In this document: one piece after another, positions 1-64,000 of the stretch | Position numbering within the stretch: position 1 is the stretch's first letter | Layout: the number at the start of each line of letters is the position of its first letter | Program-made: the position numbers and the translations under genes | Notes under the pieces: model-generated | The model's input: only the letters and a program-made list of their open reading frames with translations | Told to the model about the DNA's origin: nothing | The model's database searches: none | DNA from: Apibacter raozihei | Lineage (GTDB): Bacteria > Bacteroidota > Bacteroidia > Flavobacteriales > Weeksellaceae | Assembly (NCBI RefSeq): GCF_004014855.1 | Contig: NZ_CP034930.1 | Span: 62,001 to 126,000 of the forward strand | Length of the DNA: 64,000 nucleotides | Reading direction: 5' to 3'

Positions 1-631
1 GAATCAGCCTGTCTAAAAACTCAATAACAGTAACTTCTGCCCCTAATCGTTTGTAAACAGATCCTAACTCTAAACCTATAACTCCCCCACCTATGACTAA
101 CAGATGCTTAGGTATTTCTTTAAGGTTTAAAGCTTCCGTAGAAGTAATAATCCGCTCTTTATCTACGGGCGCAAAAGGTAAGTTAACAGGTTTGGAACCC
201 GTTGCTATAATAAAATACTTAGATTCTAACTCTTCACTGCTACCATCTTCTTTTTTAACAGCCAGCCGTGTGGCAGATATAAAAGTTCCTACTCCCTGAA
301 AAACTGAAATTTTATTTTTATCCATAAGGAAATTAATTCCTTTGGTTGTTTGTTCAACTACCTCATTTTTTCTTTGAATCATTCTTCCTAAATCTACTTT
401 AGGAGTATCTATTTGTATTCCGAAATTTTCGAAATTATGAAGTGCATTATGAAAATGCTCAGAAGAATCCAACAAAGCTTTTGAAGGTATGCAGCCTACA
501 TTCAGGCAGGTGCCTCCTAAAGTTGAATATTTTTCAATTAAAGCAGTTTTAAATCCCAATTGCGCACAACGTATTGCAGCAACATATCCTCCGGGACCTG
601 AACCTATTATGGTTACATCAAAATTATTCAT
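1..631 (-). CDS. lpdA: dihydrolipoyl dehydrogenase (N-terminal 210 residues, cut by window start)
   Basis: E3 flavoprotein that reoxidises dihydrolipoamide in 2-oxoacid dehydrogenase complexes. Translating the minus strand from the ATG at 629-631 gives an FAD-binding GSGPGG motif at residues 10-15 and the redox-active disulfide motif GGTCLNVGCIPSK with C42 and C47. Near the window edge a second dinucleotide-binding motif, VIGGGVIGLELGS, starts the NAD domain. About 210 of the usual ~465 residues are present; the rest lies beyond position 1. No neighbouring E1 or E2 gene is visible. Identification is firm from the active-site motif; which complex it serves cannot be told. Confidence 0.93.
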   Translation of the reverse strand, partial: MNNFDVTIIGSGPGGYVAAIRCAQLGFKTALIEKYSTLGGTCLNVGCIPSKALLDSSEHFHNALHNFENFGIQIDTPKVDLGRMIQRKNEVVEQTTKGINFLMDKNKISVFQGVGTFISATRLAVKKEDGSSEELESKYFIIATGSKPVNLPFAPVDKERIITSTEALNLKEIPKHLLVIGGGVIGLELGSVYKRLGAEVTVIEFLDRLI

Positions 632-654
632 GGTTTAATTTGTATTGTATATTT

Positions 655-685
655 CAAATATATAAAATTGAACCCAGATAATAAA
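655..685 (-). promoter_or_regulatory. Bacteroidota-type promoter for lpdA
   Basis: On the minus strand the -7 element TATATTTG (655-662) fits TANNTTTG, and TTTA (682-685) stands 19 bp upstream in place of the -33 TTTG. It lies about 25 bp before the lpdA start codon. The -33 box is off by one base. Confidence 0.55.
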
Positions 686-783
686 GAATTTTCATTTTAT
701 ATATCAGAGTAATTTTTATCGTCATATTTTAGTAGAATTTAATAAATAGCTGAAGGTCTAGATTGCACTGTAAAATCAATGTA

Positions 784-1335
784 TTATCTCCATTTCCATC
801 GGGGAAATTTCAAAATTTCAATTGAATTTTCTTGAGCTATTTCATAAATTCGTTCTGTTAGCTCCTCAGAGTTTATTAAATTCCGTTTAGGAACAATAAT
901 ATTTCTACCTCCGTTTAGCTTGATAAAAACATGAGTAGGTAATTCATAAATAGTTTCAATATCTGAAATTTCAATTTTACCTGAATCTTTACCACTGGTG
1001 ATGGTCAAATCTGAACCAATAGTAAGGCTTAAATTTTCTATGTTTGATTGATTAAAATTTTTATTTACCAATCTTTTATAGTATCTTTTGTAAATCCAAC
1101 GGGAATAGATAGGATATATAAAGATAAATCCTAACCCGAATAAACTAAAATAAATAGCCAGATAGGTGTTTTTTTGAACATAAAAAAACAAGGCTAAAAT
1201 AAAAAAAGTAGAAGTCCATAGGATTAATCCTCTTCTTCGTTGTTTTTTTACAAATGAATTGATGGAAGCACTGAAAAGTTGATGAGTCAAATAATCATCA
1301 GCAGTGATTTGATAGGTAAATAAAGATTCTTTCAT
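784..1335 (-). CDS. YcxB-like two-TM membrane protein
   Basis: A 183-aa protein with a soluble N-terminal ~35 residues, two adjacent hydrophobic helices (about residues 38-55 and 58-78), a basic loop (RWIYKRYYKRL) and a C-terminal soluble beta-rich half. The last part (GKIEISDIETIYELPTHVFIKL, then IIVPKR) resembles the C-terminal segment of YcxB-like proteins, whose function is unknown. It is likely an inner-membrane protein. It has 138 bp to its upstream neighbour and probably its own promoter, although I see no clear TANNTTTG box. Family assignment rests on layout and the C-terminal motif only. Confidence 0.6.
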   Translation of the reverse strand: MKESLFTYQITADDYLTHQLFSASINSFVKKQRRRGLILWTSTFFILALFFYVQKNTYLAIYFSLFGLGFIFIYPIYSRWIYKRYYKRLVNKNFNQSNIENLSLTIGSDLTITSGKDSGKIEISDIETIYELPTHVFIKLNGGRNIIVPKRNLINSEELTERIYEIAQENSIEILKFPRWKWR

Positions 1336-1473
1336 TATTTTAGGTAACAGATTATATAATTATTAAATTTCCTGCAAAAGCACATTTCTTATTTAGATCA
1401 GTAAATATACTAATCTTTCTATGTTTACGTACAGACTGTGCTCAATCTAAATGATCAAAAATCTGAAATACCT

Positions 1474-1995
1474 TTATAAATTACTTTTTTGTTTAATGCA
1501 TTTAATTTGCTTCTTAATTTTTTTCATAGCCCAATCATAATGACTGGACGTTGCCGATACACAATAACTACCTAAGCTAGTAGTTCCTGTCCATGAAAAA
1601 TATTGATTAGTAAATAATTGTTCATTTCTAAAGCTTTTAACAAGCGCAATTACTTCCGAATGGCTTTTTTCCACCATACGAACAGACTCCCGATAAGGAG
1701 TTTTCTGATGTTTCTCCCATAAAACTAAATTCATTTGTGGATAAGTTTTCCAATTATATGGTTCTGGTAAAAAATTACTTTTATTTCCTGACTGATTAGA
1801 AACTATCCAGTTTAAGAGTAATTGGTGCCATTCATATAAATGAATGAGAATATCTCGAATGTTTTTGTCTCTGTCTTCAAAAAAAAATGATTTTTCCTGT
1901 TCTTTTTCTGACAGAGAATTTATGAGTAGAAATAGTTTTGTAAAATTTCCCTCTCCTAATTCTATTAATTGTTCTTTTGTGGTTGGTCTCGCCAT
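1474..1995 (-). CDS. ClbS/DfsB family four-helix protein (DUF1706)
   Basis: A 173-aa cytoplasmic protein starting MARPTTKEQLIELGE, a typical start of ClbS/DfsB (DinB-like helical bundle) proteins. The first half has the DILIHLYEWHQLLLNWI helix and the second half a FSWTGTTSLGSYCVSATSSHYDWAMKKIKK segment-like ending characteristic of the family, including the conserved SHYDWA. The founding member ClbS is a cyclopropane hydrolase that protects colibactin producers; most relatives have unknown substrates. It lies 9 bp downstream of the AraC/GyrI-like regulator, so the two are very likely one operon. Family is well supported; substrate is unknown. Confidence 0.82.
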   Translation of the reverse strand: MARPTTKEQLIELGEGNFTKLFLLINSLSEKEQEKSFFFEDRDKNIRDILIHLYEWHQLLLNWIVSNQSGNKSNFLPEPYNWKTYPQMNLVLWEKHQKTPYRESVRMVEKSHSEVIALVKSFRNEQLFTNQYFSWTGTTSLGSYCVSATSSHYDWAMKKIKKQIKCIKQKSNL

Positions 1996-2004
1996 ATTAA
2001 TGGG

Positions 2005-2853
2005 TTATATTACTATAGGAATATATATTTTAGTAATTCTTTCATCTACATTTTCATAATAATTAACATATTCTTCGAAAGATATACCAAATCGTAACTT
2101 ATAAGTTCTATCTGCTGATATGAGATCATAATACTCCTGAAGTCCACAATAATCACCTTTCAACTTATAAACCGCATACGCCCCTCCCTTAACTTGGAGT
2201 TTTCCGAATTCAGCATGAGGGTTTATTTCTTTATCAATTGATGCACATGCATAAAAAAAGCAATTATCATGTGAGGCTACATTAGGATCATTAAAACTAA
2301 TTCCAAAAAATCGGGTGGTTTCTGTTAGTAAGTTATTTTCATTTAGATAGCAAAGCAATTTATTCCAGGAATAATTATAAATGTCCGGCTCTCCATACTT
2401 ACCTATTATCCGAAGATACACTAAATTTAAATCTTCTTCAACCATAGTACAGGATTCTGGGAATCGTATATTTTCATTTGCATTTTCTATATTGTTGTTT
2501 ATTTTTAATTTTAACTGATTGACAAATTTTCTAGGCGAAATACCTAAATGATTTTTGAAAGCTTTTGAAAAAGATTGAGGATTATCATAACCAACCATTT
2601 CTGCTAAACAGGTAAGGCTCAAATCTTCGATCTGCATATATAAGACAGCTCTTTCAACACGTTGTCTTACTATGTAAGTTAAAACAGACTCTTTTAACTC
2701 TTGCTGCATGATGCGAAGCAGATGCCTAGTGGAAACATGAACTAAATTTGATAATACCTCTAAACTCAACGAAGAATGCAAGTTTGCGTTAATATAATCC
2801 AAAACTATATTGACTTTTTCTTTATATATTTTTTTTGTAGCTTCTTTTTTCAC
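2005..2853 (-). CDS. AraC-family regulator with C-terminal GyrI-like effector domain
   Basis: 282 aa. Residues ~10-115 form an AraC double helix-turn-helix, with the second HTH ending in the family signature FSKAFKNHLGISPRKF. Residues ~130-282 resemble the GyrI/Rob-type small-molecule binding domain (start NIRFPESCTMVEEDLNLVYLR, end ERITKIYIPI). This is the Rob/SoxS-like layout with DNA binding first. The start is a GTG at 2851-2853: an in-frame TAG lies two codons upstream and no early ATG follows. It is immediately upstream of the ClbS-like gene, which is its likely target. The ligand is unknown. Confidence 0.85.
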   Translation of the reverse strand: MKKEATKKIYKEKVNIVLDYINANLHSSLSLEVLSNLVHVSTRHLLRIMQQELKESVLTYIVRQRVERAVLYMQIEDLSLTCLAEMVGYDNPQSFSKAFKNHLGISPRKFVNQLKLKINNNIENANENIRFPESCTMVEEDLNLVYLRIIGKYGEPDIYNYSWNKLLCYLNENNLLTETTRFFGISFNDPNVASHDNCFFYACASIDKEINPHAEFGKLQVKGGAYAVYKLKGDYCGLQEYYDLISADRTYKLRFGISFEEYVNYYENVDERITKIYIPIVI

Positions 2854-3495
2854 AATCTACATTTATAATATACGTAAAGTTACAACTTTCAATTTCTAGA
2901 ATGTTGTCCAATCCCGACAATACTTTCCTAAAAAAGTAAAACACCCCATTAGAAATTTCTGAGGAAGAACTTTATATTTTAGATATTCAAAAGAAAGTTT
3001 TATAAATTAATTAGCCATATCAATATATATTTTACAAAAAATAGATTTATAGTTTTGTTATTGACATCTACATATATAATAATATACAAATGCTCAATTT
3101 CGTTTATCTGACAGTCACAATTATCTTCTAACCGATAGTAATAATATTAATATTTACGAAATACTTAAATTTTAATTAGTATCCTATCTATAATATTGCT
3201 TCTAATATCACTCTTTAAATATCTTTTTTTGTGAAAAAAACATGATTTTTAAACATCTAAAAACTTAATATAAATTATTATTTAATGAAAAAAATAAAAA
3301 AAATAATTCCTTTCAATAATATAGCCATAATCAATTTATATTAATATAAATAATGATTTTATACTTCATTTACACATATAATATTAATTATTTTAATGAA
3401 ATTCTAATAAATTTACATAAAACGAAATCTTTTTTTTTTATTTTCGTATTACAATTTAATTTAAATATTTTTTCACAAATTAACTACGAAAACTT
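2854..3495. other. AT-rich intergenic region, 642 bp, no gene seen
   Basis: This gap lies between divergently transcribed genes and must hold promoters for both. It is extremely AT-rich with many A and T runs, and no reading frame of note. Just before the plus-strand gene, ACGAAA (3422-3427) and TTTCGT (3442-3447) form a short inverted repeat around a T-run. I find no convincing TANNTTTG box, tRNA or structured RNA. Confidence 0.6.
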
Positions 3496-4215
3496 ATGAA
3501 AAAACAGTTTTTACTCTTACCAATAACCTTGTTATCGGTATTATCTTATTCTCAAGTGGGGATCAACACTACAACTCCATTAAAAACACTACACGTAAAT
3601 GGATCACTGCAAATTGTAAATGAATTAAGTACCGGAGGAAGTGCAGACACAGCAGGATCACCGGGATCAGCTGGTGAAATACTAACTTCACAGGGAGAAG
3701 GTAACGCTCCTACTTGGGAAAAAATAAGCAATGTATTAGCTATTGGCAACATAAGCAATGCCTATTACATACAAGGAACCAGCTCTGTTGTAGTAGCAGA
3801 AGGTAAAACAGCTGATGTTACGGGGTTAAGTATTACTTTAACTGTACCTCCCGGCAAAACACAAACTTTCTTATTTACTATTTTAGGTTTTGCTACACAA
3901 ATAAATAGCAGAACAACCCAAGGAATTTTTTCTCTTTTACAAAATGATGTAAAAATATCATCAGCATTTGCTTCTAAAGCAGGTCAATTTGTTTCTAACA
4001 TTACAGGAGTAGCTGGATTAAAAGATATGCCGGTTCCCGTAACTTTTTTAAGATCCGTAACGCTTCCTTCCGGGACTTATAATTTTAAAGTTCAGTACAA
4101 GTCTTGGGTTGGAAGCTCTACAATCAATTACATTCCTACCATCTATAAAGGCTATGATGGTGATAACGAAGCCATGCTCTCTAAAATGCAGATATTAGTT
4201 TATAATAATAATTAA
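3496..4215 (+). CDS. secreted surface protein of Bacteroidota (unknown function)
   Basis: 239 aa with a cleavable signal peptide (MKKQFLLLPITLLSVLSYSQ; likely cut after SYS or SQ). The mature N-terminus VGINTTTPLKTLHVNGSLQI is the motif that opens many Flavobacteriia exported proteins related to phage-spike or head-domain repeats, followed by a Gly/Ser/Ala-rich linker (about residues 45-65). The C-terminal ~150 residues are beta-rich and unassigned. No T9SS sorting tail or membrane helix is seen. It stands alone, closed by a strong hairpin terminator at 4281-4318. Extracellular location is likely; function is not known. Confidence 0.7.
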   Translation: MKKQFLLLPITLLSVLSYSQVGINTTTPLKTLHVNGSLQIVNELSTGGSADTAGSPGSAGEILTSQGEGNAPTWEKISNVLAIGNISNAYYIQGTSSVVVAEGKTADVTGLSITLTVPPGKTQTFLFTILGFATQINSRTTQGIFSLLQNDVKISSAFASKAGQFVSNITGVAGLKDMPVPVTFLRSVTLPSGTYNFKVQYKSWVGSSTINYIPTIYKGYDGDNEAMLSKMQILVYNNN

Positions 4216-4280
4216 ATTTCACATTAAAATCAATCATTATTTTAGTAAAGTATAAACATTAAAACATATTTTTAAAAATA

Positions 4281-4318
4281 AAAAAAAGAAAGATTAAAAA
4301 TTTAATCTTTCTTTTTTT
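4281..4318. terminator. bidirectional terminator between surface gene and glyS
   Basis: Perfect 18-bp inverted repeat (4281-4298 with 4301-4318) flanked by A-run and T-run, so it yields a U-tract in both directions. It sits between two convergent genes, 65 bp after the plus-strand stop and 20 bp from the glyS stop. Confidence 0.9.
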
Positions 4319-4337
4319 ACTTTATAATAAACTCTTA

Positions 4338-5876
4338 TTAAATTTTTTTCAAAAGAGTTTTCATATCAACTTTTTCACTGATTATTTTATGAAGTGAATT
4401 AACGGAAACTCTTTCCTGAGCCATAGTATCTCTATCTCGAATAGTCACCATATGATCATTTAATGTATCATGATCTATTGTTACGCAATAAGGAGTACCA
4501 ATAGCATCTTGTCGGCGATATCTTTTTCCAATAGCATCTTTATCTTCATACATAACATTAAAATCATATTTTAAATCGTTACATATTTTTTCAGCATATT
4601 CCGGTAAACCATCTTTTTTTATTAATGGAAAAACGGCTACCTTAATAGGTGCTAATGCCGGTGGCAATGAAAGAACAACTCTAGAGGAACCGTCTTCCAA
4701 CTCTTCATCTCTCAAGCAACTTGAAATTAAGGCTAAGAACATTCTGTCAAGACCGATGGATGTTTCTACCACAAAAGGAACATAGTTTTTGTTAAGTTCC
4801 GGATCAAAATATTGTAATTTTTTGCCCGAATATTTTTCATGTGCTGAAAGATCAAAATCTGTACGTGAATGAATTCCTTCAAGCTCTTTGAAACCAAACG
4901 GAAATTTAAATTCTATATCTGTAGCTGCATTAGCATAATGAGCTAATTTTTCATGATCATGAAAACGATAACTTTCCTGCCCTAGACCTAATGCCAAATG
5001 CCATTTTAATCGTTTTTCTTTCCATTCTTCAAAATGAGAAAGCTCAGTTCCCGGAGGAACGAAAAACTGCATTTCCATTTGTTCAAATTCACGCATTCTG
5101 AATATAAATTGTCTGGCAACAATTTCGTTTCTGAAAGCTTTACCAATTTGAGCAATACCAAAAGGTAATTTCTTCCTGCCGGTTTTTTGTACATTCAAAT
5201 AATTCACAAAAATTCCCTGTGCTGTTTCAGGACGTAAATATAAATCCGTTGCAGACTCAGCCGTAGAACCTAATTTGGTTCCAAACATAAGATTAAATTG
5301 TCGAACTTCCGTCCAATTTTTAGATCCTGTTTCCGGATCAGAAATACCTAATTCCTCTATCAAAGCTTTAGTATCTGCCAAATTAGTTTCCAGCGACTTA
5401 GCCAGTCGTTGTAAAATATCGGCTTTTTGTTTTCTATACTCTAAAACTTTTGGATTAGTTGTTTCAAACTGATTTTGATCAAAAGATTCCCTAAAACGCT
5501 TTCTTGCTTTTTCGATTTCTTTTTTAGCCTTGTCTTCAAATTTTTCTGCGTAATCTTCGACAAGAACATCTGCACGAAATCTCTTTTTACTATCTTTATT
5601 ATCAATTAAGGGATCATTAAAAGCATCAACATGACCGGAAGCTTTCCAAATTGTAGGGTGCATAAATATAGCTGAGTCTATTCCTACTATATTCTCATTG
5701 AGTTGCACCATTGCTTTCCACCAGTATTGTTTTATATTATTTTTTAATTCCGCTCCATTCTGACCATAATCATAAATTGCTGAAAGTCCATCATAAATTT
5801 CACTGGATGGAAAAACAAATCCATACTCTTTCGCATGAGCAACTACCTTTTTTAATATATCTTCCTGAGATTTCAT
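4338..5876 (-). CDS. glyS: glycine--tRNA ligase (single-chain type)
   Basis: Class II aminoacyl-tRNA synthetase that charges tRNA-Gly. 512 aa, the homodimeric alpha2 type. It starts with the DILKKVVAHAKEYGFVFPSS catalytic-domain opening, carries motif 2 (AFRNEIVARQFIFRMREFEQ) and motif 3 (ETSIGLDRMFLAL), and ends in the anticodon-binding domain (LAPIKVAVFPL to the C-terminus). Length is normal for the family. The start is the ATG at 5874-5876; TAAATTTG at 5912-5919 (minus strand) is a possible -7 box about 36 bp upstream. Single-gene unit, convergent with the surface protein gene. Confidence 0.97.
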   Translation of the reverse strand: MKSQEDILKKVVAHAKEYGFVFPSSEIYDGLSAIYDYGQNGAELKNNIKQYWWKAMVQLNENIVGIDSAIFMHPTIWKASGHVDAFNDPLIDNKDSKKRFRADVLVEDYAEKFEDKAKKEIEKARKRFRESFDQNQFETTNPKVLEYRKQKADILQRLAKSLETNLADTKALIEELGISDPETGSKNWTEVRQFNLMFGTKLGSTAESATDLYLRPETAQGIFVNYLNVQKTGRKKLPFGIAQIGKAFRNEIVARQFIFRMREFEQMEMQFFVPPGTELSHFEEWKEKRLKWHLALGLGQESYRFHDHEKLAHYANAATDIEFKFPFGFKELEGIHSRTDFDLSAHEKYSGKKLQYFDPELNKNYVPFVVETSIGLDRMFLALISSCLRDEELEDGSSRVVLSLPPALAPIKVAVFPLIKKDGLPEYAEKICNDLKYDFNVMYEDKDAIGKRYRRQDAIGTPYCVTIDHDTLNDHMVTIRDRDTMAQERVSVNSLHKIISEKVDMKTLLKKI

Positions 5877-6021
5877 ATGTATGTTGTTAGATAAAATTCA
5901 CTTTTAATGCCCAAATTTACTATAAAAATTAAGATTTTCGATTTTTAGCCTTAAATAATACTAAATTACATTGAATGAATACCCGGATACAGATAAAAAA
6001 TATTCATATTTTTAAATAAAT

Positions 6022-6052
6022 TTTGTATATGTGAATTATATATCTATATTTG
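6022..6052 (+). promoter_or_regulatory. Bacteroidota promoter for rpsU
   Basis: TTTG (6022-6025), 19-bp spacer, TATATTTG (6045-6052): an exact fit to the TTTG-N19-TANNTTTG consensus of the Bacteroidota primary sigma factor. It lies 40 bp before the rpsU start. Confidence 0.85.
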
Positions 6053-6092
6053 CACCCTAAAATAATTGAGAATATAAAAAAGAGATGTTATT

Positions 6093-6287
6093 ATGCTAAT
6101 TATTCCAGTAAAAGATGGTGAGTCTATAGATAAAGCTCTAAAAAAATACAAAAGAAAATATGACAAAACAGGCGTTGTAAAAGAGTTGAGAAAAAGACAA
6201 CAATTCACAAAACCTTCTGTCACTAAGAGACAAAAACACATCAGAGCAGCTTACAAACAAAGAATGGAAAGCAAAGAAGAAGCATAA
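6093..6287 (+). CDS. rpsU: 30S ribosomal protein S21
   Basis: 64-aa basic protein of the small ribosomal subunit platform, close to the anti-Shine-Dalgarno end of 16S rRNA. The sequence MLIIPVKDGESIDKALK opens like all bS21 proteins and the rest is a lysine/arginine-rich helix pair. It has its own consensus promoter and its own hairpin terminator, so it is a single-gene unit ahead of xerC. In Bacteroidota bS21 is discussed as part of the reason that Shine-Dalgarno pairing is little used. Confidence 0.97.
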   Translation: MLIIPVKDGESIDKALKKYKRKYDKTGVVKELRKRQQFTKPSVTKRQKHIRAAYKQRMESKEEA

Positions 6288-6337
6288 ACATAGCTTCTAA
6301 GCAATGATACTATGGCCATTAGGCTATAAAAATATAG

Positions 6338-6369
6338 GCAAATAATTCTTTTGAATTATTTGCTTTTTT
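6338..6369 (+). terminator. terminator after rpsU
   Basis: 11-bp perfect stem GCAAATAATTC/GAATTATTTGC (6338-6348 with 6353-6363), TTTT loop, then a run of six T. Lies 50 bp after the rpsU stop. Confidence 0.85.
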
Positions 6370-6475
6370 ATGTATTTAAGTTTTCGGTTCTCGAATTACC
6401 TTCCCCTTACCTACTTCCTTAAATTAAATTGGCTTGTTTTTTGAATTTAATTACATTTGAAAAAAGTCGTTTGAC

Positions 6476-7393
6476 ATGATTGATAAATTTCTGCAATATC
6501 TGGAATTTGAAAAATTATATTCTTCTTTAACTATTTTGAGTTACAAGAGAGATCTTGACGATTTAAAATATTTTTTACTCGAAAGCGAAGGTTTATCAGA
6601 CATTACTAATGCAGATAAAAAACAACTTAGAAACTTCATTATCAGTCTATCCAAAAAAAACTTATCAGAAAAAACTATAAACAGGAAAATATCTACTCTT
6701 CGCAGTTATTATAAGTTTTTGTTAAAAGTTGAAAAAATATCCATAAGCCCTGTAACGAATCTCAAAAATTTAAAAATAAAAAAAAAGGTACTTCTACCTT
6801 ATACTGAAGAAGAAATAAAATTTTTACATCATAATATAACAGATGAAAATAATGAAAAATTAACCGACTTTGAACGGTCTAGAAATTTACTCATTTTTGA
6901 TTTTTTTTATCTTACAGGAATCAGGCGAATAGAATTAATTAATCTGGAAGTTTCTAAAATAAACATACCTGATAAGAATATATCTATTATTGGAAAAAGA
7001 AACAAAGAGCGACTCGTACCTATTACGAATGAATTAATTGAAAAAATTAAAACATATATGTTACTCAGGGAAAATGAAATCTTAACTGTTTCTCAATACT
7101 TTTTTACAGACAAATCAGGTAAAAGATTACAAGAAAAGTTTGTTTATAACCTGATAAATAAGTATCTTAGTAGTGCGACAAGTAAGAATAAAAAAAGCCC
7201 GCATATGTTACGACATACATTTGCCAGCCATTTATTAAACAATGGAGCAGAATTGAATTCAATAAAAGAAATACTGGGTCACAGTAGCCTGGCTGCTACG
7301 CAAATTTACACCCATAGCAATATAGATGATTTAAAACAAGTGTTTAACCACTCCCATCCTTTGGGACTTAAAAACAAAAAAAATGAAAATTAA
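6476..7393 (+). CDS. xerC: site-specific tyrosine recombinase XerC/XerD type
   Basis: Recombinase that resolves chromosome dimers at dif during division. 305 aa with an N-terminal SAM-like core-binding domain (1-90) and a C-terminal catalytic domain. The full catalytic set is visible: R150 (TGIRR), K174 (GKRNKER), H243 and R246 (HMLRHTF), H269 (GHSS), and nucleophile Y278 (IYTH). Length and lack of extra domains fit a housekeeping Xer protein rather than a phage integrase, as does its place between rpsU and hpf. XerC versus XerD cannot be settled here. It overlaps hpf by 11 bp, implying co-translation. Confidence 0.9.
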   Translation: MIDKFLQYLEFEKLYSSLTILSYKRDLDDLKYFLLESEGLSDITNADKKQLRNFIISLSKKNLSEKTINRKISTLRSYYKFLLKVEKISISPVTNLKNLKIKKKVLLPYTEEEIKFLHHNITDENNEKLTDFERSRNLLIFDFFYLTGIRRIELINLEVSKINIPDKNISIIGKRNKERLVPITNELIEKIKTYMLLRENEILTVSQYFFTDKSGKRLQEKFVYNLINKYLSSATSKNKKSPHMLRHTFASHLLNNGAELNSIKEILGHSSLAATQIYTHSNIDDLKQVFNHSHPLGLKNKKNEN

Positions 7394-7676
7394 AGCACAA
7401 GCAGTAAATTTTAATGCACAAGAATCTTTATTAGAATTTTTAGACAAAAAATTATCTAAACTTGATTTATTTTATGATAAAATAGTAAGAGCAAATGTAT
7501 ATATGAAACTGGAAAATTCTACAGATAAAGAAAACAAAACCGTAGATATAATTTTAGAGGTTCCTGGTGATGATTTAGTAGTTAAAAAAACTTCCGCTTC
7601 ATTTGAAGAAAGTATTGACTTATCTTGCGAAGCACTTAAAAAGATGATAATCAAAAAGAAAGAAAAAGTATCCTAA
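7383..7676 (+). CDS. hpf: ribosome hibernation promoting factor, short form (HPF/RaiA)
   Basis: 97-aa protein of the HPF/YfiA family that binds the 30S decoding region in stationary phase. The sequence shows the beta-alpha-beta-beta-beta-alpha pattern: MKIKAQAVNFNAQESLLEF at the start, then an amphipathic C-terminal helix ending in a lysine-rich tail KKMIIKKKEKVS. It lacks the long-form C-terminal dimerisation domain. Start overlaps the xerC 3' end by 11 bp. No terminator is visible; the tRNA promoter follows 27 bp later. Confidence 0.92.
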   Translation: MKIKAQAVNFNAQESLLEFLDKKLSKLDLFYDKIVRANVYMKLENSTDKENKTVDIILEVPGDDLVVKKTSASFEESIDLSCEALKKMIIKKKEKVS

Positions 7677-7703
7677 AAAAAATGAAAAATTTTTTAAATA
7701 AAA

Positions 7704-7734
7704 TTTGGAGATAAAGAAATTTTTTCTACCTTTG
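7704..7734 (+). promoter_or_regulatory. Bacteroidota promoter for the tRNA-tuf operon
   Basis: TTTG (7704-7707), 19-bp spacer, TACCTTTG (7727-7734): exact consensus, 69 bp before the first tRNA. It probably drives all four tRNAs. Confidence 0.87.
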
Positions 7735-7776
7735 CAATCCGTTAAACAAAGAACAACACTTACGATTAACGGATTG
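7735..7776 (+). promoter_or_regulatory. leader hairpin ahead of the tRNA cluster
   Basis: Perfect 11-bp inverted repeat CAATCCGTTAA/TTAACGGATTG (7735-7745 with 7766-7776) around a 20-nt loop. It starts directly after the -7 box, so it forms the very 5' end of the primary tRNA transcript. No U-tract follows. A processing or anti-termination role is inferred. Confidence 0.5.
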
Positions 7777-7803
7777 TTTCTTTGAAATAAAAAATTTTGA
7801 TTA

Positions 7804-7877
7804 GCCGGTATAGCTCAGTTGGCCAGAGCACGTGATTTGTAATCTCGGGGTCGTGGGTTCGAATCCCTCTACCGGCT
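7804..7877 (+). tRNA. tRNA-Thr(TGT)
   Basis: 74-nt cloverleaf. Acceptor GCCGGTA pairs with TACCGGC; D arm TAGCTCAGTTGGCCAGAGCA; anticodon loop TTTGTAA with anticodon TGT; T arm GTGGGTTCGAATCCC. CCA is not encoded. First of the cluster, 10 nt ahead of tRNA-Tyr. Confidence 0.97.
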
Positions 7878-7887
7878 CGTTTTCGAA

Positions 7888-7970
7888 GGGGAGATACTCA
7901 AGCGGCCAACGAGGACAGACTGTAAATCTGTTGGTTTTTACCTTCGGAGGTTCGAATCCTCCTCTCCCCA
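7888..7970 (+). tRNA. tRNA-Tyr(GTA)
   Basis: 83-nt class II tRNA with a long variable arm. Acceptor GGGGAGA pairs with TCTCCCC, discriminator A; anticodon GTA at 7922-7924; T arm GAGGTTCGAATCCTC. CCA is not encoded. Confidence 0.97.
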
Positions 7971-8047
7971 CTAAAAATCAAAAAATTTTGTAATTCTAGC
8001 AAAATATTTTAATTTTGATTTTGAATTACAAAGGTAATTTAAATTAA

Positions 8048-8120
8048 GCGGAAGTAGCTCAGTTGGTAGAGCGTCAGCCTTCCAAGCTGAATGTCGCGAG
8101 TTCGACCCTCGTCTTCCGCT
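8048..8120 (+). tRNA. tRNA-Gly(TCC)
   Basis: 73-nt cloverleaf. Acceptor GCGGAAG pairs with CTTCCGC; anticodon loop CTTCCAA with anticodon TCC; T arm CGAGTTCGACCCTCG. It follows tRNA-Tyr after a 77-nt AT-rich spacer. Confidence 0.97.
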
Positions 8121-8131
8121 CAATTTTATTA

Positions 8132-8203
8132 GCCGATGTAGCTCAGGGGTAGAGCGCTTCCTTGGTAAGGACGAGGTCACGGGTTCAATTCCCGTCATTG
8201 GCT
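8132..8203 (+). tRNA. tRNA-Thr(GGT)
   Basis: 72-nt cloverleaf. Acceptor GCCGATG pairs with CATTGGC (one G-T pair); anticodon loop TTGGTAA with anticodon GGT; T arm ACGGGTTCAATTCCCGT. Last tRNA before tuf. Confidence 0.97.
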
Positions 8204-8285
8204 CTTATCTAAAAACATACTCAATCATTTTTATTTTTTTAATTAAACAATATAAACTTATAAAACAATATTTTTTTTATAAGCT

Positions 8286-8316
8286 ATTGTTATTTAGAAA
8301 TAATTGAGTATATTTG
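8286..8316 (+). promoter_or_regulatory. promoter for tuf
   Basis: ATTG (8286-8289) at the -33 place, 19-bp spacer, TATATTTG (8309-8316) as -7 box. It lies 35 bp before the tuf ATG, giving tuf its own start in addition to possible read-through from the tRNAs. The -33 box has one mismatch. Confidence 0.75.
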
Positions 8317-8351
8317 CACTCATTTTTGGAAATTAAACAAACATATTTATC

Positions 8352-9539
8352 ATGGCAAAAGAAACTTTTCAGCGTACCAAGCCACACCTTAATATAGGTA
8401 CTATCGGTCACGTAGACCACGGAAAAACAACTTTAACAGCTGCTATCACTAAAGTATTAGCAGAAAAAGGGTTAGCAGAAAAAAGAGACTTTTCTCAAAT
8501 TGATGCTGCTCCTGAAGAAAAAGAAAGAGGGATTACAATCAACACCGCACACGTAGAATATCAAACAGAAAATCGTCACTATGCTCACGTAGACTGTCCA
8601 GGTCACGCCGACTATGTAAAAAACATGGTTACAGGTGCTGCTCAAATGGATGGAGCGATTTTAGTTGTTGCTGCTACTGACGGTCCTATGCCACAAACCA
8701 GAGAACACATCTTATTATGTCGTCAGGTAAACGTTCCTAAGATCGTTGTGTTCATGAATAAAGTGGATATGGTTGATGACCCTGAATTATTAGAATTAGT
8801 AGAAATCGAAGTAAGAGATTTATTATCTTCTTACGAATATGACGGAGACAATACTCCTGTTATCCAAGGTTCAGCACTAGGAGCTCTTAACGGAGAACCA
8901 AAATGGGTTGAAACTGTTGATCAACTAATGGATGCTGTTGATACTTGGATCGATCTTCCAGTTCGTGATCAAGATAAACCATTCTTAATGCCAATTGAAG
9001 ACGTATTCTCTATTACAGGACGTGGTACAGTAGCTACAGGTCGTATTGAAGCTGGTGTTATCAACTCTGGAGAAGGTGTTGATATCGTAGGTATGGGAGA
9101 TGAAAAATTAACATCTACTGTAACTGGGGTTGAAATGTTCAGAAAAATATTAGACAGAGGAGAAGCTGGAGATAATGTAGGTTTATTATTAAGGGGTATT
9201 GAAAAAGCTGACATCCGTCGTGGTATGGTTATCGCTAAACCAGGTTCAATAACTCCACATAAAAAATTCAAAGCTGAGGTTTATATCTTAACTAAAGAAG
9301 AAGGTGGTCGTCACACTCCATTCCATAACAATTACCGTCCACAGTTCTATGTAAGAACAACAGACGTAACTGGTACAATTACTTTGCCAGAAGGAACTGA
9401 AATGGTAATGCCAGGTGATAACTTAACTATTACAGTTGAATTACATCAGCCAATCGCACTTAATACAGGTTTACGTTTTGCTATTCGTGAAGGTGGTAGA
9501 ACTGTTGGTGCAGGTCAGGTTACTGAAATCATCGATTAA
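8352..9539 (+). CDS. tuf: elongation factor Tu
   Basis: GTPase that carries aminoacyl-tRNA to the ribosome. 395 aa, normal length. G motifs are intact: GHVDHGKT (P-loop, near residue 19), [12 protein letters not shown] (switch II), NKVDMVDD (NKxD). Domains 2 and 3 follow, ending [13 protein letters not shown]. Codon use looks more C/T-ending and GC-richer than the neighbours, as for a highly expressed gene. It lies between the Thr tRNA and tRNA-Trp; only one tuf copy is in this window. Confidence 0.99.
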
Positions 9540-9551
9540 TAAAAATATCTT

Positions 9552-9580
9552 AAAGAAAGATCTTTAAAAGATCTTTCTTT
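9552..9580 (+). promoter_or_regulatory. hairpin between tuf and tRNA-Trp, no U-tract
   Basis: 13-bp perfect stem (9552-9564 with 9568-9580, loop TAA) starting 12 bp after the tuf stop. It is followed by A-runs, not T, and tRNA-Trp begins 7 nt later. It is therefore a poor intrinsic terminator and more likely an RNA-processing or stability element that separates the tuf message from the tRNA. Confidence 0.55.
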
Positions 9581-9586
9581 AAAAAA

Positions 9587-9659
9587 GCGGGCATAGCTCA
9601 GCTGGTAGAGCAGTGGTCTCCAAAACCAAAGGTCGAGAGTTCGAATCTTTCTGCCCGCG
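9587..9659 (+). tRNA. tRNA-Trp(CCA)
   Basis: 73-nt cloverleaf. Acceptor GCGGGCA pairs with TGCCCGC, discriminator G; anticodon loop CTCCAAA with anticodon CCA; T arm GAGAGTTCGAATCTTTC. It sits 15 nt before secE, a placement seen in many bacteria. Confidence 0.97.
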
Positions 9660-9674
9660 CTAAAGAAAAAATAA

Positions 9675-9881
9675 ATGAACGGACTAATTAACTATCTTAA
9701 AGGTTCGATAGAAGAATTTAAAGATCATGTAGAATGGCCAAAATGGTTAGATCTGCAATCTTCGACAACAGTTGTCGCTATAGCTACCATTTTACTTTCT
9801 GTCTTCTTATTTGGAGTAGATTGGGTTCTGGCTAAAGCTCTTCAAAATATTTATTCAATTTTAATAGGATTAAAATCGTAA
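9675..9881 (+). CDS. secE: preprotein translocase subunit SecE
   Basis: Small inner-membrane subunit that stabilises SecY. 68 aa: a cytoplasmic amphipathic helix containing the conserved EEFKDHVEWPKW segment, followed by one transmembrane helix (about residues 32-55). This is the minimal single-TM SecE. The ATG at 9675 follows tRNA-Trp by 15 nt, and nusG follows 17 bp downstream, the universal secE-nusG order. Confidence 0.95.
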   Translation: MNGLINYLKGSIEEFKDHVEWPKWLDLQSSTTVVAIATILLSVFLFGVDWVLAKALQNIYSILIGLKS

Positions 9882-9898
9882 GAAAATTCCAGGAAGCG

Positions 9899-10444
9899 AT
9901 GAATGAAATGAAATGGTATGTACTCAAGACTATCAGTGGTCAAGAATCTAAGGTGAAGATGTACATCGAAAACGAAGTATTAAGATCTGAACACCTTAAA
10001 AACAATCTTGGACAAGTGGTGGTTCCTATGGAGAAAGTAGTACAAATCAGAAATGGAAAAAAAATCCGAAAAGAGAAAGTTTACTATCCGGGATATGTGA
10101 TGGTAGAAGCTAATCTTATCGGAGAACTTCCGCATACTATTAAAAATATTCCAGGAGTTATTAGTTTCCTTAGTGCTACTAAAGGAGGAGATCCTCTCCC
10201 TATGAGAAAAAGTGAGGTAAGCAGAATGTTCGGTAAAATGGATGAATTATCCGAATCTGAAGATACTGTAACCATTCCTTTTGAATTTGGAGAGACTGTT
10301 AAAGTGATTGACGGCCCCTTCAATGGATTCAATGGTACTATTGAAAAAATTAATGAAGAAAAACGGAAATTGGATGTTATGGTGTTGATTTTTGGAAGAA
10401 AAACACCAATAGAACTGAGTTTTTCACAAGTAGAAAAAATATAG
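9899..10444 (+). CDS. nusG: transcription termination/antitermination factor NusG
   Basis: 181 aa. N-terminal NGN domain (MKWYVLKTISGQESKVKMYI onward, binds the RNA polymerase clamp) and C-terminal KOW domain (FEFGETVKVIDGPFNGFNG, binds S10 or Rho). PGYVMVEA and the PGVISFL segments are typical. The given ATG gives three extra residues before the conserved MKWYVLK; an alternative ATG at 9908 is possible. It is located between secE and rplK as usual. Confidence 0.96.
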   Translation: MNEMKWYVLKTISGQESKVKMYIENEVLRSEHLKNNLGQVVVPMEKVVQIRNGKKIRKEKVYYPGYVMVEANLIGELPHTIKNIPGVISFLSATKGGDPLPMRKSEVSRMFGKMDELSESEDTVTIPFEFGETVKVIDGPFNGFNGTIEKINEEKRKLDVMVLIFGRKTPIELSFSQVEKI

Positions 10445-10491
10445 GCTGCTTCCACAGATATAAATTAAATCATTTTTAACTAAAAATTAAA

Positions 10492-10935
10492 ATGGCAAAG
10501 AAAATTTTTAAAATGGTAAAGCTCCAAGTGAAAGGAGGACAAGCAAATCCTTCTCCACCGGTTGGACCTGCATTAGGTGCTGCAGGTGTTAACATCATGG
10601 AGTTCTGCAAACAATTTAATGCACGTACCCAAGAGAAGCAAGGACAGGTATTACCTGCTATAATTACTGTATACGAAGACAAATCTTTCGATTTTGTAGT
10701 TAAGACTCCTCCAGTTACCGTTCAGCTTTTAGCAGCGTCTAAAGCTAAAAAAGGTTCAGGGGAGCCTAATAGAGATAAAGTAGCATCAGTTACCTGGGAA
10801 CAGGTACAAACTATTGCTGAAGATAAAATGGTAGATTTAAACTGTTTTACAATAGAATCAGCTGTAAGTATGGTTGCAGGAACTGCAAGATCCATGGGTA
10901 TTAGAGTAACCGGACAAAATCCGTTTAACAATTAA
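10492..10935 (+). CDS. rplK: 50S ribosomal protein L11
   Basis: 147 aa, normal length. N-terminal domain carries the proline-rich [21 protein letters not shown] motif region of uL11 and the C-terminal RNA-binding domain ends [15 protein letters not shown]. Binds the GTPase-associated centre of 23S rRNA. First gene of the rplKAJL block, 47 bp after nusG and 11 bp before rplA. Confidence 0.98.
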
Positions 10936-10946
10936 TCTTACGAATT

Positions 10947-11639
10947 ATGGCAGTATTGACAAAGAAACAGAAAGCAGTTGTTGCTAAAGTAGATAAAACT
11001 AAACTTTACTCACTAGAAGAAGCTTCTAGTTTAGTAAAAGAAGTTAATTATACAAAATTTGATGCATCAGTTGACATTGCTGTACGTTTAGGAGTAGATC
11101 CTCGTAAAGCAAATCAAATGGTTAGAGGAGTTGTATCTTTACCTCACGGAACCGGAAAAGAAACAAAAGTTCTTGCATTAGTTACTCCTGACAAAGAACA
11201 GGAAGCTAAAGATGCTGGTGCTGATTTCGTAGGTTTGGATGACTATCTTCAAAAAATTAAAGACGGTTGGACAGATGTTGACGTTATCATCACTCAACCT
11301 CAGGTAATGGGTAAATTAGGACCATTAGGAAGAGTTTTAGGACCAAGAGGTTTAATGCCTAATCCTAAAACAGGAACTGTAACTATGGAAATAGGAAAAG
11401 CAGTGGCTGAAGTAAAAGCAGGTAAAATTGACTTTAAAGTAGATAAATATGGTATTGTTCATGCCGGAATAGGAAAAGTATCTTTTGATGCTAAACAAAT
11501 TCAGGAGAATGCACAGGAAATCATTTCCACTTTAATCAAATTAAAACCTCAGGCAGCTAAAGGAGTTTATGTGAAAAGTATTTACCTTTCCTCTACTATG
11601 AGCCCAGGTATTGCTATAGATCCAAAAGGTGTTAACTAA
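10947..11639 (+). CDS. rplA: 50S ribosomal protein L1
   Basis: 230 aa, normal for uL1. Conserved [20 protein letters not shown]-like core, followed by [16 protein letters not shown], the rRNA-binding signature. L1 forms the movable stalk at the E site and in many bacteria represses its own rplKA message by binding an rRNA-like leader; I could not identify that leader here. Confidence 0.98.
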
Positions 11640-11656
11640 TTAAACTTGGAGTAATT

Positions 11657-12181
11657 ATGACAAAGCAAGAAAAATCACAGGTAATAGAAGAAATACAAGA
11701 GTTATTAAAAGATACTAATGTATTATATATAGCTGACACTGACGGATTAAACGCACAACAAACTTCTGACTTAAGAAGAGCCTGTTTTAAAGGAGAGATT
11801 TCAATGAAAGTGGTTAAAAACACTTTATTGAAAAAAGCAATGGAAAATATCGAAGATAAAGATTTTTCCGGTCTATTCGACAGCTTGAAAGGAAATTCCA
11901 CTATTTTCATTTCAGAAAAAGGAAATGCTCCTGCAAGACTTATTCAAACATTTAGAAAAAAATCAGAAAAACCTTTACTAAAAGCAGCTTGGGTAGACTC
12001 GGCTGTGTTTGTTGGAGATGCTCAATTAGATGCTTTAGCAAATCTTAAATCAAAAGAAGAGCTTGTTGGAGATATCATCGGATTGCTTCAATCCCCTATC
12101 AAAAATGTTGTTTCAGCTCTTAAATCAGGAGGAAATACCATTGCAGGTTTAGTAAAAACATTATCTGAAAAAGCGGAATAA
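11657..12181 (+). CDS. rplJ: 50S ribosomal protein L10
   Basis: 174 aa. N-terminal rRNA-binding domain (MTKQEKSQVIEEIQELLKD, then MKVVKNTLLKKAM) and a C-terminal helix that carries L7/L12 dimers. Base of the stalk that recruits translation GTPases. It lies 17 bp after rplA and 55 bp before rplL. Confidence 0.97.
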   Translation: MTKQEKSQVIEEIQELLKDTNVLYIADTDGLNAQQTSDLRRACFKGEISMKVVKNTLLKKAMENIEDKDFSGLFDSLKGNSTIFISEKGNAPARLIQTFRKKSEKPLLKAAWVDSAVFVGDAQLDALANLKSKEELVGDIIGLLQSPIKNVVSALKSGGNTIAGLVKTLSEKAE

Positions 12182-12236
12182 AAACACGCACTCATAATAA
12201 ATAACAGTTGTTAAACAAAAATTAAAAAAAATTAAA

Positions 12237-12614
12237 ATGGCAGATTTAAAACAATTAGCTGAAACTTTAGTTAACCTTACAGTAAAAGAAGTTAGTGAAC
12301 TAGCTGACATATTAAAAGAAGAATACGGAATTGAGCCTGCTGCTGCTGCAGTTGCAGTTGCTGCTGGTCCTGCTGCTGGTGAAGGTGCTGCTGCTGAAGA
12401 AAAAACAGAATTTGATGTAATTCTTAAAGCAGCTGGTGCTAACAAATTAGCTGTAGTTAAATTAGTAAAAGATTTAACAGGAAAAGGATTAAAAGAAGCT
12501 AAAGATGCTGTTGACGGAGCTCCTACACCAATCAAAGAAGGAGTATCTAAAGACGAAGCAGAAGGTCTTAAAAAACAGCTTGAAGAAGCTGGTGCTGAAG
12601 TTGAGTTAAAATAA
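12237..12614 (+). CDS. rplL: 50S ribosomal protein L7/L12
   Basis: 125 aa. N-terminal dimerisation helices ([20 protein letters not shown]), an alanine/glycine-rich hinge (about residues 37-55), and the C-terminal domain that contacts elongation factors ([34 protein letters not shown]-like). The compact, acidic composition is typical. It is followed by a structured 60-90 bp gap before rpoB. Confidence 0.98.
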
Positions 12615-12617
12615 TTC

Positions 12618-12661
12618 AACCTACCTAAAAATAAAGGTTTAGGCCTCCAATATAGCATTGG
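12618..12661 (+). promoter_or_regulatory. candidate attenuator structures between rplL and rpoB
   Basis: Two sets of inverted repeats occur shortly after rplL. CCTAAA/TTTAGG (12624-12629 with 12638-12643) uses bases next to CCAAT/ATTGG (12647-12651 with 12657-12661), and AACCT/AGGTT overlaps the first, so alternative folds are possible. None has a clean U-tract. In E. coli the same junction carries an attenuator and an RNase III site; function here is inferred by position. Confidence 0.35.
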
Positions 12662-12707
12662 TAAGGTCTAAGCCTATTTGTGTTTTAAAAAGATTTTAAT
12701 TTATTAT

Positions 12708-15700
12708 ATGAGTAAATCATTGGCGTCAAAAACTCAAAACCCTAAGAGATTTAGTTTCTCACATTCTAAAGGACAAATTGAATTTCCTGATTTTCTAGAC
12801 ATTCAGGTAAAATCATTCCAAGATTTCTTTCAATTGGAAACCCGTCCCGACCAAAGAAAAAACGAAGGACTTTTTAAAACGTTTACTGAAAATTTTCCCA
12901 TTTCGGATACAAGAAATCAGTTCGTTTTAGAATTTTTAGATTATTTTGTAGATCCTCCCAAATATTCCATTCAGGAATGTATTGAAAGAGGTCTAACTTA
13001 TAGCGTACCACTCAAAGCACGTCTTAAACTATATTGTACTGACCCCGAACACGAAGATTTCGAAACAGTGGTTCAGGATGTATATTTAGGACCAATTCCT
13101 TATATGACTCCCAGCGGTTCGTTTATCATCAATGGAGCAGAAAGGGTTGTGGTATCCCAATTACATCGTTCGCCCGGTGTATTTTTTGGACAATCTTATC
13201 ATGCCAACGGGGCAAAATTATACTCCTCCAGAATTATTCCTTTTAAAGGTTCCTGGATGGAATTTGCTACCGACATTAACGGTGTGATGTATGCTTATAT
13301 AGACAGAAAGAAAAAACTTCCGATGACCACTTTGCTTAGAGCAATCGGTTATCAAAGTGATAAAGATATATTAGAAATTTTCGATCTTGCAGAAGAAGTT
13401 AAAGTAAACAAATCCAACCTGAAAAAAATGTTAGGTCGTACTTTAGCTGCCAGAGTATTAAATACATGGTTTGAAGATTTTGTTGATGAAGATACCGGAG
13501 AAGTTGTTTCTATAGAAAGAAACGAAATCATTTTAGATCGTGAAACTGTTTTAGAAAAAGAGCACATTGATCTAATCGTTGATTCCGGAATTAAAACTAT
13601 ATTAGTACATAAAGAAAATAGTGGAGAATTCTCTATTATTCACAATACGTTACAGAAAGATTCTACTAACTCTGAAAAAGAAGCAGTAGAATACATTTAC
13701 CGACAGCTTAGAAATGCTGAACCACCTGATGAAGAAACTGCAAGAGGTATAATTGACAAATTATTTTTCTCAGATGCTCGTTACTCTTTAGGTGAAGTGG
13801 GTCGATACAGAATTAATAAAAAACTAGGTTTAAACATTTCTGAAGATGTTCAGGTGTTAACTAAAGATGATATTATTGAAATAGTAAAATATCTAATCGA
13901 ATTAATTAATTCAAAAGCCGAAGTAGATGACATCGATCACTTATCCAACCGTCGTGTAAAAACTGTAGGTGAACAATTAGCTGGACAATTCGGAGTAGGG
14001 TTAGCTCGTATGGCACGTACCATTAAAGAAAGAATGAATGTTCGGGATAATGAAGTTTTCACCCCTATTGATCTGATTAATGCTAAGACATTAACTTCTG
14101 TGATTAATTCATTTTTCGGAACTAATCAGCTTTCTCAATTTATGGATCAAACCAATCCATTATCAGAAGTTACTCATAAAAGACGTATGTCTGCATTAGG
14201 ACCTGGTGGTTTATCCAGAGAAAGAGCAGGTTTCGAAGTTCGTGACGTTCACTATACCCACTACGGAAGAATTTGTCCGATTGAAACTCCGGAAGGACCA
14301 AACATCGGTTTGATTTCATCTTTAGGTTGCTATGCGAGAATCAATGATTTAGGATTTATGGAAACTCCATATAGAAAGGTTGTTGATGGTAAAGTAGATT
14401 TAAATTCAGAACCTCAGTATTTTACTGCTGAAGAAGAAGAAGATAAAATCATTGCTCAGGCAAATATTAACATAGATGATGAAGGTAATATTCTTGATGA
14501 AAGAATTGTTGCTAGAGAAGAAGCTGATTATCCGGTTATAGAGCCTAACAAGGTAGATCTTATTGATGTTGCTCCTAACCAGATTACAGGTATTTCTGCA
14601 TCTCTAATTCCATTCTTAGAGCACGATGATGCAAACCGTGCATTAATGGGATCTAACATGATGCGTCAGGCTGTTCCATTATTAAAACCTCAGGCTCCTA
14701 TAGTAGGTACTGGTCTTGAATTCCAGGTAGCTAAAGATTCAAGAATCTTAATCAATGCTGAAGGAGAAGGTGTAGTTGAATATGTCGACGCTGATAAAAT
14801 TACTATTAAATACGACAGAACAGAAGAAGAAGAACTTGTAAGCTTTGATACTGCAAGTAAAACTTATAAATTAACTAAATTCAGAAAAACGAACCAAAGC
14901 ACCTCAATAACGCTAAAACCAATTGTAAAAGCGGGAGACAGAGTTAGTAAAGGACAGGTTTTAACTGAAGGTTATGCTACTGAAGACGGAGAATTAGCGC
15001 TTGGACGAAACTTATTGGTTGCTTTCATGCCTTGGAAAGGATATAACTTTGAGGATGCAATTGTAATTAACCAAAGAGCTGTTAGTGAAGACTGGTTTAC
15101 TTCAATTCACGTTGATGAATATACTTTAGAGGTAAGAGATACTAAATTAGGTATGGAAGAGTTAACTTCCGATATTCCTAATGTAAGTGAAGAAGCTACT
15201 AAAGATCTTGATGAAAACGGTATGATCCGTATTGGTGCTGAAGTAAAACCTGGAGATATTCTTGTAGGAAAAATTACTCCTAAAGGAGAATCTGATCCTA
15301 CTCCAGAAGAAAAACTTTTACGGGCAATATTTGGTGATAAAGCTGGTGATGTAAAAGATGCGTCATTAAAAGCTGAACCATCTCTAAAAGGTGTAGTAAT
15401 AAATAAAAAATTATTTACACGTAATATTAAAGATAAAAGAAAAAGAGGGGATGAAAAGTTAAAAATCGAACAATTGGAATCTGACTTTAAGATTAAATTT
15501 AATGATCTTAAAAATCAGCTCTTAGATAAATTGTACGTATTACTTAATGGAAAAACCTCGCAAGGGATATACAATGATTTAAATGAAGAAGTAATTCCTA
15601 AAGGTGTTAAGTTCACCCAAAAATTATTATCCAGTATCGATGACTATTTTAACTTAACAGGTGGTAGCTGGACTATTGATGAAAGTAAAAATAATTCCAT

Positions 15701-16532
15701 CAAGGAACTTTTACATAATTATAAAATTAAACATAACGATTTATTAGGAGCACTAAATCGTGAAAGGCATACCATTTCTGTAGGAGATGAATTACCAACA
15801 GGTATCGTTAAACTAGCAAAAGTTTACATTGCTAAAAAACGTAAGCTTAATGTGGGTGATAAAATGGCAGGTAGACACGGAAATAAAGGTATTGTTGCTA
15901 AAATTGTTCGTGATGAAGACATGCCTTTCCTTGAAGATGGAACACCTGTTGATATTGTATTAAATCCATTAGGGGTACCTTCCCGTATGAACATCGGGCA
16001 GATATATGAAACAATCTTAGGATGGTGTGGTATGAAATTAGGCAAAAAATTTGCTACTCCTATATTTGACGGAGCTACTTCTGAACAAATAGATGACCTA
16101 ACCAGAGAAGCAGGCGTACCTCAATGGGGAACTACCTATCTTTACGATGGCGGCACAGGAGAACGTTTTGAGCAAAAAGCAACGGTAGGTGTTATCTATA
16201 TGTTAAAATTAGGCCACATGGTTGACGATAAAATGCACGCACGTTCAATTGGACCTTACTCTTTAATTACTCAACAGCCGTTAGGAGGTAAAGCTCAATT
16301 CGGGGGTCAGAGATTTGGAGAGATGGAGGTTTGGGCACTTGAAGCATTTGGTGCATCCAATATATTACGAGAAATCATCACTGTTAAATCTGATGACGTG
16401 GTCGGAAGGGCTAAAACTTACGAGTCTATCGTTAAAGGTGAGCCTATGCCAGAACCTGGAATTCCGGAATCATTCAATGTTTTCCTTCATGAATTGCAAG
16501 GTCTAGGATTAGACGTAAGATTAGAAGAATAA
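12708..16532 (+). CDS. rpoB: DNA-directed RNA polymerase subunit beta
   Basis: 1274 aa from the ATG at 12708 ([17 protein letters not shown]), chosen over an upstream in-frame TTG because homologues begin here. The rifampicin region near residue 469 reads [16 protein letters not shown], followed by [20 protein letters not shown], so the usual resistance positions carry the susceptible residues. The [12 protein letters not shown]-type fork loop and the C-terminal [20 protein letters not shown] clamp segment are intact. An AT-rich lineage-specific insert (about residues 900-1030) separates conserved blocks. The stop codon lies inside a perfect hairpin (16518-16549). Confidence 0.98.
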
Positions 16533-16549
16533 GTTTATTCTTCTAATCT
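16518..16549 (+). promoter_or_regulatory. hairpin spanning the rpoB stop codon
   Basis: Perfect 15-bp inverted repeat, 16518-16532 with 16535-16549, loop GT (in practice a few inner pairs open). The rpoB TAA (16530-16532) is the last codon of the left arm. No T-run follows, and rpoC starts 41 bp downstream. It is unlikely to be an intrinsic terminator; an RNA-processing or coupling role between rpoB and rpoC is inferred. Confidence 0.6.
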
Positions 16550-16590
16550 ATAAAATTTAAAATTTTTTCAATCTAATTGATATTAAAAGA

Positions 16591-19500
16591 ATGGCAGTTA
16601 AACAAAAAACTAGCAGATTTAATAAAATAACTATAGGGTTAGCTTCTCCGGAAAGTATTTTACAACAATCCAGAGGTGAAGTTTTAAAACCTGAAACTAT
16701 CAATTACCGTACACATAAACCTGAGCGTGATGGTCTTTTCTGTGAAAGAATATTCGGACCTGTAAAGGATTACGAATGTGCTTGCGGTAAATATAAAAGA
16801 ATCCGTTATAAAGGTATTGTTTGTGACCGATGTGGTGTTGAAGTTACTGAGAAAAAAGTAAGACGTGAACGTATTGGACATATAAATCTGGTTGTTCCTG
16901 TTGCTCATATTTGGTATTTCCGTTCTTTACCTAACAAAATTGGTTATTTACTAGGTATACCTTCAAAAAAATTAGACATGATTATCTACAATGAAAGATT
17001 TGTAGTTATTCAGGCGGGTATTGCTAAAAAATTAAACGGAGAAGAACTTGAACAGAATGAGTTCTTAACTGAAGAAGAATATTTAGATATACTGGAAACT
17101 CTTCCTATTGAAAATCAATACTTGGACGATTCTGATCCTAACAAATTTGTTGCCAAAATGGGAGCTGAATGTCTGGAAGAATTATTGAAAAGAATTGATT
17201 TAGATGCATTGTCTTATAACCTAAGACACAAAGCCAATACAGAGTCATCTAAACAAAGAAGAACTGAAGCTTTAAAAAGACTACATGTAGTAGAATCTTT
17301 CAGAGATGCTAATACTAACGGGAGAATTAATCGTCCGGAATGGATGATCATGCGGGTAATTCCAGTTATTCCTCCCGATTTAAGACCTTTAGTTCCATTA
17401 GATGGAGGAAGATTTGCTACCTCCGACTTAAATGATTTATACCGAAGGGTTATTATTAGAAATAACCGTCTTAAAAGATTAATTGAAATCAAAGCTCCCG
17501 AAGTTATTCTTCGTAACGAAAAGAGGATGCTACAGGAAGCTGTTGATTCATTATTTGATAATACAAGAAAATCATCGGCTGTTAAATCTGAATCGAACAG
17601 ACCATTAAAATCGTTATCCGATTCATTAAAAGGAAAACAAGGTCGTTTCCGTCAGAATCTATTAGGTAAACGTGTAGATTATTCTGCCCGTTCTGTAATT
17701 GTTGTAGGTCCATTCCTTCAGCTTCATGAATGTGGATTACCTAAAGATATGGCTGCTGAACTTTATAAACCGTTCATTATTCGTAAACTGATTGAAAGAG
17801 GTATTGTAAAAACCGTTAAGTCAGCAAAACGAATTATTGAAAGAAAAGAACCGGTTGTATATGACATTCTAGAAAACGTGATGAAAGGTCACCCTGTTTT
17901 ACTTAACCGGGCCCCTACCCTTCACCGTTTAGGAATACAAGCCTTTCAACCTCGAATGATAGAAGGTAAAGCTATTCGTCTTCACCCTTTAGTGTGTACT
18001 GCATTTAATGCTGACTTTGATGGTGACCAGATGGCTGTTCACTTACCTTTAGGACCTGAAGCTATCTTAGAAGCTCAGCTATTGATGCTTGCTTCTCAAA
18101 ATATTTTAAACCCGGCTAATGGTTCTCCTATCCAGGTACCTTCTCAGGACATGGTTTTAGGTCTTTATTATATGACTAAACCTTTAGTTCCTACTGAAGA
18201 AATTAATGTTAAAGGACACGGTTCCATATTTTACTCTTCAGAAGAAGTAGATATTGCTTACAATGAGAAAGCAGCTGACTTAAATGCTATCATTAAAGTT
18301 AAAGCTAAAGTTCTTGAAGGTGAGGAACTGGTTGAAAAAATGATTGAAACAACAGTAGGTAGAGTTTTATTCAATAAAATTGTACCAGAACAAGTTGGTT
18401 ACATCAATGAAGTTTTAACAAAAAAATCACTTAGAAATATTATAGGGAATATTCTTCAAAGAACTAATTTCCCTACAACTGCTAAGTTCCTGGATGATAT
18501 GAAAAATCTGGGATATGCTACCGCATTCCGAGGAGGATTATCTTTTAGCTTAGGAGATATTAAAACTCCGGATGAGAAAAAGATCATGATTCAGGATGCA
18601 AATGAGCAGGTTGATGGTATCCGTGCTAACTATAACATGGGATTAATTACCAATAATGAGCGTTATAATCAGGTAATTGATGTTTGGACTAATACCAATG
18701 CCCGTCTTACAGATTTAATTATGCAGAGAATGAAAACTGATAAAGGAGGGTTTAACTCTGTATACATGATGCTTGATTCCGGAGCACGGGGTTCTAAAGA
18801 GCAGATTCGTCAGCTTGCCGGTATGAGGGGATTGATGGCTAAGCCACAAAAAGCTGGTTCATCCGGTGGGGAAATTATTGAAAATCCAATTATTTCTAAT
18901 TTCCGTGAAGGACTTTCTATCTTAGAATACTTTATTTCTACTCACGGTGCGCGTAAAGGTTTGGCGGATACCGCTTTAAAAACTGCCGATGCAGGGTATT
19001 TAACTCGTCGTCTGGTAGACGTAGCACAAGATGTTATTATTAATGAAAAAGATTGTGGTACTTTAAGAGGAATTGAAATTACTCCTTTAAGAAAGAATGA
19101 TGAAATTGTTGAACCTCTATCCGAAAGAATTTTAGGTAGGGTTTCATTACACGATATATACCATCCGGATACAGATGAATTGCTTGTAGAAGCTGATCAA
19201 ATGATTACTTCTGAGCTGGCTAAATTACTTGAAAATTCCGGAGTTGAAGCAGTTGAAGTACGCTCTCCGCTGACCTGTGAATCTAAGAAAGGTATTTGTG
19301 CAAAATGTTACGGAATAAACCTTTCTACTAATAAATTAATAAATAAAGGAGAGGCTGTTGGAGTTATAGCTGCTCAATCCATTGGTGAGCCAGGTACCCA
19401 GTTAACCTTGAGAACCTTCCACGTGGGAGGTACTGCAGGTAACGTTGCCGAGGTTAACAGTATTATTGCCAAGAGAGATGGAAAAGTTGAATTTGATGAA

Positions 19501-20865
19501 ATCAGAACTGTAGAAAGTGAAGATGAGAACGGAAACAAAGCTACTGTAGTGGTTTCCCGTTCTACAGAATTCAAACTTCTTAATGCGGAAGGTAATATTT
19601 TAATGATTAACAATATTCCTTATGGTTCTACCTTACTTGTTGAATCTGGTCAGGAAGTGAAAAAAGGTGATATCATCTGTAAATGGGATCCCTACAATGC
19701 TATTATCCTTTCTGAGACAGCTGGTAAAATTGAATACGAACAAATTGAACAGGGTTCAACTTATCAGTTGGAGATTGATGAGCAAACAGGGTTTGAAGAA
19801 AAAGTTATTTCTGAATCCAGAAATAAAAAATTAATTCCTACTCTTAAAATTCTGGATAGTAAAGGAAATGAGCTTAAAGCTATCAACCTACCAGTAGGAG
19901 CTCACTTAATCGTTAATGACGGAGAAAAGATAAAGGCAGGAAGAATCTTAGTTAAAATACCTAGAAGGTCTGCTAAAGCAGGGGATATTACAGGAGGTTT
20001 ACCTAGGGTAACTGAATTATTTGAAGCAAGAAATCCATCTAACCCTGCTGTAGTTTCAGAAATTGACGGAGTAGTTAGCTATGGTAAAATAAAAAGAGGT
20101 AACCGTGAAATAGTTATCGAATCTAAAAACGGCGAAATTAAACGTTACTTAGTTAAATTATCCAATCAGATTCTGGTTCAGGAAAATGACTTTGTACATG
20201 CTGGTGATGCCTTATCAGATGGAGCTATTACTCCTACAGATATTTTAAATATTAAAGGCCCAACTGCTGTACAGGAGTATCTAGTAAATGAAATTCAGGA
20301 AGTTTACCGTTTACAGGGTGTAAAAATTGATGACAAGCATTTTGAAATCATTGTTCGTCAAATGATGACTAAAGTTGAAATAGTTGATGCAGGGGATACT
20401 AAATTCTTGGAAAACAACCTTGAGCATAAGATAGACTTTATAGAAGAAAATGATAGAATTTTTGGAATGAAAGTTATTGAGGATGCCGGCGATAGTGAGA
20501 ATTTAAAAGCGGGTCAGATTATTTCATCCAGAGACTTGCGTGACGAGAACTCCAGACTGAAACGAGAAGATAAGAAATTAGTTGAAGCAAGAGAAGCTTT
20601 ACCAGCTACAGCTAGTCCTGTATTGCAAGGTATTACCAGAGCTTCACTTCAGACTAAATCATTTATCTCTGCAGCTTCCTTCCAGGAAACCACCAAAGTT
20701 CTTAACGAAGCCGCTGTTGCAGGAAAAATTGATTATCTGAACGGATTAAAAGAGAATGTTATCGTTGGACACAGAATTCCTGCAGGTACAGGTTTGGCAG
20801 AATACCAAAATGTTGTTGTAGGTTCTAACAAAGAATTTGAAGAATTAGTAACCGAAAAAATTTAA
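16591..20865 (+). CDS. rpoC: DNA-directed RNA polymerase subunit beta'
   Basis: 1424 aa. N-terminal zinc ribbon ([20 protein letters not shown]), the catalytic Mg-binding [12 protein letters not shown] near residue 472, the bridge-helix/trigger-loop region ([30 protein letters not shown]) and the second zinc site ([13 protein letters not shown]) are all present. Length fits Bacteroidota beta'. It follows rpoB by 58 bp and is followed 11 bp later by the DUF3467 gene. Confidence 0.98.
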
Positions 20866-20876
20866 TTAATAACTCA

Positions 20877-21179
20877 ATGGAAAATCAAGACCCAAATCAA
20901 CAGGATCTAAATATTGAACTTACGGACGAAGTAGCATCAGGAGTTTTTTCTAATTTAGCTTTAATAAACCATTCTCCTACTGAATTTGTATTGGATTTTA
21001 TTCAAATTATGCCGGGGGTGCCTAAAGCTAAGGTTAAATCAAGAATAATATTAACACCGGAGCATGCTAAAAGATTATTGTCAGCCTTAACTGATAATAT
21101 TCAAAAATTTGAAGAGCAATTCGGAAATGTTAAGGATGAAACTTTTCATTTAAATTTTGGTCCTAAAGGACAAGCGTAA
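20877..21179 (+). CDS. DUF3467 domain protein
   Basis: 100-aa acidic protein with the DUF3467 pattern: LTDEVASGVFSNLALINHSPTEFVLDFI, then MPGVPKAKVKSRIILTPEHAKRLLSAL. It has no signal peptide or membrane segment. Members occur immediately downstream of rpoC in Flavobacteriia, as here (11-bp gap), suggesting co-expression with RNA polymerase, but no function is established. A strong terminator closes the operon right after it. Confidence 0.9.
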   Translation: MENQDPNQQDLNIELTDEVASGVFSNLALINHSPTEFVLDFIQIMPGVPKAKVKSRIILTPEHAKRLLSALTDNIQKFEEQFGNVKDETFHLNFGPKGQA

Positions 21180-21214
21180 ATTATTTGATAACTAGTAAAT
21201 TAGTTAATTGATAT

Positions 21215-21244
21215 AAAAGCCGGAGATATTCTCCGGCTTTTTCT
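21215..21244 (+). terminator. terminator of the rpoBC-DUF3467 operon
   Basis: 12-bp GC-containing stem AAAAGCCGGAGA/TCTCCGGCTTTT (21215-21226 with 21230-21241), TAT loop, followed by TTCTTTT. It lies 36 bp after the DUF3467 stop and is the first clear terminator since tuf. Confidence 0.95.
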
Positions 21245-21370
21245 TTTAATAATATTCTCAATAAACTTTATTATATTAAATTCATCTACAAATCTGCAAC
21301 AAAACCTTATATAACGTTATATATTAAGCATTTATTTTGCAAAAAATATTAATTTATAAAAAAATATAAT

Positions 21371-21378
21371 TATATTTG
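21371..21378 (+). promoter_or_regulatory. -7 box upstream of the susC-like gene
   Basis: TATATTTG fits TANNTTTG, 23 bp before the susC-like ATG. The expected -33 TTTG is not at 19 bp (an ATTA is there; TTTG at 21336-21339 is too far), so this is only a candidate. Confidence 0.4.
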
Positions 21379-21401
21379 AATTATAAATTAATGTATTAAA
21401 T

Positions 21402-24400
21402 ATGAGAATAAACCGAATTTTCTTAGGATTTTCGTTTGTTTTTCTAAGCTCTATTCTATGGGCTCAGATGAAAACGATTACAGGAAAAGTACTGGGTGTT
21501 GATGGTACACCACAAAGTGATGTGTCTGTTACCATAAAAGGTACCACACAATCTGTCTATACCGATGAGACAGGTCAGTTTTCAATTGAAGCCGAACCAG
21601 GACAAACTATTGAAATTGCTTCATTTAATGATGAAAAATCAAGCTTTGTTGTAGGCAATCAAAATTTTTATGATGTAAAGTTACATGCAACTGCAGTAAC
21701 ATCTGCAAATCCTACTACATCTAAAGGTGAGACAGAACTTGAAGGAGTCGTAGTAACCGCTCTTAACATCACAAGGGATAAAAAGTCACTTGGATATGCG
21801 ATACAAGCTGTAAGTGGTGATGACATCTCCAAGACAAGAGAGTCAAATCCTATTAACTCGCTTTCCGGAAAAGTTGCAGGGTTGCAGATTGTTAATAATA
21901 GTGGAACATTAGGTGGCTCTACTCAGATTCGTTTAAGAGGTATGAGATCTTTGTCTCAATCAAATAAACCTCTAATTGTTGTTGATGGTATACCCCTAAT
22001 TGATGAAAATATTAACAGTTCAGCTACACAAAGAGGAGCTGGAGGTATAGATTATGGAGATTCGTTTGGTGATATAAATCCAGATGATATAGAATCTATG
22101 TCAGTTTTAAAAGGTGCAACGGCGGCTGCATTATATGGTTCAAGAGCTATGAACGGAGCCATCATGATTACGACAAAAAAAGCTAAAAGAGGAAAAACCG
22201 ACATAACATTAAATTCTGGTATTATTATAGATAAAGTTTATAAAATGCCTAGACATCAAAAACTATATGGAGGAGGAAGTAGTAGCCAGTTTAAAACACA
22301 AAACATTAACGGTACAGACTATTTGTTAGTTGATTACAAGACAGATGAATCATGGGGACCTAAATATGATCCTAACAAATATGTTTTAAATTGGAATGCT
22401 TTTGACCCTGAATTTTCTGAAGATTATTTAGTAGCAAAACCTTGGACATACCCTAAAAATGATTATAAAGATTACTTTAAAACCGGTATAACCTATAATA
22501 ACGGTATATCTATCAGTAGAAGTATCGAAAATACAAATGTAAGAGTTGGTTATAATAATACTAAATCCACTGGTATTACTCCAAACTCAGAGTTAAATAA
22601 AAATGCTTTATCTATGAATTTAAACACTAAATTAAATGATAGATTAAAGCTGGACGCTTCTGCTGCTTATACTGTTACTAAAGGGTTCAACAGACCTGAA
22701 GTTGGCTACGGAGATAATAGTATTATGCAGAAAATGTTTCAATTTGGTCAAACTTCATTAGATTACAAAGATTTACAAAAATACCAATTAGCGAACGGAG
22801 TCCAACGACCTTGGAACAGAACCTCATGGAATGATGCAACACCTGCATATTCTGATAATCCATATTGGACAGCGTATAAAAATACAAATCAAGATAAAAG
22901 AGATAGACTTTACGGAACTGCTGGCTTAACTTATGATTTAACTAGTGATATTTATGTCAATGGTAAAGTAATGTTAGATACTTATTCTACGAATACTGAA
23001 AACAGAACTGCTATGTACTCGCAGTCAACATCAAAATATATAACTTCTGAAAGAAAATATACAGAATTAAATTACGAAGCAACTATTCATTTTGATAAAA
23101 ATTTAGGAAATTTCTCAATTAATTCTTTTGCAGGAGCAAATAGAAGAGATTTCAGAGCTAGATACGTAGAAGGACAAACTCGTGGAGGTTTGATAGTTGC
23201 TGATTTATATAATTTATCTAACTCTGTGGAAACCCCTGCTATTCTAAATTCTAAAAGAAAGAAAAGAGTAAATAGCTTATTTTATTCATTAAGTTTAGGT
23301 TATGATAATTTCGTTTTCTTAGAAACGACTGGAAGAAATGACTGGTCATCATCCCTATCTTCTGCAAACAACTCGTTTTTTTATCCTTCAGTTTCCTCAA
23401 GTTTTGTGTTAACAAGATATATAAAAACTACTTGGCTTGATTTCTTAAAAGTACGTGCTGGATACTCAGAAGTTAGAAATGATACTGATGCTTATCAATT
23501 ATCGGATACTTACTTGAACTCTGAATCAGCATTTCCAAATTATGGGACTAACTTTTTAGGAAATCCATGGTACTGGGTTTCAAGAGTTGCAAAAAATCCA
23601 AATCTAAAACCTGAAAAATTAGAATCTCTTGAGTTTGGATTGGAATTTCAATTATTAAAAAATAGAATTAGCGGAGATATTTCGTATTATAAAACAATAA
23701 CTAAAGACTTAATTACAACCGTACCTCTAGATGGTTCTGCTGGAGTTCCATGGGCCAGTATGAATTCAGGTAAATTACTTAATCAAGGAGTTGAGGTTTC
23801 TTTAAACATCAACCCTATTAGAACTAAAGATTTTAGATGGGATTTTAACTATAATTTCTCTAAATCAGATAATGAAATTAAATCACTAGCACAGGGCTTA
23901 ACTTCATTAACAATAGCTTCAGCTCCATTTAACGTCGCTGTTGCAGCTTTACCAGGATATCGTTATGGACAGATTTATGGAACTGACTATGTTTATTTAA
24001 ATGGAAAAAGAGTGGTGAATTCAAATGGAGTTTATAAAAAAACATCTTCACCAGTAGCTTTAGGCTCTATTTTGCCTGATTTTACTATGACATTTAGAAA
24101 TAGTTTTTCATATAAAAACTGGAGTTTAGGTGTACAGGTTGATTGGCAGAAAGGAGGAAAATATTTTTCAACTACCCATTTATTTGGAATGTATTCAGGA
24201 ATATTACCTGAAACTGCTGCCAACGGTATCCGCGAAAACGGTATAGTTTTAGATGGTGTAAAAGAAGATGGTTCAGTTAATGATATAAATATAAGCGCAA
24301 GGAGTTATGGTCAACAATTTTATAGCGGTCCAGATGCTCAAAATGTTTTTGATGCAGATTTTGTAAAACTTAGAGAAGTATCGTTATCATATACATTGCC

Positions 24401-24596
24401 TGGTAAATATTTAGGAGAAGCAATTAATTCAATAACTTTTTCTGCATTCGGTAGAAACTTATTTGCTTGGGGATTAGCATGGAACTCAATAGATCCTGAG
24501 GTAGCTAATTACGGTAGTGGAAATGCATCCGGTATTGAAGGAGGTTCTTTACCTACAACCAGATCTTTTGGATTTAATGTTCAAGTTAAATTTTAA
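21402..24596 (+). CDS. SusC/RagA family TonB-linked outer-membrane transporter
   Basis: 1064 aa. Signal peptide (1-21, ending LWAQ), a carboxypeptidase-regulatory-like domain (about 25-95, ITGKVLGVDGTPQSDVSVTI), a TonB plug (about 110-260, with the SusC signature LIVVDGIPLI and GATAAALYGSRAMNGAI) and a C-terminal beta barrel ending in FGFNVQVKF. With the SusD-like partner 17 bp downstream it forms a ligand-gated uptake pair for oligomers. The closing NWSLGVQVDWQKGGK region is common in peptide-importing RagA-like members, but the substrate cannot be told. No adjacent hydrolase or anti-sigma/ECF regulator. Confidence 0.96.
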   Translation: MRINRIFLGFSFVFLSSILWAQMKTITGKVLGVDGTPQSDVSVTIKGTTQSVYTDETGQFSIEAEPGQTIEIASFNDEKSSFVVGNQNFYDVKLHATAVTSANPTTSKGETELEGVVVTALNITRDKKSLGYAIQAVSGDDISKTRESNPINSLSGKVAGLQIVNNSGTLGGSTQIRLRGMRSLSQSNKPLIVVDGIPLIDENINSSATQRGAGGIDYGDSFGDINPDDIESMSVLKGATAAALYGSRAMNGAIMITTKKAKRGKTDITLNSGIIIDKVYKMPRHQKLYGGGSSSQFKTQNINGTDYLLVDYKTDESWGPKYDPNKYVLNWNAFDPEFSEDYLVAKPWTYPKNDYKDYFKTGITYNNGISISRSIENTNVRVGYNNTKSTGITPNSELNKNALSMNLNTKLNDRLKLDASAAYTVTKGFNRPEVGYGDNSIMQKMFQFGQTSLDYKDLQKYQLANGVQRPWNRTSWNDATPAYSDNPYWTAYKNTNQDKRDRLYGTAGLTYDLTSDIYVNGKVMLDTYSTNTENRTAMYSQSTSKYITSERKYTELNYEATIHFDKNLGNFSINSFAGANRRDFRARYVEGQTRGGLIVADLYNLSNSVETPAILNSKRKKRVNSLFYSLSLGYDNFVFLETTGRNDWSSSLSSANNSFFYPSVSSSFVLTRYIKTTWLDFLKVRAGYSEVRNDTDAYQLSDTYLNSESAFPNYGTNFLGNPWYWVSRVAKNPNLKPEKLESLEFGLEFQLLKNRISGDISYYKTITKDLITTVPLDGSAGVPWASMNSGKLLNQGVEVSLNINPIRTKDFRWDFNYNFSKSDNEIKSLAQGLTSLTIASAPFNVAVAALPGYRYGQIYGTDYVYLNGKRVVNSNGVYKKTSSPVALGSILPDFTMTFRNSFSYKNWSLGVQVDWQKGGKYFSTTHLFGMYSGILPETAANGIRENGIVLDGVKEDGSVNDINISARSYGQQFYSGPDAQNVFDADFVKLREVSLSYTLPGKYLGEAINSITFSAFGRNLFAWGLAWNSIDPEVANYGSGNASGIEGGSLPTTRSFGFNVQVKF

Positions 24597-24613
24597 TTTA
24601 AACTTTATCTATC

Positions 24614-26194
24614 ATGAAAAAAATAATTACATATATTACATCTATCGTAATGCTATCATGTACGATATCGTGCGATAATGATTTTGAAAATATTAATAAA
24701 AATCCAAATCAGCCTGAAAAAGTACCGGGCTACACAACATTTAGTTTCGGAACCCGTTATTTCGTTGATAATACACGTGATGAATGGGGCTCTGGGCGTA
24801 TGGTTCTGCCTTGGGTTCAATATTGGGCTCAAAACAATTATACAGAAGAAGATCGCTATCAATATAGAGAAGGTTCTAATTCCAATTTGTGGAAATCATA
24901 CTACATGGCAGCTAATAATATAAAACAATCAATATTATTGGTTGAAGCAGATCCAGAAGCTAACTCTTTGTATGGTGCTCCCCAAAATCAAATTGCAGCA
25001 GCTAGAATTATGCTTAGCTACATATTTATGCAATTAACAGATACTTACGGGAATGTACCTTACTGGTCTTACGGAGGACGCGACAATTCTGATTTTCAAG
25101 CTCTTCAAGTAGCTTTGTATAAAACTCCCAAATTTGCAACTCAAGAAATTATTTATACAGATATATTGAAAGAGCTTAAAGAAGCTTCTTTACAATTAGA
25201 TGTATCTAAAACTGTATCGACAGGAGATAACATTTATAAAGGAAATGCCTTGAAATGGAAAAAATTTGCGAACTCACTTCGTTTAAGGATAGCCAATAGA
25301 CTTAAGGAGGTTCTTCCAGATGCACAAACAGAAATAAATAATGCGCTTAGTGAAGGAGTATTTACTTCTAATGATGATAACGCTATTCTTAGTTATGGTA
25401 CATCAAGTCAAGATGCCAACCCTATGTGGTATGCGTATTTTGTAAATAATCGTACTGACTTTAATGTAGCTAATACTTTTGTAGATTTATTAAAAGGAAA
25501 ATTAGGTAACTTTGGACCAGATCCTAGATTACAAAAATTTGTTTCTCCTAAATCTGCATCTATTACAGATGTTAAAAATAATTCATATACAAGTTCTACA
25601 AACGTTGACGATTATGAGGGAATGCCTTATGGTGTAAATAGTGCAATGGCAACAGAAGTATATACTGCATCTACCATTTCCTTTCCTAGCTACGATATTT
25701 TAAATATTAGCAGAGGAGAAGTTTTAATGGAGTATGCAGAAGTTCAATTTATTCTTTCTGAACTTACTGGATGGAGTGATTCTTATTATAAAGCAGGAGT
25801 ACAAGCATCATTGGAAAAATGGGGAGTATCATCAGCGGATATCACTACGTACGTAAGTGCCTTACCAGCAGTATCTCAAGAAAACGTTTTAACTCAAAAA
25901 TATATAGCTTTATATATGCAGCCTCATGAAGCTTGGGCTGAATATAGAAGAACAGGCTATCCTAAAACCTTATTACTACCCAATAAAACATATACTTTAC
26001 CAGCGAATCCAACATATCCTACTGGAACTGTATATACCTTTACATCTTTGGTGTCAGGTATGACAGATTTGCCAACAAGGATACCTTATCCAACTCATTT
26101 AGCAACCCAAAATACGGTTAATTACAATGAAGCAATTAAACAAATGGGAGGTAACGATATGAAAACAGTCAAACTTATTTGGGATAAAAATTAA
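24614..26194 (+). CDS. SusD/RagB family surface lipoprotein
   Basis: 526 aa lipoprotein: MKKIITYITSIVMLSCTISC with lipobox around C20, followed by DNDFENINKNPNQP. The NPNQP opening and later SYIFMQLTDTYGNVPY motif are typical of the SusD-like group 2 fold, with TPR-like helices binding the ligand and capping the SusC barrel. C-terminal PTRIPYPTHLATQNTVNYNEAI also fits (YNPxE-like end). It is translated directly after the SusC-like gene and followed by a bidirectional terminator. Confidence 0.95.
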   Translation: MKKIITYITSIVMLSCTISCDNDFENINKNPNQPEKVPGYTTFSFGTRYFVDNTRDEWGSGRMVLPWVQYWAQNNYTEEDRYQYREGSNSNLWKSYYMAANNIKQSILLVEADPEANSLYGAPQNQIAAARIMLSYIFMQLTDTYGNVPYWSYGGRDNSDFQALQVALYKTPKFATQEIIYTDILKELKEASLQLDVSKTVSTGDNIYKGNALKWKKFANSLRLRIANRLKEVLPDAQTEINNALSEGVFTSNDDNAILSYGTSSQDANPMWYAYFVNNRTDFNVANTFVDLLKGKLGNFGPDPRLQKFVSPKSASITDVKNNSYTSSTNVDDYEGMPYGVNSAMATEVYTASTISFPSYDILNISRGEVLMEYAEVQFILSELTGWSDSYYKAGVQASLEKWGVSSADITTYVSALPAVSQENVLTQKYIALYMQPHEAWAEYRRTGYPKTLLLPNKTYTLPANPTYPTGTVYTFTSLVSGMTDLPTRIPYPTHLATQNTVNYNEAIKQMGGNDMKTVKLIWDKN

Positions 26195-26220
26195 TTCTCT
26201 TAGAAATTAATTTCATAAAT

Positions 26221-26252
26221 AAAAAACTTGTTGCAATTGCAACAGGTTTTTT
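26221..26252. terminator. bidirectional terminator between susD-like gene and apt
   Basis: 14-bp stem (26221-26234 with 26239-26252; one T-G pair), AATT loop, A-run on one side and T-run on the other. It lies between convergent genes and can serve both. Confidence 0.9.
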
Positions 26253-26278
26253 ATTTTGTAATCATAATCGAACTAAAG

Positions 26279-26809
26279 TTAATAGTCTAATATAACTTGG
26301 ATATCATTTGTATATTTTAGTAGTTCTTCTTTTCCATTCAAAAATGACAAAGCAATTAAAAAACTAAACTGTGAAACTGTTCCCCCGCATTTTTCAATTA
26401 ATTCAGCACAAGCCTGAGCTGTTCCTCCTGTGGCCAATACATCATCATGAACTAAGATCCTTTGTCCGGATTTGATGTAGCCTTCTTTTATCTCAATTTT
26501 AGCCTTTCCATATTCCAATTCATATTCCTGAGATACTACAGGCGGCGGTAACTTACCCGCTTTTCTAACTAATATAAAAGGAACATTTAATTCTCTGGCT
26601 ATTTGTATTCCAAATAAAAATCCCCGGCTTTCAATTCCACATACAGCATCCACTTTTCCCCGGCTGTAATCAGCAAACAATTGAATTACCTGAGTACATA
26701 ATTCCGGATTTAAAAATAAAGGAGATATATCTTTATATCCTATTCCCTGTTTTGGGAAATCCTGAACTCTTGCAATATGATTATCAATTTCTTTAAGTAA
26801 GTCTTTCAT
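26279..26809 (-). CDS. apt: adenine phosphoribosyltransferase
   Basis: Purine salvage enzyme making AMP from adenine and PRPP. 176 aa, normal length. The PRPP-binding motif ILVHDDVLATGGTA is at residues 118-131; the CGIESRGFLFG and VRKAGKLPP segments are diagnostic of Apt. Last gene of a minus-strand run (lrp, deoC, cysQ, lipoprotein, apt) with a 28-bp gap to the lipoprotein gene. Confidence 0.97.
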   Translation of the reverse strand: MKDLLKEIDNHIARVQDFPKQGIGYKDISPLFLNPELCTQVIQLFADYSRGKVDAVCGIESRGFLFGIQIARELNVPFILVRKAGKLPPPVVSQEYELEYGKAKIEIKEGYIKSGQRILVHDDVLATGGTAQACAELIEKCGGTVSQFSFLIALSFLNGKEELLKYTNDIQVILDY

Positions 26810-26837
26810 TTAATATGTTTGTTTAACTTTTTCAAAT

Positions 26838-27983
26838 TTATTTCCAGGAATCTTCCTTAATTTCTTTTGTTTCAGTATCGGTAATCAACCAATTATTTTC
26901 AACTTTTTTTAATGTAAAATTTTGCTTTAAAGATTTTACTTTTCCATGATTATCTTTGATCTGATACAGAGCAAAAATAATAACCTGTTCTTTAGATGAT
27001 TTGATCATTTCAGCAGTCAGTAAATTAGTCTGTTCAATCGTTCCAAACCCATTAGACGTCGAAGCAAATTTTTCTTCTGAATCCCATTTAGGATTTTTAG
27101 TTAAAGCATACGCTTTTGAAAAATCTTTATTCCCAATATATTGAATAAAACTTTTCACATTATCTAAACTCACCTGAGTATTTAATTCATCTTCAATTGA
27201 AGTGCTTGCTTCTTTAGTTTTAGATAAATCAATTGGAATATTTATCAACCTTCCATATAAATATTTTTCTCCAGCATTAGTCTTAATTTCAACATCCACA
27301 CTTGCATTGGATAGTTTCTCCTTATCAAACATTGAAAAAGGTATTTTCAACCCTTTTTTCTGTGAAGGCTCTCCTACAATGGATGAATTAACCGTACGTT
27401 TAGTTACATACAATACAGTCCCATTATTTATAAAAGATATGGAAAACTCTAACGGCAAGTTGGAATAGACTACTGTCTGTCCTGAATCATCAAGTAATTC
27501 AGGATACAAAATAAAACCATCATTTGTATCGGACTCGTTACTAACAGAAGAAAATCGCAAATTTATTCGGGTTGCTGTCTCAATTTGTTTTAATTTCTTC
27601 TCTTCCTCAGATAAAGGTTTAATATCGTCTTCAAAGACAGAACTATCTAAAGTATTCATTGATGTGCTAGACCATGCAATTTTATTTTCTTTAGCTAATT
27701 CTTCTGCCAAATCGAAGATCTGATCTGCTTTCTTACCATTCAGTAAGTTATATAATTCATCCCAACGTTTCTTTTCATCCAGTTCTCGCGATGTTTTAAA
27801 TTTATAAATAAGTTTAACCGCTTCTTGAATCTTATCTTGCTGTAGTATAGTGAGTTTTGAAGATATAGATTCTAAACTTTGATTAAATGTTTGTTGAGAA
27901 GATCCGTCTATAGCTGAATATTCTTTTTTGCATGCATACATCAAAAAGAATATTCCTAATAACAAACAAAATATTTTTTTCAT
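26838..27983 (-). CDS. lipoprotein of unknown function
   Basis: 381 aa. Signal peptide and lipobox MKKIFCLLLGIFFLMYAC, Cys at residue 18, followed by KKEYSAIDGS. The first ~110 mature residues look helical (SLESISSKLTILQQDKIQEAVKLI), the middle has beta-rich stretches, and the C-terminal ~115 residues (VKSFIQYIGNKDFSKAYALTKNPKW to NFTLKKVENNWLITDTETKE) have the shape of a small cystatin/NTF2-like domain of the DUF4878 kind. Co-oriented with cysQ and apt. I do not recognise a function; membrane-anchored location is well supported. Confidence 0.7.
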   Translation of the reverse strand: MKKIFCLLLGIFFLMYACKKEYSAIDGSSQQTFNQSLESISSKLTILQQDKIQEAVKLIYKFKTSRELDEKKRWDELYNLLNGKKADQIFDLAEELAKENKIAWSSTSMNTLDSSVFEDDIKPLSEEEKKLKQIETATRINLRFSSVSNESDTNDGFILYPELLDDSGQTVVYSNLPLEFSISFINNGTVLYVTKRTVNSSIVGEPSQKKGLKIPFSMFDKEKLSNASVDVEIKTNAGEKYLYGRLINIPIDLSKTKEASTSIEDELNTQVSLDNVKSFIQYIGNKDFSKAYALTKNPKWDSEEKFASTSNGFGTIEQTNLLTAEMIKSSKEQVIIFALYQIKDNHGKVKSLKQNFTLKKVENNWLITDTETKEIKEDSWK

Positions 27984-28007
27984 ATAATTAGAATTGATGT
28001 TAAGACA

Positions 28008-28832
28008 TTATTTATTTTTAAGTATATAACCCGAAATTTTTAAATTTTCAGTATTTTTATAATTTACTGAATCTTTGGAATTATAATCAACTATTTCTAA
28101 ACCTGCATATTTAGCTATGGCATGACCGCCAGCTATATCCCAGAAATTTACAGGACTTAACCGTGCATATTCCTGAGCCTTACCTTCTGCTACCCATGCA
28201 ATTTTCACAGCACTTCCCATTTGTATCATCTTTATATCAGCAAATTGATTTTTTAACTCATGGTAATATTCCTCATCGACGTTACTAAAATGTGATCGAC
28301 TTGTCAAAAAAATATACGGATTTTGCTTCAAATAAGGAGAGGGCTTTAAACAAACAGAATTGTTTAATAATTCATCAATAATCAAATCTTTTTCAAGTAA
28401 TAAATATAAATCTTCATATCTACCTTTCCATTTGTAACTCCCTACTCCATCTGCGGCAAAATAAAAAGAACCTAAAGAAGGGGCTGCTAAAACGCCTAAC
28501 ATGGAAGTATCCGGAGTTATTAGACCTATTGATATACAATATTCATCTGTTTTGTTAACAAATTCTTTAGTTCCGTCAATAGGATCAACACACCAATACT
28601 GGCTCCATTTGCTTAATTGAGTATGAATTTCTTTTTCTCCCTCTTCACTAAGAATAGGAATATTTGTTTCTGATAAATATTTAAATATAATTTCTTGTGC
28701 TTTCAGATCAGCTGTTGTTACCGGTGAATTATCTTCTTTTAGGGTAACGGAAAAGCCATCTGCATATAGTTTTAACACCTCTTTAGAAGATTCAATTGCA
28801 GCTTTGACCGCAAGGTTCAATAAATTTTTCAT
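28008..28832 (-). CDS. cysQ: 3'(2'),5'-bisphosphate nucleotidase (CysQ)
   Basis: Inositol-monophosphatase superfamily enzyme that hydrolyses PAP to AMP, preventing inhibition in sulfate and CoA metabolism. 274 aa. Metal-binding motifs: EEGE at about residue 61, WCVDPIDGTKEFVN near 95 and NFWDIAGGHAIAKYAG near 232. The KEFVN extension after DPIDGT distinguishes CysQ from inositol phosphatases. It is separated from deoC by only 9 bp. Confidence 0.94.
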   Translation of the reverse strand: MKNLLNLAVKAAIESSKEVLKLYADGFSVTLKEDNSPVTTADLKAQEIIFKYLSETNIPILSEEGEKEIHTQLSKWSQYWCVDPIDGTKEFVNKTDEYCISIGLITPDTSMLGVLAAPSLGSFYFAADGVGSYKWKGRYEDLYLLLEKDLIIDELLNNSVCLKPSPYLKQNPYIFLTSRSHFSNVDEEYYHELKNQFADIKMIQMGSAVKIAWVAEGKAQEYARLSPVNFWDIAGGHAIAKYAGLEIVDYNSKDSVNYKNTENLKISGYILKNK

Positions 28833-28841
28833 TGAAAAATA

Positions 28842-29585
28842 TTAGTATGAATTTGAACTACCTTCATTTTGCGATAATGCCTTAGCAGAAGAAGTACCTA
28901 TTCGTTTTACTCCCATTTTTATCATCTTTACAGCCTCATCATAAGTTCTGACACCTCCTGCAGCTTTTACCGGTAAAGGTTGTGAATATTTTAGCATTAT
29001 TTCTATTGCCGGAAATGTAGCTCCATTGGGTTTACCATCTTCCGTTTGATAGAAACCTGTTGACGATTTTATAAATATATTATTCCATTGGGATGAATCA
29101 AAATTTTCCTGTGCCCATTGTGACATTAAACTACATATTGACTGTATTTGTTCATCTGACAAAGCGGCTATTTCTATAATCCATTTAACTATTTTTGCTT
29201 CTTTCAAGCCTAATGAAGTTCCCTGTACAAATTCCTCTTTAACCAAATCTAAATCTCCATTTTTAAATGCTGTATAATTAATTACATAATCCAGCTCATC
29301 AGCTCCATCTTGTATCGCTTGTTTGGCTTCTTTTAATTTTGATTCAAGCAAATAAGTCCCTTCATGAAAACCTATAACAGTTCCAACTTGTACCTTTGAA
29401 TTAGAATTAAGTATTAATTTTTTTACACGTTGCACATATTCAGGTCTGATCATAACCAGAAAAAAATGATTGCTAATAGCTTCTTCAGTAATTTTTTTTA
29501 CTTCCTCCCAGGTTTGTTCACTTGTTAAACCGCTCTGAGCAGGTAGTTTCAAGTATGTTGAATCTAAATAACTTTTTATGTCCAT
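28842..29585 (-). CDS. deoC: deoxyribose-phosphate aldolase
   Basis: Class I aldolase interconverting 2-deoxyribose-5-phosphate with acetaldehyde and glyceraldehyde-3-phosphate in nucleoside breakdown. 247 aa TIM barrel. The Schiff-base lysine region FIKSSTGF and the second active lysine region LPVKAAGGVRTYDEAVKMI are visible, as is ADELDYVINY. Close to lrp (25-bp gap) and cysQ. Confidence 0.95.
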   Translation of the reverse strand: MDIKSYLDSTYLKLPAQSGLTSEQTWEEVKKITEEAISNHFFLVMIRPEYVQRVKKLILNSNSKVQVGTVIGFHEGTYLLESKLKEAKQAIQDGADELDYVINYTAFKNGDLDLVKEEFVQGTSLGLKEAKIVKWIIEIAALSDEQIQSICSLMSQWAQENFDSSQWNNIFIKSSTGFYQTEDGKPNGATFPAIEIMLKYSQPLPVKAAGGVRTYDEAVKMIKMGVKRIGTSSAKALSQNEGSSNSY

Positions 29586-29610
29586 GGTTATACAATTGAT
29601 AATTTTTATA

Positions 29611-30084
29611 TTATGGTTTAATTTGGCGAGAAATGCTTTGCTCTAAAGAAATAATGGTCTCTGTTCTCTCTATGCCTTTAATACCCTGAATTCCATTTCT
29701 AAGTACTCTCATAAGATGATCATTGTCTTTACATAAAATTTTAATGAAAATAGCGTAGTTACCTGTAGTAAAATGCGCTTCAATAATTTCAGGTATTTTT
29801 TTCATATCACTTACAGCATCTTTATAATTTGCCGATTTTTCTAAGAACACACCTACATAAGCAGTTGTTTTATATCCTAAAATTTTATAGTTCAATGGTG
29901 TTATCGGATCATTAATTATACCAGCTGTTTCAAGCTTTTTAATTCGTTGATGAATAGCGGTTGATGATACTCCTACTTCTTTAGCTATTTTAGAAACCGG
30001 AATTTTTGAATTTACCATTAAAGCGTTCAGAATTATTTTATCTATCCCATCTAACTCAATAGTATGTAAATCTGATATTCTCAC
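29611..30084 (-). CDS. Lrp/AsnC family transcriptional regulator
   Basis: 157 aa. N-terminal helix-turn-helix (ILNALMVNSKIPVSKIAKEVGVSSTAIHQRIKKLE) and a C-terminal RAM effector/oligomerisation domain (TAYVGVFLEKS, IEAHFTTGNYAIFIKILCKD). The start is a GTG at 30082-30084: an in-frame stop lies nine codons upstream and no ATG intervenes. First gene of the minus-strand run with deoC, divergent from terC. The effector, probably an amino acid, is unknown. Confidence 0.92.
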   Translation of the reverse strand: MRISDLHTIELDGIDKIILNALMVNSKIPVSKIAKEVGVSSTAIHQRIKKLETAGIINDPITPLNYKILGYKTTAYVGVFLEKSANYKDAVSDMKKIPEIIEAHFTTGNYAIFIKILCKDNDHLMRVLRNGIQGIKGIERTETIISLEQSISRQIKP

Positions 30085-30192
30085 TTTTTTTGGTAAAATT
30101 ACAAATTGTTATTGAATGTAAAAACATTATAATTATCACATTTTCCTTAATTTACTGCTACTGTCTTGTATAAAAACTGTAGATTTTTTTAT

Positions 30193-30223
30193 TTTGTGCT
30201 TCTATACAAAATAAGTACCTTTG
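30193..30223 (+). promoter_or_regulatory. Bacteroidota promoter for terC
   Basis: TTTG (30193-30196), 19-bp spacer, TACCTTTG (30216-30223): exact consensus, 23 bp before the terC ATG. Confidence 0.88.
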
Positions 30224-30246
30224 AACCCTAAGAAAACTAAAAAAAC

Positions 30247-31317
30247 ATGCAGGACAACATGCTGAATCACCCGGGATTAATTACAATTTTCGCGGTTTCA
30301 ATTATTATTATGCTACTCTTGGATTTGGGAGTCCTAAACAAAAAATCACATACTATTACTAATAAAGAAGCTGCAATTTGGTCTATTGTATGGATTTCGT
30401 TGGCAATGATTTTCAGCGGTGTAGTTTATTATGTCTTTAAAGAGGCAGATGGACATAAATTTGCGTTGGAAAAATTTTCACAATTTCAATCTGCCTATTG
30501 GATTGAAAAAGCTTTATCTGTAGACAATCTTTTTGTGTTTATCATGGTATTCGGCTTTTTCAAAATACCTAAACAATATCAGCATAAAATTTTATTCTGG
30601 GGTATTCTGGGTGCTCTCCTGTTTAGAGCTATATTCATTTTCCTTGGAGTAGAAATGATTAATCGTACCTATGTACCTCCTTTTTCAATTGGAAATCTTC
30701 ATTTTGTTTTAGATAGTAAAAGTGCTGAACATGCGGATTTTGAAGGACTTCGCTTTTTCAGACCTAACGTTATATTAACCCTATTTGGAGTTTTCCTTAT
30801 CTATGCTGGTATTCATTCATGGACTGCTAAAGATGAGGAGGAGGAAACAGAAAAGAAAGATTTAAATGAAAGTTTCGGAGCTAAGTTTGTACGAAGATTT
30901 TTTAAAGTTTCTAAGGAAATGGACGGTGGTAAATTTTTTACTATTAAAAATGGTATACGTATGGCTACCCCTCTTTTTACAGCTTTAGTCATTATAGAAT
31001 TTACAGATTTAATATTTGCTGTCGATTCTATTCCTGCTATTTTTGCTATTGCTCCCAATGATCCGTTTATCTTATACACCTCTAATATATTTGCTATACT
31101 TGGACTGCGTTCCCTGTATTTTTTACTTGCAAATTTTATGTATATGTTCAGTAAACTTAAATATGGCCTTGCTATCATTTTGAGTTTTATAGGAATAAAA
31201 ATGCTGATAGCTCCTATTATACATATACCTTCTTTGGTCTCTCTGGGAATTGTTGCTGGTGTACTGATTCTATCTGTAATAGCATCTTTAGCCTTTCCTG
31301 CAAAGAAAAATGCATAA
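30247..31317 (+). CDS. TerC/Alx family integral membrane protein
   Basis: 356 aa with about nine transmembrane helices. The TerC signature is visible: WIEKALSVDNLFVFIMVFGFF in the first half and EFTDLIFAVDSIPAIFAIA in the second, each with the conserved acidic residues thought to coordinate metal ions. The family includes Alx and tellurite-resistance TerC and is linked to manganese export. It has its own consensus promoter. The deoxyhypusine-synthase-like gene follows 33 bp later, likely in the same transcript. Specific substrate is not shown. Confidence 0.9.
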   Translation: MQDNMLNHPGLITIFAVSIIIMLLLDLGVLNKKSHTITNKEAAIWSIVWISLAMIFSGVVYYVFKEADGHKFALEKFSQFQSAYWIEKALSVDNLFVFIMVFGFFKIPKQYQHKILFWGILGALLFRAIFIFLGVEMINRTYVPPFSIGNLHFVLDSKSAEHADFEGLRFFRPNVILTLFGVFLIYAGIHSWTAKDEEEETEKKDLNESFGAKFVRRFFKVSKEMDGGKFFTIKNGIRMATPLFTALVIIEFTDLIFAVDSIPAIFAIAPNDPFILYTSNIFAILGLRSLYFLLANFMYMFSKLKYGLAIILSFIGIKMLIAPIIHIPSLVSLGIVAGVLILSVIASLAFPAKKNA

Positions 31318-31350
31318 ATTTAATTAATAATAAACAATCAACACTTAGAT

Positions 31351-32322
31351 ATGAGCAAACCAATTTCCGAATTTATTGAAAAATATTATTTACATTTTAA
31401 TTCTGCTGCTTTAGTAGATGCAGCCAAAGGATATGTTGCACATCTTAAAGATGGTGGTAAAATGATGATCACCATGGGAGGTGCTATGAGTACTGCTGAA
31501 TTAGGAAAAATTCTGGCAGAAATGATCAGACAGGATAAAGTAGCAATTATATCATGTACTGGGGCAAATCTTGAGGAAGACATAATGAACCTTGTTGCCC
31601 ATTCTCATTATAAAAGAATTCCTAATTACAGAGATCTTACTCCTGAGCAGGAATGGGATTTACTTGAAAATCACCTGAATCGTGTTACGGATACCTGTAT
31701 ACCTGAAGAAGAAGCTTTTAGAAGATTACAACAACATATTGAAAAAATATGGAAAGATGCTGATGCTAAAGGAGAAAGATATTTTCCTCATGAGTATATG
31801 TATCAGATGCTACTATCCGGAGTTTTAGAGCAATATTACGAAATTGATCCTAAAAACAGCTGGATGTTAGCAGCAGCTGAAAAAAACTTACCTATTGTTG
31901 TTCCCGGCTGGGAAGACAGCACAATGGGAAATATTTTTGCTGCTTATGTAATTAAAGGTGAAGTGAAAGCATCAACCATGAAATCCGGAATTGAATATAT
32001 GGCATATTTAACTGAATGGTACAGAAACAATTCATCCGGTAAAGGAGTAGGATTTTTCCAGATTGCAGGAGGTATTTCCGGAGATTTCCCTATATGCGTT
32101 GTGCCTATGATGTATCAGGATTTAGAATGGGAAGATGTTCCTTTCTGGAGCTATTTTTGTCAAATTTCTGATTCTACCACCAGTTACGGCTCTTATTCAG
32201 GAGCTGTTCCTAATGAAAAAATTACTTGGGGAAAATTAGCCATTGATACACCTAAATTTATCATTGAAAGTGATGCGACCATTGTAGCTCCACTTGTTTT
32301 CGCTTATGTTTTAGGAATGTAA
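31351..32322 (+). CDS. deoxyhypusine synthase family protein
   Basis: 323 aa, Rossmann-like NAD-dependent deoxyhypusine synthase fold: GKMMITMGGAMSTAELGKIL, then IISCTGANLEEDI and LPIVVPGWEDSTMGNIFAAY. Archaeal and eukaryotic homologues modify eIF5A, which bacteria lack; bacterial relatives are thought to act in polyamine synthesis. The region matching the catalytic-lysine motif of the true enzyme (GGGVVKHH) here reads AGGISGDF near residue 240, so that lysine is absent. Follows terC by 33 bp. Family is firm; reaction is open. Confidence 0.88.
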   Translation: MSKPISEFIEKYYLHFNSAALVDAAKGYVAHLKDGGKMMITMGGAMSTAELGKILAEMIRQDKVAIISCTGANLEEDIMNLVAHSHYKRIPNYRDLTPEQEWDLLENHLNRVTDTCIPEEEAFRRLQQHIEKIWKDADAKGERYFPHEYMYQMLLSGVLEQYYEIDPKNSWMLAAAEKNLPIVVPGWEDSTMGNIFAAYVIKGEVKASTMKSGIEYMAYLTEWYRNNSSGKGVGFFQIAGGISGDFPICVVPMMYQDLEWEDVPFWSYFCQISDSTTSYGSYSGAVPNEKITWGKLAIDTPKFIIESDATIVAPLVFAYVLGM

Positions 32323-32347
32323 AAATTTAAACATTTATAAAAAAAAC

Positions 32348-32376
32348 GGCTCAAATTTTATTTTGAGCCATTTTTA
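32348..32376. terminator. bidirectional terminator overlapping a stop codon
   Basis: 8-bp stem GGCTCAAA/TTTGAGCC (32348-32355 with 32362-32369), six-nt loop, with A-run left and T-run right. It ends the deoxyhypusine-synthase-like transcript, and its right arm also encodes the last residues of the convergent membrane protein, whose TAA lies in the loop. Confidence 0.85.
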
Positions 32377-33995
32377 TAGTTATCAAGGATTGATAATAAC
32401 TCAATTTTTTCTGTTTCAGACAACGGCTTACTATATATTCCACGTGAAATATCCGTTGAATCTATTTGTTGGGGAAATATACCCAGATTTAAGTAATAAT
32501 TCAGTTTATGAAGAGTAAAAGCCGGCGCTGGAGTATCAAAGTTTAGCGAATAATCGGTAGACACATTAATGTCTAAGTTACCTATCTTTTTTCTTTCATA
32601 TTTATTTAGTATAAATTTACCTGGTTTCCATAGATTTTCTTTTCTAAACCCGATTATTTTAAAACTTGGATTTAAATTTTGAATGACTGAAAAACTAAAA
32701 GTAACCATAAAAATTAATGCAGATGCATACACCAAACCCAAAGCAACTTTCCGATTAAAATTAATAGAGGTGATTAAGACAAATAGCAAAATAAAAACTC
32801 CATCTAACATAAATCTGTATTGTCCTGAAAAATTAAATATTAGAATTATTTTTGTAATAATTAAAATTCCGAGTGCTATTTCTGACTTTTTCCGTACTTT
32901 AAATATATAAAGAACATAAGCTATAATAACCAGGACAATAAGAATATGAATAACTGAACTAAAGTGCTTCAATACAAACCAATAATACAGTTTTTGATAC
33001 AGTGTGAATGACTGGATCTCTTCTAAAGTAAATTTTGTGTGATACGTCAGTAAAGCTGCTATTTGATTGGAATAATCTAAAATTCTTGAATCCGGCATCC
33101 AAAAGGAAGATACTTTTAGTATCGTTACAGGAAAAAAGGGCAAAGAAGAAACGTATATATTTTTAACCAGATATAATGAAATTAAAAAAATTGGAATCAA
33201 AAAATACTTATAACTATACTTTCTGTTTTTTTGCATCAAATAGTTTATAAAAACCCAGGCCGGCAACCAAAAAGTTATTGGTTTTACAATAAAAAGAAAA
33301 GTAGATAAAACCAAAAAGAAAGGGTAATCCTGTATACTTAATTTATTATATAACAACTCATTAGCGGTAATTAAACTAAATAAAAAAATCATTAAATCAG
33401 GAGATGGTGACTGTAAGAACATAAAGCTGATTGGAAGAAAAACCAAAAGCTTATAACTATCCCTTTCATACGCATACAATAAATAAATAAATGATACGAA
33501 TATGTTTAATCTGCAAAAAGGATCAATGGTATCATCTAAACCTGCCTGTAATATATGAAAAAAAGAAACCTGACCTATACTCCAATCTATGTTGGCCATG
33601 CCCTTGATAATACCTAATTCATTTAACCAGTCAATTGTGGGTATATAATAACCAAAATGATCTAGTATAAATGGATATAAGCTTCCGATCATAAATAGTA
33701 TTCCCAAAATTATAAAAAAATTAAATTTGAGTTTTAAGGCCTTTAATTTATGTACTACTTCTCTCCATTTACTATAATAAGGAATTAATGAAATTAAAAT
33801 CATTATTACTTCTAATTTTAACCCTAGCGGGACAAAAAAAGCTGATAGAGATAAAACGACGGCTAAAAATATAAGACCGGAAATAAGTGTTAAAGCAATA
33901 CTCTCTGACTTAAATTTAAACAATATTAAACTCCACAATCCCCAGCCTAATATGGATATGAAAATAAGAATGAAGTAAATAATTTCTAACAGCAT
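32358..33995 (-). CDS. polytopic membrane protein, GT-C-like, unknown function
   Basis: 545 aa with about 12-13 hydrophobic helices through residue ~430, then a ~110-residue soluble C-terminal tail. After the third or fourth helix there is an aqueous loop FILDHFGYYIPTIDWLNELG, an early luminal acidic loop of the kind GT-C glycosyltransferases carry. It resembles the LIC_10190-type membrane proteins annotated in Bacteroidota, but I cannot name a donor or acceptor. It lies 54 bp downstream of the last pigment-cluster gene on the same strand, so co-transcription is possible. Confidence 0.55.
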   Translation of the reverse strand: MLLEIIYFILIFISILGWGLWSLILFKFKSESIALTLISGLIFLAVVLSLSAFFVPLGLKLEVIMILISLIPYYSKWREVVHKLKALKLKFNFFIILGILFMIGSLYPFILDHFGYYIPTIDWLNELGIIKGMANIDWSIGQVSFFHILQAGLDDTIDPFCRLNIFVSFIYLLYAYERDSYKLLVFLPISFMFLQSPSPDLMIFLFSLITANELLYNKLSIQDYPFFLVLSTFLFIVKPITFWLPAWVFINYLMQKNRKYSYKYFLIPIFLISLYLVKNIYVSSLPFFPVTILKVSSFWMPDSRILDYSNQIAALLTYHTKFTLEEIQSFTLYQKLYYWFVLKHFSSVIHILIVLVIIAYVLYIFKVRKKSEIALGILIITKIILIFNFSGQYRFMLDGVFILLFVLITSINFNRKVALGLVYASALIFMVTFSFSVIQNLNPSFKIIGFRKENLWKPGKFILNKYERKKIGNLDINVSTDYSLNFDTPAPAFTLHKLNYYLNLGIFPQQIDSTDISRGIYSKPLSETEKIELLSILDNYKNGSK

Positions 33996-34049
33996 ATTTA
34001 AGTTTTTGATTTATGAAACAAAAGTATTGATAATTAGTGTATATTAATT

Positions 34050-35570
34050 TCAATCAGAACTATTAATTTTATCCAATAAATAATCTTTGCCTATAAATTC
34101 ACTACAGGTAAGAATACTACCTATAGCGACACCGTATATTCCATGAAGGCCTGTACTCTGCCCTGTTAAAAAAAGGTTTTTTATTTTTGTCTGAGGTAGT
34201 AAAAAAGATTGCATAGGATTGGATGCATCTTTAACAAACCCATACATTCCTCCTGAACTGGTTCCAATATAATCTCTGTAAGTTAAAGGAGTTGATGTAT
34301 ACGATCCTATAATGGAATCTTTTAATCCGGGAATCATCTGTTCTACCTCATCGAGCAATCTTTCAGCAAAGTTATTTTTAAACTTTTCATATTCTGGTCC
34401 TCTTTCTGACTTATTTGAAATAGTATTAAAAGAATTTTCCCATTGTTTGACCTCTTTAAAATGCATATAAGTCAGAATAGTCATTTCTTTTGCATAAGCT
34501 TCATTTTTTTCATCGGCACTAAATGATATCATATAACCTTCAGGCCAGCTATTTTCAGAATAATTTACTATTTCCCAGACTCTATCTTCATTTTTAAAAT
34601 GATATTGGTTTGCATTTCTGTAAAGAATTGTCTCTGGCTTTAAAGTTAAAAATAAGCTAAAAGATGAGATGGTATCTTTATTTTCATTAATTCTTTTATA
34701 ATATGATTTTTTAATAGAATCACCTTTAAATAAAGTTAAGAGTTGTCGGGCATCTATGCCGGATATGTAATTTTTAGAATAAATTTCCTTGTCATCACTA
34801 AGCTTAAGATACTCTACCTGAGTGTTTTTAATTACGATTTCTTCTACTTTTGTGTTTTTTATTAGTTTACCACCCAAATGACGTATATTTCTGGTCAATA
34901 GTTTAGCTATCTGACTTCCTCCCCTTCTACATCTCCAGGCACTATTCAAGTATGAATTAACTATTAATGCGTGAACATAAAAAGGTGTAGTATCTTTTTC
35001 ACCTGCATATAAAAAATTAATGCCTGATAATACTGCTCTCAGTTTGGTATTTTGAGTAAGGGAATTGATTACCTCATCTGCTTTTTTTTCCATTAAAGAT
35101 AAATTCTTATCCCAACAAAACTCTCTCTTTTCAAGATTATGCAATGGAAAGCAAAAGCAATAATATTCAATTAAATCTATATACTTTTCAAGAGCTTCTC
35201 TTTCTTCCGGAAAAAATTCAAGAAGATTTTTAACAAAATTATCCTTGCCTTGAGAATAGGGATATTGATTAGGATCTCCATCGAACGAAATAAAGTCAAA
35301 GGTTTCATCCATTTTCTTTAATTTCAAATCATTATAAATACCCAAATAAGAAAATATTTTATATAGATGCTCTCCTTTATCTAAACTTCCAATATAATGA
35401 ACACCTGTATCAAATATTCGCTTATCTCTTGAAAAGGTCTGTAGATTGCCTCCGAACTGATTATTTTTTTCAATCACTACTACATTATAACCTTCCAGCA
35501 ATAAAATGTTGGCACAGATTAATCCTCCTAACCCACTTCCTATAATAGCAAAATCATAATTTTTTTCCAT
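34050..35570 (-). CDS. CrtI-like FAD-dependent oxidoreductase of the flexirubin cluster
   Basis: 506 aa. N-terminal Rossmann FAD site FAIIGSGLGGLICANILLLE, then NNQFGGNLQTFSRDKRIFDTGVHYIG as in phytoene desaturase and carotene isomerase proteins, and a C-terminal FAD-closing motif NLFLTGQSTGLHGIYGVAIG. Such a protein is regularly found in flexirubin clusters, where desaturation or isomerisation of the polyene is presumed. Its start overlaps the end of the MMPL fusion gene by 17 bp, so they are translationally linked. Exact reaction unproven. Confidence 0.85.
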   Translation of the reverse strand: MEKNYDFAIIGSGLGGLICANILLLEGYNVVVIEKNNQFGGNLQTFSRDKRIFDTGVHYIGSLDKGEHLYKIFSYLGIYNDLKLKKMDETFDFISFDGDPNQYPYSQGKDNFVKNLLEFFPEEREALEKYIDLIEYYCFCFPLHNLEKREFCWDKNLSLMEKKADEVINSLTQNTKLRAVLSGINFLYAGEKDTTPFYVHALIVNSYLNSAWRCRRGGSQIAKLLTRNIRHLGGKLIKNTKVEEIVIKNTQVEYLKLSDDKEIYSKNYISGIDARQLLTLFKGDSIKKSYYKRINENKDTISSFSLFLTLKPETILYRNANQYHFKNEDRVWEIVNYSENSWPEGYMISFSADEKNEAYAKEMTILTYMHFKEVKQWENSFNTISNKSERGPEYEKFKNNFAERLLDEVEQMIPGLKDSIIGSYTSTPLTYRDYIGTSSGGMYGFVKDASNPMQSFLLPQTKIKNLFLTGQSTGLHGIYGVAIGSILTCSEFIGKDYLLDKINSSD

Positions 35571-38500
35571 CTTGCTTTCTTCTCATTATAAATATATCTT
35601 TTTCTTGAAGGACAATCTCAAAATTTTCCCAGCTATGATTTATTTCAGTACGTATTCCTATCAGCCATTCAACTGAATTAGGTATTCCCTTATCTAAAGG
35701 TATTCCCTTATCTGTAAAAATCAGAGTATTGTAAGATTCCCAATTATCCGGAATTTCATTAATGAAGTTAATCGGATACTTTTTTTGTGAATATGAATTT
35801 TCTATAATTTTCCTTTTTAATTCATCATCTTCTACTACTGATATTTTCCATGTTGGCGAACTATACAATAAGAGTAAGTCTAAAACGCACCAGCTATCAG
35901 TATAGTGAAAAGCTTTAACTTCATCAGGCAGATTTTCATAAATCTTTGTATAAAAATTTTTGTACCATTCATATTCTGTTTTAATAGCTTTCTTTATAGA
36001 CGGCCCCTTATATAAATAGTTTAGAAAAAGCTTATTTCTAAAATAATCGGGTGATTCTAATGGAATTTTAAATTTTTTAAATTCACCTCTGAACCATTTC
36101 ATAATATTTTTTGTTCTTTCTGAATAAGAATTTCCAAATGAACAATCCTTATACGATATTTTATCTAAATATCTGACCGTTATGGTGCCTGAATTTACCC
36201 ATGTTTCTTTTTTGGGTAACCTGTCTGAATTTCCATGTATCATCACAGGCTGAATATCCATTTTTAATTTTTCTGCCAGATAAAACGCACCTTTGTGAAA
36301 ACGACGAATTTTAGAATTATCAGAACGGGTTCCTTCAGGAAAAATAATTAAAGAATATCCCTGATGTATTTTTTCTTTTAAATCATTTAAATCTGTATCC
36401 AAATCTTTGCTTGTGGGAAAATATCCTGCGACACGGATAATTTTTCCAAAAAAACGTGAATTATAAATACGTTCATTAATCATAAATATTTGTCTGTAAT
36501 CAAACATTCCCATAATGATGGTATCCAACTCAGAAGAATGGTTAGCTATGATAATAGTAGGCGTATCATACAATTTTTTTGAGAACCCCACAGATTTTAC
36601 ATTTACGCCAGGAAACATGAAAATTAACGTCCTGAAAATAGTTTTAAATATTTTAAATAAAAACGTATTTTTCTTTGTTTTTCTTTCCGGTAATAAGGGG
36701 GAAAATATAAAGGCTGCACTATTGAGCAGTAATGACATTAACAGGAAAAAGCCAAAGCCTAATATCCCTGTAACAAAATTTAATAATCTGAAAGGAGTAT
36801 ACCCTTTTTGTTGTGGTTTTAATAAAAGTACAGAAAATAGCCAGGGTTGTACAGTAAATGATATGAATACTACAACCAGTAACCCTATTAAGGGTATAAT
36901 GGCAATGGATTTAATTGCCGGATGTTTTGCAAAGATAAGGACACCAAAGCAAAGTATGGTGGTTAATGCAGACATGATCACTCCTGATTTATACGTTTTC
37001 ATTTGATTTTCACCGGTTGTATATTCTTCAAGCAAAGCCTGAGATATAAATATTGAGTAGTCTATACCTAAACCGAAAATCAAAGTGGTAATTATAATAT
37101 TAAACGCATTGAACTGTATTCCAAAAATCCCCATAATGCCAAGAGTGACCATCCAGCCAATAAAGATGGGAATATTAGTAAGGAGCGTAATTTCAATACT
37201 TCTGAAATATATAAATACGGCGACAAAAACAACCAGAGTAGATATCCAGAACAAATCATTAAAATCTTGTTCCAGATTACCTAAAATATTTTCCTGTAAA
37301 TTTTTTCTGTCTATAACTAAAACATTTTTATTAGTAGAAGATATTTCTTGAATTAACTTTTGAGAATTATTGTCTTTGATTTTAATCACTGTAGTTATCC
37401 CTGTTATTCCGGACTTGGAAGCAATAAAGTCATCTAAAAACAAATCTTTATACAACTGGTGAGACTCCTTAGACATTGGCTCATAATAAGTATCAAGAAC
37501 ATCATAAAAAGGCTGAAATGTTGTTTCTTTAAATCCTACTTTTTTTCCTTCGAAAATTAATAGTTGTTGTACTAATTTAATCTTGTCCGGACTCCAGAAT
37601 TTTTTCCAGTTTTGAATTCTTTCCTTTTGCTGCTCTTCAGATAGCAATAATCCGCCTATGGAGCTAAAGCTTAGAATTTCTTTTAAATCTTTTTTTTGTT
37701 TCAGTTGTTCATATAATTCATGATTTGTCTGCAAACTATTATCGTAGGTATTTCCATAAGAAACTACATAAATCGATTTTGAGGAGTAATCATTTAATTT
37801 ATTTAAATTATCTTCTGCTAACTGCAAGTTTGCAGGCACATAATTTAGTGAGTTTAAATCATTATTGAATCCTACTTTATTAAAAGTAAAAAGACAAACT
37901 GTAATTACTAAAAAACAAGCCCCAAGCACATATTTATTTTGAGAAAAATCGTAAGCTGATAATCTATCAATAAATGTATTTTGTAATGTCTTTATTCTCT
38001 CCTGTGGTTTATATACCTGAGGTATAAATAGTAAGGCAAACAGAGCTGCTCCTAAAACACTAACAGCCGCAAATATTCCTAAGTCTTTTAATACATCCGA
38101 ATGTAACAGTAAAAGACATAAGAAGTCTACTGCTGTAAATATGGCACACATCAGTAAAGGGCTAACAATATCTTTAAAGAGTTTTTTAATATCTCCGCTA
38201 CTTCTGTAGTGACTGAGAATATGAACAGAATAATCTAAGGTTATTCCTAATAAAACTGAACCTATGCCTATAGAAACTGCCGATATTGTCCCTTTCAGCA
38301 GATAAAGCACAGAAATTCCTAATAAACTACCAAATATTGCCGGAACAAATATGACTATGGGTATATATAGTTTTCTGTAAAAATAAACATAGAGAGTAAG
38401 CAGCAAAATTAAGGCTATGCCCATAGTCAACTGAATATCTTTTTTTATCTGTTGGGCATTGGCTACTGATACTGCCACAGCCCCGTAATATTCTGCTTTG

Positions 38501-39228
38501 GATTTATCCGTATATTTTTTGTTCAGTTTATTTACAATCTCATCCAGCAAATGAATAAATTCTGTATTTTTATCTGTTTCGCTTGCGGGCAACTTAGTAG
38601 TAATAAAAAGTAGCAGATTTTTCTTTTGTTTACTGATAACAAATCCGTCATCTAATTCAAAATTATCCACAACCTGAACTTGCTGTAATTTTTTGATTCC
38701 CAAAAAAAGCATTCCGAGCGGATCCTTCCTTATCATCTGAGTAGTTACAAAACCACCGGGAGATAACAAGGAATGGTAACTTTCATTAATTTTGTTCTGA
38801 ATAGGCTGCGTTGCTATTAATGAATCGAGATATTTGTAGTCTTGTTCATCCAAAAACAAAGGCAGATTTTCCTGAACAAAGTCCATCAACTCACCTATTT
38901 TATCTTCATTAATTCTAGTTTGTAATTTTTGAATATAATCCGCACAACTAATACGGGCTAATGAATCAAAATCTTTGGCGTAAGATTTTAAATCATCCGG
39001 ATGGTCACCTTCAATATTTATAATTAATTTATCTGAAAACCGTGCTGTTTCTAATACATTTTTTATTTCTTCCGATTTTCCATCAGCTGGTAGTAATCTT
39101 GTAATATCTTCTTCAAACTTTATTTTACTAGCAAATAAGATCAAAAGTCCTGTTAAAAGTGCAGTAAGTGAATAAAACAGGCCCTTTCTTTTAGAAAAGA
39201 AATCGTACAGTAAATTAAACATTTTCAA
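35554..39228 (-). CDS. trifunctional MMPL exporter / acyltransferase / methyltransferase-like fusion
   Basis: 1224 aa, three parts. Residues 1-~810: RND/MMPL-type transporter with 12 predicted helices and two periplasmic loops. Residues ~870-1070: PlsC-type acyltransferase with HX4D motif NHSSELD (~896) and FPEGTRS (~964). Residues ~1080-1224: a degenerate class I methyltransferase-like fold without a clear glycine-rich SAM motif. This fusion is known from flexirubin clusters; MMPL/LolA pairs are thought to move the finished lipid pigment to the outer membrane. It lies 57 bp after the GT2 gene in the same operon. Confidence 0.88.
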   Translation of the reverse strand: MKMFNLLYDFFSKRKGLFYSLTALLTGLLILFASKIKFEEDITRLLPADGKSEEIKNVLETARFSDKLIINIEGDHPDDLKSYAKDFDSLARISCADYIQKLQTRINEDKIGELMDFVQENLPLFLDEQDYKYLDSLIATQPIQNKINESYHSLLSPGGFVTTQMIRKDPLGMLFLGIKKLQQVQVVDNFELDDGFVISKQKKNLLLFITTKLPASETDKNTEFIHLLDEIVNKLNKKYTDKSKAEYYGAVAVSVANAQQIKKDIQLTMGIALILLLTLYVYFYRKLYIPIVIFVPAIFGSLLGISVLYLLKGTISAVSIGIGSVLLGITLDYSVHILSHYRSSGDIKKLFKDIVSPLLMCAIFTAVDFLCLLLLHSDVLKDLGIFAAVSVLGAALFALLFIPQVYKPQERIKTLQNTFIDRLSAYDFSQNKYVLGACFLVITVCLFTFNKVGFNNDLNSLNYVPANLQLAEDNLNKLNDYSSKSIYVVSYGNTYDNSLQTNHELYEQLKQKKDLKEILSFSSIGGLLLSEEQQKERIQNWKKFWSPDKIKLVQQLLIFEGKKVGFKETTFQPFYDVLDTYYEPMSKESHQLYKDLFLDDFIASKSGITGITTVIKIKDNNSQKLIQEISSTNKNVLVIDRKNLQENILGNLEQDFNDLFWISTLVVFVAVFIYFRSIEITLLTNIPIFIGWMVTLGIMGIFGIQFNAFNIIITTLIFGLGIDYSIFISQALLEEYTTGENQMKTYKSGVIMSALTTILCFGVLIFAKHPAIKSIAIIPLIGLLVVVFISFTVQPWLFSVLLLKPQQKGYTPFRLLNFVTGILGFGFFLLMSLLLNSAAFIFSPLLPERKTKKNTFLFKIFKTIFRTLIFMFPGVNVKSVGFSKKLYDTPTIIIANHSSELDTIIMGMFDYRQIFMINERIYNSRFFGKIIRVAGYFPTSKDLDTDLNDLKEKIHQGYSLIIFPEGTRSDNSKIRRFHKGAFYLAEKLKMDIQPVMIHGNSDRLPKKETWVNSGTITVRYLDKISYKDCSFGNSYSERTKNIMKWFRGEFKKFKIPLESPDYFRNKLFLNYLYKGPSIKKAIKTEYEWYKNFYTKIYENLPDEVKAFHYTDSWCVLDLLLLYSSPTWKISVVEDDELKRKIIENSYSQKKYPINFINEIPDNWESYNTLIFTDKGIPLDKGIPNSVEWLIGIRTEINHSWENFEIVLQEKDIFIMRRKQDGKKL

Positions 39229-39285
39229 AAAAATTAGTTTTGCAATATAATTTATATTAACGAATTGTACTAACCGTACACTTGT

Positions 39286-40473
39286 TTAGTTATGGGTCTG
39301 TATAAAATTTTCACTTTTTTTATTATCTAATATGAAATATGTAACAACTCCAGCTAAAAAAGAGCAGATAATACTAAAAATGATACTACCAACAATGTAT
39401 TCTAAAATATGATTCCCAGCAGTATTGGAATAAGAATCAAAATCATCCCATTTAAATTCCATTTCTTTATTTCCCAATAAAAAATTACCTGTTGCACATC
39501 CAGCATATACAATAAATGGAATTAAAGGTGGCAGGCTTATATTCGAAAAAGCAAAGGCAATAAACTTATTAAGCCGAAACATAACAGCTAAAAAAATAGC
39601 GGTCACTGCATGAAATCCCCAAAGTGGAGATAGACCTATCAAAATGCCTAAAGCTACCGAAAAAGATTTTTTTAAGGGAGTATCCTGACTATGTAACAAA
39701 TCTTCAAAAAAAAAGCGTTTAAATCCTTTATTCTTAAATTTCCTCAAGTAATCTCTAGGCTTTATATAAAGCAATGATATTATTACTAATACCGTATTAA
39801 GTAAAGATATACGACTAAAATCCATATAGGGTCTGAAATGTGAGACTCTTTCCGTTTCGTCATACAAAACTTTTATGGGAATATTCTTCACTTTAATACC
39901 ACTCCATGAAGCGCGTACAATTATTTCAATTTCAAACTCGTATTTTGAGGTATAGCATTTTATGCTTTTGAGCTTTTTAATAGGGTAAATTCTAAAACCG
40001 GACTGAGTGTCGGATAATTTCACCCCTGTTTCAAACCAGTACCAGAAGTTTGAAATTTTATTACCTGAACTACTACATTTAGGCACTCCTTCCTGATCCA
40101 TGTTTCTTGCGCCTATAAGAAGAGCTTCCCCGTTAGTAAGGATTTCGTTAACAAATGAAGGAATATCATCAGGATAATGCTGCCCATCAGAATCAATTGT
40201 AAACGCAAAATCAAATCCAAGTTCAACTGCTTTGGAAAAACCACTTTTCAGAGCCTCGCCTTTTCCTTTATTAATCGTGTGTTCAATTATTTCTAATCCC
40301 TCATACGATTGAAGTATTTGAGTAGTTAAATCCGTAGAACCATCATTAACTATAATAATATCTTTTGTGTATTGAAGTGTTCCTTCAATGACTCTTGAAA
40401 GTGTATTACAATTATTGTAAGTAGGAATTACAACACATGCATTTATGCTGTGCAGACAGTTGTTGTGTTCCAA
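39286..40473 (-). CDS. GT2 glycosyltransferase fused to DUF2062
   Basis: 395 aa. Residues 10-230 are a GT2 domain: VVIPTYNNCNTLSRVIEG, IVNDGSTD and the DxD motif TIDSDGQH, closest in kind to dolichyl-phosphate mannose synthase type enzymes. Residues ~250-385 are DUF2062 with hydrophobic helices (SFSVALGILIGLSPLWGFHA). The protein is membrane anchored. Such fusions recur in aryl polyene clusters, suggesting glycosylation or lipid-carrier work on the product. Gap to the next upstream gene is 18 bp. Confidence 0.85.
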   Translation of the reverse strand: MEHNNCLHSINACVVIPTYNNCNTLSRVIEGTLQYTKDIIIVNDGSTDLTTQILQSYEGLEIIEHTINKGKGEALKSGFSKAVELGFDFAFTIDSDGQHYPDDIPSFVNEILTNGEALLIGARNMDQEGVPKCSSSGNKISNFWYWFETGVKLSDTQSGFRIYPIKKLKSIKCYTSKYEFEIEIIVRASWSGIKVKNIPIKVLYDETERVSHFRPYMDFSRISLLNTVLVIISLLYIKPRDYLRKFKNKGFKRFFFEDLLHSQDTPLKKSFSVALGILIGLSPLWGFHAVTAIFLAVMFRLNKFIAFAFSNISLPPLIPFIVYAGCATGNFLLGNKEMEFKWDDFDSYSNTAGNHILEYIVGSIIFSIICSFLAGVVTYFILDNKKSENFIQTHN

Positions 40474-40491
40474 GGCATTTAGTTTTAAATT

Positions 40492-40941
40492 TTATTTTAA
40501 GGTTTCCAGCATTTTTTTAAGCTGAGCATCATTCACACTCGTGATTTTTTTCTTTATAAAATCCTTATCTTCATCAATATTTTGATTATAACCGGCAATT
40601 TTAGGTAGATTTTGCTGAATAGTCAAACGTACAAAACGGGCTTCTATATCATTAGGATGAGCTTTAATGTAAGATTCAATCCATGCTCTTCCATTTTTTA
40701 TCTGTCCTTTTTTCTTTAGTAAAGGCTCATATCTTGCCAAAAGCATATACGCAGCTCCTTTGTAAGCCATTAAAACAGTACCGTTAGATTGTTGCACAGA
40801 TTTTAGACTATTAAAAAATGCATCTGCTTTTTCTTCTGAATCTACAGCTGTTCTGTAAGACTCTCGAACTTCTGACACTGAAGGCTGAGCTGAAAGGAAA
40901 AGAGAAAATATTGAAAATAATGTTAATAAATACGTTTTCAT
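40492..40941 (-). CDS. small secreted protein of the flexirubin cluster
   Basis: 149 aa with a signal peptide (MKTYLLTLFSIFSLFLSAQ). The mature part is helical with a tetratricopeptide-like feel (GAAYMLLARYEPLLKKKG, HPNDIEARFVRLTIQQNLPKI). No lipobox. It overlaps the dehydratase gene upstream by 4 bp (ATGA), so it belongs to the same translational unit. Periplasmic location is likely; function is unknown. Confidence 0.75.
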   Translation of the reverse strand: MKTYLLTLFSIFSLFLSAQPSVSEVRESYRTAVDSEEKADAFFNSLKSVQQSNGTVLMAYKGAAYMLLARYEPLLKKKGQIKNGRAWIESYIKAHPNDIEARFVRLTIQQNLPKIAGYNQNIDEDKDFIKKKITSVNDAQLKKMLETLK

Positions 40942-41327
40942 AATTTTTTGTTATAGATTCCACTAAATTTTAAAGCAACAGTTTCTTCAAAATAAGTTAC
41001 GCTTTTTAGTGAAATGTTATTATCTTCTTCCTTAATGTCAAAATCCATTCCAATTTTAGAATTTTCTTCCGGATTGATAATTGCCATAAATTTTATATTC
41101 TCAGCAGTTTGCAATTGTAAAGAGACGTTTAAGTAACCTTCTGTTACTTCTTTTATAATCTGCATCATGCATACACCCGGAGTTACAGGGTGCCCGGGAA
41201 AGTGTCCTTCAAAAATTTTGTGTTCTTTATTCAGACTTATACGTACTGTAAATTTATTTTTTTCAATTTCTGAAAAATGTTCAATTTCATAAAAATTTTC
41301 CAAAAGTGAATTCTTCAGCTCTATCAT
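40938..41327 (-). CDS. FabZ-like hotdog 3-hydroxyacyl-ACP dehydratase (ApeI-like)
   Basis: 129 aa from the ATG at 41325-41327; a longer frame from a TTG at 41348 is less likely. The FabZ signature region reads GHFPGHPVTPGVCMMQ with the catalytic H42 present, but the usual glutamate is Q56. In polyene synthesis the enzyme would dehydrate 3-hydroxyacyl-ACP after each elongation. Overlaps the 149-aa protein gene by 4 bp. The family is clear; the Glu to Gln change raises a question about mechanism. Confidence 0.82.
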   Translation of the reverse strand: MIELKNSLLENFYEIEHFSEIEKNKFTVRISLNKEHKIFEGHFPGHPVTPGVCMMQIIKEVTEGYLNVSLQLQTAENIKFMAIINPEENSKIGMDFDIKEEDNNISLKSVTYFEETVALKFSGIYNKKL

Positions 41328-41392
41328 ACGTTCAAAATATTTCGGCAAATGTAATTATTTTTCAATCATTTTTTCAATCGAAATTTACTATC

Positions 41393-42007
41393 CTAATTCT
41401 CAAGTACTTTTAAATTAATTTGTAACTTAACAGCATTATGCCTTATCTCAACATCCGGAAAATCTGACTTATTATAAACAAAATCTAGGCTTATTTTTGA
41501 TTTTTTCTTTGATGCATAAACTGTTTTCTCTAAATTATCTGATTGTTTTGAAATATAATAGTATACGCTTTTCTTTTCAAGCAATGATTCATATACAGTA
41601 TATTCTTTATATTCATATTGATTTACAACGTTAGTGTTTTGATTTAGTAATAGTAAAAAATCGCGCTTAAATACGTTTAAGATTATTTTTCTATTAAGTT
41701 GTTCTATAGCATAATTTAGTTTTAGCTGTTCCTTTATTAATTCAAAATCGATAAGTTTAGCGCCTATTTCAGTAAGTACTGCTACCCGATAATGTTCTTC
41801 ATTTATTTTTTTTATCGCTAAAATTCCACTGAGATCATGATCGTATATATTAATATTTATTCTAAATACTTTTTCAATGTTTTTATCTGTTAAATAATTA
41901 GGCGTATATGTTTCAACGATTGTATTAACTTTTGTAAATGACTGATTATAAGAACAGCAAGAACCCATTACCAGTAAAAGTAAATAACTAAAAATTAAAT
42001 TTCGCAT
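41393..42007 (-). CDS. lipoprotein of the flexirubin cluster, unknown function
   Basis: 204 aa. MRNLIFSYLLLLVMGSCC has a lipobox ending at C17 or C18. The rest is a mixed alpha/beta protein with no motif I recognise (HDLSGILAIKKINEEHYRVAVLTEIGAK suggests a LolB/DUF3261-like outer membrane lipoprotein shape). Its start overlaps the LolA-like gene by 20 bp, which supports a LolA-LolB-like partnership. That pairing is inference from position. Confidence 0.65.
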   Translation of the reverse strand: MRNLIFSYLLLLVMGSCCSYNQSFTKVNTIVETYTPNYLTDKNIEKVFRININIYDHDLSGILAIKKINEEHYRVAVLTEIGAKLIDFELIKEQLKLNYAIEQLNRKIILNVFKRDFLLLLNQNTNVVNQYEYKEYTVYESLLEKKSVYYYISKQSDNLEKTVYASKKKSKISLDFVYNKSDFPDVEIRHNAVKLQINLKVLEN

Positions 42008-42620
42008 CGGAAATAGTATTATTTTTTTTCTGATTACTAAATGTAATAATTGTATAATCTTCAGTAGGTTCCATAACTTTAATTGTATTTACTAAATACG
42101 TATTTCCGCTAAGACCTATTTCCACCTGTTTTATATATTTTTTAATATTTTTATCTTTTGGAACCATAACTACTTGGTAGTGTTCTAAAACTTTATAATA
42201 ATTTATTTGAAATTTACTTTCATCGAAAATGTTTTTACCTTGTATGGTTCCGGAAATTACCTTACTGAGCTCTTTTAGCATTTCACTTGATGACATATTC
42301 ATTTCTTTTTTTTTGCCATTATCATTTATATGCATTTTGTTATTTTTCAAAATCATATAATAATTATAGGGTGAGGAATATTCCCATCGTACATTTCCTG
42401 ATTTAAAATAAAGTTTCCCTGATGACTTTATGTCTTTTTCCATAAAATCCATATGCTTAACCTGAAAAAAATTAGATTCTAAAGAACTAATTTTTGATGA
42501 ATAATTCTCGACATTAATTTTTAATGCTTTAATTTCTGAAGAGGTCAAAGCTTTTTTCTGCCCTAACATACACGTAGAAATTAATAAAAGAACCACTATT
42601 AGTTTGTTATGATTTCTCAT
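41988..42620 (-). CDS. LolA-like outer-membrane lipoprotein carrier
   Basis: 210 aa with a signal peptide ending CMLGQ. LolA-fold pattern: VENYSSKISSLESNFFQVKHM, then KSSGKLYFKSGNVRWEYSSPYNYYMILKNNKM, typical for the family. Periplasmic carrier for hydrophobic cargo, here presumably the pigment or its lipid form together with the MMPL protein. First gene of the 42620-to-34050 operon, with a promoter candidate just upstream. Confidence 0.85.
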   Translation of the reverse strand: MRNHNKLIVVLLLISTCMLGQKKALTSSEIKALKINVENYSSKISSLESNFFQVKHMDFMEKDIKSSGKLYFKSGNVRWEYSSPYNYYMILKNNKMHINDNGKKKEMNMSSSEMLKELSKVISGTIQGKNIFDESKFQINYYKVLEHYQVVMVPKDKNIKKYIKQVEIGLSGNTYLVNTIKVMEPTEDYTIITFSNQKKNNTISDAKFNF

Positions 42621-42651
42621 GATATAACAATTAAATGAAGTTTAATTTATG

Positions 42652-42680
42652 CAAAAATATGTTTTTAAATTTGATTCAAC
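42652..42680 (-). promoter_or_regulatory. candidate promoter of the lolA-to-oxidoreductase operon
   Basis: Minus strand: TATTTTTG (42652-42659) fits TANNTTTG; GTTG (42677-42680) lies 17 bp upstream as a weak -33. About 32 bp before the LolA-like start, overlapping the 3' end of the HxlR gene. Confidence 0.45.
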
Positions 42681-43044
42681 TTAAATCCTGAGAATTTTGA
42701 ATTTTAATTATAGTTTTTTTCTCTATTAATAATTTCCCCCAATTGTTTAATTGCCAAAGAACTTTAACTAATTCTTCTCCCAGTTCTGTAAGCGTATATT
42801 CAACTCTTGGTGGTAATTCATTAAAGTTTTGTTTTTTTATGAGACCATCTTCCAACATTTCTTTTAACTGCTGATTTAGTACTCTTCTATCCACGTTCAT
42901 AATACCTCTCAAAAATTCACTGGGTCTTTTTTTGCCTTCATTCATCTGCCATAAGATTGGGATTTTCCATTTTCCGCTTATTGTATTTACTGCAAATTCC
43001 AAAGGGCAAACTTTATTTTGTATAGCAGGTGTCTTTTTATTCAT
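42676..43044 (-). CDS. HxlR family transcriptional regulator
   Basis: 122-aa winged-helix protein. CPLEFAVNTISGKWKIPILW is the HxlR signature with the conserved early cysteine (C13), followed by ILxQMNEGKKRPSEFLRGI-like and VEYTLTELGEEL. These regulators often sense thiol-reactive compounds through the cysteine. Divergent from the peroxiredoxin-like gene with a 99-bp gap, its likely target. Not a usual pigment-cluster member. Confidence 0.9.
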   Translation of the reverse strand: MNKKTPAIQNKVCPLEFAVNTISGKWKIPILWQMNEGKKRPSEFLRGIMNVDRRVLNQQLKEMLEDGLIKKQNFNELPPRVEYTLTELGEELVKVLWQLNNWGKLLIEKKTIIKIQNSQDLS

Positions 43045-43143
43045 AATATTGACTTATAAATCCCTAGGGGATAAAAATATGCGTTATTGTGCATCATTTA
43101 ATTTTTTTGAATTTTTGCATTCGTTAGCTAAAAATTCTTACGT

Positions 43144-43785
43144 ATGTCAAAGTTAAAAAAACAATTAGAAAAATTAAATGCAGAACTGGTAAAACAGCTT
43201 CCTAAAGAAATTCAAAATGCATTTCAACGTTCAATTCTTGATTTGAAAGAAAAAAGTCTGGAGTGGAAATTCTTGAAAAAAGGAAAGAAAATTCCTTTTT
43301 TCAATTTAGATTCTACATTAGGCAAACCCATAAATTCTAACAAGATATTTAAAGAATATGACAAGCTTATATTGGTCTTTTTTAGAGGGAGCTGGTGTCC
43401 GTATTGTAATCTTGAATTAAAAGCATTAGATGAGCTTATTCCATTAATAAAAAATAAAAATTCATTGCTTTTGGGTATATCTCCTCAAAATATAAATCAA
43501 AGTCTGGATATTCAAAAAAAACTTCAATTAAGTTTTGACATTTTAATTGACAAAGGAAATGTTTATGCAAGTCTGCTGGGTATTTCATTTTCTGTACAAG
43601 ATTTTGTAATTCCCTATTACAACCAACTGGGTATTTACTTTTCAGATTATAATGAACACTCTTGTAATCTTCTCCCTATTCCTGCAGTTTTTATAATTAA
43701 TAAAAATCATGAAATTATATATTCTTATGTAAATCCTGATTATACGGAAAGGATAAATCCTGAGGATATACTTCTAAATTTATAG
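43144..43785 (+). CDS. AhpC/TSA peroxiredoxin-like protein
   Basis: 213 aa thioredoxin-fold protein. The active region FFRGSWCPYCNLELKAL has a CPYC pair (C85, C88), between peroxiredoxin and thioredoxin types. A helical N-terminal ~45 residues precede it. No signal peptide, so cytoplasmic. One of few plus-strand genes inside the pigment cluster; paired with divergent hxlR, and its stop lies 7 bp from the convergent deacetylase stop. Role: probably peroxide or quinone/electrophile defence, inferred. Confidence 0.85.
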   Translation: MSKLKKQLEKLNAELVKQLPKEIQNAFQRSILDLKEKSLEWKFLKKGKKIPFFNLDSTLGKPINSNKIFKEYDKLILVFFRGSWCPYCNLELKALDELIPLIKNKNSLLLGISPQNINQSLDIQKKLQLSFDILIDKGNVYASLLGISFSVQDFVIPYYNQLGIYFSDYNEHSCNLLPIPAVFIINKNHEIIYSYVNPDYTERINPEDILLNL

Positions 43786-43792
43786 AAGATGG

Positions 43793-44548
43793 CTAACCTT
43801 TTAAATCTGATGTTTCATTTATAGTCACAAATTGGTAACCCAGAGACAAAAAATAGGGAATGATTATTTCCAGAATAGGAATAGTTCGGGAGTGAGAATC
43901 ATGAAGTAAAAGGATACTTCCATTTTTTGTCTTATTTTTTATTTTATCAGTGATTATTTTTATTGGCTGTGATAGGGTATCGTAAGGCCTGACCGACCAT
44001 CCAACAACTGTAAGGTTCATTTTTTTTACAGCGTGAGCCAGATGAGGGGTTGTTATTCCGTAAGGAGGTCGAAAAATAGACTTTTTCTCTCCTGTAATTT
44101 TTGCAATTTCCTCCTGAGTTAGCCTTAATTCTTCTGTCCAGCCTGAGGATAGTTTAAAATCAATATATTGGGAATGAGTATAACTATGATTTGCTATGGC
44201 ATGGCCATCTGCAACAATCGTTTTTGCAATTTCTGGATATAATTTTAAATTTTTGCCTACACAAAAAAAAGTGGCTTTGCAATTGTATTTTTTTAACAAT
44301 TTTAAAACTCTTAAGGTAAAATCCGGATTAGGACCGTCATCAAAAGTAATTGCAATTTCTTTTTTACCATCTGTTTTAAGCTTATGAAATCCTTTGATAA
44401 AAAAATTAGTCTGAATACAGGTTATCCCTATTACAATCAGGCTAATTTCAATTACTAAAAAAAATGCTCCCCACAGAATAGGTATAATTTTTAACCAACA
44501 AGCCAAAAAAGTAAATAAAACCAGAAACAGAGTTATTCCGAATTTCAT
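43793..44548 (-). CDS. NodB-type polysaccharide deacetylase
   Basis: 251 aa. Two N-terminal hydrophobic helices (about 3-20 and 24-45) anchor it. The NodB domain has ITFDDGPNPD (D70, D71), the metal-binding NHSYTHS (H121, H125), RPPYG and the LLLHDSH motif, so the catalytic set is complete. Overlaps the CLF-like gene by 4 bp (ATGA). Polysaccharide deacetylases recur in flexirubin clusters; the substrate there is not known. Confidence 0.88.
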   Translation of the reverse strand: MKFGITLFLVLFTFLACWLKIIPILWGAFFLVIEISLIVIGITCIQTNFFIKGFHKLKTDGKKEIAITFDDGPNPDFTLRVLKLLKKYNCKATFFCVGKNLKLYPEIAKTIVADGHAIANHSYTHSQYIDFKLSSGWTEELRLTQEEIAKITGEKKSIFRPPYGITTPHLAHAVKKMNLTVVGWSVRPYDTLSQPIKIITDKIKNKTKNGSILLLHDSHSRTIPILEIIIPYFLSLGYQFVTINETSDLKG

Positions 44549-45603
44549 TTTTCTAATAATAATAAACTATGATTTTTATTTTCTTTTTGATGATAGATTA
44601 AAATGGTCTTTACCTCATTGACATCTTTCTGATTTAACTTAATTATTTGCGGAATCTGTTGTTTTTTTAATATTTGAGCTGCCATCCAAAATGCAAAAGC
44701 AGATGAAGAATCATTTTCTCCAAAAACATGTTTATACCCTAACTGTAAATTGTTTTTAAACAAAGTTTGCGCTACTTTATTATAACTATTTGTATCCTCT
44801 CTATCTCCATTGTATCCTAACATAACTGCATCAATATCCTCTACTTCGCGTCCGTTTCTATTTAAAAAATCAGAAATAAATTCTGTTATGTTCACAGGAT
44901 TGTAATTTTTTTCAACATCAATAATTTTTGCATAGGTTTTCTCGGTAGGTTTATCTGAAATAATTGAAAATGTTGCTCCTTCTGAATATATGGTCCCCCG
45001 GGTTTGAGATTTTAAAAGCCTGGATAGCTCCTGATCACTTTTTTTTAAAAATCCTGCTTTATCAAAAAACAAACTGAATTTATCTGCATTTTCATCAACA
45101 CTTCCTACTAGAACTGATTGTTCTCCTCTTTCCGAAATATATAGACAAGCATCCAACAATGCAGAATCAAACGAAGTTGTTCCATCTGTATATGTCATGT
45201 TATAATTCTTACAGCCTATGGATAGGGCTACTGCTGCGGCAGCCATATTATGAGTAGATTGAATAAACGGTGTTGGATTTATAGATTGTTCATGATCTTC
45301 CAGCATAGATTCAATAAATTTTTCAGAGTCCCGCTGGCATCCTAAACCCGTACCGGTTATAATAGCATCAGGGTTTTTAACCCCTGCTTCTTCCATAGCT
45401 TTATTAGCTGCATACGACGCCATTTTTATACTTTTTCCCATACGTCTTAATTGCATAGGTGGAATAATTTCTTTGTAGTTGGGTTCTACAGCATTGATCA
45501 TACTTGTATTGGAATAATCATTTATCGGCTCTAAGAAATATCCTTCCTGATATGTCGGCTGAATAGATATACAACCTAAACCATTTATATATATGGGAAT
45601 CAT
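44545..45603 (-). CDS. chain-length-factor-like ketosynthase without active cysteine (ApeC-like)
   Basis: 352 aa, thiolase fold. The N-terminal KS body is recognisable (RRMGKSIKMASYAANKAMEEAG, INPTPFIQSTHNMAAAAVAL), but the nucleophile position, where active paralogues have TACSS, reads TYTDGTTSFDSAL (about residues 137-149), with no cysteine. C-terminal half is short and lacks the His motifs. In aryl polyene systems an active KS pairs with such a chain-length factor. The active partner is probably one of the two KS genes at 47337 or 49422. Confidence 0.83.
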   Translation of the reverse strand: MIPIYINGLGCISIQPTYQEGYFLEPINDYSNTSMINAVEPNYKEIIPPMQLRRMGKSIKMASYAANKAMEEAGVKNPDAIITGTGLGCQRDSEKFIESMLEDHEQSINPTPFIQSTHNMAAAAVALSIGCKNYNMTYTDGTTSFDSALLDACLYISERGEQSVLVGSVDENADKFSLFFDKAGFLKKSDQELSRLLKSQTRGTIYSEGATFSIISDKPTEKTYAKIIDVEKNYNPVNITEFISDFLNRNGREVEDIDAVMLGYNGDREDTNSYNKVAQTLFKNNLQLGYKHVFGENDSSSAFAFWMAAQILKKQQIPQIIKLNQKDVNEVKTILIYHQKENKNHSLLLLEK

Positions 45604-45699
45604 AGCATTCTTTATGTTACAGACTATTTAAAGAACAAAAATACACAAATAAAAAAGATTTAAAACTTATTGAAGAAACTAAAGTCATTCGTTTATCTA

Positions 45700-45737
45700 A
45701 ATAAAAAAGCATAAAAACCTATTCAGGCTTTTATGCT
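45700..45737 (-). terminator. terminator of Cys-rich gene copy 1
   Basis: Stem AGCATAAAAACCT/AGGCTTTTATGCT (45708-45720 with 45725-45737, one A-C mismatch) followed on the minus strand by a T-run (45703-45708). 23 bp after the stop. Confidence 0.85.
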
Positions 45738-45760
45738 CAAAAAAAATATTATACTTTAGC

Positions 45761-46015
45761 TTACGAAGCTACTGTATGCATGCGCGGATACCAAACTGTA
45801 CATAATATACCTTCACTAGCTACTCTAGGGTGTGCACAGTTATTTGTCTGGAATTTTGAACATTTCAGACAATCATCATCAGGATGAGCTACTGCTTTAA
45901 ATTCAAAAGAGTTACATACCTGATTTTCTCCTACTCCAATCTCTTTTACTGAACATAATTGACCTTTCATCAAATGTTCACAATTTCCACAACAGTCTGC
46001 TAACTTTAAATCCAT
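45761..46015 (-). CDS. 84-aa nine-cysteine protein, copy 1
   Basis: Unknown protein. Nine cysteines at 8, 9, 12, 21, 34, 49, 52, 60 and 72, with histidines at 14, 44 and 62: a CCGNC cluster, CLKC pair and spaced single Cys, suggesting bound metal (zinc or iron-sulfur). No signal peptide or membrane helix, so cytoplasmic. It differs from copy 2 at about six positions (G27, N58, R64, V65, M79, H80). Own promoter (46038-46068) and terminator. It sits inside the pigment cluster between the CLF-like and KS genes, but a role there is only positional inference. Confidence 0.85.
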   Translation of the reverse strand: MDLKLADCCGNCEHLMKGQLCSVKEIGVGENQVCNSFEFKAVAHPDDDCLKCSKFQTNNCAHPRVASEGILCTVWYPRMHTVAS

Positions 46016-46037
46016 AATTTTAATTTTTTAACTGAGA

Positions 46038-46068
46038 CAAAATTAGAGATAAAATCAATAAGATCAAT
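46038..46068 (-). promoter_or_regulatory. promoter of Cys-rich gene copy 1
   Basis: Minus strand TAATTTTG (46038-46045) as -7 and ATTG (46065-46068) 19 bp upstream as -33. Leader of about 20 bp before the ATG. This copy has the best -33 box of the three. Confidence 0.7.
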
Positions 46069-46212
46069 TCTAAATAACTCAAAACCACTAATTTGTAATT
46101 AGAATAAATTTAAATAAAATTGGAATACTCTTTAATTTCATAAACATTATATACTATATAGAAGAGTTATAAAACATTCTTTAATTTGCCTATAGCACTA
46201 ATACCAATTGAA

Positions 46213-46250
46213 AATAAAAAAGCATAAAAACCTATATAGGCTTTTATGCT
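46213..46250 (-). terminator. terminator of Cys-rich gene copy 2
   Basis: Same hairpin as copy 1 (arms 46221-46233 and 46238-46250) with loop changes only; T-run on the minus strand. Confidence 0.85.
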
Positions 46251-46273
46251 CAAAAAAAATATTATACTTTAGC

Positions 46274-46528
46274 TTACGAAGCTACTGTATTCGCACGCGG
46301 ATACCAAACTGTACATAATATACCTTCACTTGCTTCTGTAGGGTGTGCACAGTTTTTAGTCTGGAATTTTGAACATTTCAGACAATCATCATCAGGATGA
46401 GCTACTGCTTTAAATTCAAAAGAGTTACATACCTGATTCTCTCCTACAGCAATCTCTTTCACTGAACATAATTGACCTTTCATCAAATGTTCACAATTTC
46501 CACAACAGTCTGCTAACTTTAAATCCAT
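46274..46528 (-). CDS. 84-aa nine-cysteine protein, copy 2
   Basis: Same length and same nine cysteines as copies 1 and 3. Differences from copy 1: A27 for G, K58 for N, T64-E65 for R-V, A79-N80 for M-H. All changes avoid cysteines and most histidines, so the metal-site pattern is under constraint while the tail varies. Codons for the shared residues are almost identical, pointing to recent duplication. Own promoter and terminator. Function unknown. Confidence 0.85.
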   Translation of the reverse strand: MDLKLADCCGNCEHLMKGQLCSVKEIAVGENQVCNSFEFKAVAHPDDDCLKCSKFQTKNCAHPTEASEGILCTVWYPRANTVAS

Positions 46529-46550
46529 AATTTTAATTTTTTAACTGAGA

Positions 46551-46581
46551 CAAAATTAGAGATAAAATCAATAAGATTAAT
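46551..46581 (-). promoter_or_regulatory. promoter of Cys-rich gene copy 2
   Basis: TAATTTTG (46551-46558) with ATTA at the -33 position 19 bp upstream. Same layout as copy 1 with one base change in the -33 box. Confidence 0.62.
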
Positions 46582-46803
46582 TCTAAATAACTCAAAACCA
46601 CTAATTTGTAATTAGAATAAATTTAAATAAAGAAAGCTTTTTTATAGAAACTTCTAAAAATAAGATAAATACTGAAAATTTAACTTTTTACTTTAAATTG
46701 AGTTGATGCTCAATATATAATCTGACACATGTAAGATTATTAAAAATAAAAACATTGATAACTCTACAGATAAGCTTCCTTAAATTATAGCGTTTTTTTA
46801 AAA

Positions 46804-46839
46804 ACAAAAAGCACAAAAGCCAATATTGGCTTTTGTGCT
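46804..46839 (-). terminator. terminator of Cys-rich gene copy 3
   Basis: Perfect 15-nt palindromic arms (46810-46824 with 46825-46839) and T-run on the minus strand. Compared with copies 1 and 2, one pair changes T-A to C-G on both arms and the A-C mismatch becomes G-C. Confidence 0.88.
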
Positions 46840-46862
46840 CAAAAAAAATATTATACTTTAGC

Positions 46863-47117
46863 TTATGAAGCTACTGTATGCATGCGTGGATACCAAACTG
46901 TACACAAGATACCTTCACTGGCTTCTTTTGGGTGTGCACAATTGTTTGTCTGGAATTTTGAACATTTCAGACAATCATCATCAGGATGAGCTACTGCTTT
47001 AAATTCAAAAGAGTTACATACCTGATTTTCTCCTACTCCAATCTCTTTAACTGAACATAACTGACCTTTCATCAAATGTTCACAATTTCCACAACAGTTT
47101 GCTAACTTTAAATCCAT
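46863..47117 (-). CDS. 84-aa nine-cysteine protein, copy 3
   Basis: Same nine cysteines as the other copies. Differs from copy 1 at D7N, R64K and V65E only. It is the first copy downstream of the KS operon (220 bp from its stop) yet has its own promoter at 47140-47170. Flanking DNA is shared with copy 2 over a longer stretch than with copy 1, so copies 2 and 3 probably arose last or were converted. Function unknown. Confidence 0.85.
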   Translation of the reverse strand: MDLKLANCCGNCEHLMKGQLCSVKEIGVGENQVCNSFEFKAVAHPDDDCLKCSKFQTNNCAHPKEASEGILCTVWYPRMHTVAS

Positions 47118-47139
47118 AATTTTAATTTTTTAACTGAGA

Positions 47140-47170
47140 CAAAATTAGAGATAAAATCAATAAGATTAAT
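47140..47170 (-). promoter_or_regulatory. promoter of Cys-rich gene copy 3
   Basis: TAATTTTG (47140-47147) with ATTA 19 bp upstream (47167-47170). Identical to the copy 2 promoter. Confidence 0.62.
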
Positions 47171-47336
47171 TCTAAATAACTCAAAACCACTAATTTGTAA
47201 TTAGAATAAATTTAAATAAAGAAAGCTTTTTTATAGAAACTTCTAAAAATAAGATAAATACGAAAATATCTAAATATTTAGGTTAAATTATTGACTTTAC
47301 AATTACAATAGATGTATTAAAACTAGATTTGTACGC

Positions 47337-48545
47337 TTAATGTCCTGAAATTAACAATGAAGTACAATTTCCACCAAATCCTAATGAATTTGATAAAATA
47401 TGTTGAAGTTTTGCAGACTGTAGCTTCAAACATGGAATAATATCCAATTCTTTTATTTTATTTTCAAAATTCAGATTGGGATATATAATCTGATTTTGTA
47501 AAGCTAAAACAGAAAAAACAGCTTCTATAGCTCCAGCAGCAGCTAATGTATGTCCGGTGAATGCTTTAGTAGAACTAAAAGGAGGTACTTTTTCTTTTCC
47601 TCCGAATATTCTGAGTATGGCTTTCCCTTCCGTTAAATCATTATTAGGAGTAGCTGTTCCATGAACATTAATATAATCAACCTGCTCACTTTTTAGCCCT
47701 GAAGTCTCCAAAGCTTTATTCATGGCTAAGAAAGCTCCTTCACCGTCCTCAGATGATGCAGTTTGATGAAATGCATCATTAGCATTCCCGTACCCTAAAA
47801 TATATGCCAAGGGAACATTTCCTGTTTTTTTTAGTGAAAATTCAGATTCTAATACCAGATAAGCTGCCGCCTCACCTAAATTCAAACCTTTTCTGTTTTC
47901 ATCAAAAGGTTTGCAAAGTTCATCCGAAAAAATCATTAATGAATTGAATCCGTTGAGGGTAAATTTTGAAAGAGCATCAGCTCCACCAACGATTACCCTG
48001 TCCAATTTACCTGAAGCCAACATACGGGCTCCGAGCATTATAGCATTGGCTGCGGATGAACAAGCAGTACTTAGAGTAGTGATAAATCCTGTAATCCCTA
48101 AATAATCCGCCAGTTGTTCTGTATGATATCCGCAATGATGAGTAGGAATATATTTGAGGTGCTCATCAGATATTAAATATTCATTATAATATTTTTCAGA
48201 AGCGTCCATACCTCCTACTGTGGTAGCTGATATGAGTCCGGTCGATATTTGATCAGCAGAACTAATGTTAGCAGATTTGCAAGCTTCCTGAGCGGCCATT
48301 AACGCTAATAGCGAAGTACGGGTAAAGGGTTTCTCGGGTTGTAATCCTAAAAGCGAGTACAACTGTTCGTTAGTATATTTAACCTCTCCTGCCAATAATT
48401 TACCTTGATAATAAGTTTCAAGAAATTGTATGTCTCCGATTCCAGATTTCTCATTTATCAGAGCATTGTAATTCTCCTGAACATTATTTCCTATGGCTGA
48501 AATAATACCGGCTCCTGTAATTGCTATTTTTTTAATCGGTTGCAT
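47337..48545 (-). CDS. beta-ketoacyl-ACP synthase (KAS I/II type), catalytically complete
   Basis: 402 aa condensing enzyme. The Cys-His-His triad is intact: C162 in LSTACSSAANA, His in VHGTATPNNDLTEG and His in AFTGHTLAAAGA. N-terminal ITGAGIISAIGNN and C-terminal NSLGFGGNCTSLL are canonical. Likely elongates the polyene chain, possibly with the CLF-like protein at 44545. It starts one base before the ACP stop codon region, so ACP and KS are directly adjacent in one operon. Confidence 0.93.
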   Translation of the reverse strand: MQPIKKIAITGAGIISAIGNNVQENYNALINEKSGIGDIQFLETYYQGKLLAGEVKYTNEQLYSLLGLQPEKPFTRTSLLALMAAQEACKSANISSADQISTGLISATTVGGMDASEKYYNEYLISDEHLKYIPTHHCGYHTEQLADYLGITGFITTLSTACSSAANAIMLGARMLASGKLDRVIVGGADALSKFTLNGFNSLMIFSDELCKPFDENRKGLNLGEAAAYLVLESEFSLKKTGNVPLAYILGYGNANDAFHQTASSEDGEGAFLAMNKALETSGLKSEQVDYINVHGTATPNNDLTEGKAILRIFGGKEKVPPFSSTKAFTGHTLAAAGAIEAVFSVLALQNQIIYPNLNFENKIKELDIIPCLKLQSAKLQHILSNSLGFGGNCTSLLISGH

Positions 48546-48800
48546 TTATTTTGTCCTGTGCTCTTCGATATAATCAGACATGGTTTGAATAGTATGAAAT
48601 ATCTTACGCCCAGCTTTAGGATCAGCTAATTTAATTCCATACGTTTTATCTAGTAATACAATAAGTTCAAGAGCATCTATAGAATCTAATCCTAATCCGT
48701 CCCCGAACAGAGGTGTATCATCCTGAATATCTTCGGGAGTTATGTCTTCAAGATTTAATTGAGTGATAATTTTATTTTTTAATTCTTCTTTAAGTGTCAT
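48546..48800 (-). CDS. acyl carrier protein (polyene unit)
   Basis: 84-aa acidic ACP. Phosphopantetheine serine S40 in GLGLDSIDALELIV. It carries the growing polyene as a thioester. Overlaps the half-KS gene upstream by 4 bp (ATGA) and abuts the KS gene downstream. The Asp-Ser-Ile form resembles aryl polyene ACPs; the second ACP in the window is at 63192. Confidence 0.93.
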   Translation of the reverse strand: MTLKEELKNKIITQLNLEDITPEDIQDDTPLFGDGLGLDSIDALELIVLLDKTYGIKLADPKAGRKIFHTIQTMSDYIEEHRTK

Positions 48801-49414
48801 AATTTCTGTTTATATAATTCTAAAATTTGCTCTTTACTATGTAAATATTTTCCTTTTTTTTCCACCAGATATAAAAAAATATCAAAACTTTCTTCTGTAA
48901 CTTCAACCCAGCCGCTCAGTATTTTTTCAGCTTTACCAGAGGCTAGTATTTGTTCATTATATTTTGTTAAAAAACCGGCATTAAAGGAGTCAAAGATATA
49001 AAAAATATTTTCACTGTGAAGTTTATGCCTTATGCTAATTTCTCCCATAAGAATATTAGGCAAAGTATATACAAAAACAGAGGGGCTTGCAAGCGGATCC
49101 TCTTCTCTGTAAATCATTTGTGCATGTTTGGAGTCTGAAACTCCACTGGATGAGAAATTTGAAATGATTAGAGGAACATTTTGGCCTGTAATGGGTTGTT
49201 TTTCTACAATAAATTCCGTTGCTAAAAACGAACCTTTACAAAGTAGATCCATTTTATGAAATTTAGGATATTCTAAGGATTGATAACGATACAATTCTTT
49301 AAAAAAATCTGATGTTGAAACAGATTTCTCTACACTAAAACGTATTTCACTATCACATATAACTTTATTATTCCTAATCAGGCAATAGGTACTTATTCGA
49401 TGTGTATTTTCCAT
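48797..49414 (-). CDS. half-ketosynthase-like protein, N-terminal KS domain only
   Basis: 205 aa. The stretch ASPSVFVYTLPNILMGEISI with a following HKLHSENIFYIFDSFNAGFL matches the dimer-interface region of the KS N-terminal half (family Ketoacyl-synt_2 in kind), but the nucleophile position has no cysteine and the whole C-terminal half with both histidines is missing. Not a frameshift remnant: both ends are tightly fitted in the operon (4-bp overlap with ACP, 7-bp gap to the KS upstream). A structural or regulatory partner of a KS is inferred. Confidence 0.65.
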   Translation of the reverse strand: MENTHRISTYCLIRNNKVICDSEIRFSVEKSVSTSDFFKELYRYQSLEYPKFHKMDLLCKGSFLATEFIVEKQPITGQNVPLIISNFSSSGVSDSKHAQMIYREEDPLASPSVFVYTLPNILMGEISIRHKLHSENIFYIFDSFNAGFLTKYNEQILASGKAEKILSGWVEVTEESFDIFLYLVEKKGKYLHSKEQILELYKQKL

Positions 49415-49421
49415 TTCAATA

Positions 49422-50555
49422 CTAGGAATTATATTTTGTAAATAAAGTTGCTATATTACTTCCACCAAAGCCTGAAGCTGTTTTCAGAAAGGATTTTATA
49501 TTTGATTCTGAATTCTCTTTGATAATATTAAGAGCCTGAGAAGTTCCTTGCTGGAAATAACCCATTGATTTAATAAGCATTTGATTATGTAAAGAATGGA
49601 TGCTTAAAATGGTTTCCAGTATTCCGCTAGCCCCCAATGTATGCCCATAGTATCCTTTAAAACTATTTACCGGTATATCTAAAAGGTTTGCTCTTCCAAA
49701 AGCTATTGATTCCATTTCATCATTATACAGGGTTGCTGTTCCATGAGCCGAGATAAATCCAGGATCTGGATTTTCAGAATCTTTAAAAGCCTGTTCGATA
49801 CTTCTGTATAATCCTTCTCCCGTTCTTGAGGGACCCGATATATGATTGGCATCGTTAAAAGATCCTACTCCCTCAATTAAAAAAGCTCCTTCTTTTGGTT
49901 TTTTGCTTAAATATACAGAAGCTACTGCTTCCCCTAAGGTTACGCCGGAACGATCACTATCAAAAGGTCGGCAAGGTTCTGGACTCACTGCCTGGAATGA
50001 AGAAAATCCGGAAAAAATAAATTTGGAAATTTCATCAGCTCCTATCACAATAGCTCTTTCATACTGAGGACTCTGAAGTAAATCTCTGGCTACTGAAATT
50101 GCCAACGAGCCTGATATGCAGGCATTGGAAATAATAACTACGGAATTCCGATGCTTAAAATAATCTTGAATCACCTGACCCATAACTGATAAATACACTC
50201 TCTCTCCCGGAAATTGAGTATTCCTTCCCTGTAATGAAATATTACCTTTGGTGCTGGAAAGAATCAGTAAGGTTTTGTCATCTAAAGGTATTGAATTGCT
50301 TTCGATAAGTGTCTGAATGGAATATATAATTAGATTTTCCAGTCTTGTAAATTTATCTGAATTTTTAATCCTTTTTTTTATTTCAGACACTGTTTCTTCG
50401 TCTATTAAAGAGGAATAAAAAGAAGTCTCATGAATATCCGGACTGTGATGCAATTGAATTCCGGATTCGTTGTGCATAATCCTTGAGAAATTTTCCAGGG
50501 ATGTATTCCCCAACGGGGATATTATGTGATCTCCTGTAATAAAAACGTCTTCCAT
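49422..50555 (-). CDS. beta-ketoacyl-ACP synthase, second catalytically complete KS
   Basis: 377 aa. Triad visible: C146 in ISNACISGSLA, His in ISAHGTATLYNDEMES and His in GYYGHTLGASGI. Divergent N-terminus (VFITGDHIISPLGN) and a shorter body than the KS at 47337; the two are distant paralogues. First gene of the operon 50555 to 47337 (KS, half-KS, ACP, KS). Presumably one KS starts from the aryl primer and the other extends, but which is which is not visible. Confidence 0.9.
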   Translation of the reverse strand: MEDVFITGDHIISPLGNTSLENFSRIMHNESGIQLHHSPDIHETSFYSSLIDEETVSEIKKRIKNSDKFTRLENLIIYSIQTLIESNSIPLDDKTLLILSSTKGNISLQGRNTQFPGERVYLSVMGQVIQDYFKHRNSVVIISNACISGSLAISVARDLLQSPQYERAIVIGADEISKFIFSGFSSFQAVSPEPCRPFDSDRSGVTLGEAVASVYLSKKPKEGAFLIEGVGSFNDANHISGPSRTGEGLYRSIEQAFKDSENPDPGFISAHGTATLYNDEMESIAFGRANLLDIPVNSFKGYYGHTLGASGILETILSIHSLHNQMLIKSMGYFQQGTSQALNIIKENSESNIKSFLKTASGFGGSNIATLFTKYNS

Positions 50556-50572
50556 AAAAATATTTCTATCAG

Positions 50573-50580
50573 CAAATTTA
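50573..50580 (-). promoter_or_regulatory. -7 box upstream of the KS operon
   Basis: Minus strand TAAATTTG, 18 bp before the KS start. No TTTG at the expected -33 place. Confidence 0.38.
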
Positions 50581-50678
50581 CAATTATTGTTTATGATATA
50601 TTTAAATACGATTCCAGATATCAGAAAGGTTTTTGTGGTTTATGTACATACAGATAATTGAATCTGTCTTTCCGGTTT

Positions 50679-51095
50679 TCAACTATTCTCCAAATTATAA
50701 TTCTTTTTCCAATTTTCAAAGAATATCGGATTATTTAGTTGCAGTTCCCCTTGAAGATCTGTAAATACCTGAATGGTCTTACCTGTTGCAATGAGTCCTC
50801 TGTCATGATGTGAAATTATATATTCAAATATTATTTTTGCAGCAGATGTATTTACAAAACGTGTTTCTATATTTACTGTATCTCCGTATTTTAAAGATTG
50901 TTTATAATCGCACTGACAATGAACTACAGGTATAACCACTCCATTTTTTTTGACATCCATATAAGTTATGCCATATTTTTTACCGAAAGATTCTCTTCCT
51001 ATTTCAAAATAAGTAACATAATGTCCGTGCCATACAATGCCTAAAGAATCAACTTCGTTAAATCGTACGGTAAAATTTGTAATATCTTTTAGCAT
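50679..51095 (-). CDS. acyl-ACP/acyl-CoA thioesterase, 4HBT hotdog
   Basis: 138 aa. FTVRFNEVDSLGIVWHGHYVTYFEIGR is the YbgC/FadM-type 4HBT signature with the conserved aspartate and the HGHY/HNxY-like turn. It may release or edit acyl chains in the polyene pathway. Lies 19 bp after the ABC permease gene on the same strand. Confidence 0.88.
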   Translation of the reverse strand: MLKDITNFTVRFNEVDSLGIVWHGHYVTYFEIGRESFGKKYGITYMDVKKNGVVIPVVHCQCDYKQSLKYGDTVNIETRFVNTSAAKIIFEYIISHHDRGLIATGKTIQVFTDLQGELQLNNPIFFENWKKNYNLENS

Positions 51096-51114
51096 AAACT
51101 TTTTTTACATATGT

Positions 51115-52407
51115 TTAAATCGAATTCCTCTTATTATTGTAAAATACTGACAACCATAATATCAAAATGAAAAAAGATAATAAAAACAATAAGTTCGGAT
51201 AGACCTGAAGCAATGAACTATTTCTTAATATAATATCATAAAAAGAAGACAATCCCCAATTCATAGGAGTTAACACAGAGATTTTCTGCATAAATTCCGG
51301 CATAATGAAGGTAGGTACCCATACACCACCCAGTGCCGCTAAAATAATTACCAATATGGCTGCAAAAGGTGCTGTCTGCTCCTGAGTACGGGCGATAGTT
51401 CCTATTAGTATACCTAGTCCTATCGCTGATAGGCCTGAACAAAGTGCTATGATAAACATTTCGATAAGTCTGTTTCCTGTATCAAAAGGAATTAGTCCCA
51501 GATATGGAAAAATAAAAATTCCGATTAAAAGCATTAATGAAAATTGAAGCAGACAAATCAGGCTATAAGTTATTATTTTACCTGTTAATATTAGTGTATA
51601 GGAAACAGGACTGGTTCTTAACCTTATAAAAGTTCCTGAATTTTTTTCTTTGACTATATTACTTGCCAGGGGTATAATAATAAAAAATATTCCGAATAAC
51701 GACCAGGCAGGTACGTTATGTTGTACGGCATTAGGTATAACCGCGTCTTTTCCTTGCTGAGCAATAATTTCTTTAAAAGAGAGCAGAGAATTATTGGATA
51801 GTTCCTGAGCTACATTAATATCCATTTTCTCCTGAAAAATTTCATAAACCTTGCTTGATTCTATTTCGGCAACCATTTTATCTATAGTGTTTTTAACCGA
51901 ATTTCTGAAAGTTTGTCCTGCTGCCGGATCAAAATATATGACAATTTCCTGGGGTTTCCATTTTTGTTGATTTTCAACCTCAGTATTTTCTTGGTTGCTT
52001 TCTTCTCCTGTAAATTGCTCTAATATTTTATCTACATTCTCTTCAACTCTGGTGTTAATTTGTTTACTCAATCCTGCAGGAACAATTATTGCTATCTGAA
52101 ATTTCCCTTCACTCACCCAGGTACGAGCCTGATGCTCGGTAAGCATCTTCCCGTTGTCAGAGCTGACAATTTCAAAAAAACTGGAGCTCTTTAAATCCCG
52201 TTCTATTATTTTAGCAATATCGCCTTTATCATTATCTACTAATATTATAGGCATTTTAGCTTCTCCTACAGCTTTAAAGGTGCTATTTTGTATAAGGGTT
52301 ACAATAACAATTAAAATTGAAGGCATGATAAACAAAACTGCTAAACCACCCCAGTCTCTAATTAACAGAAGTAATTCTTTTATTACTGATGCTACAAGCT
52401 TACGCAT
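51115..52407 (-). CDS. ABC-2 type exporter permease
   Basis: 430 aa. N-terminal helix, a large extracytoplasmic domain (about residues 40-215, with a Glu/Gln-rich stretch near 140-155), and a C-terminal block of five to six helices ending in a short basic tail. This is the YhgE/ABC2_membrane_3 layout. It overlaps the ATPase gene by 8 bp. In flexirubin clusters ABC exporters of this type accompany the MMPL pump; cargo is presumably a pigment intermediate. Confidence 0.9.
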   Translation of the reverse strand: MRKLVASVIKELLLLIRDWGGLAVLFIMPSILIVIVTLIQNSTFKAVGEAKMPIILVDNDKGDIAKIIERDLKSSSFFEIVSSDNGKMLTEHQARTWVSEGKFQIAIIVPAGLSKQINTRVEENVDKILEQFTGEESNQENTEVENQQKWKPQEIVIYFDPAAGQTFRNSVKNTIDKMVAEIESSKVYEIFQEKMDINVAQELSNNSLLSFKEIIAQQGKDAVIPNAVQHNVPAWSLFGIFFIIIPLASNIVKEKNSGTFIRLRTSPVSYTLILTGKIITYSLICLLQFSLMLLIGIFIFPYLGLIPFDTGNRLIEMFIIALCSGLSAIGLGILIGTIARTQEQTAPFAAILVIILAALGGVWVPTFIMPEFMQKISVLTPMNWGLSSFYDIILRNSSLLQVYPNLLFLLSFFILILWLSVFYNNKRNSI

Positions 52408-53149
52408 AATCCCTTAATTCTTTACCTGTAAGATTTATAAATACATTCTCCAGATTTTCGGCTCCATCAACACTTTCTATTAATTGTTTCGGTGTGCCTT
52501 GTGCTATAATTTTTCCCAAATCAATAATAGCAATCTGAGAACAAAAATTTTGAGCTTCGTTTAAATGGTGAGAAGTATATATAATTGTTGCTCCTTCCTT
52601 ATTTAAACGCTTTAAATAATTCATAATAGACTCTTTTGACTGTACATCTACCCCTACCGTTGGTTCATCTAAAAAAATAATTTCCGGTTTATGTAAAATG
52701 CCTGATAAAATATTGATCCGTCTTTTCATTCCACCAGAAAATGTACGTATTTGCTTATGAGCAAATTCTGATAAGCCAACTTCATTTAACCCTTCATTAA
52801 TTCTAAATTTTAATTCATGAGAAGGAATTCCGAAAAGACTTCCGAAATAAGTAAGATTTTCATAGGCAGTAAGAGTTGGATACAATGCATATTCCTGAGG
52901 AACCACTCCTATAAAGTTCTGAATTTTCCTTGCATCTTTTCTATATGATAATCCATTTAACAGAACCGTTCCTGAAGTAGGGTTTAACAACCCACAAAGA
53001 ATTGATATAAGTGTAGTTTTCCCAGCTCCGTTAGGCCCTAATAATCCATAAACCTGATGCCTTTTGATAGTCAGGTTTAAATTATTTATAGTGAAATATT
53101 GATTCCCTTTAAAAATTTTATGTAAACTGTTGACTTCAATTATAGGCAT
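52400..53149 (-). CDS. ABC transporter ATP-binding protein
   Basis: 249 aa. Walker A GLLGPNGAGKTTL, Q-loop VPQEY, signature FSGGMKRRIN, Walker B IIFLDEPTVGVD and H-loop YTSHH are all intact. DrrA/CcmA-type ATPase that partners the overlapping ABC-2 permease. First gene of the operon 53149 to 50679; a TAATTTTG box ends only 3 bp before the ATG, too close to be trusted as its promoter. Confidence 0.95.
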   Translation of the reverse strand: MPIIEVNSLHKIFKGNQYFTINNLNLTIKRHQVYGLLGPNGAGKTTLISILCGLLNPTSGTVLLNGLSYRKDARKIQNFIGVVPQEYALYPTLTAYENLTYFGSLFGIPSHELKFRINEGLNEVGLSEFAHKQIRTFSGGMKRRINILSGILHKPEIIFLDEPTVGVDVQSKESIMNYLKRLNKEGATIIYTSHHLNEAQNFCSQIAIIDLGKIIAQGTPKQLIESVDGAENLENVFINLTGKELRDYA

Positions 53150-54798
<1,649 letters not shown>

Positions 54799-54825
54799 CT
54801 TTATTAATCCTATTTCTTAAAAGAT

Positions 54826-54855
54826 AAAAAAGGCAGTTTAAAAACTGCCTTTTTT
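54826..54855. terminator. bidirectional terminator after gdhA
   Basis: 14-bp stem AAAAAAGGCAGTTT/AAACTGCCTTTTTT (54826-54839 with 54842-54855), two-nt loop, U-tract in both directions. It lies 27 bp after gdhA stop and directly before the stop of the convergent 985-aa gene. Confidence 0.92.
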
Positions 54856-54856
54856 A

Positions 54857-57814
54857 TTATTCCGGTTTCAATACAAGACCGCATTTTTTCTTGCCGTTGG
54901 TTTTAATAATAATAGGCTGATTAAATCGAATGTGCCTTATAAACTGTGATTCGAAAATGGCTGGCTGTTCATTCAGATATTTTTCGTCGAAAGTTCCTTC
55001 TCCTTCATGATATGAATTGATAGTATAGTATCCTACTCCAAACGAGGTAAGATTCTGAAAAAAATGAGTTCCCTGACTGGGTTCAATACGGTAATTTTCC
55101 AATCCGGATTCAACGAGAAGTCTTGCATTGGTTACGTAAGACCATTTTATAGGAATTCCTAGCCAGGGATCGCTACTTCCCCATCTTCCGGGACCAACCA
55201 GCACATATCCTCTGTCTCCTTCCGTAAAATCTTTGTTTAGTTTTTCAATTTCGTAGGCTATCTGTTGATTATTGGATGCATTAAATCCTTCGGACTTGAC
55301 ATATATTATATCATACACATCATCTACAATACCATTTCCTAAAGCATTATTTGAGGTTAAAATAGTTTGCTGTTCGGGAATCTGAGACAAATCTTCATTC
55401 ATAACTTCTTTGTTATGAACAATTGGGCGTATCTGTAAGAGATAAAAAGCAGCTTTTTCTTTATCTAATATATTTACAGCAAACTCAATTTCTATATCTC
55501 TTCCCATTTCTTCTTTTGTAATTTTAAGAATTTTTTGCAGCATGATAGATAATGGAAAAAGTTCGTGTTGTAAAATGCCGGCACAGGATATAATTTTTCT
55601 TCCTCCTTCATAAAATCCATCATAAATAATTTGCTCCATAGGTTCATATGTAGATACTACATATCTTAATGAACCGTCACCGATTGCTTCCTTTATATTT
55701 AATTTGAGAAGATTAAAGCCGTCATTAATCGTGAATTCACTATCAATATCTTCCATATTAAGCGCATAGAACTGCCTCTGGGTTTCTTTTAAAGCAAACT
55801 CTACAGTACTTAACTGAAGAATGTTATTAGGGTGATAGGGAGAGAACCTAAGTGTGGTTCCTCCATCAACAATATATTTTCCTAACCCAAATGCTATGTT
55901 TACAATGCCCTCCTCTGCTTTTTCATAATCAATGGGATAAAAATTTAATGAGCGAGTAACTCCTGATAGTGTTGGATAAAATTTATTTCCAAATTGACTT
56001 CCAACTACTTCTTGCAAAACAATGGCCATTTTCTCTTCATCAATAACATTGTGTGTTGCTGTCATATATGCTTTACTGTCTTTATAAAACACGGATGCAT
56101 ACACTGATTTGACTGCATCTTTTACCAGCTGCAACATTTTCCCTCTGTCTTCAAGGTTGGGAACCATATAAGTTGAATAAATTCCAGCAAATGGCTGATA
56201 GTAAGAATCTTCAAGCAAACTTGAGGAACGAACTGCCAATGGTGTTTTGATAGCATTAAAAAATGCCAGAAAATCTTCATCTAATCTTTCCGGTAATTCT
56301 CCTTTTAGAAAATGATGCAGTATTTCCTGATCTTCAGCATCTGAAAGCGCAATGGAATATAATTTATTCTTTTCCATAAACTCATCAAATATATCCGTAC
56401 ACAATACTACTGTTTTAGGAATTGTTACGGGAAAATTGGAATACTCATTTAGTTCCAGATGGGTTTTGATTATATTTCCTAAAAAAGCCAATCCTCTTCC
56501 TTTTCCTCCTAAAGATCCGTCTCCGATACGTGCATATTCAGAATATTCGTCAAACCGATCTTTATCAAAAACAGCAATTACTCCTGTATTTTTCATTCTA
56601 CGATATTCAATGATTGAATAGTATATCAGCTGACGAGCATCATCAAGACTCGTGTTTTCTATATTAATCCTTCTCAACATTTCCGCAATAGGGAAAATAG
56701 CTATGGAATAAAGAAACCTTGAAAAATGATTATGCGACATATGATACTTCAATGAATCATCCGGAATCTGCATAATCGTTCGTTGTAAGTCTTTTAAACT
56801 TCTTAATCTGTAAATTTCTTCTTTTGTTTGAGGATTGATAATTACAAAGTCTCCAAAACCTAGTTGCTCTACAATTTTTTCTCTCAGATCATGAGGATAG
56901 CTTTTGGAATTTTTATCTATAAAGTAACAATTTAACTTTTGTGCATATTCTATATTAGTTGGATCCGATGAATTGAAAATGATAGGCAAAAACTGGTCTT
57001 GCTCTCGTATCCACTTTGCTAAATAATAGCCTGCCAGTTTTTCTTTTACTCCCTCCCGTTTATAACTCATATCGGTAATAACTCCCAGCATATTGCCTTT
57101 ATACTGTTCGTATATCTGGCTGGCTTCTTCGTAACTTCTTGCTAACAAAATTTTAGGTCTTCCTCTCATCCTAAGCATTTTCTGGTGCTCATTCAATGCT
57201 TCTTTTGAAAACTCCTTAGATTCTTCTAAAACTATTTGAAATAAAGAGGCTAACGCTGAGGAATAAAATCTAACAGAGTCTTCCACCAGCAATATAACCT
57301 GCACTCCTACTGTCTGTACGTCATGTTCCACGTTCATAGAGTCTTCTATAAGCTTGATTATAGCTAAAAGTAAGTTGGAATTCCCCAACCAGCTAAAAAC
57401 ATAATCAACAAAACTTAAATCTGCTACTGATAAACGCTTAGATACTTCTTTAGAAAAAGCAGTTAAAACTACCATAGGTATTTCAGGGTAATTTTCTTTG
57501 ATATGACGGGCGGTTCCAAACATATCAATATCATCCATATTAGGCATAAAAATAACCAGTTCGTACCTATTATCTTTGAGATTCTCAAATGCTTCTTCTT
57601 CTGTAGACACTTGAGTAAACCTTGGTGGATATCTTAAATTAAGAGATGTGTACTCATCAAATATCTGCTCGTCTATTCTACCATCTTCTTCGAGAATAAA
57701 CAGATCATACTTTATAGCAATCAAAAGTATATTGAAGATTCTTTTGGTCATTAAACTGGCAAAAGAGATATCTTTAAATTGAAATCTTTTCAGATCCTGT
57801 GCCGTATTTTGCAT
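54857..57814 (-). CDS. receiver-receiver-ATP-grasp protein (PEP/pyruvate-binding domain)
   Basis: 985 aa. Residues ~25-160: receiver-like domain whose phosphoacceptor position is not Asp (VIFMPNMDD). Residues ~170-320: intact receiver with acidic pair E178-D179, phosphoacceptor D248 (VITDMSY), and K301 (YFIDKNS). Residues ~430-830: PPDK/PEP-synthase N-terminal ATP-grasp domain (GSLGGKGRGLAFLGN, LAVRSSSLLEDSYYQPFAGI). The phosphohistidine swivel and PEP barrel of true PEP synthases are missing; the C-terminus ends with GYVLVGPGRWGSSDPWLGIP. Conserved in Bacteroidota without assigned function. A -7 box TAAATTTG is at 57870-57877. Confidence 0.85.
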   Translation of the reverse strand: MQNTAQDLKRFQFKDISFASLMTKRIFNILLIAIKYDLFILEEDGRIDEQIFDEYTSLNLRYPPRFTQVSTEEEAFENLKDNRYELVIFMPNMDDIDMFGTARHIKENYPEIPMVVLTAFSKEVSKRLSVADLSFVDYVFSWLGNSNLLLAIIKLIEDSMNVEHDVQTVGVQVILLVEDSVRFYSSALASLFQIVLEESKEFSKEALNEHQKMLRMRGRPKILLARSYEEASQIYEQYKGNMLGVITDMSYKREGVKEKLAGYYLAKWIREQDQFLPIIFNSSDPTNIEYAQKLNCYFIDKNSKSYPHDLREKIVEQLGFGDFVIINPQTKEEIYRLRSLKDLQRTIMQIPDDSLKYHMSHNHFSRFLYSIAIFPIAEMLRRINIENTSLDDARQLIYYSIIEYRRMKNTGVIAVFDKDRFDEYSEYARIGDGSLGGKGRGLAFLGNIIKTHLELNEYSNFPVTIPKTVVLCTDIFDEFMEKNKLYSIALSDAEDQEILHHFLKGELPERLDEDFLAFFNAIKTPLAVRSSSLLEDSYYQPFAGIYSTYMVPNLEDRGKMLQLVKDAVKSVYASVFYKDSKAYMTATHNVIDEEKMAIVLQEVVGSQFGNKFYPTLSGVTRSLNFYPIDYEKAEEGIVNIAFGLGKYIVDGGTTLRFSPYHPNNILQLSTVEFALKETQRQFYALNMEDIDSEFTINDGFNLLKLNIKEAIGDGSLRYVVSTYEPMEQIIYDGFYEGGRKIISCAGILQHELFPLSIMLQKILKITKEEMGRDIEIEFAVNILDKEKAAFYLLQIRPIVHNKEVMNEDLSQIPEQQTILTSNNALGNGIVDDVYDIIYVKSEGFNASNNQQIAYEIEKLNKDFTEGDRGYVLVGPGRWGSSDPWLGIPIKWSYVTNARLLVESGLENYRIEPSQGTHFFQNLTSFGVGYYTINSYHEGEGTFDEKYLNEQPAIFESQFIRHIRFNQPIIIKTNGKKKCGLVLKPE

Positions 57815-57947
57815 ATTGAATTTGGATTAAGTAAGTATCTGCATTTTTCTTAATAAATGAAGAAAGATACAAATTTATGTAAAACCAAGCTTCAAACGAA
57901 AGCTATAAAATTTAAGGTAGAATTCAGAGAAGTTAATTGAGTACAAT

Positions 57948-58949
57948 TTAAAGACGTATTATGGTCTTTAATTTTTTAAAAAAAGCTTCTTCTCTGTAGG
58001 ATAAATTCATTAATTGCTTAGATAATTCTTCATACATGGAACTTCCGGTAGTTCGGTTTTTATATACACGTGAAATATTTAAAGCAAAATCTCTCCATTC
58101 ATCTCCAATTTCCGTCATTTCTTTAGACATTTCTTTTAGTTCCGGTTTCTTTAATACTGAAGATGCTTCTTGTAAAAAGGCTGCATAGATATACCGAAAA
58201 CCACCTCCTCCGGTGCCTATTTCCTCCTGCATTCTGATTAACTGCCCTAAATAATGATTGGTTTTTTTAATACCAATACTATTAGGCCATTTTTTTATAT
58301 TTTTTGCTACCCACCTCATAGCTCTAACCCCTACTATGGGTACTGGAGCCAACATATCATTGCAGGTTTGTTTAATTCCTTTAATGATAGCCTGTTCTAA
58401 ATTTATTTTTTCAGGAATGTAAGTCAGGTAGTACATATGTCCTTTAGGTGGAAGCGCTCCTTTTGCAAATCTCACTTTTTCCAGTTCTTTTTCTGTTAGC
58501 TCTACCGGATATTCAATTACAGGATCGCTGATTAAATATTTATCTTTTTCTTTTCCGTAAACTACAAGATTATGAGCATTAAAGTGAAATCTATATTCAT
58601 CCGGAAAATATACCAGGTTGAAAACTCCTACCTGCAGGCCAACAGGAATTTTATTTTCAAGCATAGTATCCAATGTTGACTGAGCTTTTTGTGGCGAGGA
58701 AAATTTTTTCCTTTCTATTTTAAATCCTAACCTTTTTGAAAGTCTTTTAAAAATAAATCCGGGCATAGGCCTGTAACTGAATCCAGGGGCATGATTTACT
58801 CTTAAAAAAGGTAAATAAACAAAAAATAAACCGGATCCTATTCCAAAAGCCATAGGTTCTGATATATTAACTCCTTTATTTTTTAATAGATTGGACGCTA
58901 CTCCATTTTCGCAATGGGCCGATTGATGATGTTCAAACTCTAGTTTCAT
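57948..58949 (-). CDS. BtrH-like papain-fold acyltransferase of the dar unit
   Basis: 333 aa. BtrH N-terminal domain: HHQSAHCENGVASNLL with candidate nucleophile C13, H126 in FHFNAHNLVVYG and D142 in YLISDP, a complete Cys-His-Asp set. C-terminal ~150 residues are helical (GVRAMRWVAKNIKKW, GGGGFRYIYAAFLQEAS). BtrH moves an acyl group from ACP to an amine in butirosin synthesis. Here, next to DarA/DarB, esterification of polyene with resorcinol is an attractive inference. Overlaps the 139-aa gene by 4 bp; last gene of the dar operon. Confidence 0.8.
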   Translation of the reverse strand: MKLEFEHHQSAHCENGVASNLLKNKGVNISEPMAFGIGSGLFFVYLPFLRVNHAPGFSYRPMPGFIFKRLSKRLGFKIERKKFSSPQKAQSTLDTMLENKIPVGLQVGVFNLVYFPDEYRFHFNAHNLVVYGKEKDKYLISDPVIEYPVELTEKELEKVRFAKGALPPKGHMYYLTYIPEKINLEQAIIKGIKQTCNDMLAPVPIVGVRAMRWVAKNIKKWPNSIGIKKTNHYLGQLIRMQEEIGTGGGGFRYIYAAFLQEASSVLKKPELKEMSKEMTEIGDEWRDFALNISRVYKNRTTGSSMYEELSKQLMNLSYREEAFFKKLKTIIRL

Positions 58950-59365
58950 TGTTGTAATCCCGGATATTTTGAAATGTCTTTTAGTTGTTCTATGTTTATA
59001 CCAAAAGCTTCGGCATACTTTTGAAGTGTTTTAGTCTTTAATTTATGAAAATTCGCGGGCTTCATATGTCTTTTGACAAACCAACTCCATATATGTGTAT
59101 AGCTGGACAAAATAGATACATCCATTTTATTAACTTCCATATAGTAGGCAATAGGACTTAATTCTCCTGCTAAAACTTTAGACCTGGCATCCTCTACTCT
59201 TTCTTTTATTAAATCCATGGACTCATCCTGAGCCAAGGTTTTTGCTTCCCAGCCAGTACTTAAAACCGTAGTATATTTTCCCTCCTCATCTACAGCATAA
59301 TATAAATCTTTTATATTGCTTTTGACTAAATTTCCTTCATCTTGGGGTACTTGTTCTTTTTTCAT
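58946..59365 (-). CDS. 139-aa protein of the dar unit, unknown function
   Basis: 139 aa, no signal peptide, no membrane helix. Two regions: an N-terminal beta-rich part (IKDLYYAVDEEGKYTTVLSTGWEAK) and a helical C-terminal part (YYMEVNKMDVSILSSYTHIW, LQKYAEAFGINIEQL). The middle holds SPIAYYMEVNKMDVS-like text also seen in other Flavobacteriia pigment clusters. The ends overlap both neighbours (1 bp with the hotdog gene, 4 bp with the BtrH-like gene), so it is translated with them and may form a complex with the BtrH-like protein. I do not recognise a family. Confidence 0.75.
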   Translation of the reverse strand: MKKEQVPQDEGNLVKSNIKDLYYAVDEEGKYTTVLSTGWEAKTLAQDESMDLIKERVEDARSKVLAGELSPIAYYMEVNKMDVSILSSYTHIWSWFVKRHMKPANFHKLKTKTLQKYAEAFGINIEQLKDISKYPGLQQ

Positions 59366-59817
59366 TAGGATTGAGTTTGTACTAACATTTTCATTTCAGA
59401 TTCAAAAACTTTTTGTTTTCCTTTGTAACTAAAACCTTTAACATCTATGATTTTCAGTTCCGGAGATTTAAACACCAAATCCACTACAGTTGTTGTAATG
59501 AGTTTTTCACCTATTTCCGGCAAGTCCATAATTGACAATTTTTTTATTGAACTGATGAAACCTAAAGTTTTTTCTTCATCCTGAAAATCAGTATTATTTA
59601 TATCAGCAAAAAGTGCTTTCAAAAAGACAAAACTGGTCTGTGCCATATTTTCAATAAGTCCTGTTTCCTGAAGCTTACCTTCTGTTACGAAAATACAATC
59701 TTTTTTTATTTGATAAGAAGTTTTTATCTCAAACCCTTTAATACTTAAAATTTTATCAAGCATTATAATGGGAGCCCTATGCGGGATATATTCTTCTATT
59801 TTATCAAAATCGTTCAT
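59365..59817 (-). CDS. FabZ/ApeP-like hotdog protein A
   Basis: 150 aa hotdog protein. PHRAPIIMLDKIL near the start and ETGLIENMAQTSFVF in the central helix match the dehydratase core; the acidic residue of the helix is kept (GLIEN), but the FabZ HFPG segment is replaced (IFVTEGKLQETG), so the catalytic His is absent at its normal place. Paired with a paralogue 3 bp upstream that has the same change. Dehydratase, thioesterase-like or structural role open. Confidence 0.75.
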   Translation of the reverse strand: MNDFDKIEEYIPHRAPIIMLDKILSIKGFEIKTSYQIKKDCIFVTEGKLQETGLIENMAQTSFVFLKALFADINNTDFQDEEKTLGFISSIKKLSIMDLPEIGEKLITTTVVDLVFKSPELKIIDVKGFSYKGKQKVFESEMKMLVQTQS

Positions 59818-59820
59818 AAA

Positions 59821-60249
59821 TCAGTTAGACTGTACGAGTCTCATTTCTCCTTGTGCTATTATTTTATCATTATAAATTACTTCTGCACTGACAATGACAA
59901 CTCCTAAGATTTCATTGAGCTTGGTAATATGAGTCTTAATAGATGTGCCGGATAATGGAAGTGCATATACATGTAATTTCCTAATTGAGCCAATATAACC
60001 CTCCGGGGCCGGAACTCCATTTTTGTAAAATTCATATCCCATATGCATCGCAGTTGTCTGAGCCATATTTTCAATCAAACCACTTTCCTCTAAGTAGCCC
60101 GCCTGATTAACAAATATATGATCCTGAGGAATGAAAAAGACAGAGGTCGCATCTTCTTCTGAATAATTCAGCAGCTCATCAACTAACAATACTGGCTCAC
60201 GCTGAGGTATTAATTTTTTTATATTATCTTTAGTAACTAATGCTTCCAT
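59821..60249 (-). CDS. FabZ/ApeP-like hotdog protein B
   Basis: 142 aa paralogue of the next gene: PQREPVLLVDELL, then ESGLIENMAQTTAMHMGYEF. Like its twin it keeps the helix glutamate and lacks the FabZ HFPG histidine (IFVNQAGYLEESG). ApeP proteins of aryl polyene clusters have this form and act with ApeI, so the two may form a heterodimer. Only 4 bp from darB. Confidence 0.77.
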   Translation of the reverse strand: MEALVTKDNIKKLIPQREPVLLVDELLNYSEEDATSVFFIPQDHIFVNQAGYLEESGLIENMAQTTAMHMGYEFYKNGVPAPEGYIGSIRKLHVYALPLSGTSIKTHITKLNEILGVVIVSAEVIYNDKIIAQGEMRLVQSN

Positions 60250-60253
60250 ACTT

Positions 60254-61387
60254 TTAGCAAACTTCTAGTAAAGCATTTACATATGAAAAACGTCCACTTT
60301 CCGGAACCGCTAATATAATTTTATCTCCTTTCTTTAAAGTACCGGAATTAACCAGCTCTTCCAATTGCAGATAACTGGATGCTGCTCCAACATTACCTAC
60401 TTTATTTAGATTAATAAACCATTTATCTTCTGGAATTTCAAGTCCCAGATTCGCAAGCTCTTCATATAATTTATCTTTAAAGTAAAACGAAGAAATATGT
60501 GGTAAAAAATATGTGATTTCTTCTTTGTTAAATGAGTGTTTTTCAAAAGCTTTTTTTACACTCAACGCTCCTTTTTGAATAACGTTACTATTTAATATTT
60601 TGATATCTTGTTTTAAAGAAAAAACAGATTTGTCCAACCATATTTTAGGATTTATATCGCTCCATGGCTTAAGAGTTCCGTCCTCATTTTTTAATGCTCC
60701 GGCATACATACATGTTTCCAATTCATTTGCATAGGAAATGGCATGAATCCATTTTATTTTTAATGGAGTTTTTCCGTTAGGCTTGTTTTCCAGAAGAACT
60801 GCGCCGGCACCATCAGAAAGCATCCATCGTAAAAAATCTTTTTCAAAAGCAATAATAGGATTTTCTTCTAATGGAGTTAAATTTTCGATTTCAGGATTAA
60901 ATTTTTCGGCTTTCATCCAGGAGGAAAGTTTTTCAGAGCCGACACAAACTGCATTTTCGGTATTCCCGGATAAAACGGAAAGGTAACCAAATTTTAATGC
61001 ATTCATTCCTGAAGTACAAATTCCTGCTGCAGAGTTTATTTCAACATTATGTTTAAACATCCCATGTATCATACTGGCATGTGAGGGTAATAATTGATCC
61101 GGAGTAGAACTTCCGCAAGATAATAGTTCTATATCTTCCTCTTTAACAGCACCTGAATTTATTAAGTTTTTAATTGCTTCAAACGCCAACTCTGCATTAC
61201 TATGGGAAGGAGTCCCATCTTCTGCAATTGCATAATATCTGGTTGTAATTTTATTATTTCTTAAAACTATTGATTTAGCTTTAGAAGGTTTTCCGTTAAT
61301 ATATCCAAGTTTTTCTTCCATCCTGTCGTTAGTAATCGGTTCATTAGGTAAGAACTTACTAACTGCAGTTATGTATACTTCATTCAT
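60254..61387 (-). CDS. darB: DarB-type ketoacyl synthase III
   Basis: 377 aa FabH-fold enzyme. Active Cys near residue 121 in NSAAGICTSGMNAL, His in YFLPHISSFYF and Asn in NKVGNVGAASSYLQL complete the KAS III triad. DarB condenses two acyl units to the cyclohexanedione precursor of dialkylresorcinols. The start ATG overlaps the darA stop by 1 bp. Assignment rests on the triad plus DarA neighbour. Confidence 0.88.
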   Translation of the reverse strand: MNEVYITAVSKFLPNEPITNDRMEEKLGYINGKPSKAKSIVLRNNKITTRYYAIAEDGTPSHSNAELAFEAIKNLINSGAVKEEDIELLSCGSSTPDQLLPSHASMIHGMFKHNVEINSAAGICTSGMNALKFGYLSVLSGNTENAVCVGSEKLSSWMKAEKFNPEIENLTPLEENPIIAFEKDFLRWMLSDGAGAVLLENKPNGKTPLKIKWIHAISYANELETCMYAGALKNEDGTLKPWSDINPKIWLDKSVFSLKQDIKILNSNVIQKGALSVKKAFEKHSFNKEEITYFLPHISSFYFKDKLYEELANLGLEIPEDKWFINLNKVGNVGAASSYLQLEELVNSGTLKKGDKIILAVPESGRFSYVNALLEVC

Positions 61388-62310
61388 TATTTCAAAATTA
61401 CAGATTTATAATAGTTAACGCTTTTCTTAAATAGAAAATATGTAGGCAAATATATTAAATTAAATAGTAATGTAACTACAGGAGCTATTCCCCACAGGGC
61501 TATTAAAAGATAATAATAAAATACTTTTAACCAGGGTTCTCTGGATTTTTGTCCTGGCCCTCCTTTTTTTATAATAAAACGTGCCCATTTTGAAAATAGA
61601 AATGTTCCTCTTTTCTCAATAAAAACGAGAAGAGGTTTTACATGAACTGCTCCTTTCGATAAAAGTTGTTCCTGAAGATGATTCCATTTTCCTTTTTTTA
61701 GAGAATCAAGTATTGATTCTCCAAATTTATCAGACTCATTTATATCTTTATCAGGTACACCCGGCTTAGGAAAAATACCCAGATAAGAAGTTTTCTCTCC
61801 TTTGAATAACCAATGTAAAAGCGTAATGAGACTTACATGATTGTTTTGCTTGTCAGTAAACACTATATTCCCTACAAGTTTTGCTTTCAGATTTACCAGT
61901 TGCAGTTTCATTTTTTCTTGTGCCATTACCCACATATTCCTACAGCCAATAATGGTGATGACATTGGTATTTTCAAATAACTTTTTAGCCTGATGGCTTT
62001 TTAAAAAAGAAATAACCGGAAGTGAAACAGATAAAAACCATATTTGATAGCTGAGTATGATTAGATCGTAACGGTCAGATAAAATATCATTTTCATGAGT
62101 ATCCAACTCCATAGGGATTTGTAAAAAAGTCTCTGGAAATACATCAAAAAACTCATTTTTTGTCCAAGGAAAAGGAAATTTATGTACGGGCTTAATCTGG
62201 TAATAGGTTAATTTTACTTCAGCATCTTTGGCTAAAGGCTTGACAATATTATCAACTATATCTTTTTGCTGACCTGTTTGCGAATAATATACTATTAAAA
62301 CGTTTTTCAT
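61387..62310 (-). CDS. darA: DarA-type dialkylresorcinol aromatase
   Basis: 307 aa. N-terminal flavodoxin-like fold (MKNVLIVYYSQTGQQKDIVDNIV, SYQIWFLSVSLPVISFL) and two C-terminal membrane helices (about residues 255-295). In Flavobacterium and relatives DarA aromatises the DarB product to the dialkylresorcinol half of flexirubins. The FMN-type loop SQTGQ is kept. 6 bp after the acyltransferase gene. Confidence 0.87.
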   Translation of the reverse strand: MKNVLIVYYSQTGQQKDIVDNIVKPLAKDAEVKLTYYQIKPVHKFPFPWTKNEFFDVFPETFLQIPMELDTHENDILSDRYDLIILSYQIWFLSVSLPVISFLKSHQAKKLFENTNVITIIGCRNMWVMAQEKMKLQLVNLKAKLVGNIVFTDKQNNHVSLITLLHWLFKGEKTSYLGIFPKPGVPDKDINESDKFGESILDSLKKGKWNHLQEQLLSKGAVHVKPLLVFIEKRGTFLFSKWARFIIKKGGPGQKSREPWLKVFYYYLLIALWGIAPVVTLLFNLIYLPTYFLFKKSVNYYKSVILK

Positions 62311-62316
62311 TTTTTG

Positions 62317-63180
62317 TTATTTCCAAAAATTATAATAATTAAACCATTGTAACGGATATTTTTCCAGCATTCCTTCAATATTATGAATATATGATTCTAA
62401 AAGTCCCTGCGCATCTCTGTTTTTAAATTCAGCTTTTCTTGCATAGAAATGATAATGTTTATTTTTTTCTCTCATTACATAAACAAATAAAACCGGACAT
62501 TGCAATCTGGAACTGATAAGAAACGGACCTGCAGGGAATTTTGCAGTTTGTTCTAAAAAATCAGCTTCTAATGTCTTGTTTCCTGGAAAGTAACGATCTC
62601 CTGTAAAACATATGATTTCTTCATTACTTAAAACTTCGTTAATTCTGAATATATGAGACATATCATTTTGTACGACAATAAAATCAATTTTAGGTTTAGC
62701 GGTGACACTTTCCAAATATTTTTTTATAGCTTTTCTTTCTTCGTCTGTAGTGACCAAATGAATTTTCTTTTCAAATTCATCCATAAAATGCTGAGAAACT
62801 TCAAAGTTACCTATATGAGCACTGATCATCACCCCTCCTTTTTGTTCCTGTGCTAGTTGATGTATTAATTCAATTCCATCAAACTCATACGTAAATTTAT
62901 TTTCAAGGCCTGAAGTAATAGCAACTTTATCTATAAGGGTTTGTCCAAAAACATAGTTGTTACGGTAAGTATTTACTATACTATTTAGGAAGGTGTTTTT
63001 TCTACGGAAGCGAAAATATTTGTATATTTCTCTGGTTTGCCTGTAATTGAACAGGCAATAGTATAATGATACAAAAAATAATAAGAAATATGCGGAATTT
63101 AATCCTATTTTTTTTATTATAAATGTAAAAATCTTATATCCTGTTACGGTACCTTTTGATTTTCCTTCCCATTCTGCCAT
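62317..63180 (-). CDS. LpxL/ApeD-like lysophospholipid acyltransferase
   Basis: 287 aa. MAEWEGKSKGTVTGYKIFTF, a membrane segment at ~30-50, and the catalytic-type motif MISAHIGNFEVSQHF (H, then E). Family of lipid A biosynthesis acyltransferases, a standard member of aryl polyene clusters, presumably acylating the pigment scaffold or carrier lipid. 11 bp after the ACP gene. Confidence 0.87.
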   Translation of the reverse strand: MAEWEGKSKGTVTGYKIFTFIIKKIGLNSAYFLLFFVSLYYCLFNYRQTREIYKYFRFRRKNTFLNSIVNTYRNNYVFGQTLIDKVAITSGLENKFTYEFDGIELIHQLAQEQKGGVMISAHIGNFEVSQHFMDEFEKKIHLVTTDEERKAIKKYLESVTAKPKIDFIVVQNDMSHIFRINEVLSNEEIICFTGDRYFPGNKTLEADFLEQTAKFPAGPFLISSRLQCPVLFVYVMREKNKHYHFYARKAEFKNRDAQGLLESYIHNIEGMLEKYPLQWFNYYNFWK

Positions 63181-63191
63181 GGTAGGGGGCT

Positions 63192-63440
63192 TTATAATCG
63201 GTTCTCAATCAATGAATAAAAATCTTCAAAAGTATTTACACCTTCAAAATCCTTTTTTTCTAATTTCACTCCGAATTTATTCTTTATTGCAACTACTAAA
63301 TCCACAAAGTCTAAACTATCAAGCTCCAACGTTGTTTTAAGTTCTGCTTCAGGTTTTATCAAATCCGAATCAACTTCGAATTCTTGGACTAAAAGCTCAT
63401 TGGTAACTTTTATGATATCCTCTTTTGTAATGGTATTCAT
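63192..63440 (-). CDS. acyl carrier protein (dar unit)
   Basis: 82 aa acidic ACP with phosphopantetheine serine S42 in TLELDSLDFVDLVVAI. First gene of the dar operon; start ATG at 63438-63440. Distinct from the ACP at 48546, which suggests separate carriers for the resorcinol and polyene halves. Confidence 0.92.
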   Translation of the reverse strand: MNTITKEDIIKVTNELLVQEFEVDSDLIKPEAELKTTLELDSLDFVDLVVAIKNKFGVKLEKKDFEGVNTFEDFYSLIENRL

Positions 63441-63468
63441 TTTATTATATTAACAACTGATTTATCTG

Positions 63469-63500
63469 CAAAAGTACATAATTTGTCTCTTTTAACCAAT
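63469..63500 (-). promoter_or_regulatory. promoter of the dar operon
   Basis: Minus strand TACTTTTG (63469-63476) as -7 and ATTG (63497-63500) 20 bp upstream as -33, 28 bp before the ACP ATG. Confidence 0.6.
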
Positions 63501-63585
63501 CAAAAATATTTTATATTATACTAAAGTTTGAGAAATAGATAATTTTATAACACATATTTCAGTATCGCTGATTATTAAAACATAA

Positions 63586-63622
63586 AAAAATCCCTCAAAG
63601 ATTAAATCTTTGAGGGATTTTT
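63586..63622 (-). terminator. terminator after the DUF4374-like gene
   Basis: Near-perfect 18-bp arms (63586-63603 with 63605-63622) built on TCCCTCAAAGATT, with A/T-runs outside, 17 bp after the stop of the gene to the right. Effective in both directions. Confidence 0.92.
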
Positions 63623-63638
63623 ATAACATAATGTATTA

Positions 63639-64000
63639 TTAAAAAGCTCCGATAAATTGAGCTCCGGCTCTATTTTTCAGTTTTGCTCCTTTAGTTACAG
63701 TTCCTGTGTTTCTGTCTATCACATAAATATTTCCGTCTTTTCCAACGGGAGATATAGCTACATAGACTTTACCTCCGTGTGCTAAAATTCCTTGGTGTTG
63801 AAAGAAATACATATCAACATCATAAGGTAAATCAACCTGAACTGCAGTTTTTGCATTTAAATCTATACGTGCTAAATAGCTCTGAGGATTATTAGTCAAT
63901 GTTGAAACAGCTGCCCCATTATGAGAGTACATTAAATAGGCAATTCCGTTCCCTGCGTATTTCCATGTTTCTACAGTTACTCCCTGAACGCCTAAGGCTG
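63639..64000 (-). CDS. DUF4374-like protein, C-terminal part (runs off window end)
   Basis: Only the last ~120 residues lie in the window; the frame stays open to 64000 (ALGVQGVTVETWKYAGNGIA upstream of the first internal Met). Beta-propeller-like repeats with WKYAGNGIAYLMYSH, then GNIYVIDRNTGTVTKGAKL, similar in kind to DUF4374 lipoproteins that often neighbour TonB/siderophore genes. The start and any lipobox lie beyond the edge. Confidence 0.55.
   Translation of the reverse strand, partial: ALGVQGVTVETWKYAGNGIAYLMYSHNGAAVSTLTNNPQSYLARIDLNAKTAVQVDLPYDVDMYFFQHQGILAHGGKVYVAISPVGKDGNIYVIDRNTGTVTKGAKLKNRAGAQFIGAF

Follow-up and report, generated by a model that had tools for sequence, protein, structure and literature searches.

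Organization of the gene triplet

The DNA analyzed here, referred to below as the window, is a stretch of 64,000 nucleotides from the Apibacter raozihei genome, taken from a single contig of 3.29 Mb (bases 62001-126000). Its ORF list contains three tandem 84-aa ORFs on the minus strand at 45761..46015 (copy 1), 46274..46528 (copy 2), and 46863..47117 (copy 3), each of which was also supported by genome match and alignment and encodes a protein with eight conserved cysteines plus one additional cysteine. The three copies form a direct repeat family (91% and 94% identity to the reference copy over 300 nt), and the other two proteins are 93% and 96% identical to that of copy 1. All nine cysteines are found at the expected places in the alignment of the three copies, and a search of the whole genome with E values up to 10 detected no copies beyond these three. 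Thus, the near-identical gene triplet and the nine cysteine positions described in the first-pass annotation of this DNA are real.

The same annotation had regarded the copies as single-gene units, each with its own terminator and promoter. Hairpin scanning detected one intrinsic-terminator-like hairpin at each copy (45707..45738, 46220..46251, and 46809..46840 for copies 1 to 3, all on the minus strand), that is, three hairpins compared to 0.5 expected from shuffling, and the single-gene organization was borne out. With regard to promoters, only part of the claim held: sigma-70-type promoters show no excess at the triplet (10 seen and 12.3 expected), whereas a TAnnTTTG element of the Bacteroidota type, TAATTTTG, is present in front of each copy, 30-23 nt upstream of the ATG. 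This putative -7 element is located at 46038..46045 (copy 1), 46551..46558 (copy 2), and 47140..47147 (copy 3) on the minus strand, the latter two by sequence reading, and no -33 TTG was found by reading at the usual distance from it in the three copies. TAnnTTTG is given as the -7 consensus of F. psychrophilum sigma-A in an excerpt of PMC9723704.

Seven codons differ in their amino acid among the copies, and a further 12 codons vary silently. The earlier impression that the amino-acid changes avoid the cysteines does not call for a special explanation, as the probability that none of seven variable codons hits a cysteine is 0.44. It had also been proposed that the changes fall in the tail. 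Codons 57-84 are indeed richer in changes, but silent sites behave likewise (9 of the 12 silent-variable codons lie there, binomial p 0.004), and residues 7 and 27 are changed as well. Since the silent differences also cluster in the last third, the pattern among the copies reflects, at least partly, regional homogenization, which has shaped the 5' part of the copies; the 100 nt upstream are near-identical in all three. The evidence that points to a constraint on the cysteines is that between species, where eight of the nine are fixed.

Distribution and cysteine spacing of the family

By profile search, the gene was detected in 27 of 395 genomes of the order (17 of the 297 good genomes), and 26 of the 27 positive genomes have one copy each, the window genome with its three being the exception. 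In draws from the class and the phylum, both of which include the window genome itself, the gene is carried by 6/395 genomes (two at E 0.008) and 4/296 genomes (one at E 0.003), respectively; the family is rarer in these draws than in the order. Named carriers include Apibacter adventoris, A. muscae, and A. mensalis, Moheibacter lacus and M. sediminis, and three metagenome bins. No copy was seen in three of the other eight Apibacter genomes that were searched, these being drafts of 83-97% completeness. Phage cargo and plasmid cargo were both considered and rejected: phage records gave no match and viral contigs no relative, and homologues were found in two plasmid records alone, both of them large plasmids of Persicobacteraceae, one of which is annotated and lists the product as 'hypothetical protein'.

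The products are about 76-84 aa in length, have no signal peptide by eye, and share the layout C-x2-C-x8-C-x12-C-x14-C-x2-C-x7-C-x11-C-x2-W with near-invariant spacing. This eight-cysteine layout is kept across the order even where identity falls to 26-38%. In an alignment of 24 members, the invariant columns are M1, the cysteines at 9, 12, 21, 34, 49, 52, 60, and 72, V28, and W75. The spacing was further compared in 32 sequences, 11 from the alignment of Apibacter and Moheibacter members and 21 from fetched loci, the latter picked by a pattern that already requires the first cysteines and leaves out the decayed L055/L031. The cysteine gaps are identical throughout in 30 of these 32 sequences and one residue shorter in a single gap in the other two, and all 32 have the tryptophan after the last cysteine. 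A cysteine before the first core cysteine (Cys8) is present in only 11 of the 32, namely the members of the Apibacter/Moheibacter alignment, and it appears to be a local extra outside the conserved eight.

The fetched loci come from 20 of the 24 positive order genomes outside Apibacter, retrieved with their flanks, and two loci (L079 and L080) were added from the wider taxonomic draw. The promoter and spacing sets do not include the decayed L055 or the members in G140, G245, G260, and G269, whose proteins, encoded in short loci, also retain the eight cysteines. The plasmid homologues keep all eight as well and have Tyr in place of W75. A decayed family member was observed at L055:8973-9197 (L031), in which one core cysteine is lost and an in-frame TAG is present.

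Genomic context and the flexirubin-type cluster

The first-pass annotation had placed the triplet inside a flexirubin-type cluster. This cluster is genuine: it contains a LolA2_flexi match of 198.4 bits (cut-off 125), and ketosynthase-like proteins and a carrier protein are located nearby. A search of the other eight Apibacter genomes gave no match to the 352-aa ketosynthase-like protein (cluster region 34050-51095 of the window), suggesting that the cluster was either gained here or lost in the others. We also observed, at 42676-43785 of the window, a divergent gene pair for a MarR-family redox-type regulator (RrpB) and a peroxiredoxin-like protein, both below the cut-off.

A functional link between the small protein and the pigment had also been suggested on the basis of position. 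Among 40 genomes, the small gene is present in seven (G000, G002, G003, G004, G007, G008, and G017) and the 352-aa ketosynthase-like protein of the cluster also in seven (G000, G012, G016, G017, G020, G024, and G026). Only two of the 12 genomes having either gene have both, that is, the window genome (G000) and G017, and in the latter the small gene (1.55 Mb) and the ketosynthase gene (0.67 Mb) are about 0.88 Mb apart on the same contig. Thirty-two loci were fetched for neighborhood analysis, 31 of them with a family gene (one decayed) and one (L078) without. Compared with 16 cluster proteins at E 1e-10, two of their 595 ORFs gave a match, one a glycosyltransferase (28%) and the other a ketosynthase (30%) about 8 kb from the family gene, and neither adjoins the gene. 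A conserved neighborhood with pigment genes was not found, and the homologues are scattered with no tie to pigment clusters, the outcome that the first-pass annotation had itself named as refuting the link: the relatives are single-copy, lie elsewhere, and mostly occur in genomes that have no pigment ketosynthase. The pigment link was rejected on these grounds. As read from the neighbor lists, no conserved neighbor exists across the family, and synteny is confined to subgroups.

In all five other Apibacter carriers (L010-L013 and L081), the gene adjoins a Nudix-type gene (MutT-like, below the cut-off), which in turn comes after an mnmC2 gene. The window genome has Nudix-type and mnmC2-like neighbors at 1.667 Mb, and the small gene is missing there, with 115 nt between the Nudix-type gene and the next gene (L078:8169-8283, G000:C1 near 1.668 Mb). 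As the old site is empty and the triplet lies in the cluster, the gene was either moved, or lost there and regained, and was triplicated. It looks as if the position of the triplet inside the pigment cluster is incidental.

Fur-type boxes upstream of the family genes

Riemerella anatipestifer belongs, as does Apibacter, to the Weeksellaceae. Its Fur box was predicted from 11 sites as 5'-ATTTAGAATTATTCTAAAT-3', with band shifts for four promoters, in PMC5609570; a different Fur box is stated for this species in PMC7976709. We built a symmetric matrix (PWM) from the 11 sites in Table 5 of PMC5609570, which are independent of the family studied here. Two Fur-type boxes were found upstream of each window copy, all on the minus strand. 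Box 1 of copy 1, ATTTAAATTTATTCTAATT, lies at 46097..46115 (16.8 bits, 100-82 nt before the ATG), and box 2, ATTTAGAATTGATCTTATT, at 46057..46075 (11.0 bits, 60-42 nt before the ATG), 40 bp from box 1. In copy 2, box 1 is at 46610..46628 (16.8 bits) and box 2, ATTTAGAATTAATCTTATT, at 46570..46588 (15.9 bits), and in copy 3 the two boxes are at 47199..47217 (16.8 bits) and 47159..47177 (15.9 bits). In the window copies, 11 nt separate the end of box 2 from the putative -7 element, and a repressor bound there could block the polymerase. The box pattern has 11 matches in the window, nine of them at the triplet, compared to 4.3 expected for the window as a whole; of the seven sites with 13 bits or more, five belong to the triplet and the remaining two fall within other ORFs.

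A long, conserved upstream block that resembles the R. anatipestifer box is common to the window copies and eight close relatives, and similar upstream sequence is present in more distant members with unrelated neighborhoods; the first-pass annotation had not noted this shared element. In 25 of 32 members, the best upstream site exceeds its own dinucleotide shuffles at p<0.05, and in 24 of 32 it lies above the 95th percentile of 383 control regions, taken upstream of other ORFs (150 aa or more) in the fetched loci (Mann-Whitney p 1e-16, uncorrected for relatedness); because the members are related, the 32 promoters are not independent tests. L063 was counted in both sets with N replaced by A. 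The shuffle test was not significant for the remaining seven members (L046 and L048 narrowly, and L051, L052, L056, L064, and L080). The best boxes of the two Cytophagales homologues score 9.6 bits (L150) and 4.8 bits (L151).

A distance of exactly 40 bp separates the two top-scoring sites in 11 of the 32 members, among them the three window copies and L063. When the two sites were scored jointly at 40 bp (n=29, with copies 1 and 2 and L063 dropped), 18 of the 29 members scored above the 99th percentile of 382 controls, and the same number scored above the 95th percentile of 208 AT-rich controls. By family mean, 40 bp is the third-best spacing, 10 and 16 bp being higher and 10 bp also being the best in controls; the fourth, 34 bp, is what 40 bp becomes when box 1 is read in a second, overlapping register shifted by 6 bp.

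Three Fur-family genes, one strong and two weaker, score above the cut-off in the window genome. Boxes with 0-1 mismatch give 14 matches at 13 places in this genome. Five of these places lie in front of genes connected with the use of iron or heme or with Fe-S regulation: ccoS, sdhC, genes for a TonB receptor and an Rrf2 regulator, and a TonB receptor/CobN-type chelatase pair, which has two boxes. The other eight are not beside an obvious iron gene; some are inside ORFs or in terminator-like repeats, and one lies between a cytochrome-c-like ORF and another gene. The two boxes of the pair are located at G000:C1:1816136-1816176 (L113, L122), between the TonB receptor and CobN-type chelatase genes, which apparently form a heme or cobalamin uptake unit. 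Loose boxes with up to 2 mismatches show no genome-wide enrichment (91, compared to 154 in the reversed control).

A longer element was also searched for in 196 genomes and was matched in six, compared to none for the control. The six matches comprise three family promoters, one site in front of a small ORF with a CDGSH-like motif, and two sites that show no iron gene. The window genome has no match to this longer, stricter pattern. The small ORF (L146:1317-1451, minus strand) comes from a genome in another family of the Flavobacteriales; its CDGSH-like motif and its start were assigned by eye, and with this start it has no Pfam match. A similar element lies before what appears by eye to be a short ORF near position 1501 of L149, from a genome of the Apibacter family (genus g33).

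The box ATTTAGAATTATTCTAAAT precedes HmuR and other genes in the R. anatipestifer Fur regulon and resembles the boxes of our family, whereas none of the 11 genes listed in PMC5609570 is named as a cysteine-rich protein of this sort; two are called only 'hypothetical protein' there, and the distinction is one of names. From these in silico results, with the exceptions noted above, we infer that the family is probably Fur-repressed and induced by iron starvation.

Comparison with known protein families

No match at the cut-off was obtained in Pfam or NCBIfam for the window proteins or for 24 members scanned singly, the lowest E value being 0.0077 (EHMT1-2_CRR, 1/24), and profile and single-sequence searches against PDB sequences gave chance matches or none. 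Therefore, the first-pass view that the proteins belong to no recognized family stands, and the family appears to be unnamed in Pfam and NCBIfam. Among the papers listed in a literature search, titles and abstract openings revealed no cysteine-rich iron-regulated flavobacterial protein. An AlphaFold2 model from 11 close sequences had a pLDDT of 36.5, too poor for a fold search, and comparison of the two protein halves by hhalign was marginal (E 0.011, probability 1.7%).

The HiPIP profile matched neither the window proteins nor the members scanned. HPIP_like (PF18524) hit 1 of 24 members at E 8.6, below the cut-off, and has no match in the window genome. The first half of the family proteins resembles DUF1540 (PF07561), whose pattern is C..NC....G.C....V.....C.SF, whereas the family has two halves and its best DUF1540 match, E 0.36, is below the cut-off (matches in 4/9 members in one scan and 2/24 in another).

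Among known systems, the HiPIP-fold accessory subunits of glycyl radical enzymes (HPAD gamma, BSS beta/gamma, and MASS beta/gamma) are comparable in their small size and in the CX2CXnCXnC motif, which occurs twice per protein in all 32 family sequences. According to an excerpt of PMC12358834, the HPAD small subunit is a 9.5-kDa protein with two [4Fe-4S] clusters, and the HiPIP-type ligands of MASS beta are Cys32, 35, 51, and 86, with gaps wider than those of our family. The family differs from these subunits in its tighter, near-invariant spacing and in the varied places of its genes, and no significant sequence match was found between them. Bfd, a [2Fe-2S] protein with four cysteines whose gene is under Fur control, is also small, but its cysteine pattern is different, and the Bfd-like Pfam domain is absent among the profile matches of the window proteins and members. 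Bfd, the ferredoxin that releases bacterioferritin iron, is described in PMC7760384 as being needed for the use of stored iron.

Discussion

The explanation that we consider best, with a probability of about 50%, is that the three copies may be stand-alone, Fur-repressed iron-starvation genes, and that their product could be a carrier with two metal sites, most likely two [4Fe-4S] clusters, acting in the low-iron response. When iron is present, Fur would repress each copy, and when iron is short the copies would be switched on. The product would be cytoplasmic, with two consecutive four-cysteine sites, C-x2-C-x8-C-x12-C (site 1) and C-x2-C-x7-C-x11-C-x2-W (site 2). HiPIPs end with C-x-x-W at the fourth ligand, and in zinc knuckles or ribbons each site is usually built from two CxxC/CxxH pairs. 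The HiPIP-like layout, together with this usual arrangement of zinc sites, favors Fe-S over zinc, and two [4Fe-4S] clusters would be the likeliest cargo. The earlier idea of a metal or Fe-S type cysteine protein is thus plausible and survives in a sharper form. Analogy with Bfd faintly suggests that the likeliest job may be the carrying of electrons or iron in the low-iron response. It is odd for an Fe-S protein to be made when iron is short; Bfd would nevertheless be a precedent. In A. raozihei, the ancestral single copy has disappeared from its old place, and three copies with boxes and terminators now lie inside the flexirubin-type cluster; with the extra copies, more of the protein would be made when iron runs short. 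The family, its cysteine spacing, the operator-like boxes, the changed place, and the triplication are observations, and Fur binding, the metal, and the function are deduced from them.

It is tentatively proposed that these genes represent an undescribed ferredoxin family of the Flavobacteriales that is controlled by Fur, carries two HiPIP-like [4Fe-4S] sites in tandem, and serves in iron scarcity. Its tripling in one Apibacter, together with the operator, would then be an adaptation to iron limitation. Such a ferredoxin might mobilize ferritin iron or feed electrons to iron-sparing enzymes.

Several other explanations have to be weighed. The genes could be under the same iron-starvation regulation while the eight cysteines form sites for two structural zinc ions in a small adaptor that binds protein or nucleic acid and has no redox role. 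Zinc sites would place no demand on scarce iron, and several of the weak profile matches are to zinc-binding families (E values: Prok-RING_2 0.011, FYVE_2 0.11, Zn_clus 0.5, and zf-FCS 0.16); however, these matches are weak and vary from member to member, the lowest E value noted above belongs to another cysteine-rich model (EHMT1-2_CRR), and a single CxxC plus two isolated cysteines make up each site in the HiPIP-like manner. We regard such an adaptor as possible but somewhat doubtful. It is unlikely that the boxes serve another Fur-family regulator, Zur or PerR, which would place the protein in zinc or peroxide homeostasis. Fur, Zur, and PerR boxes are alike, and the best NCBIfam matches of the two further Fur-family proteins in this genome are to Zur, below the cut-off. 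On the other side, the near-exact boxes in the window genome include those at the TonB-receptor and chelatase genes, and the targets from which the box model was built are those of Fur, four of the promoters having band shifts (PMC5609570).

A metallothionein-like metal store with dosage raised by triplication would suit a triplicated, cysteine-rich gene, but we think it quite improbable. Metallothioneins have a very high cysteine content with CxC motifs, whereas these proteins have nine cysteines in 84 residues (11%), no CxC, near-rigid spacing, and a conserved tryptophan, and the gene is single-copy in nearly all positive genomes of the order. Least credible is the original proposal of a redox partner or metal carrier for the flexirubin enzymes: its support is the position within a genuine flexirubin-type cluster, and against it stand the co-occurrence and neighborhood counts given above and an ancestral position elsewhere.

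For a family with no Pfam or NCBIfam name, assignment to iron starvation provides a testable proposal that supplants the position-based pigment guess. The relocated gene in an unrelated biosynthetic cluster is a case that would mislead neighborhood-based annotation. If the two [4Fe-4S] clusters prove true, the family would represent a flavobacterial iron-starvation Fe-S protein unlike Bfd, tripled in one Apibacter.
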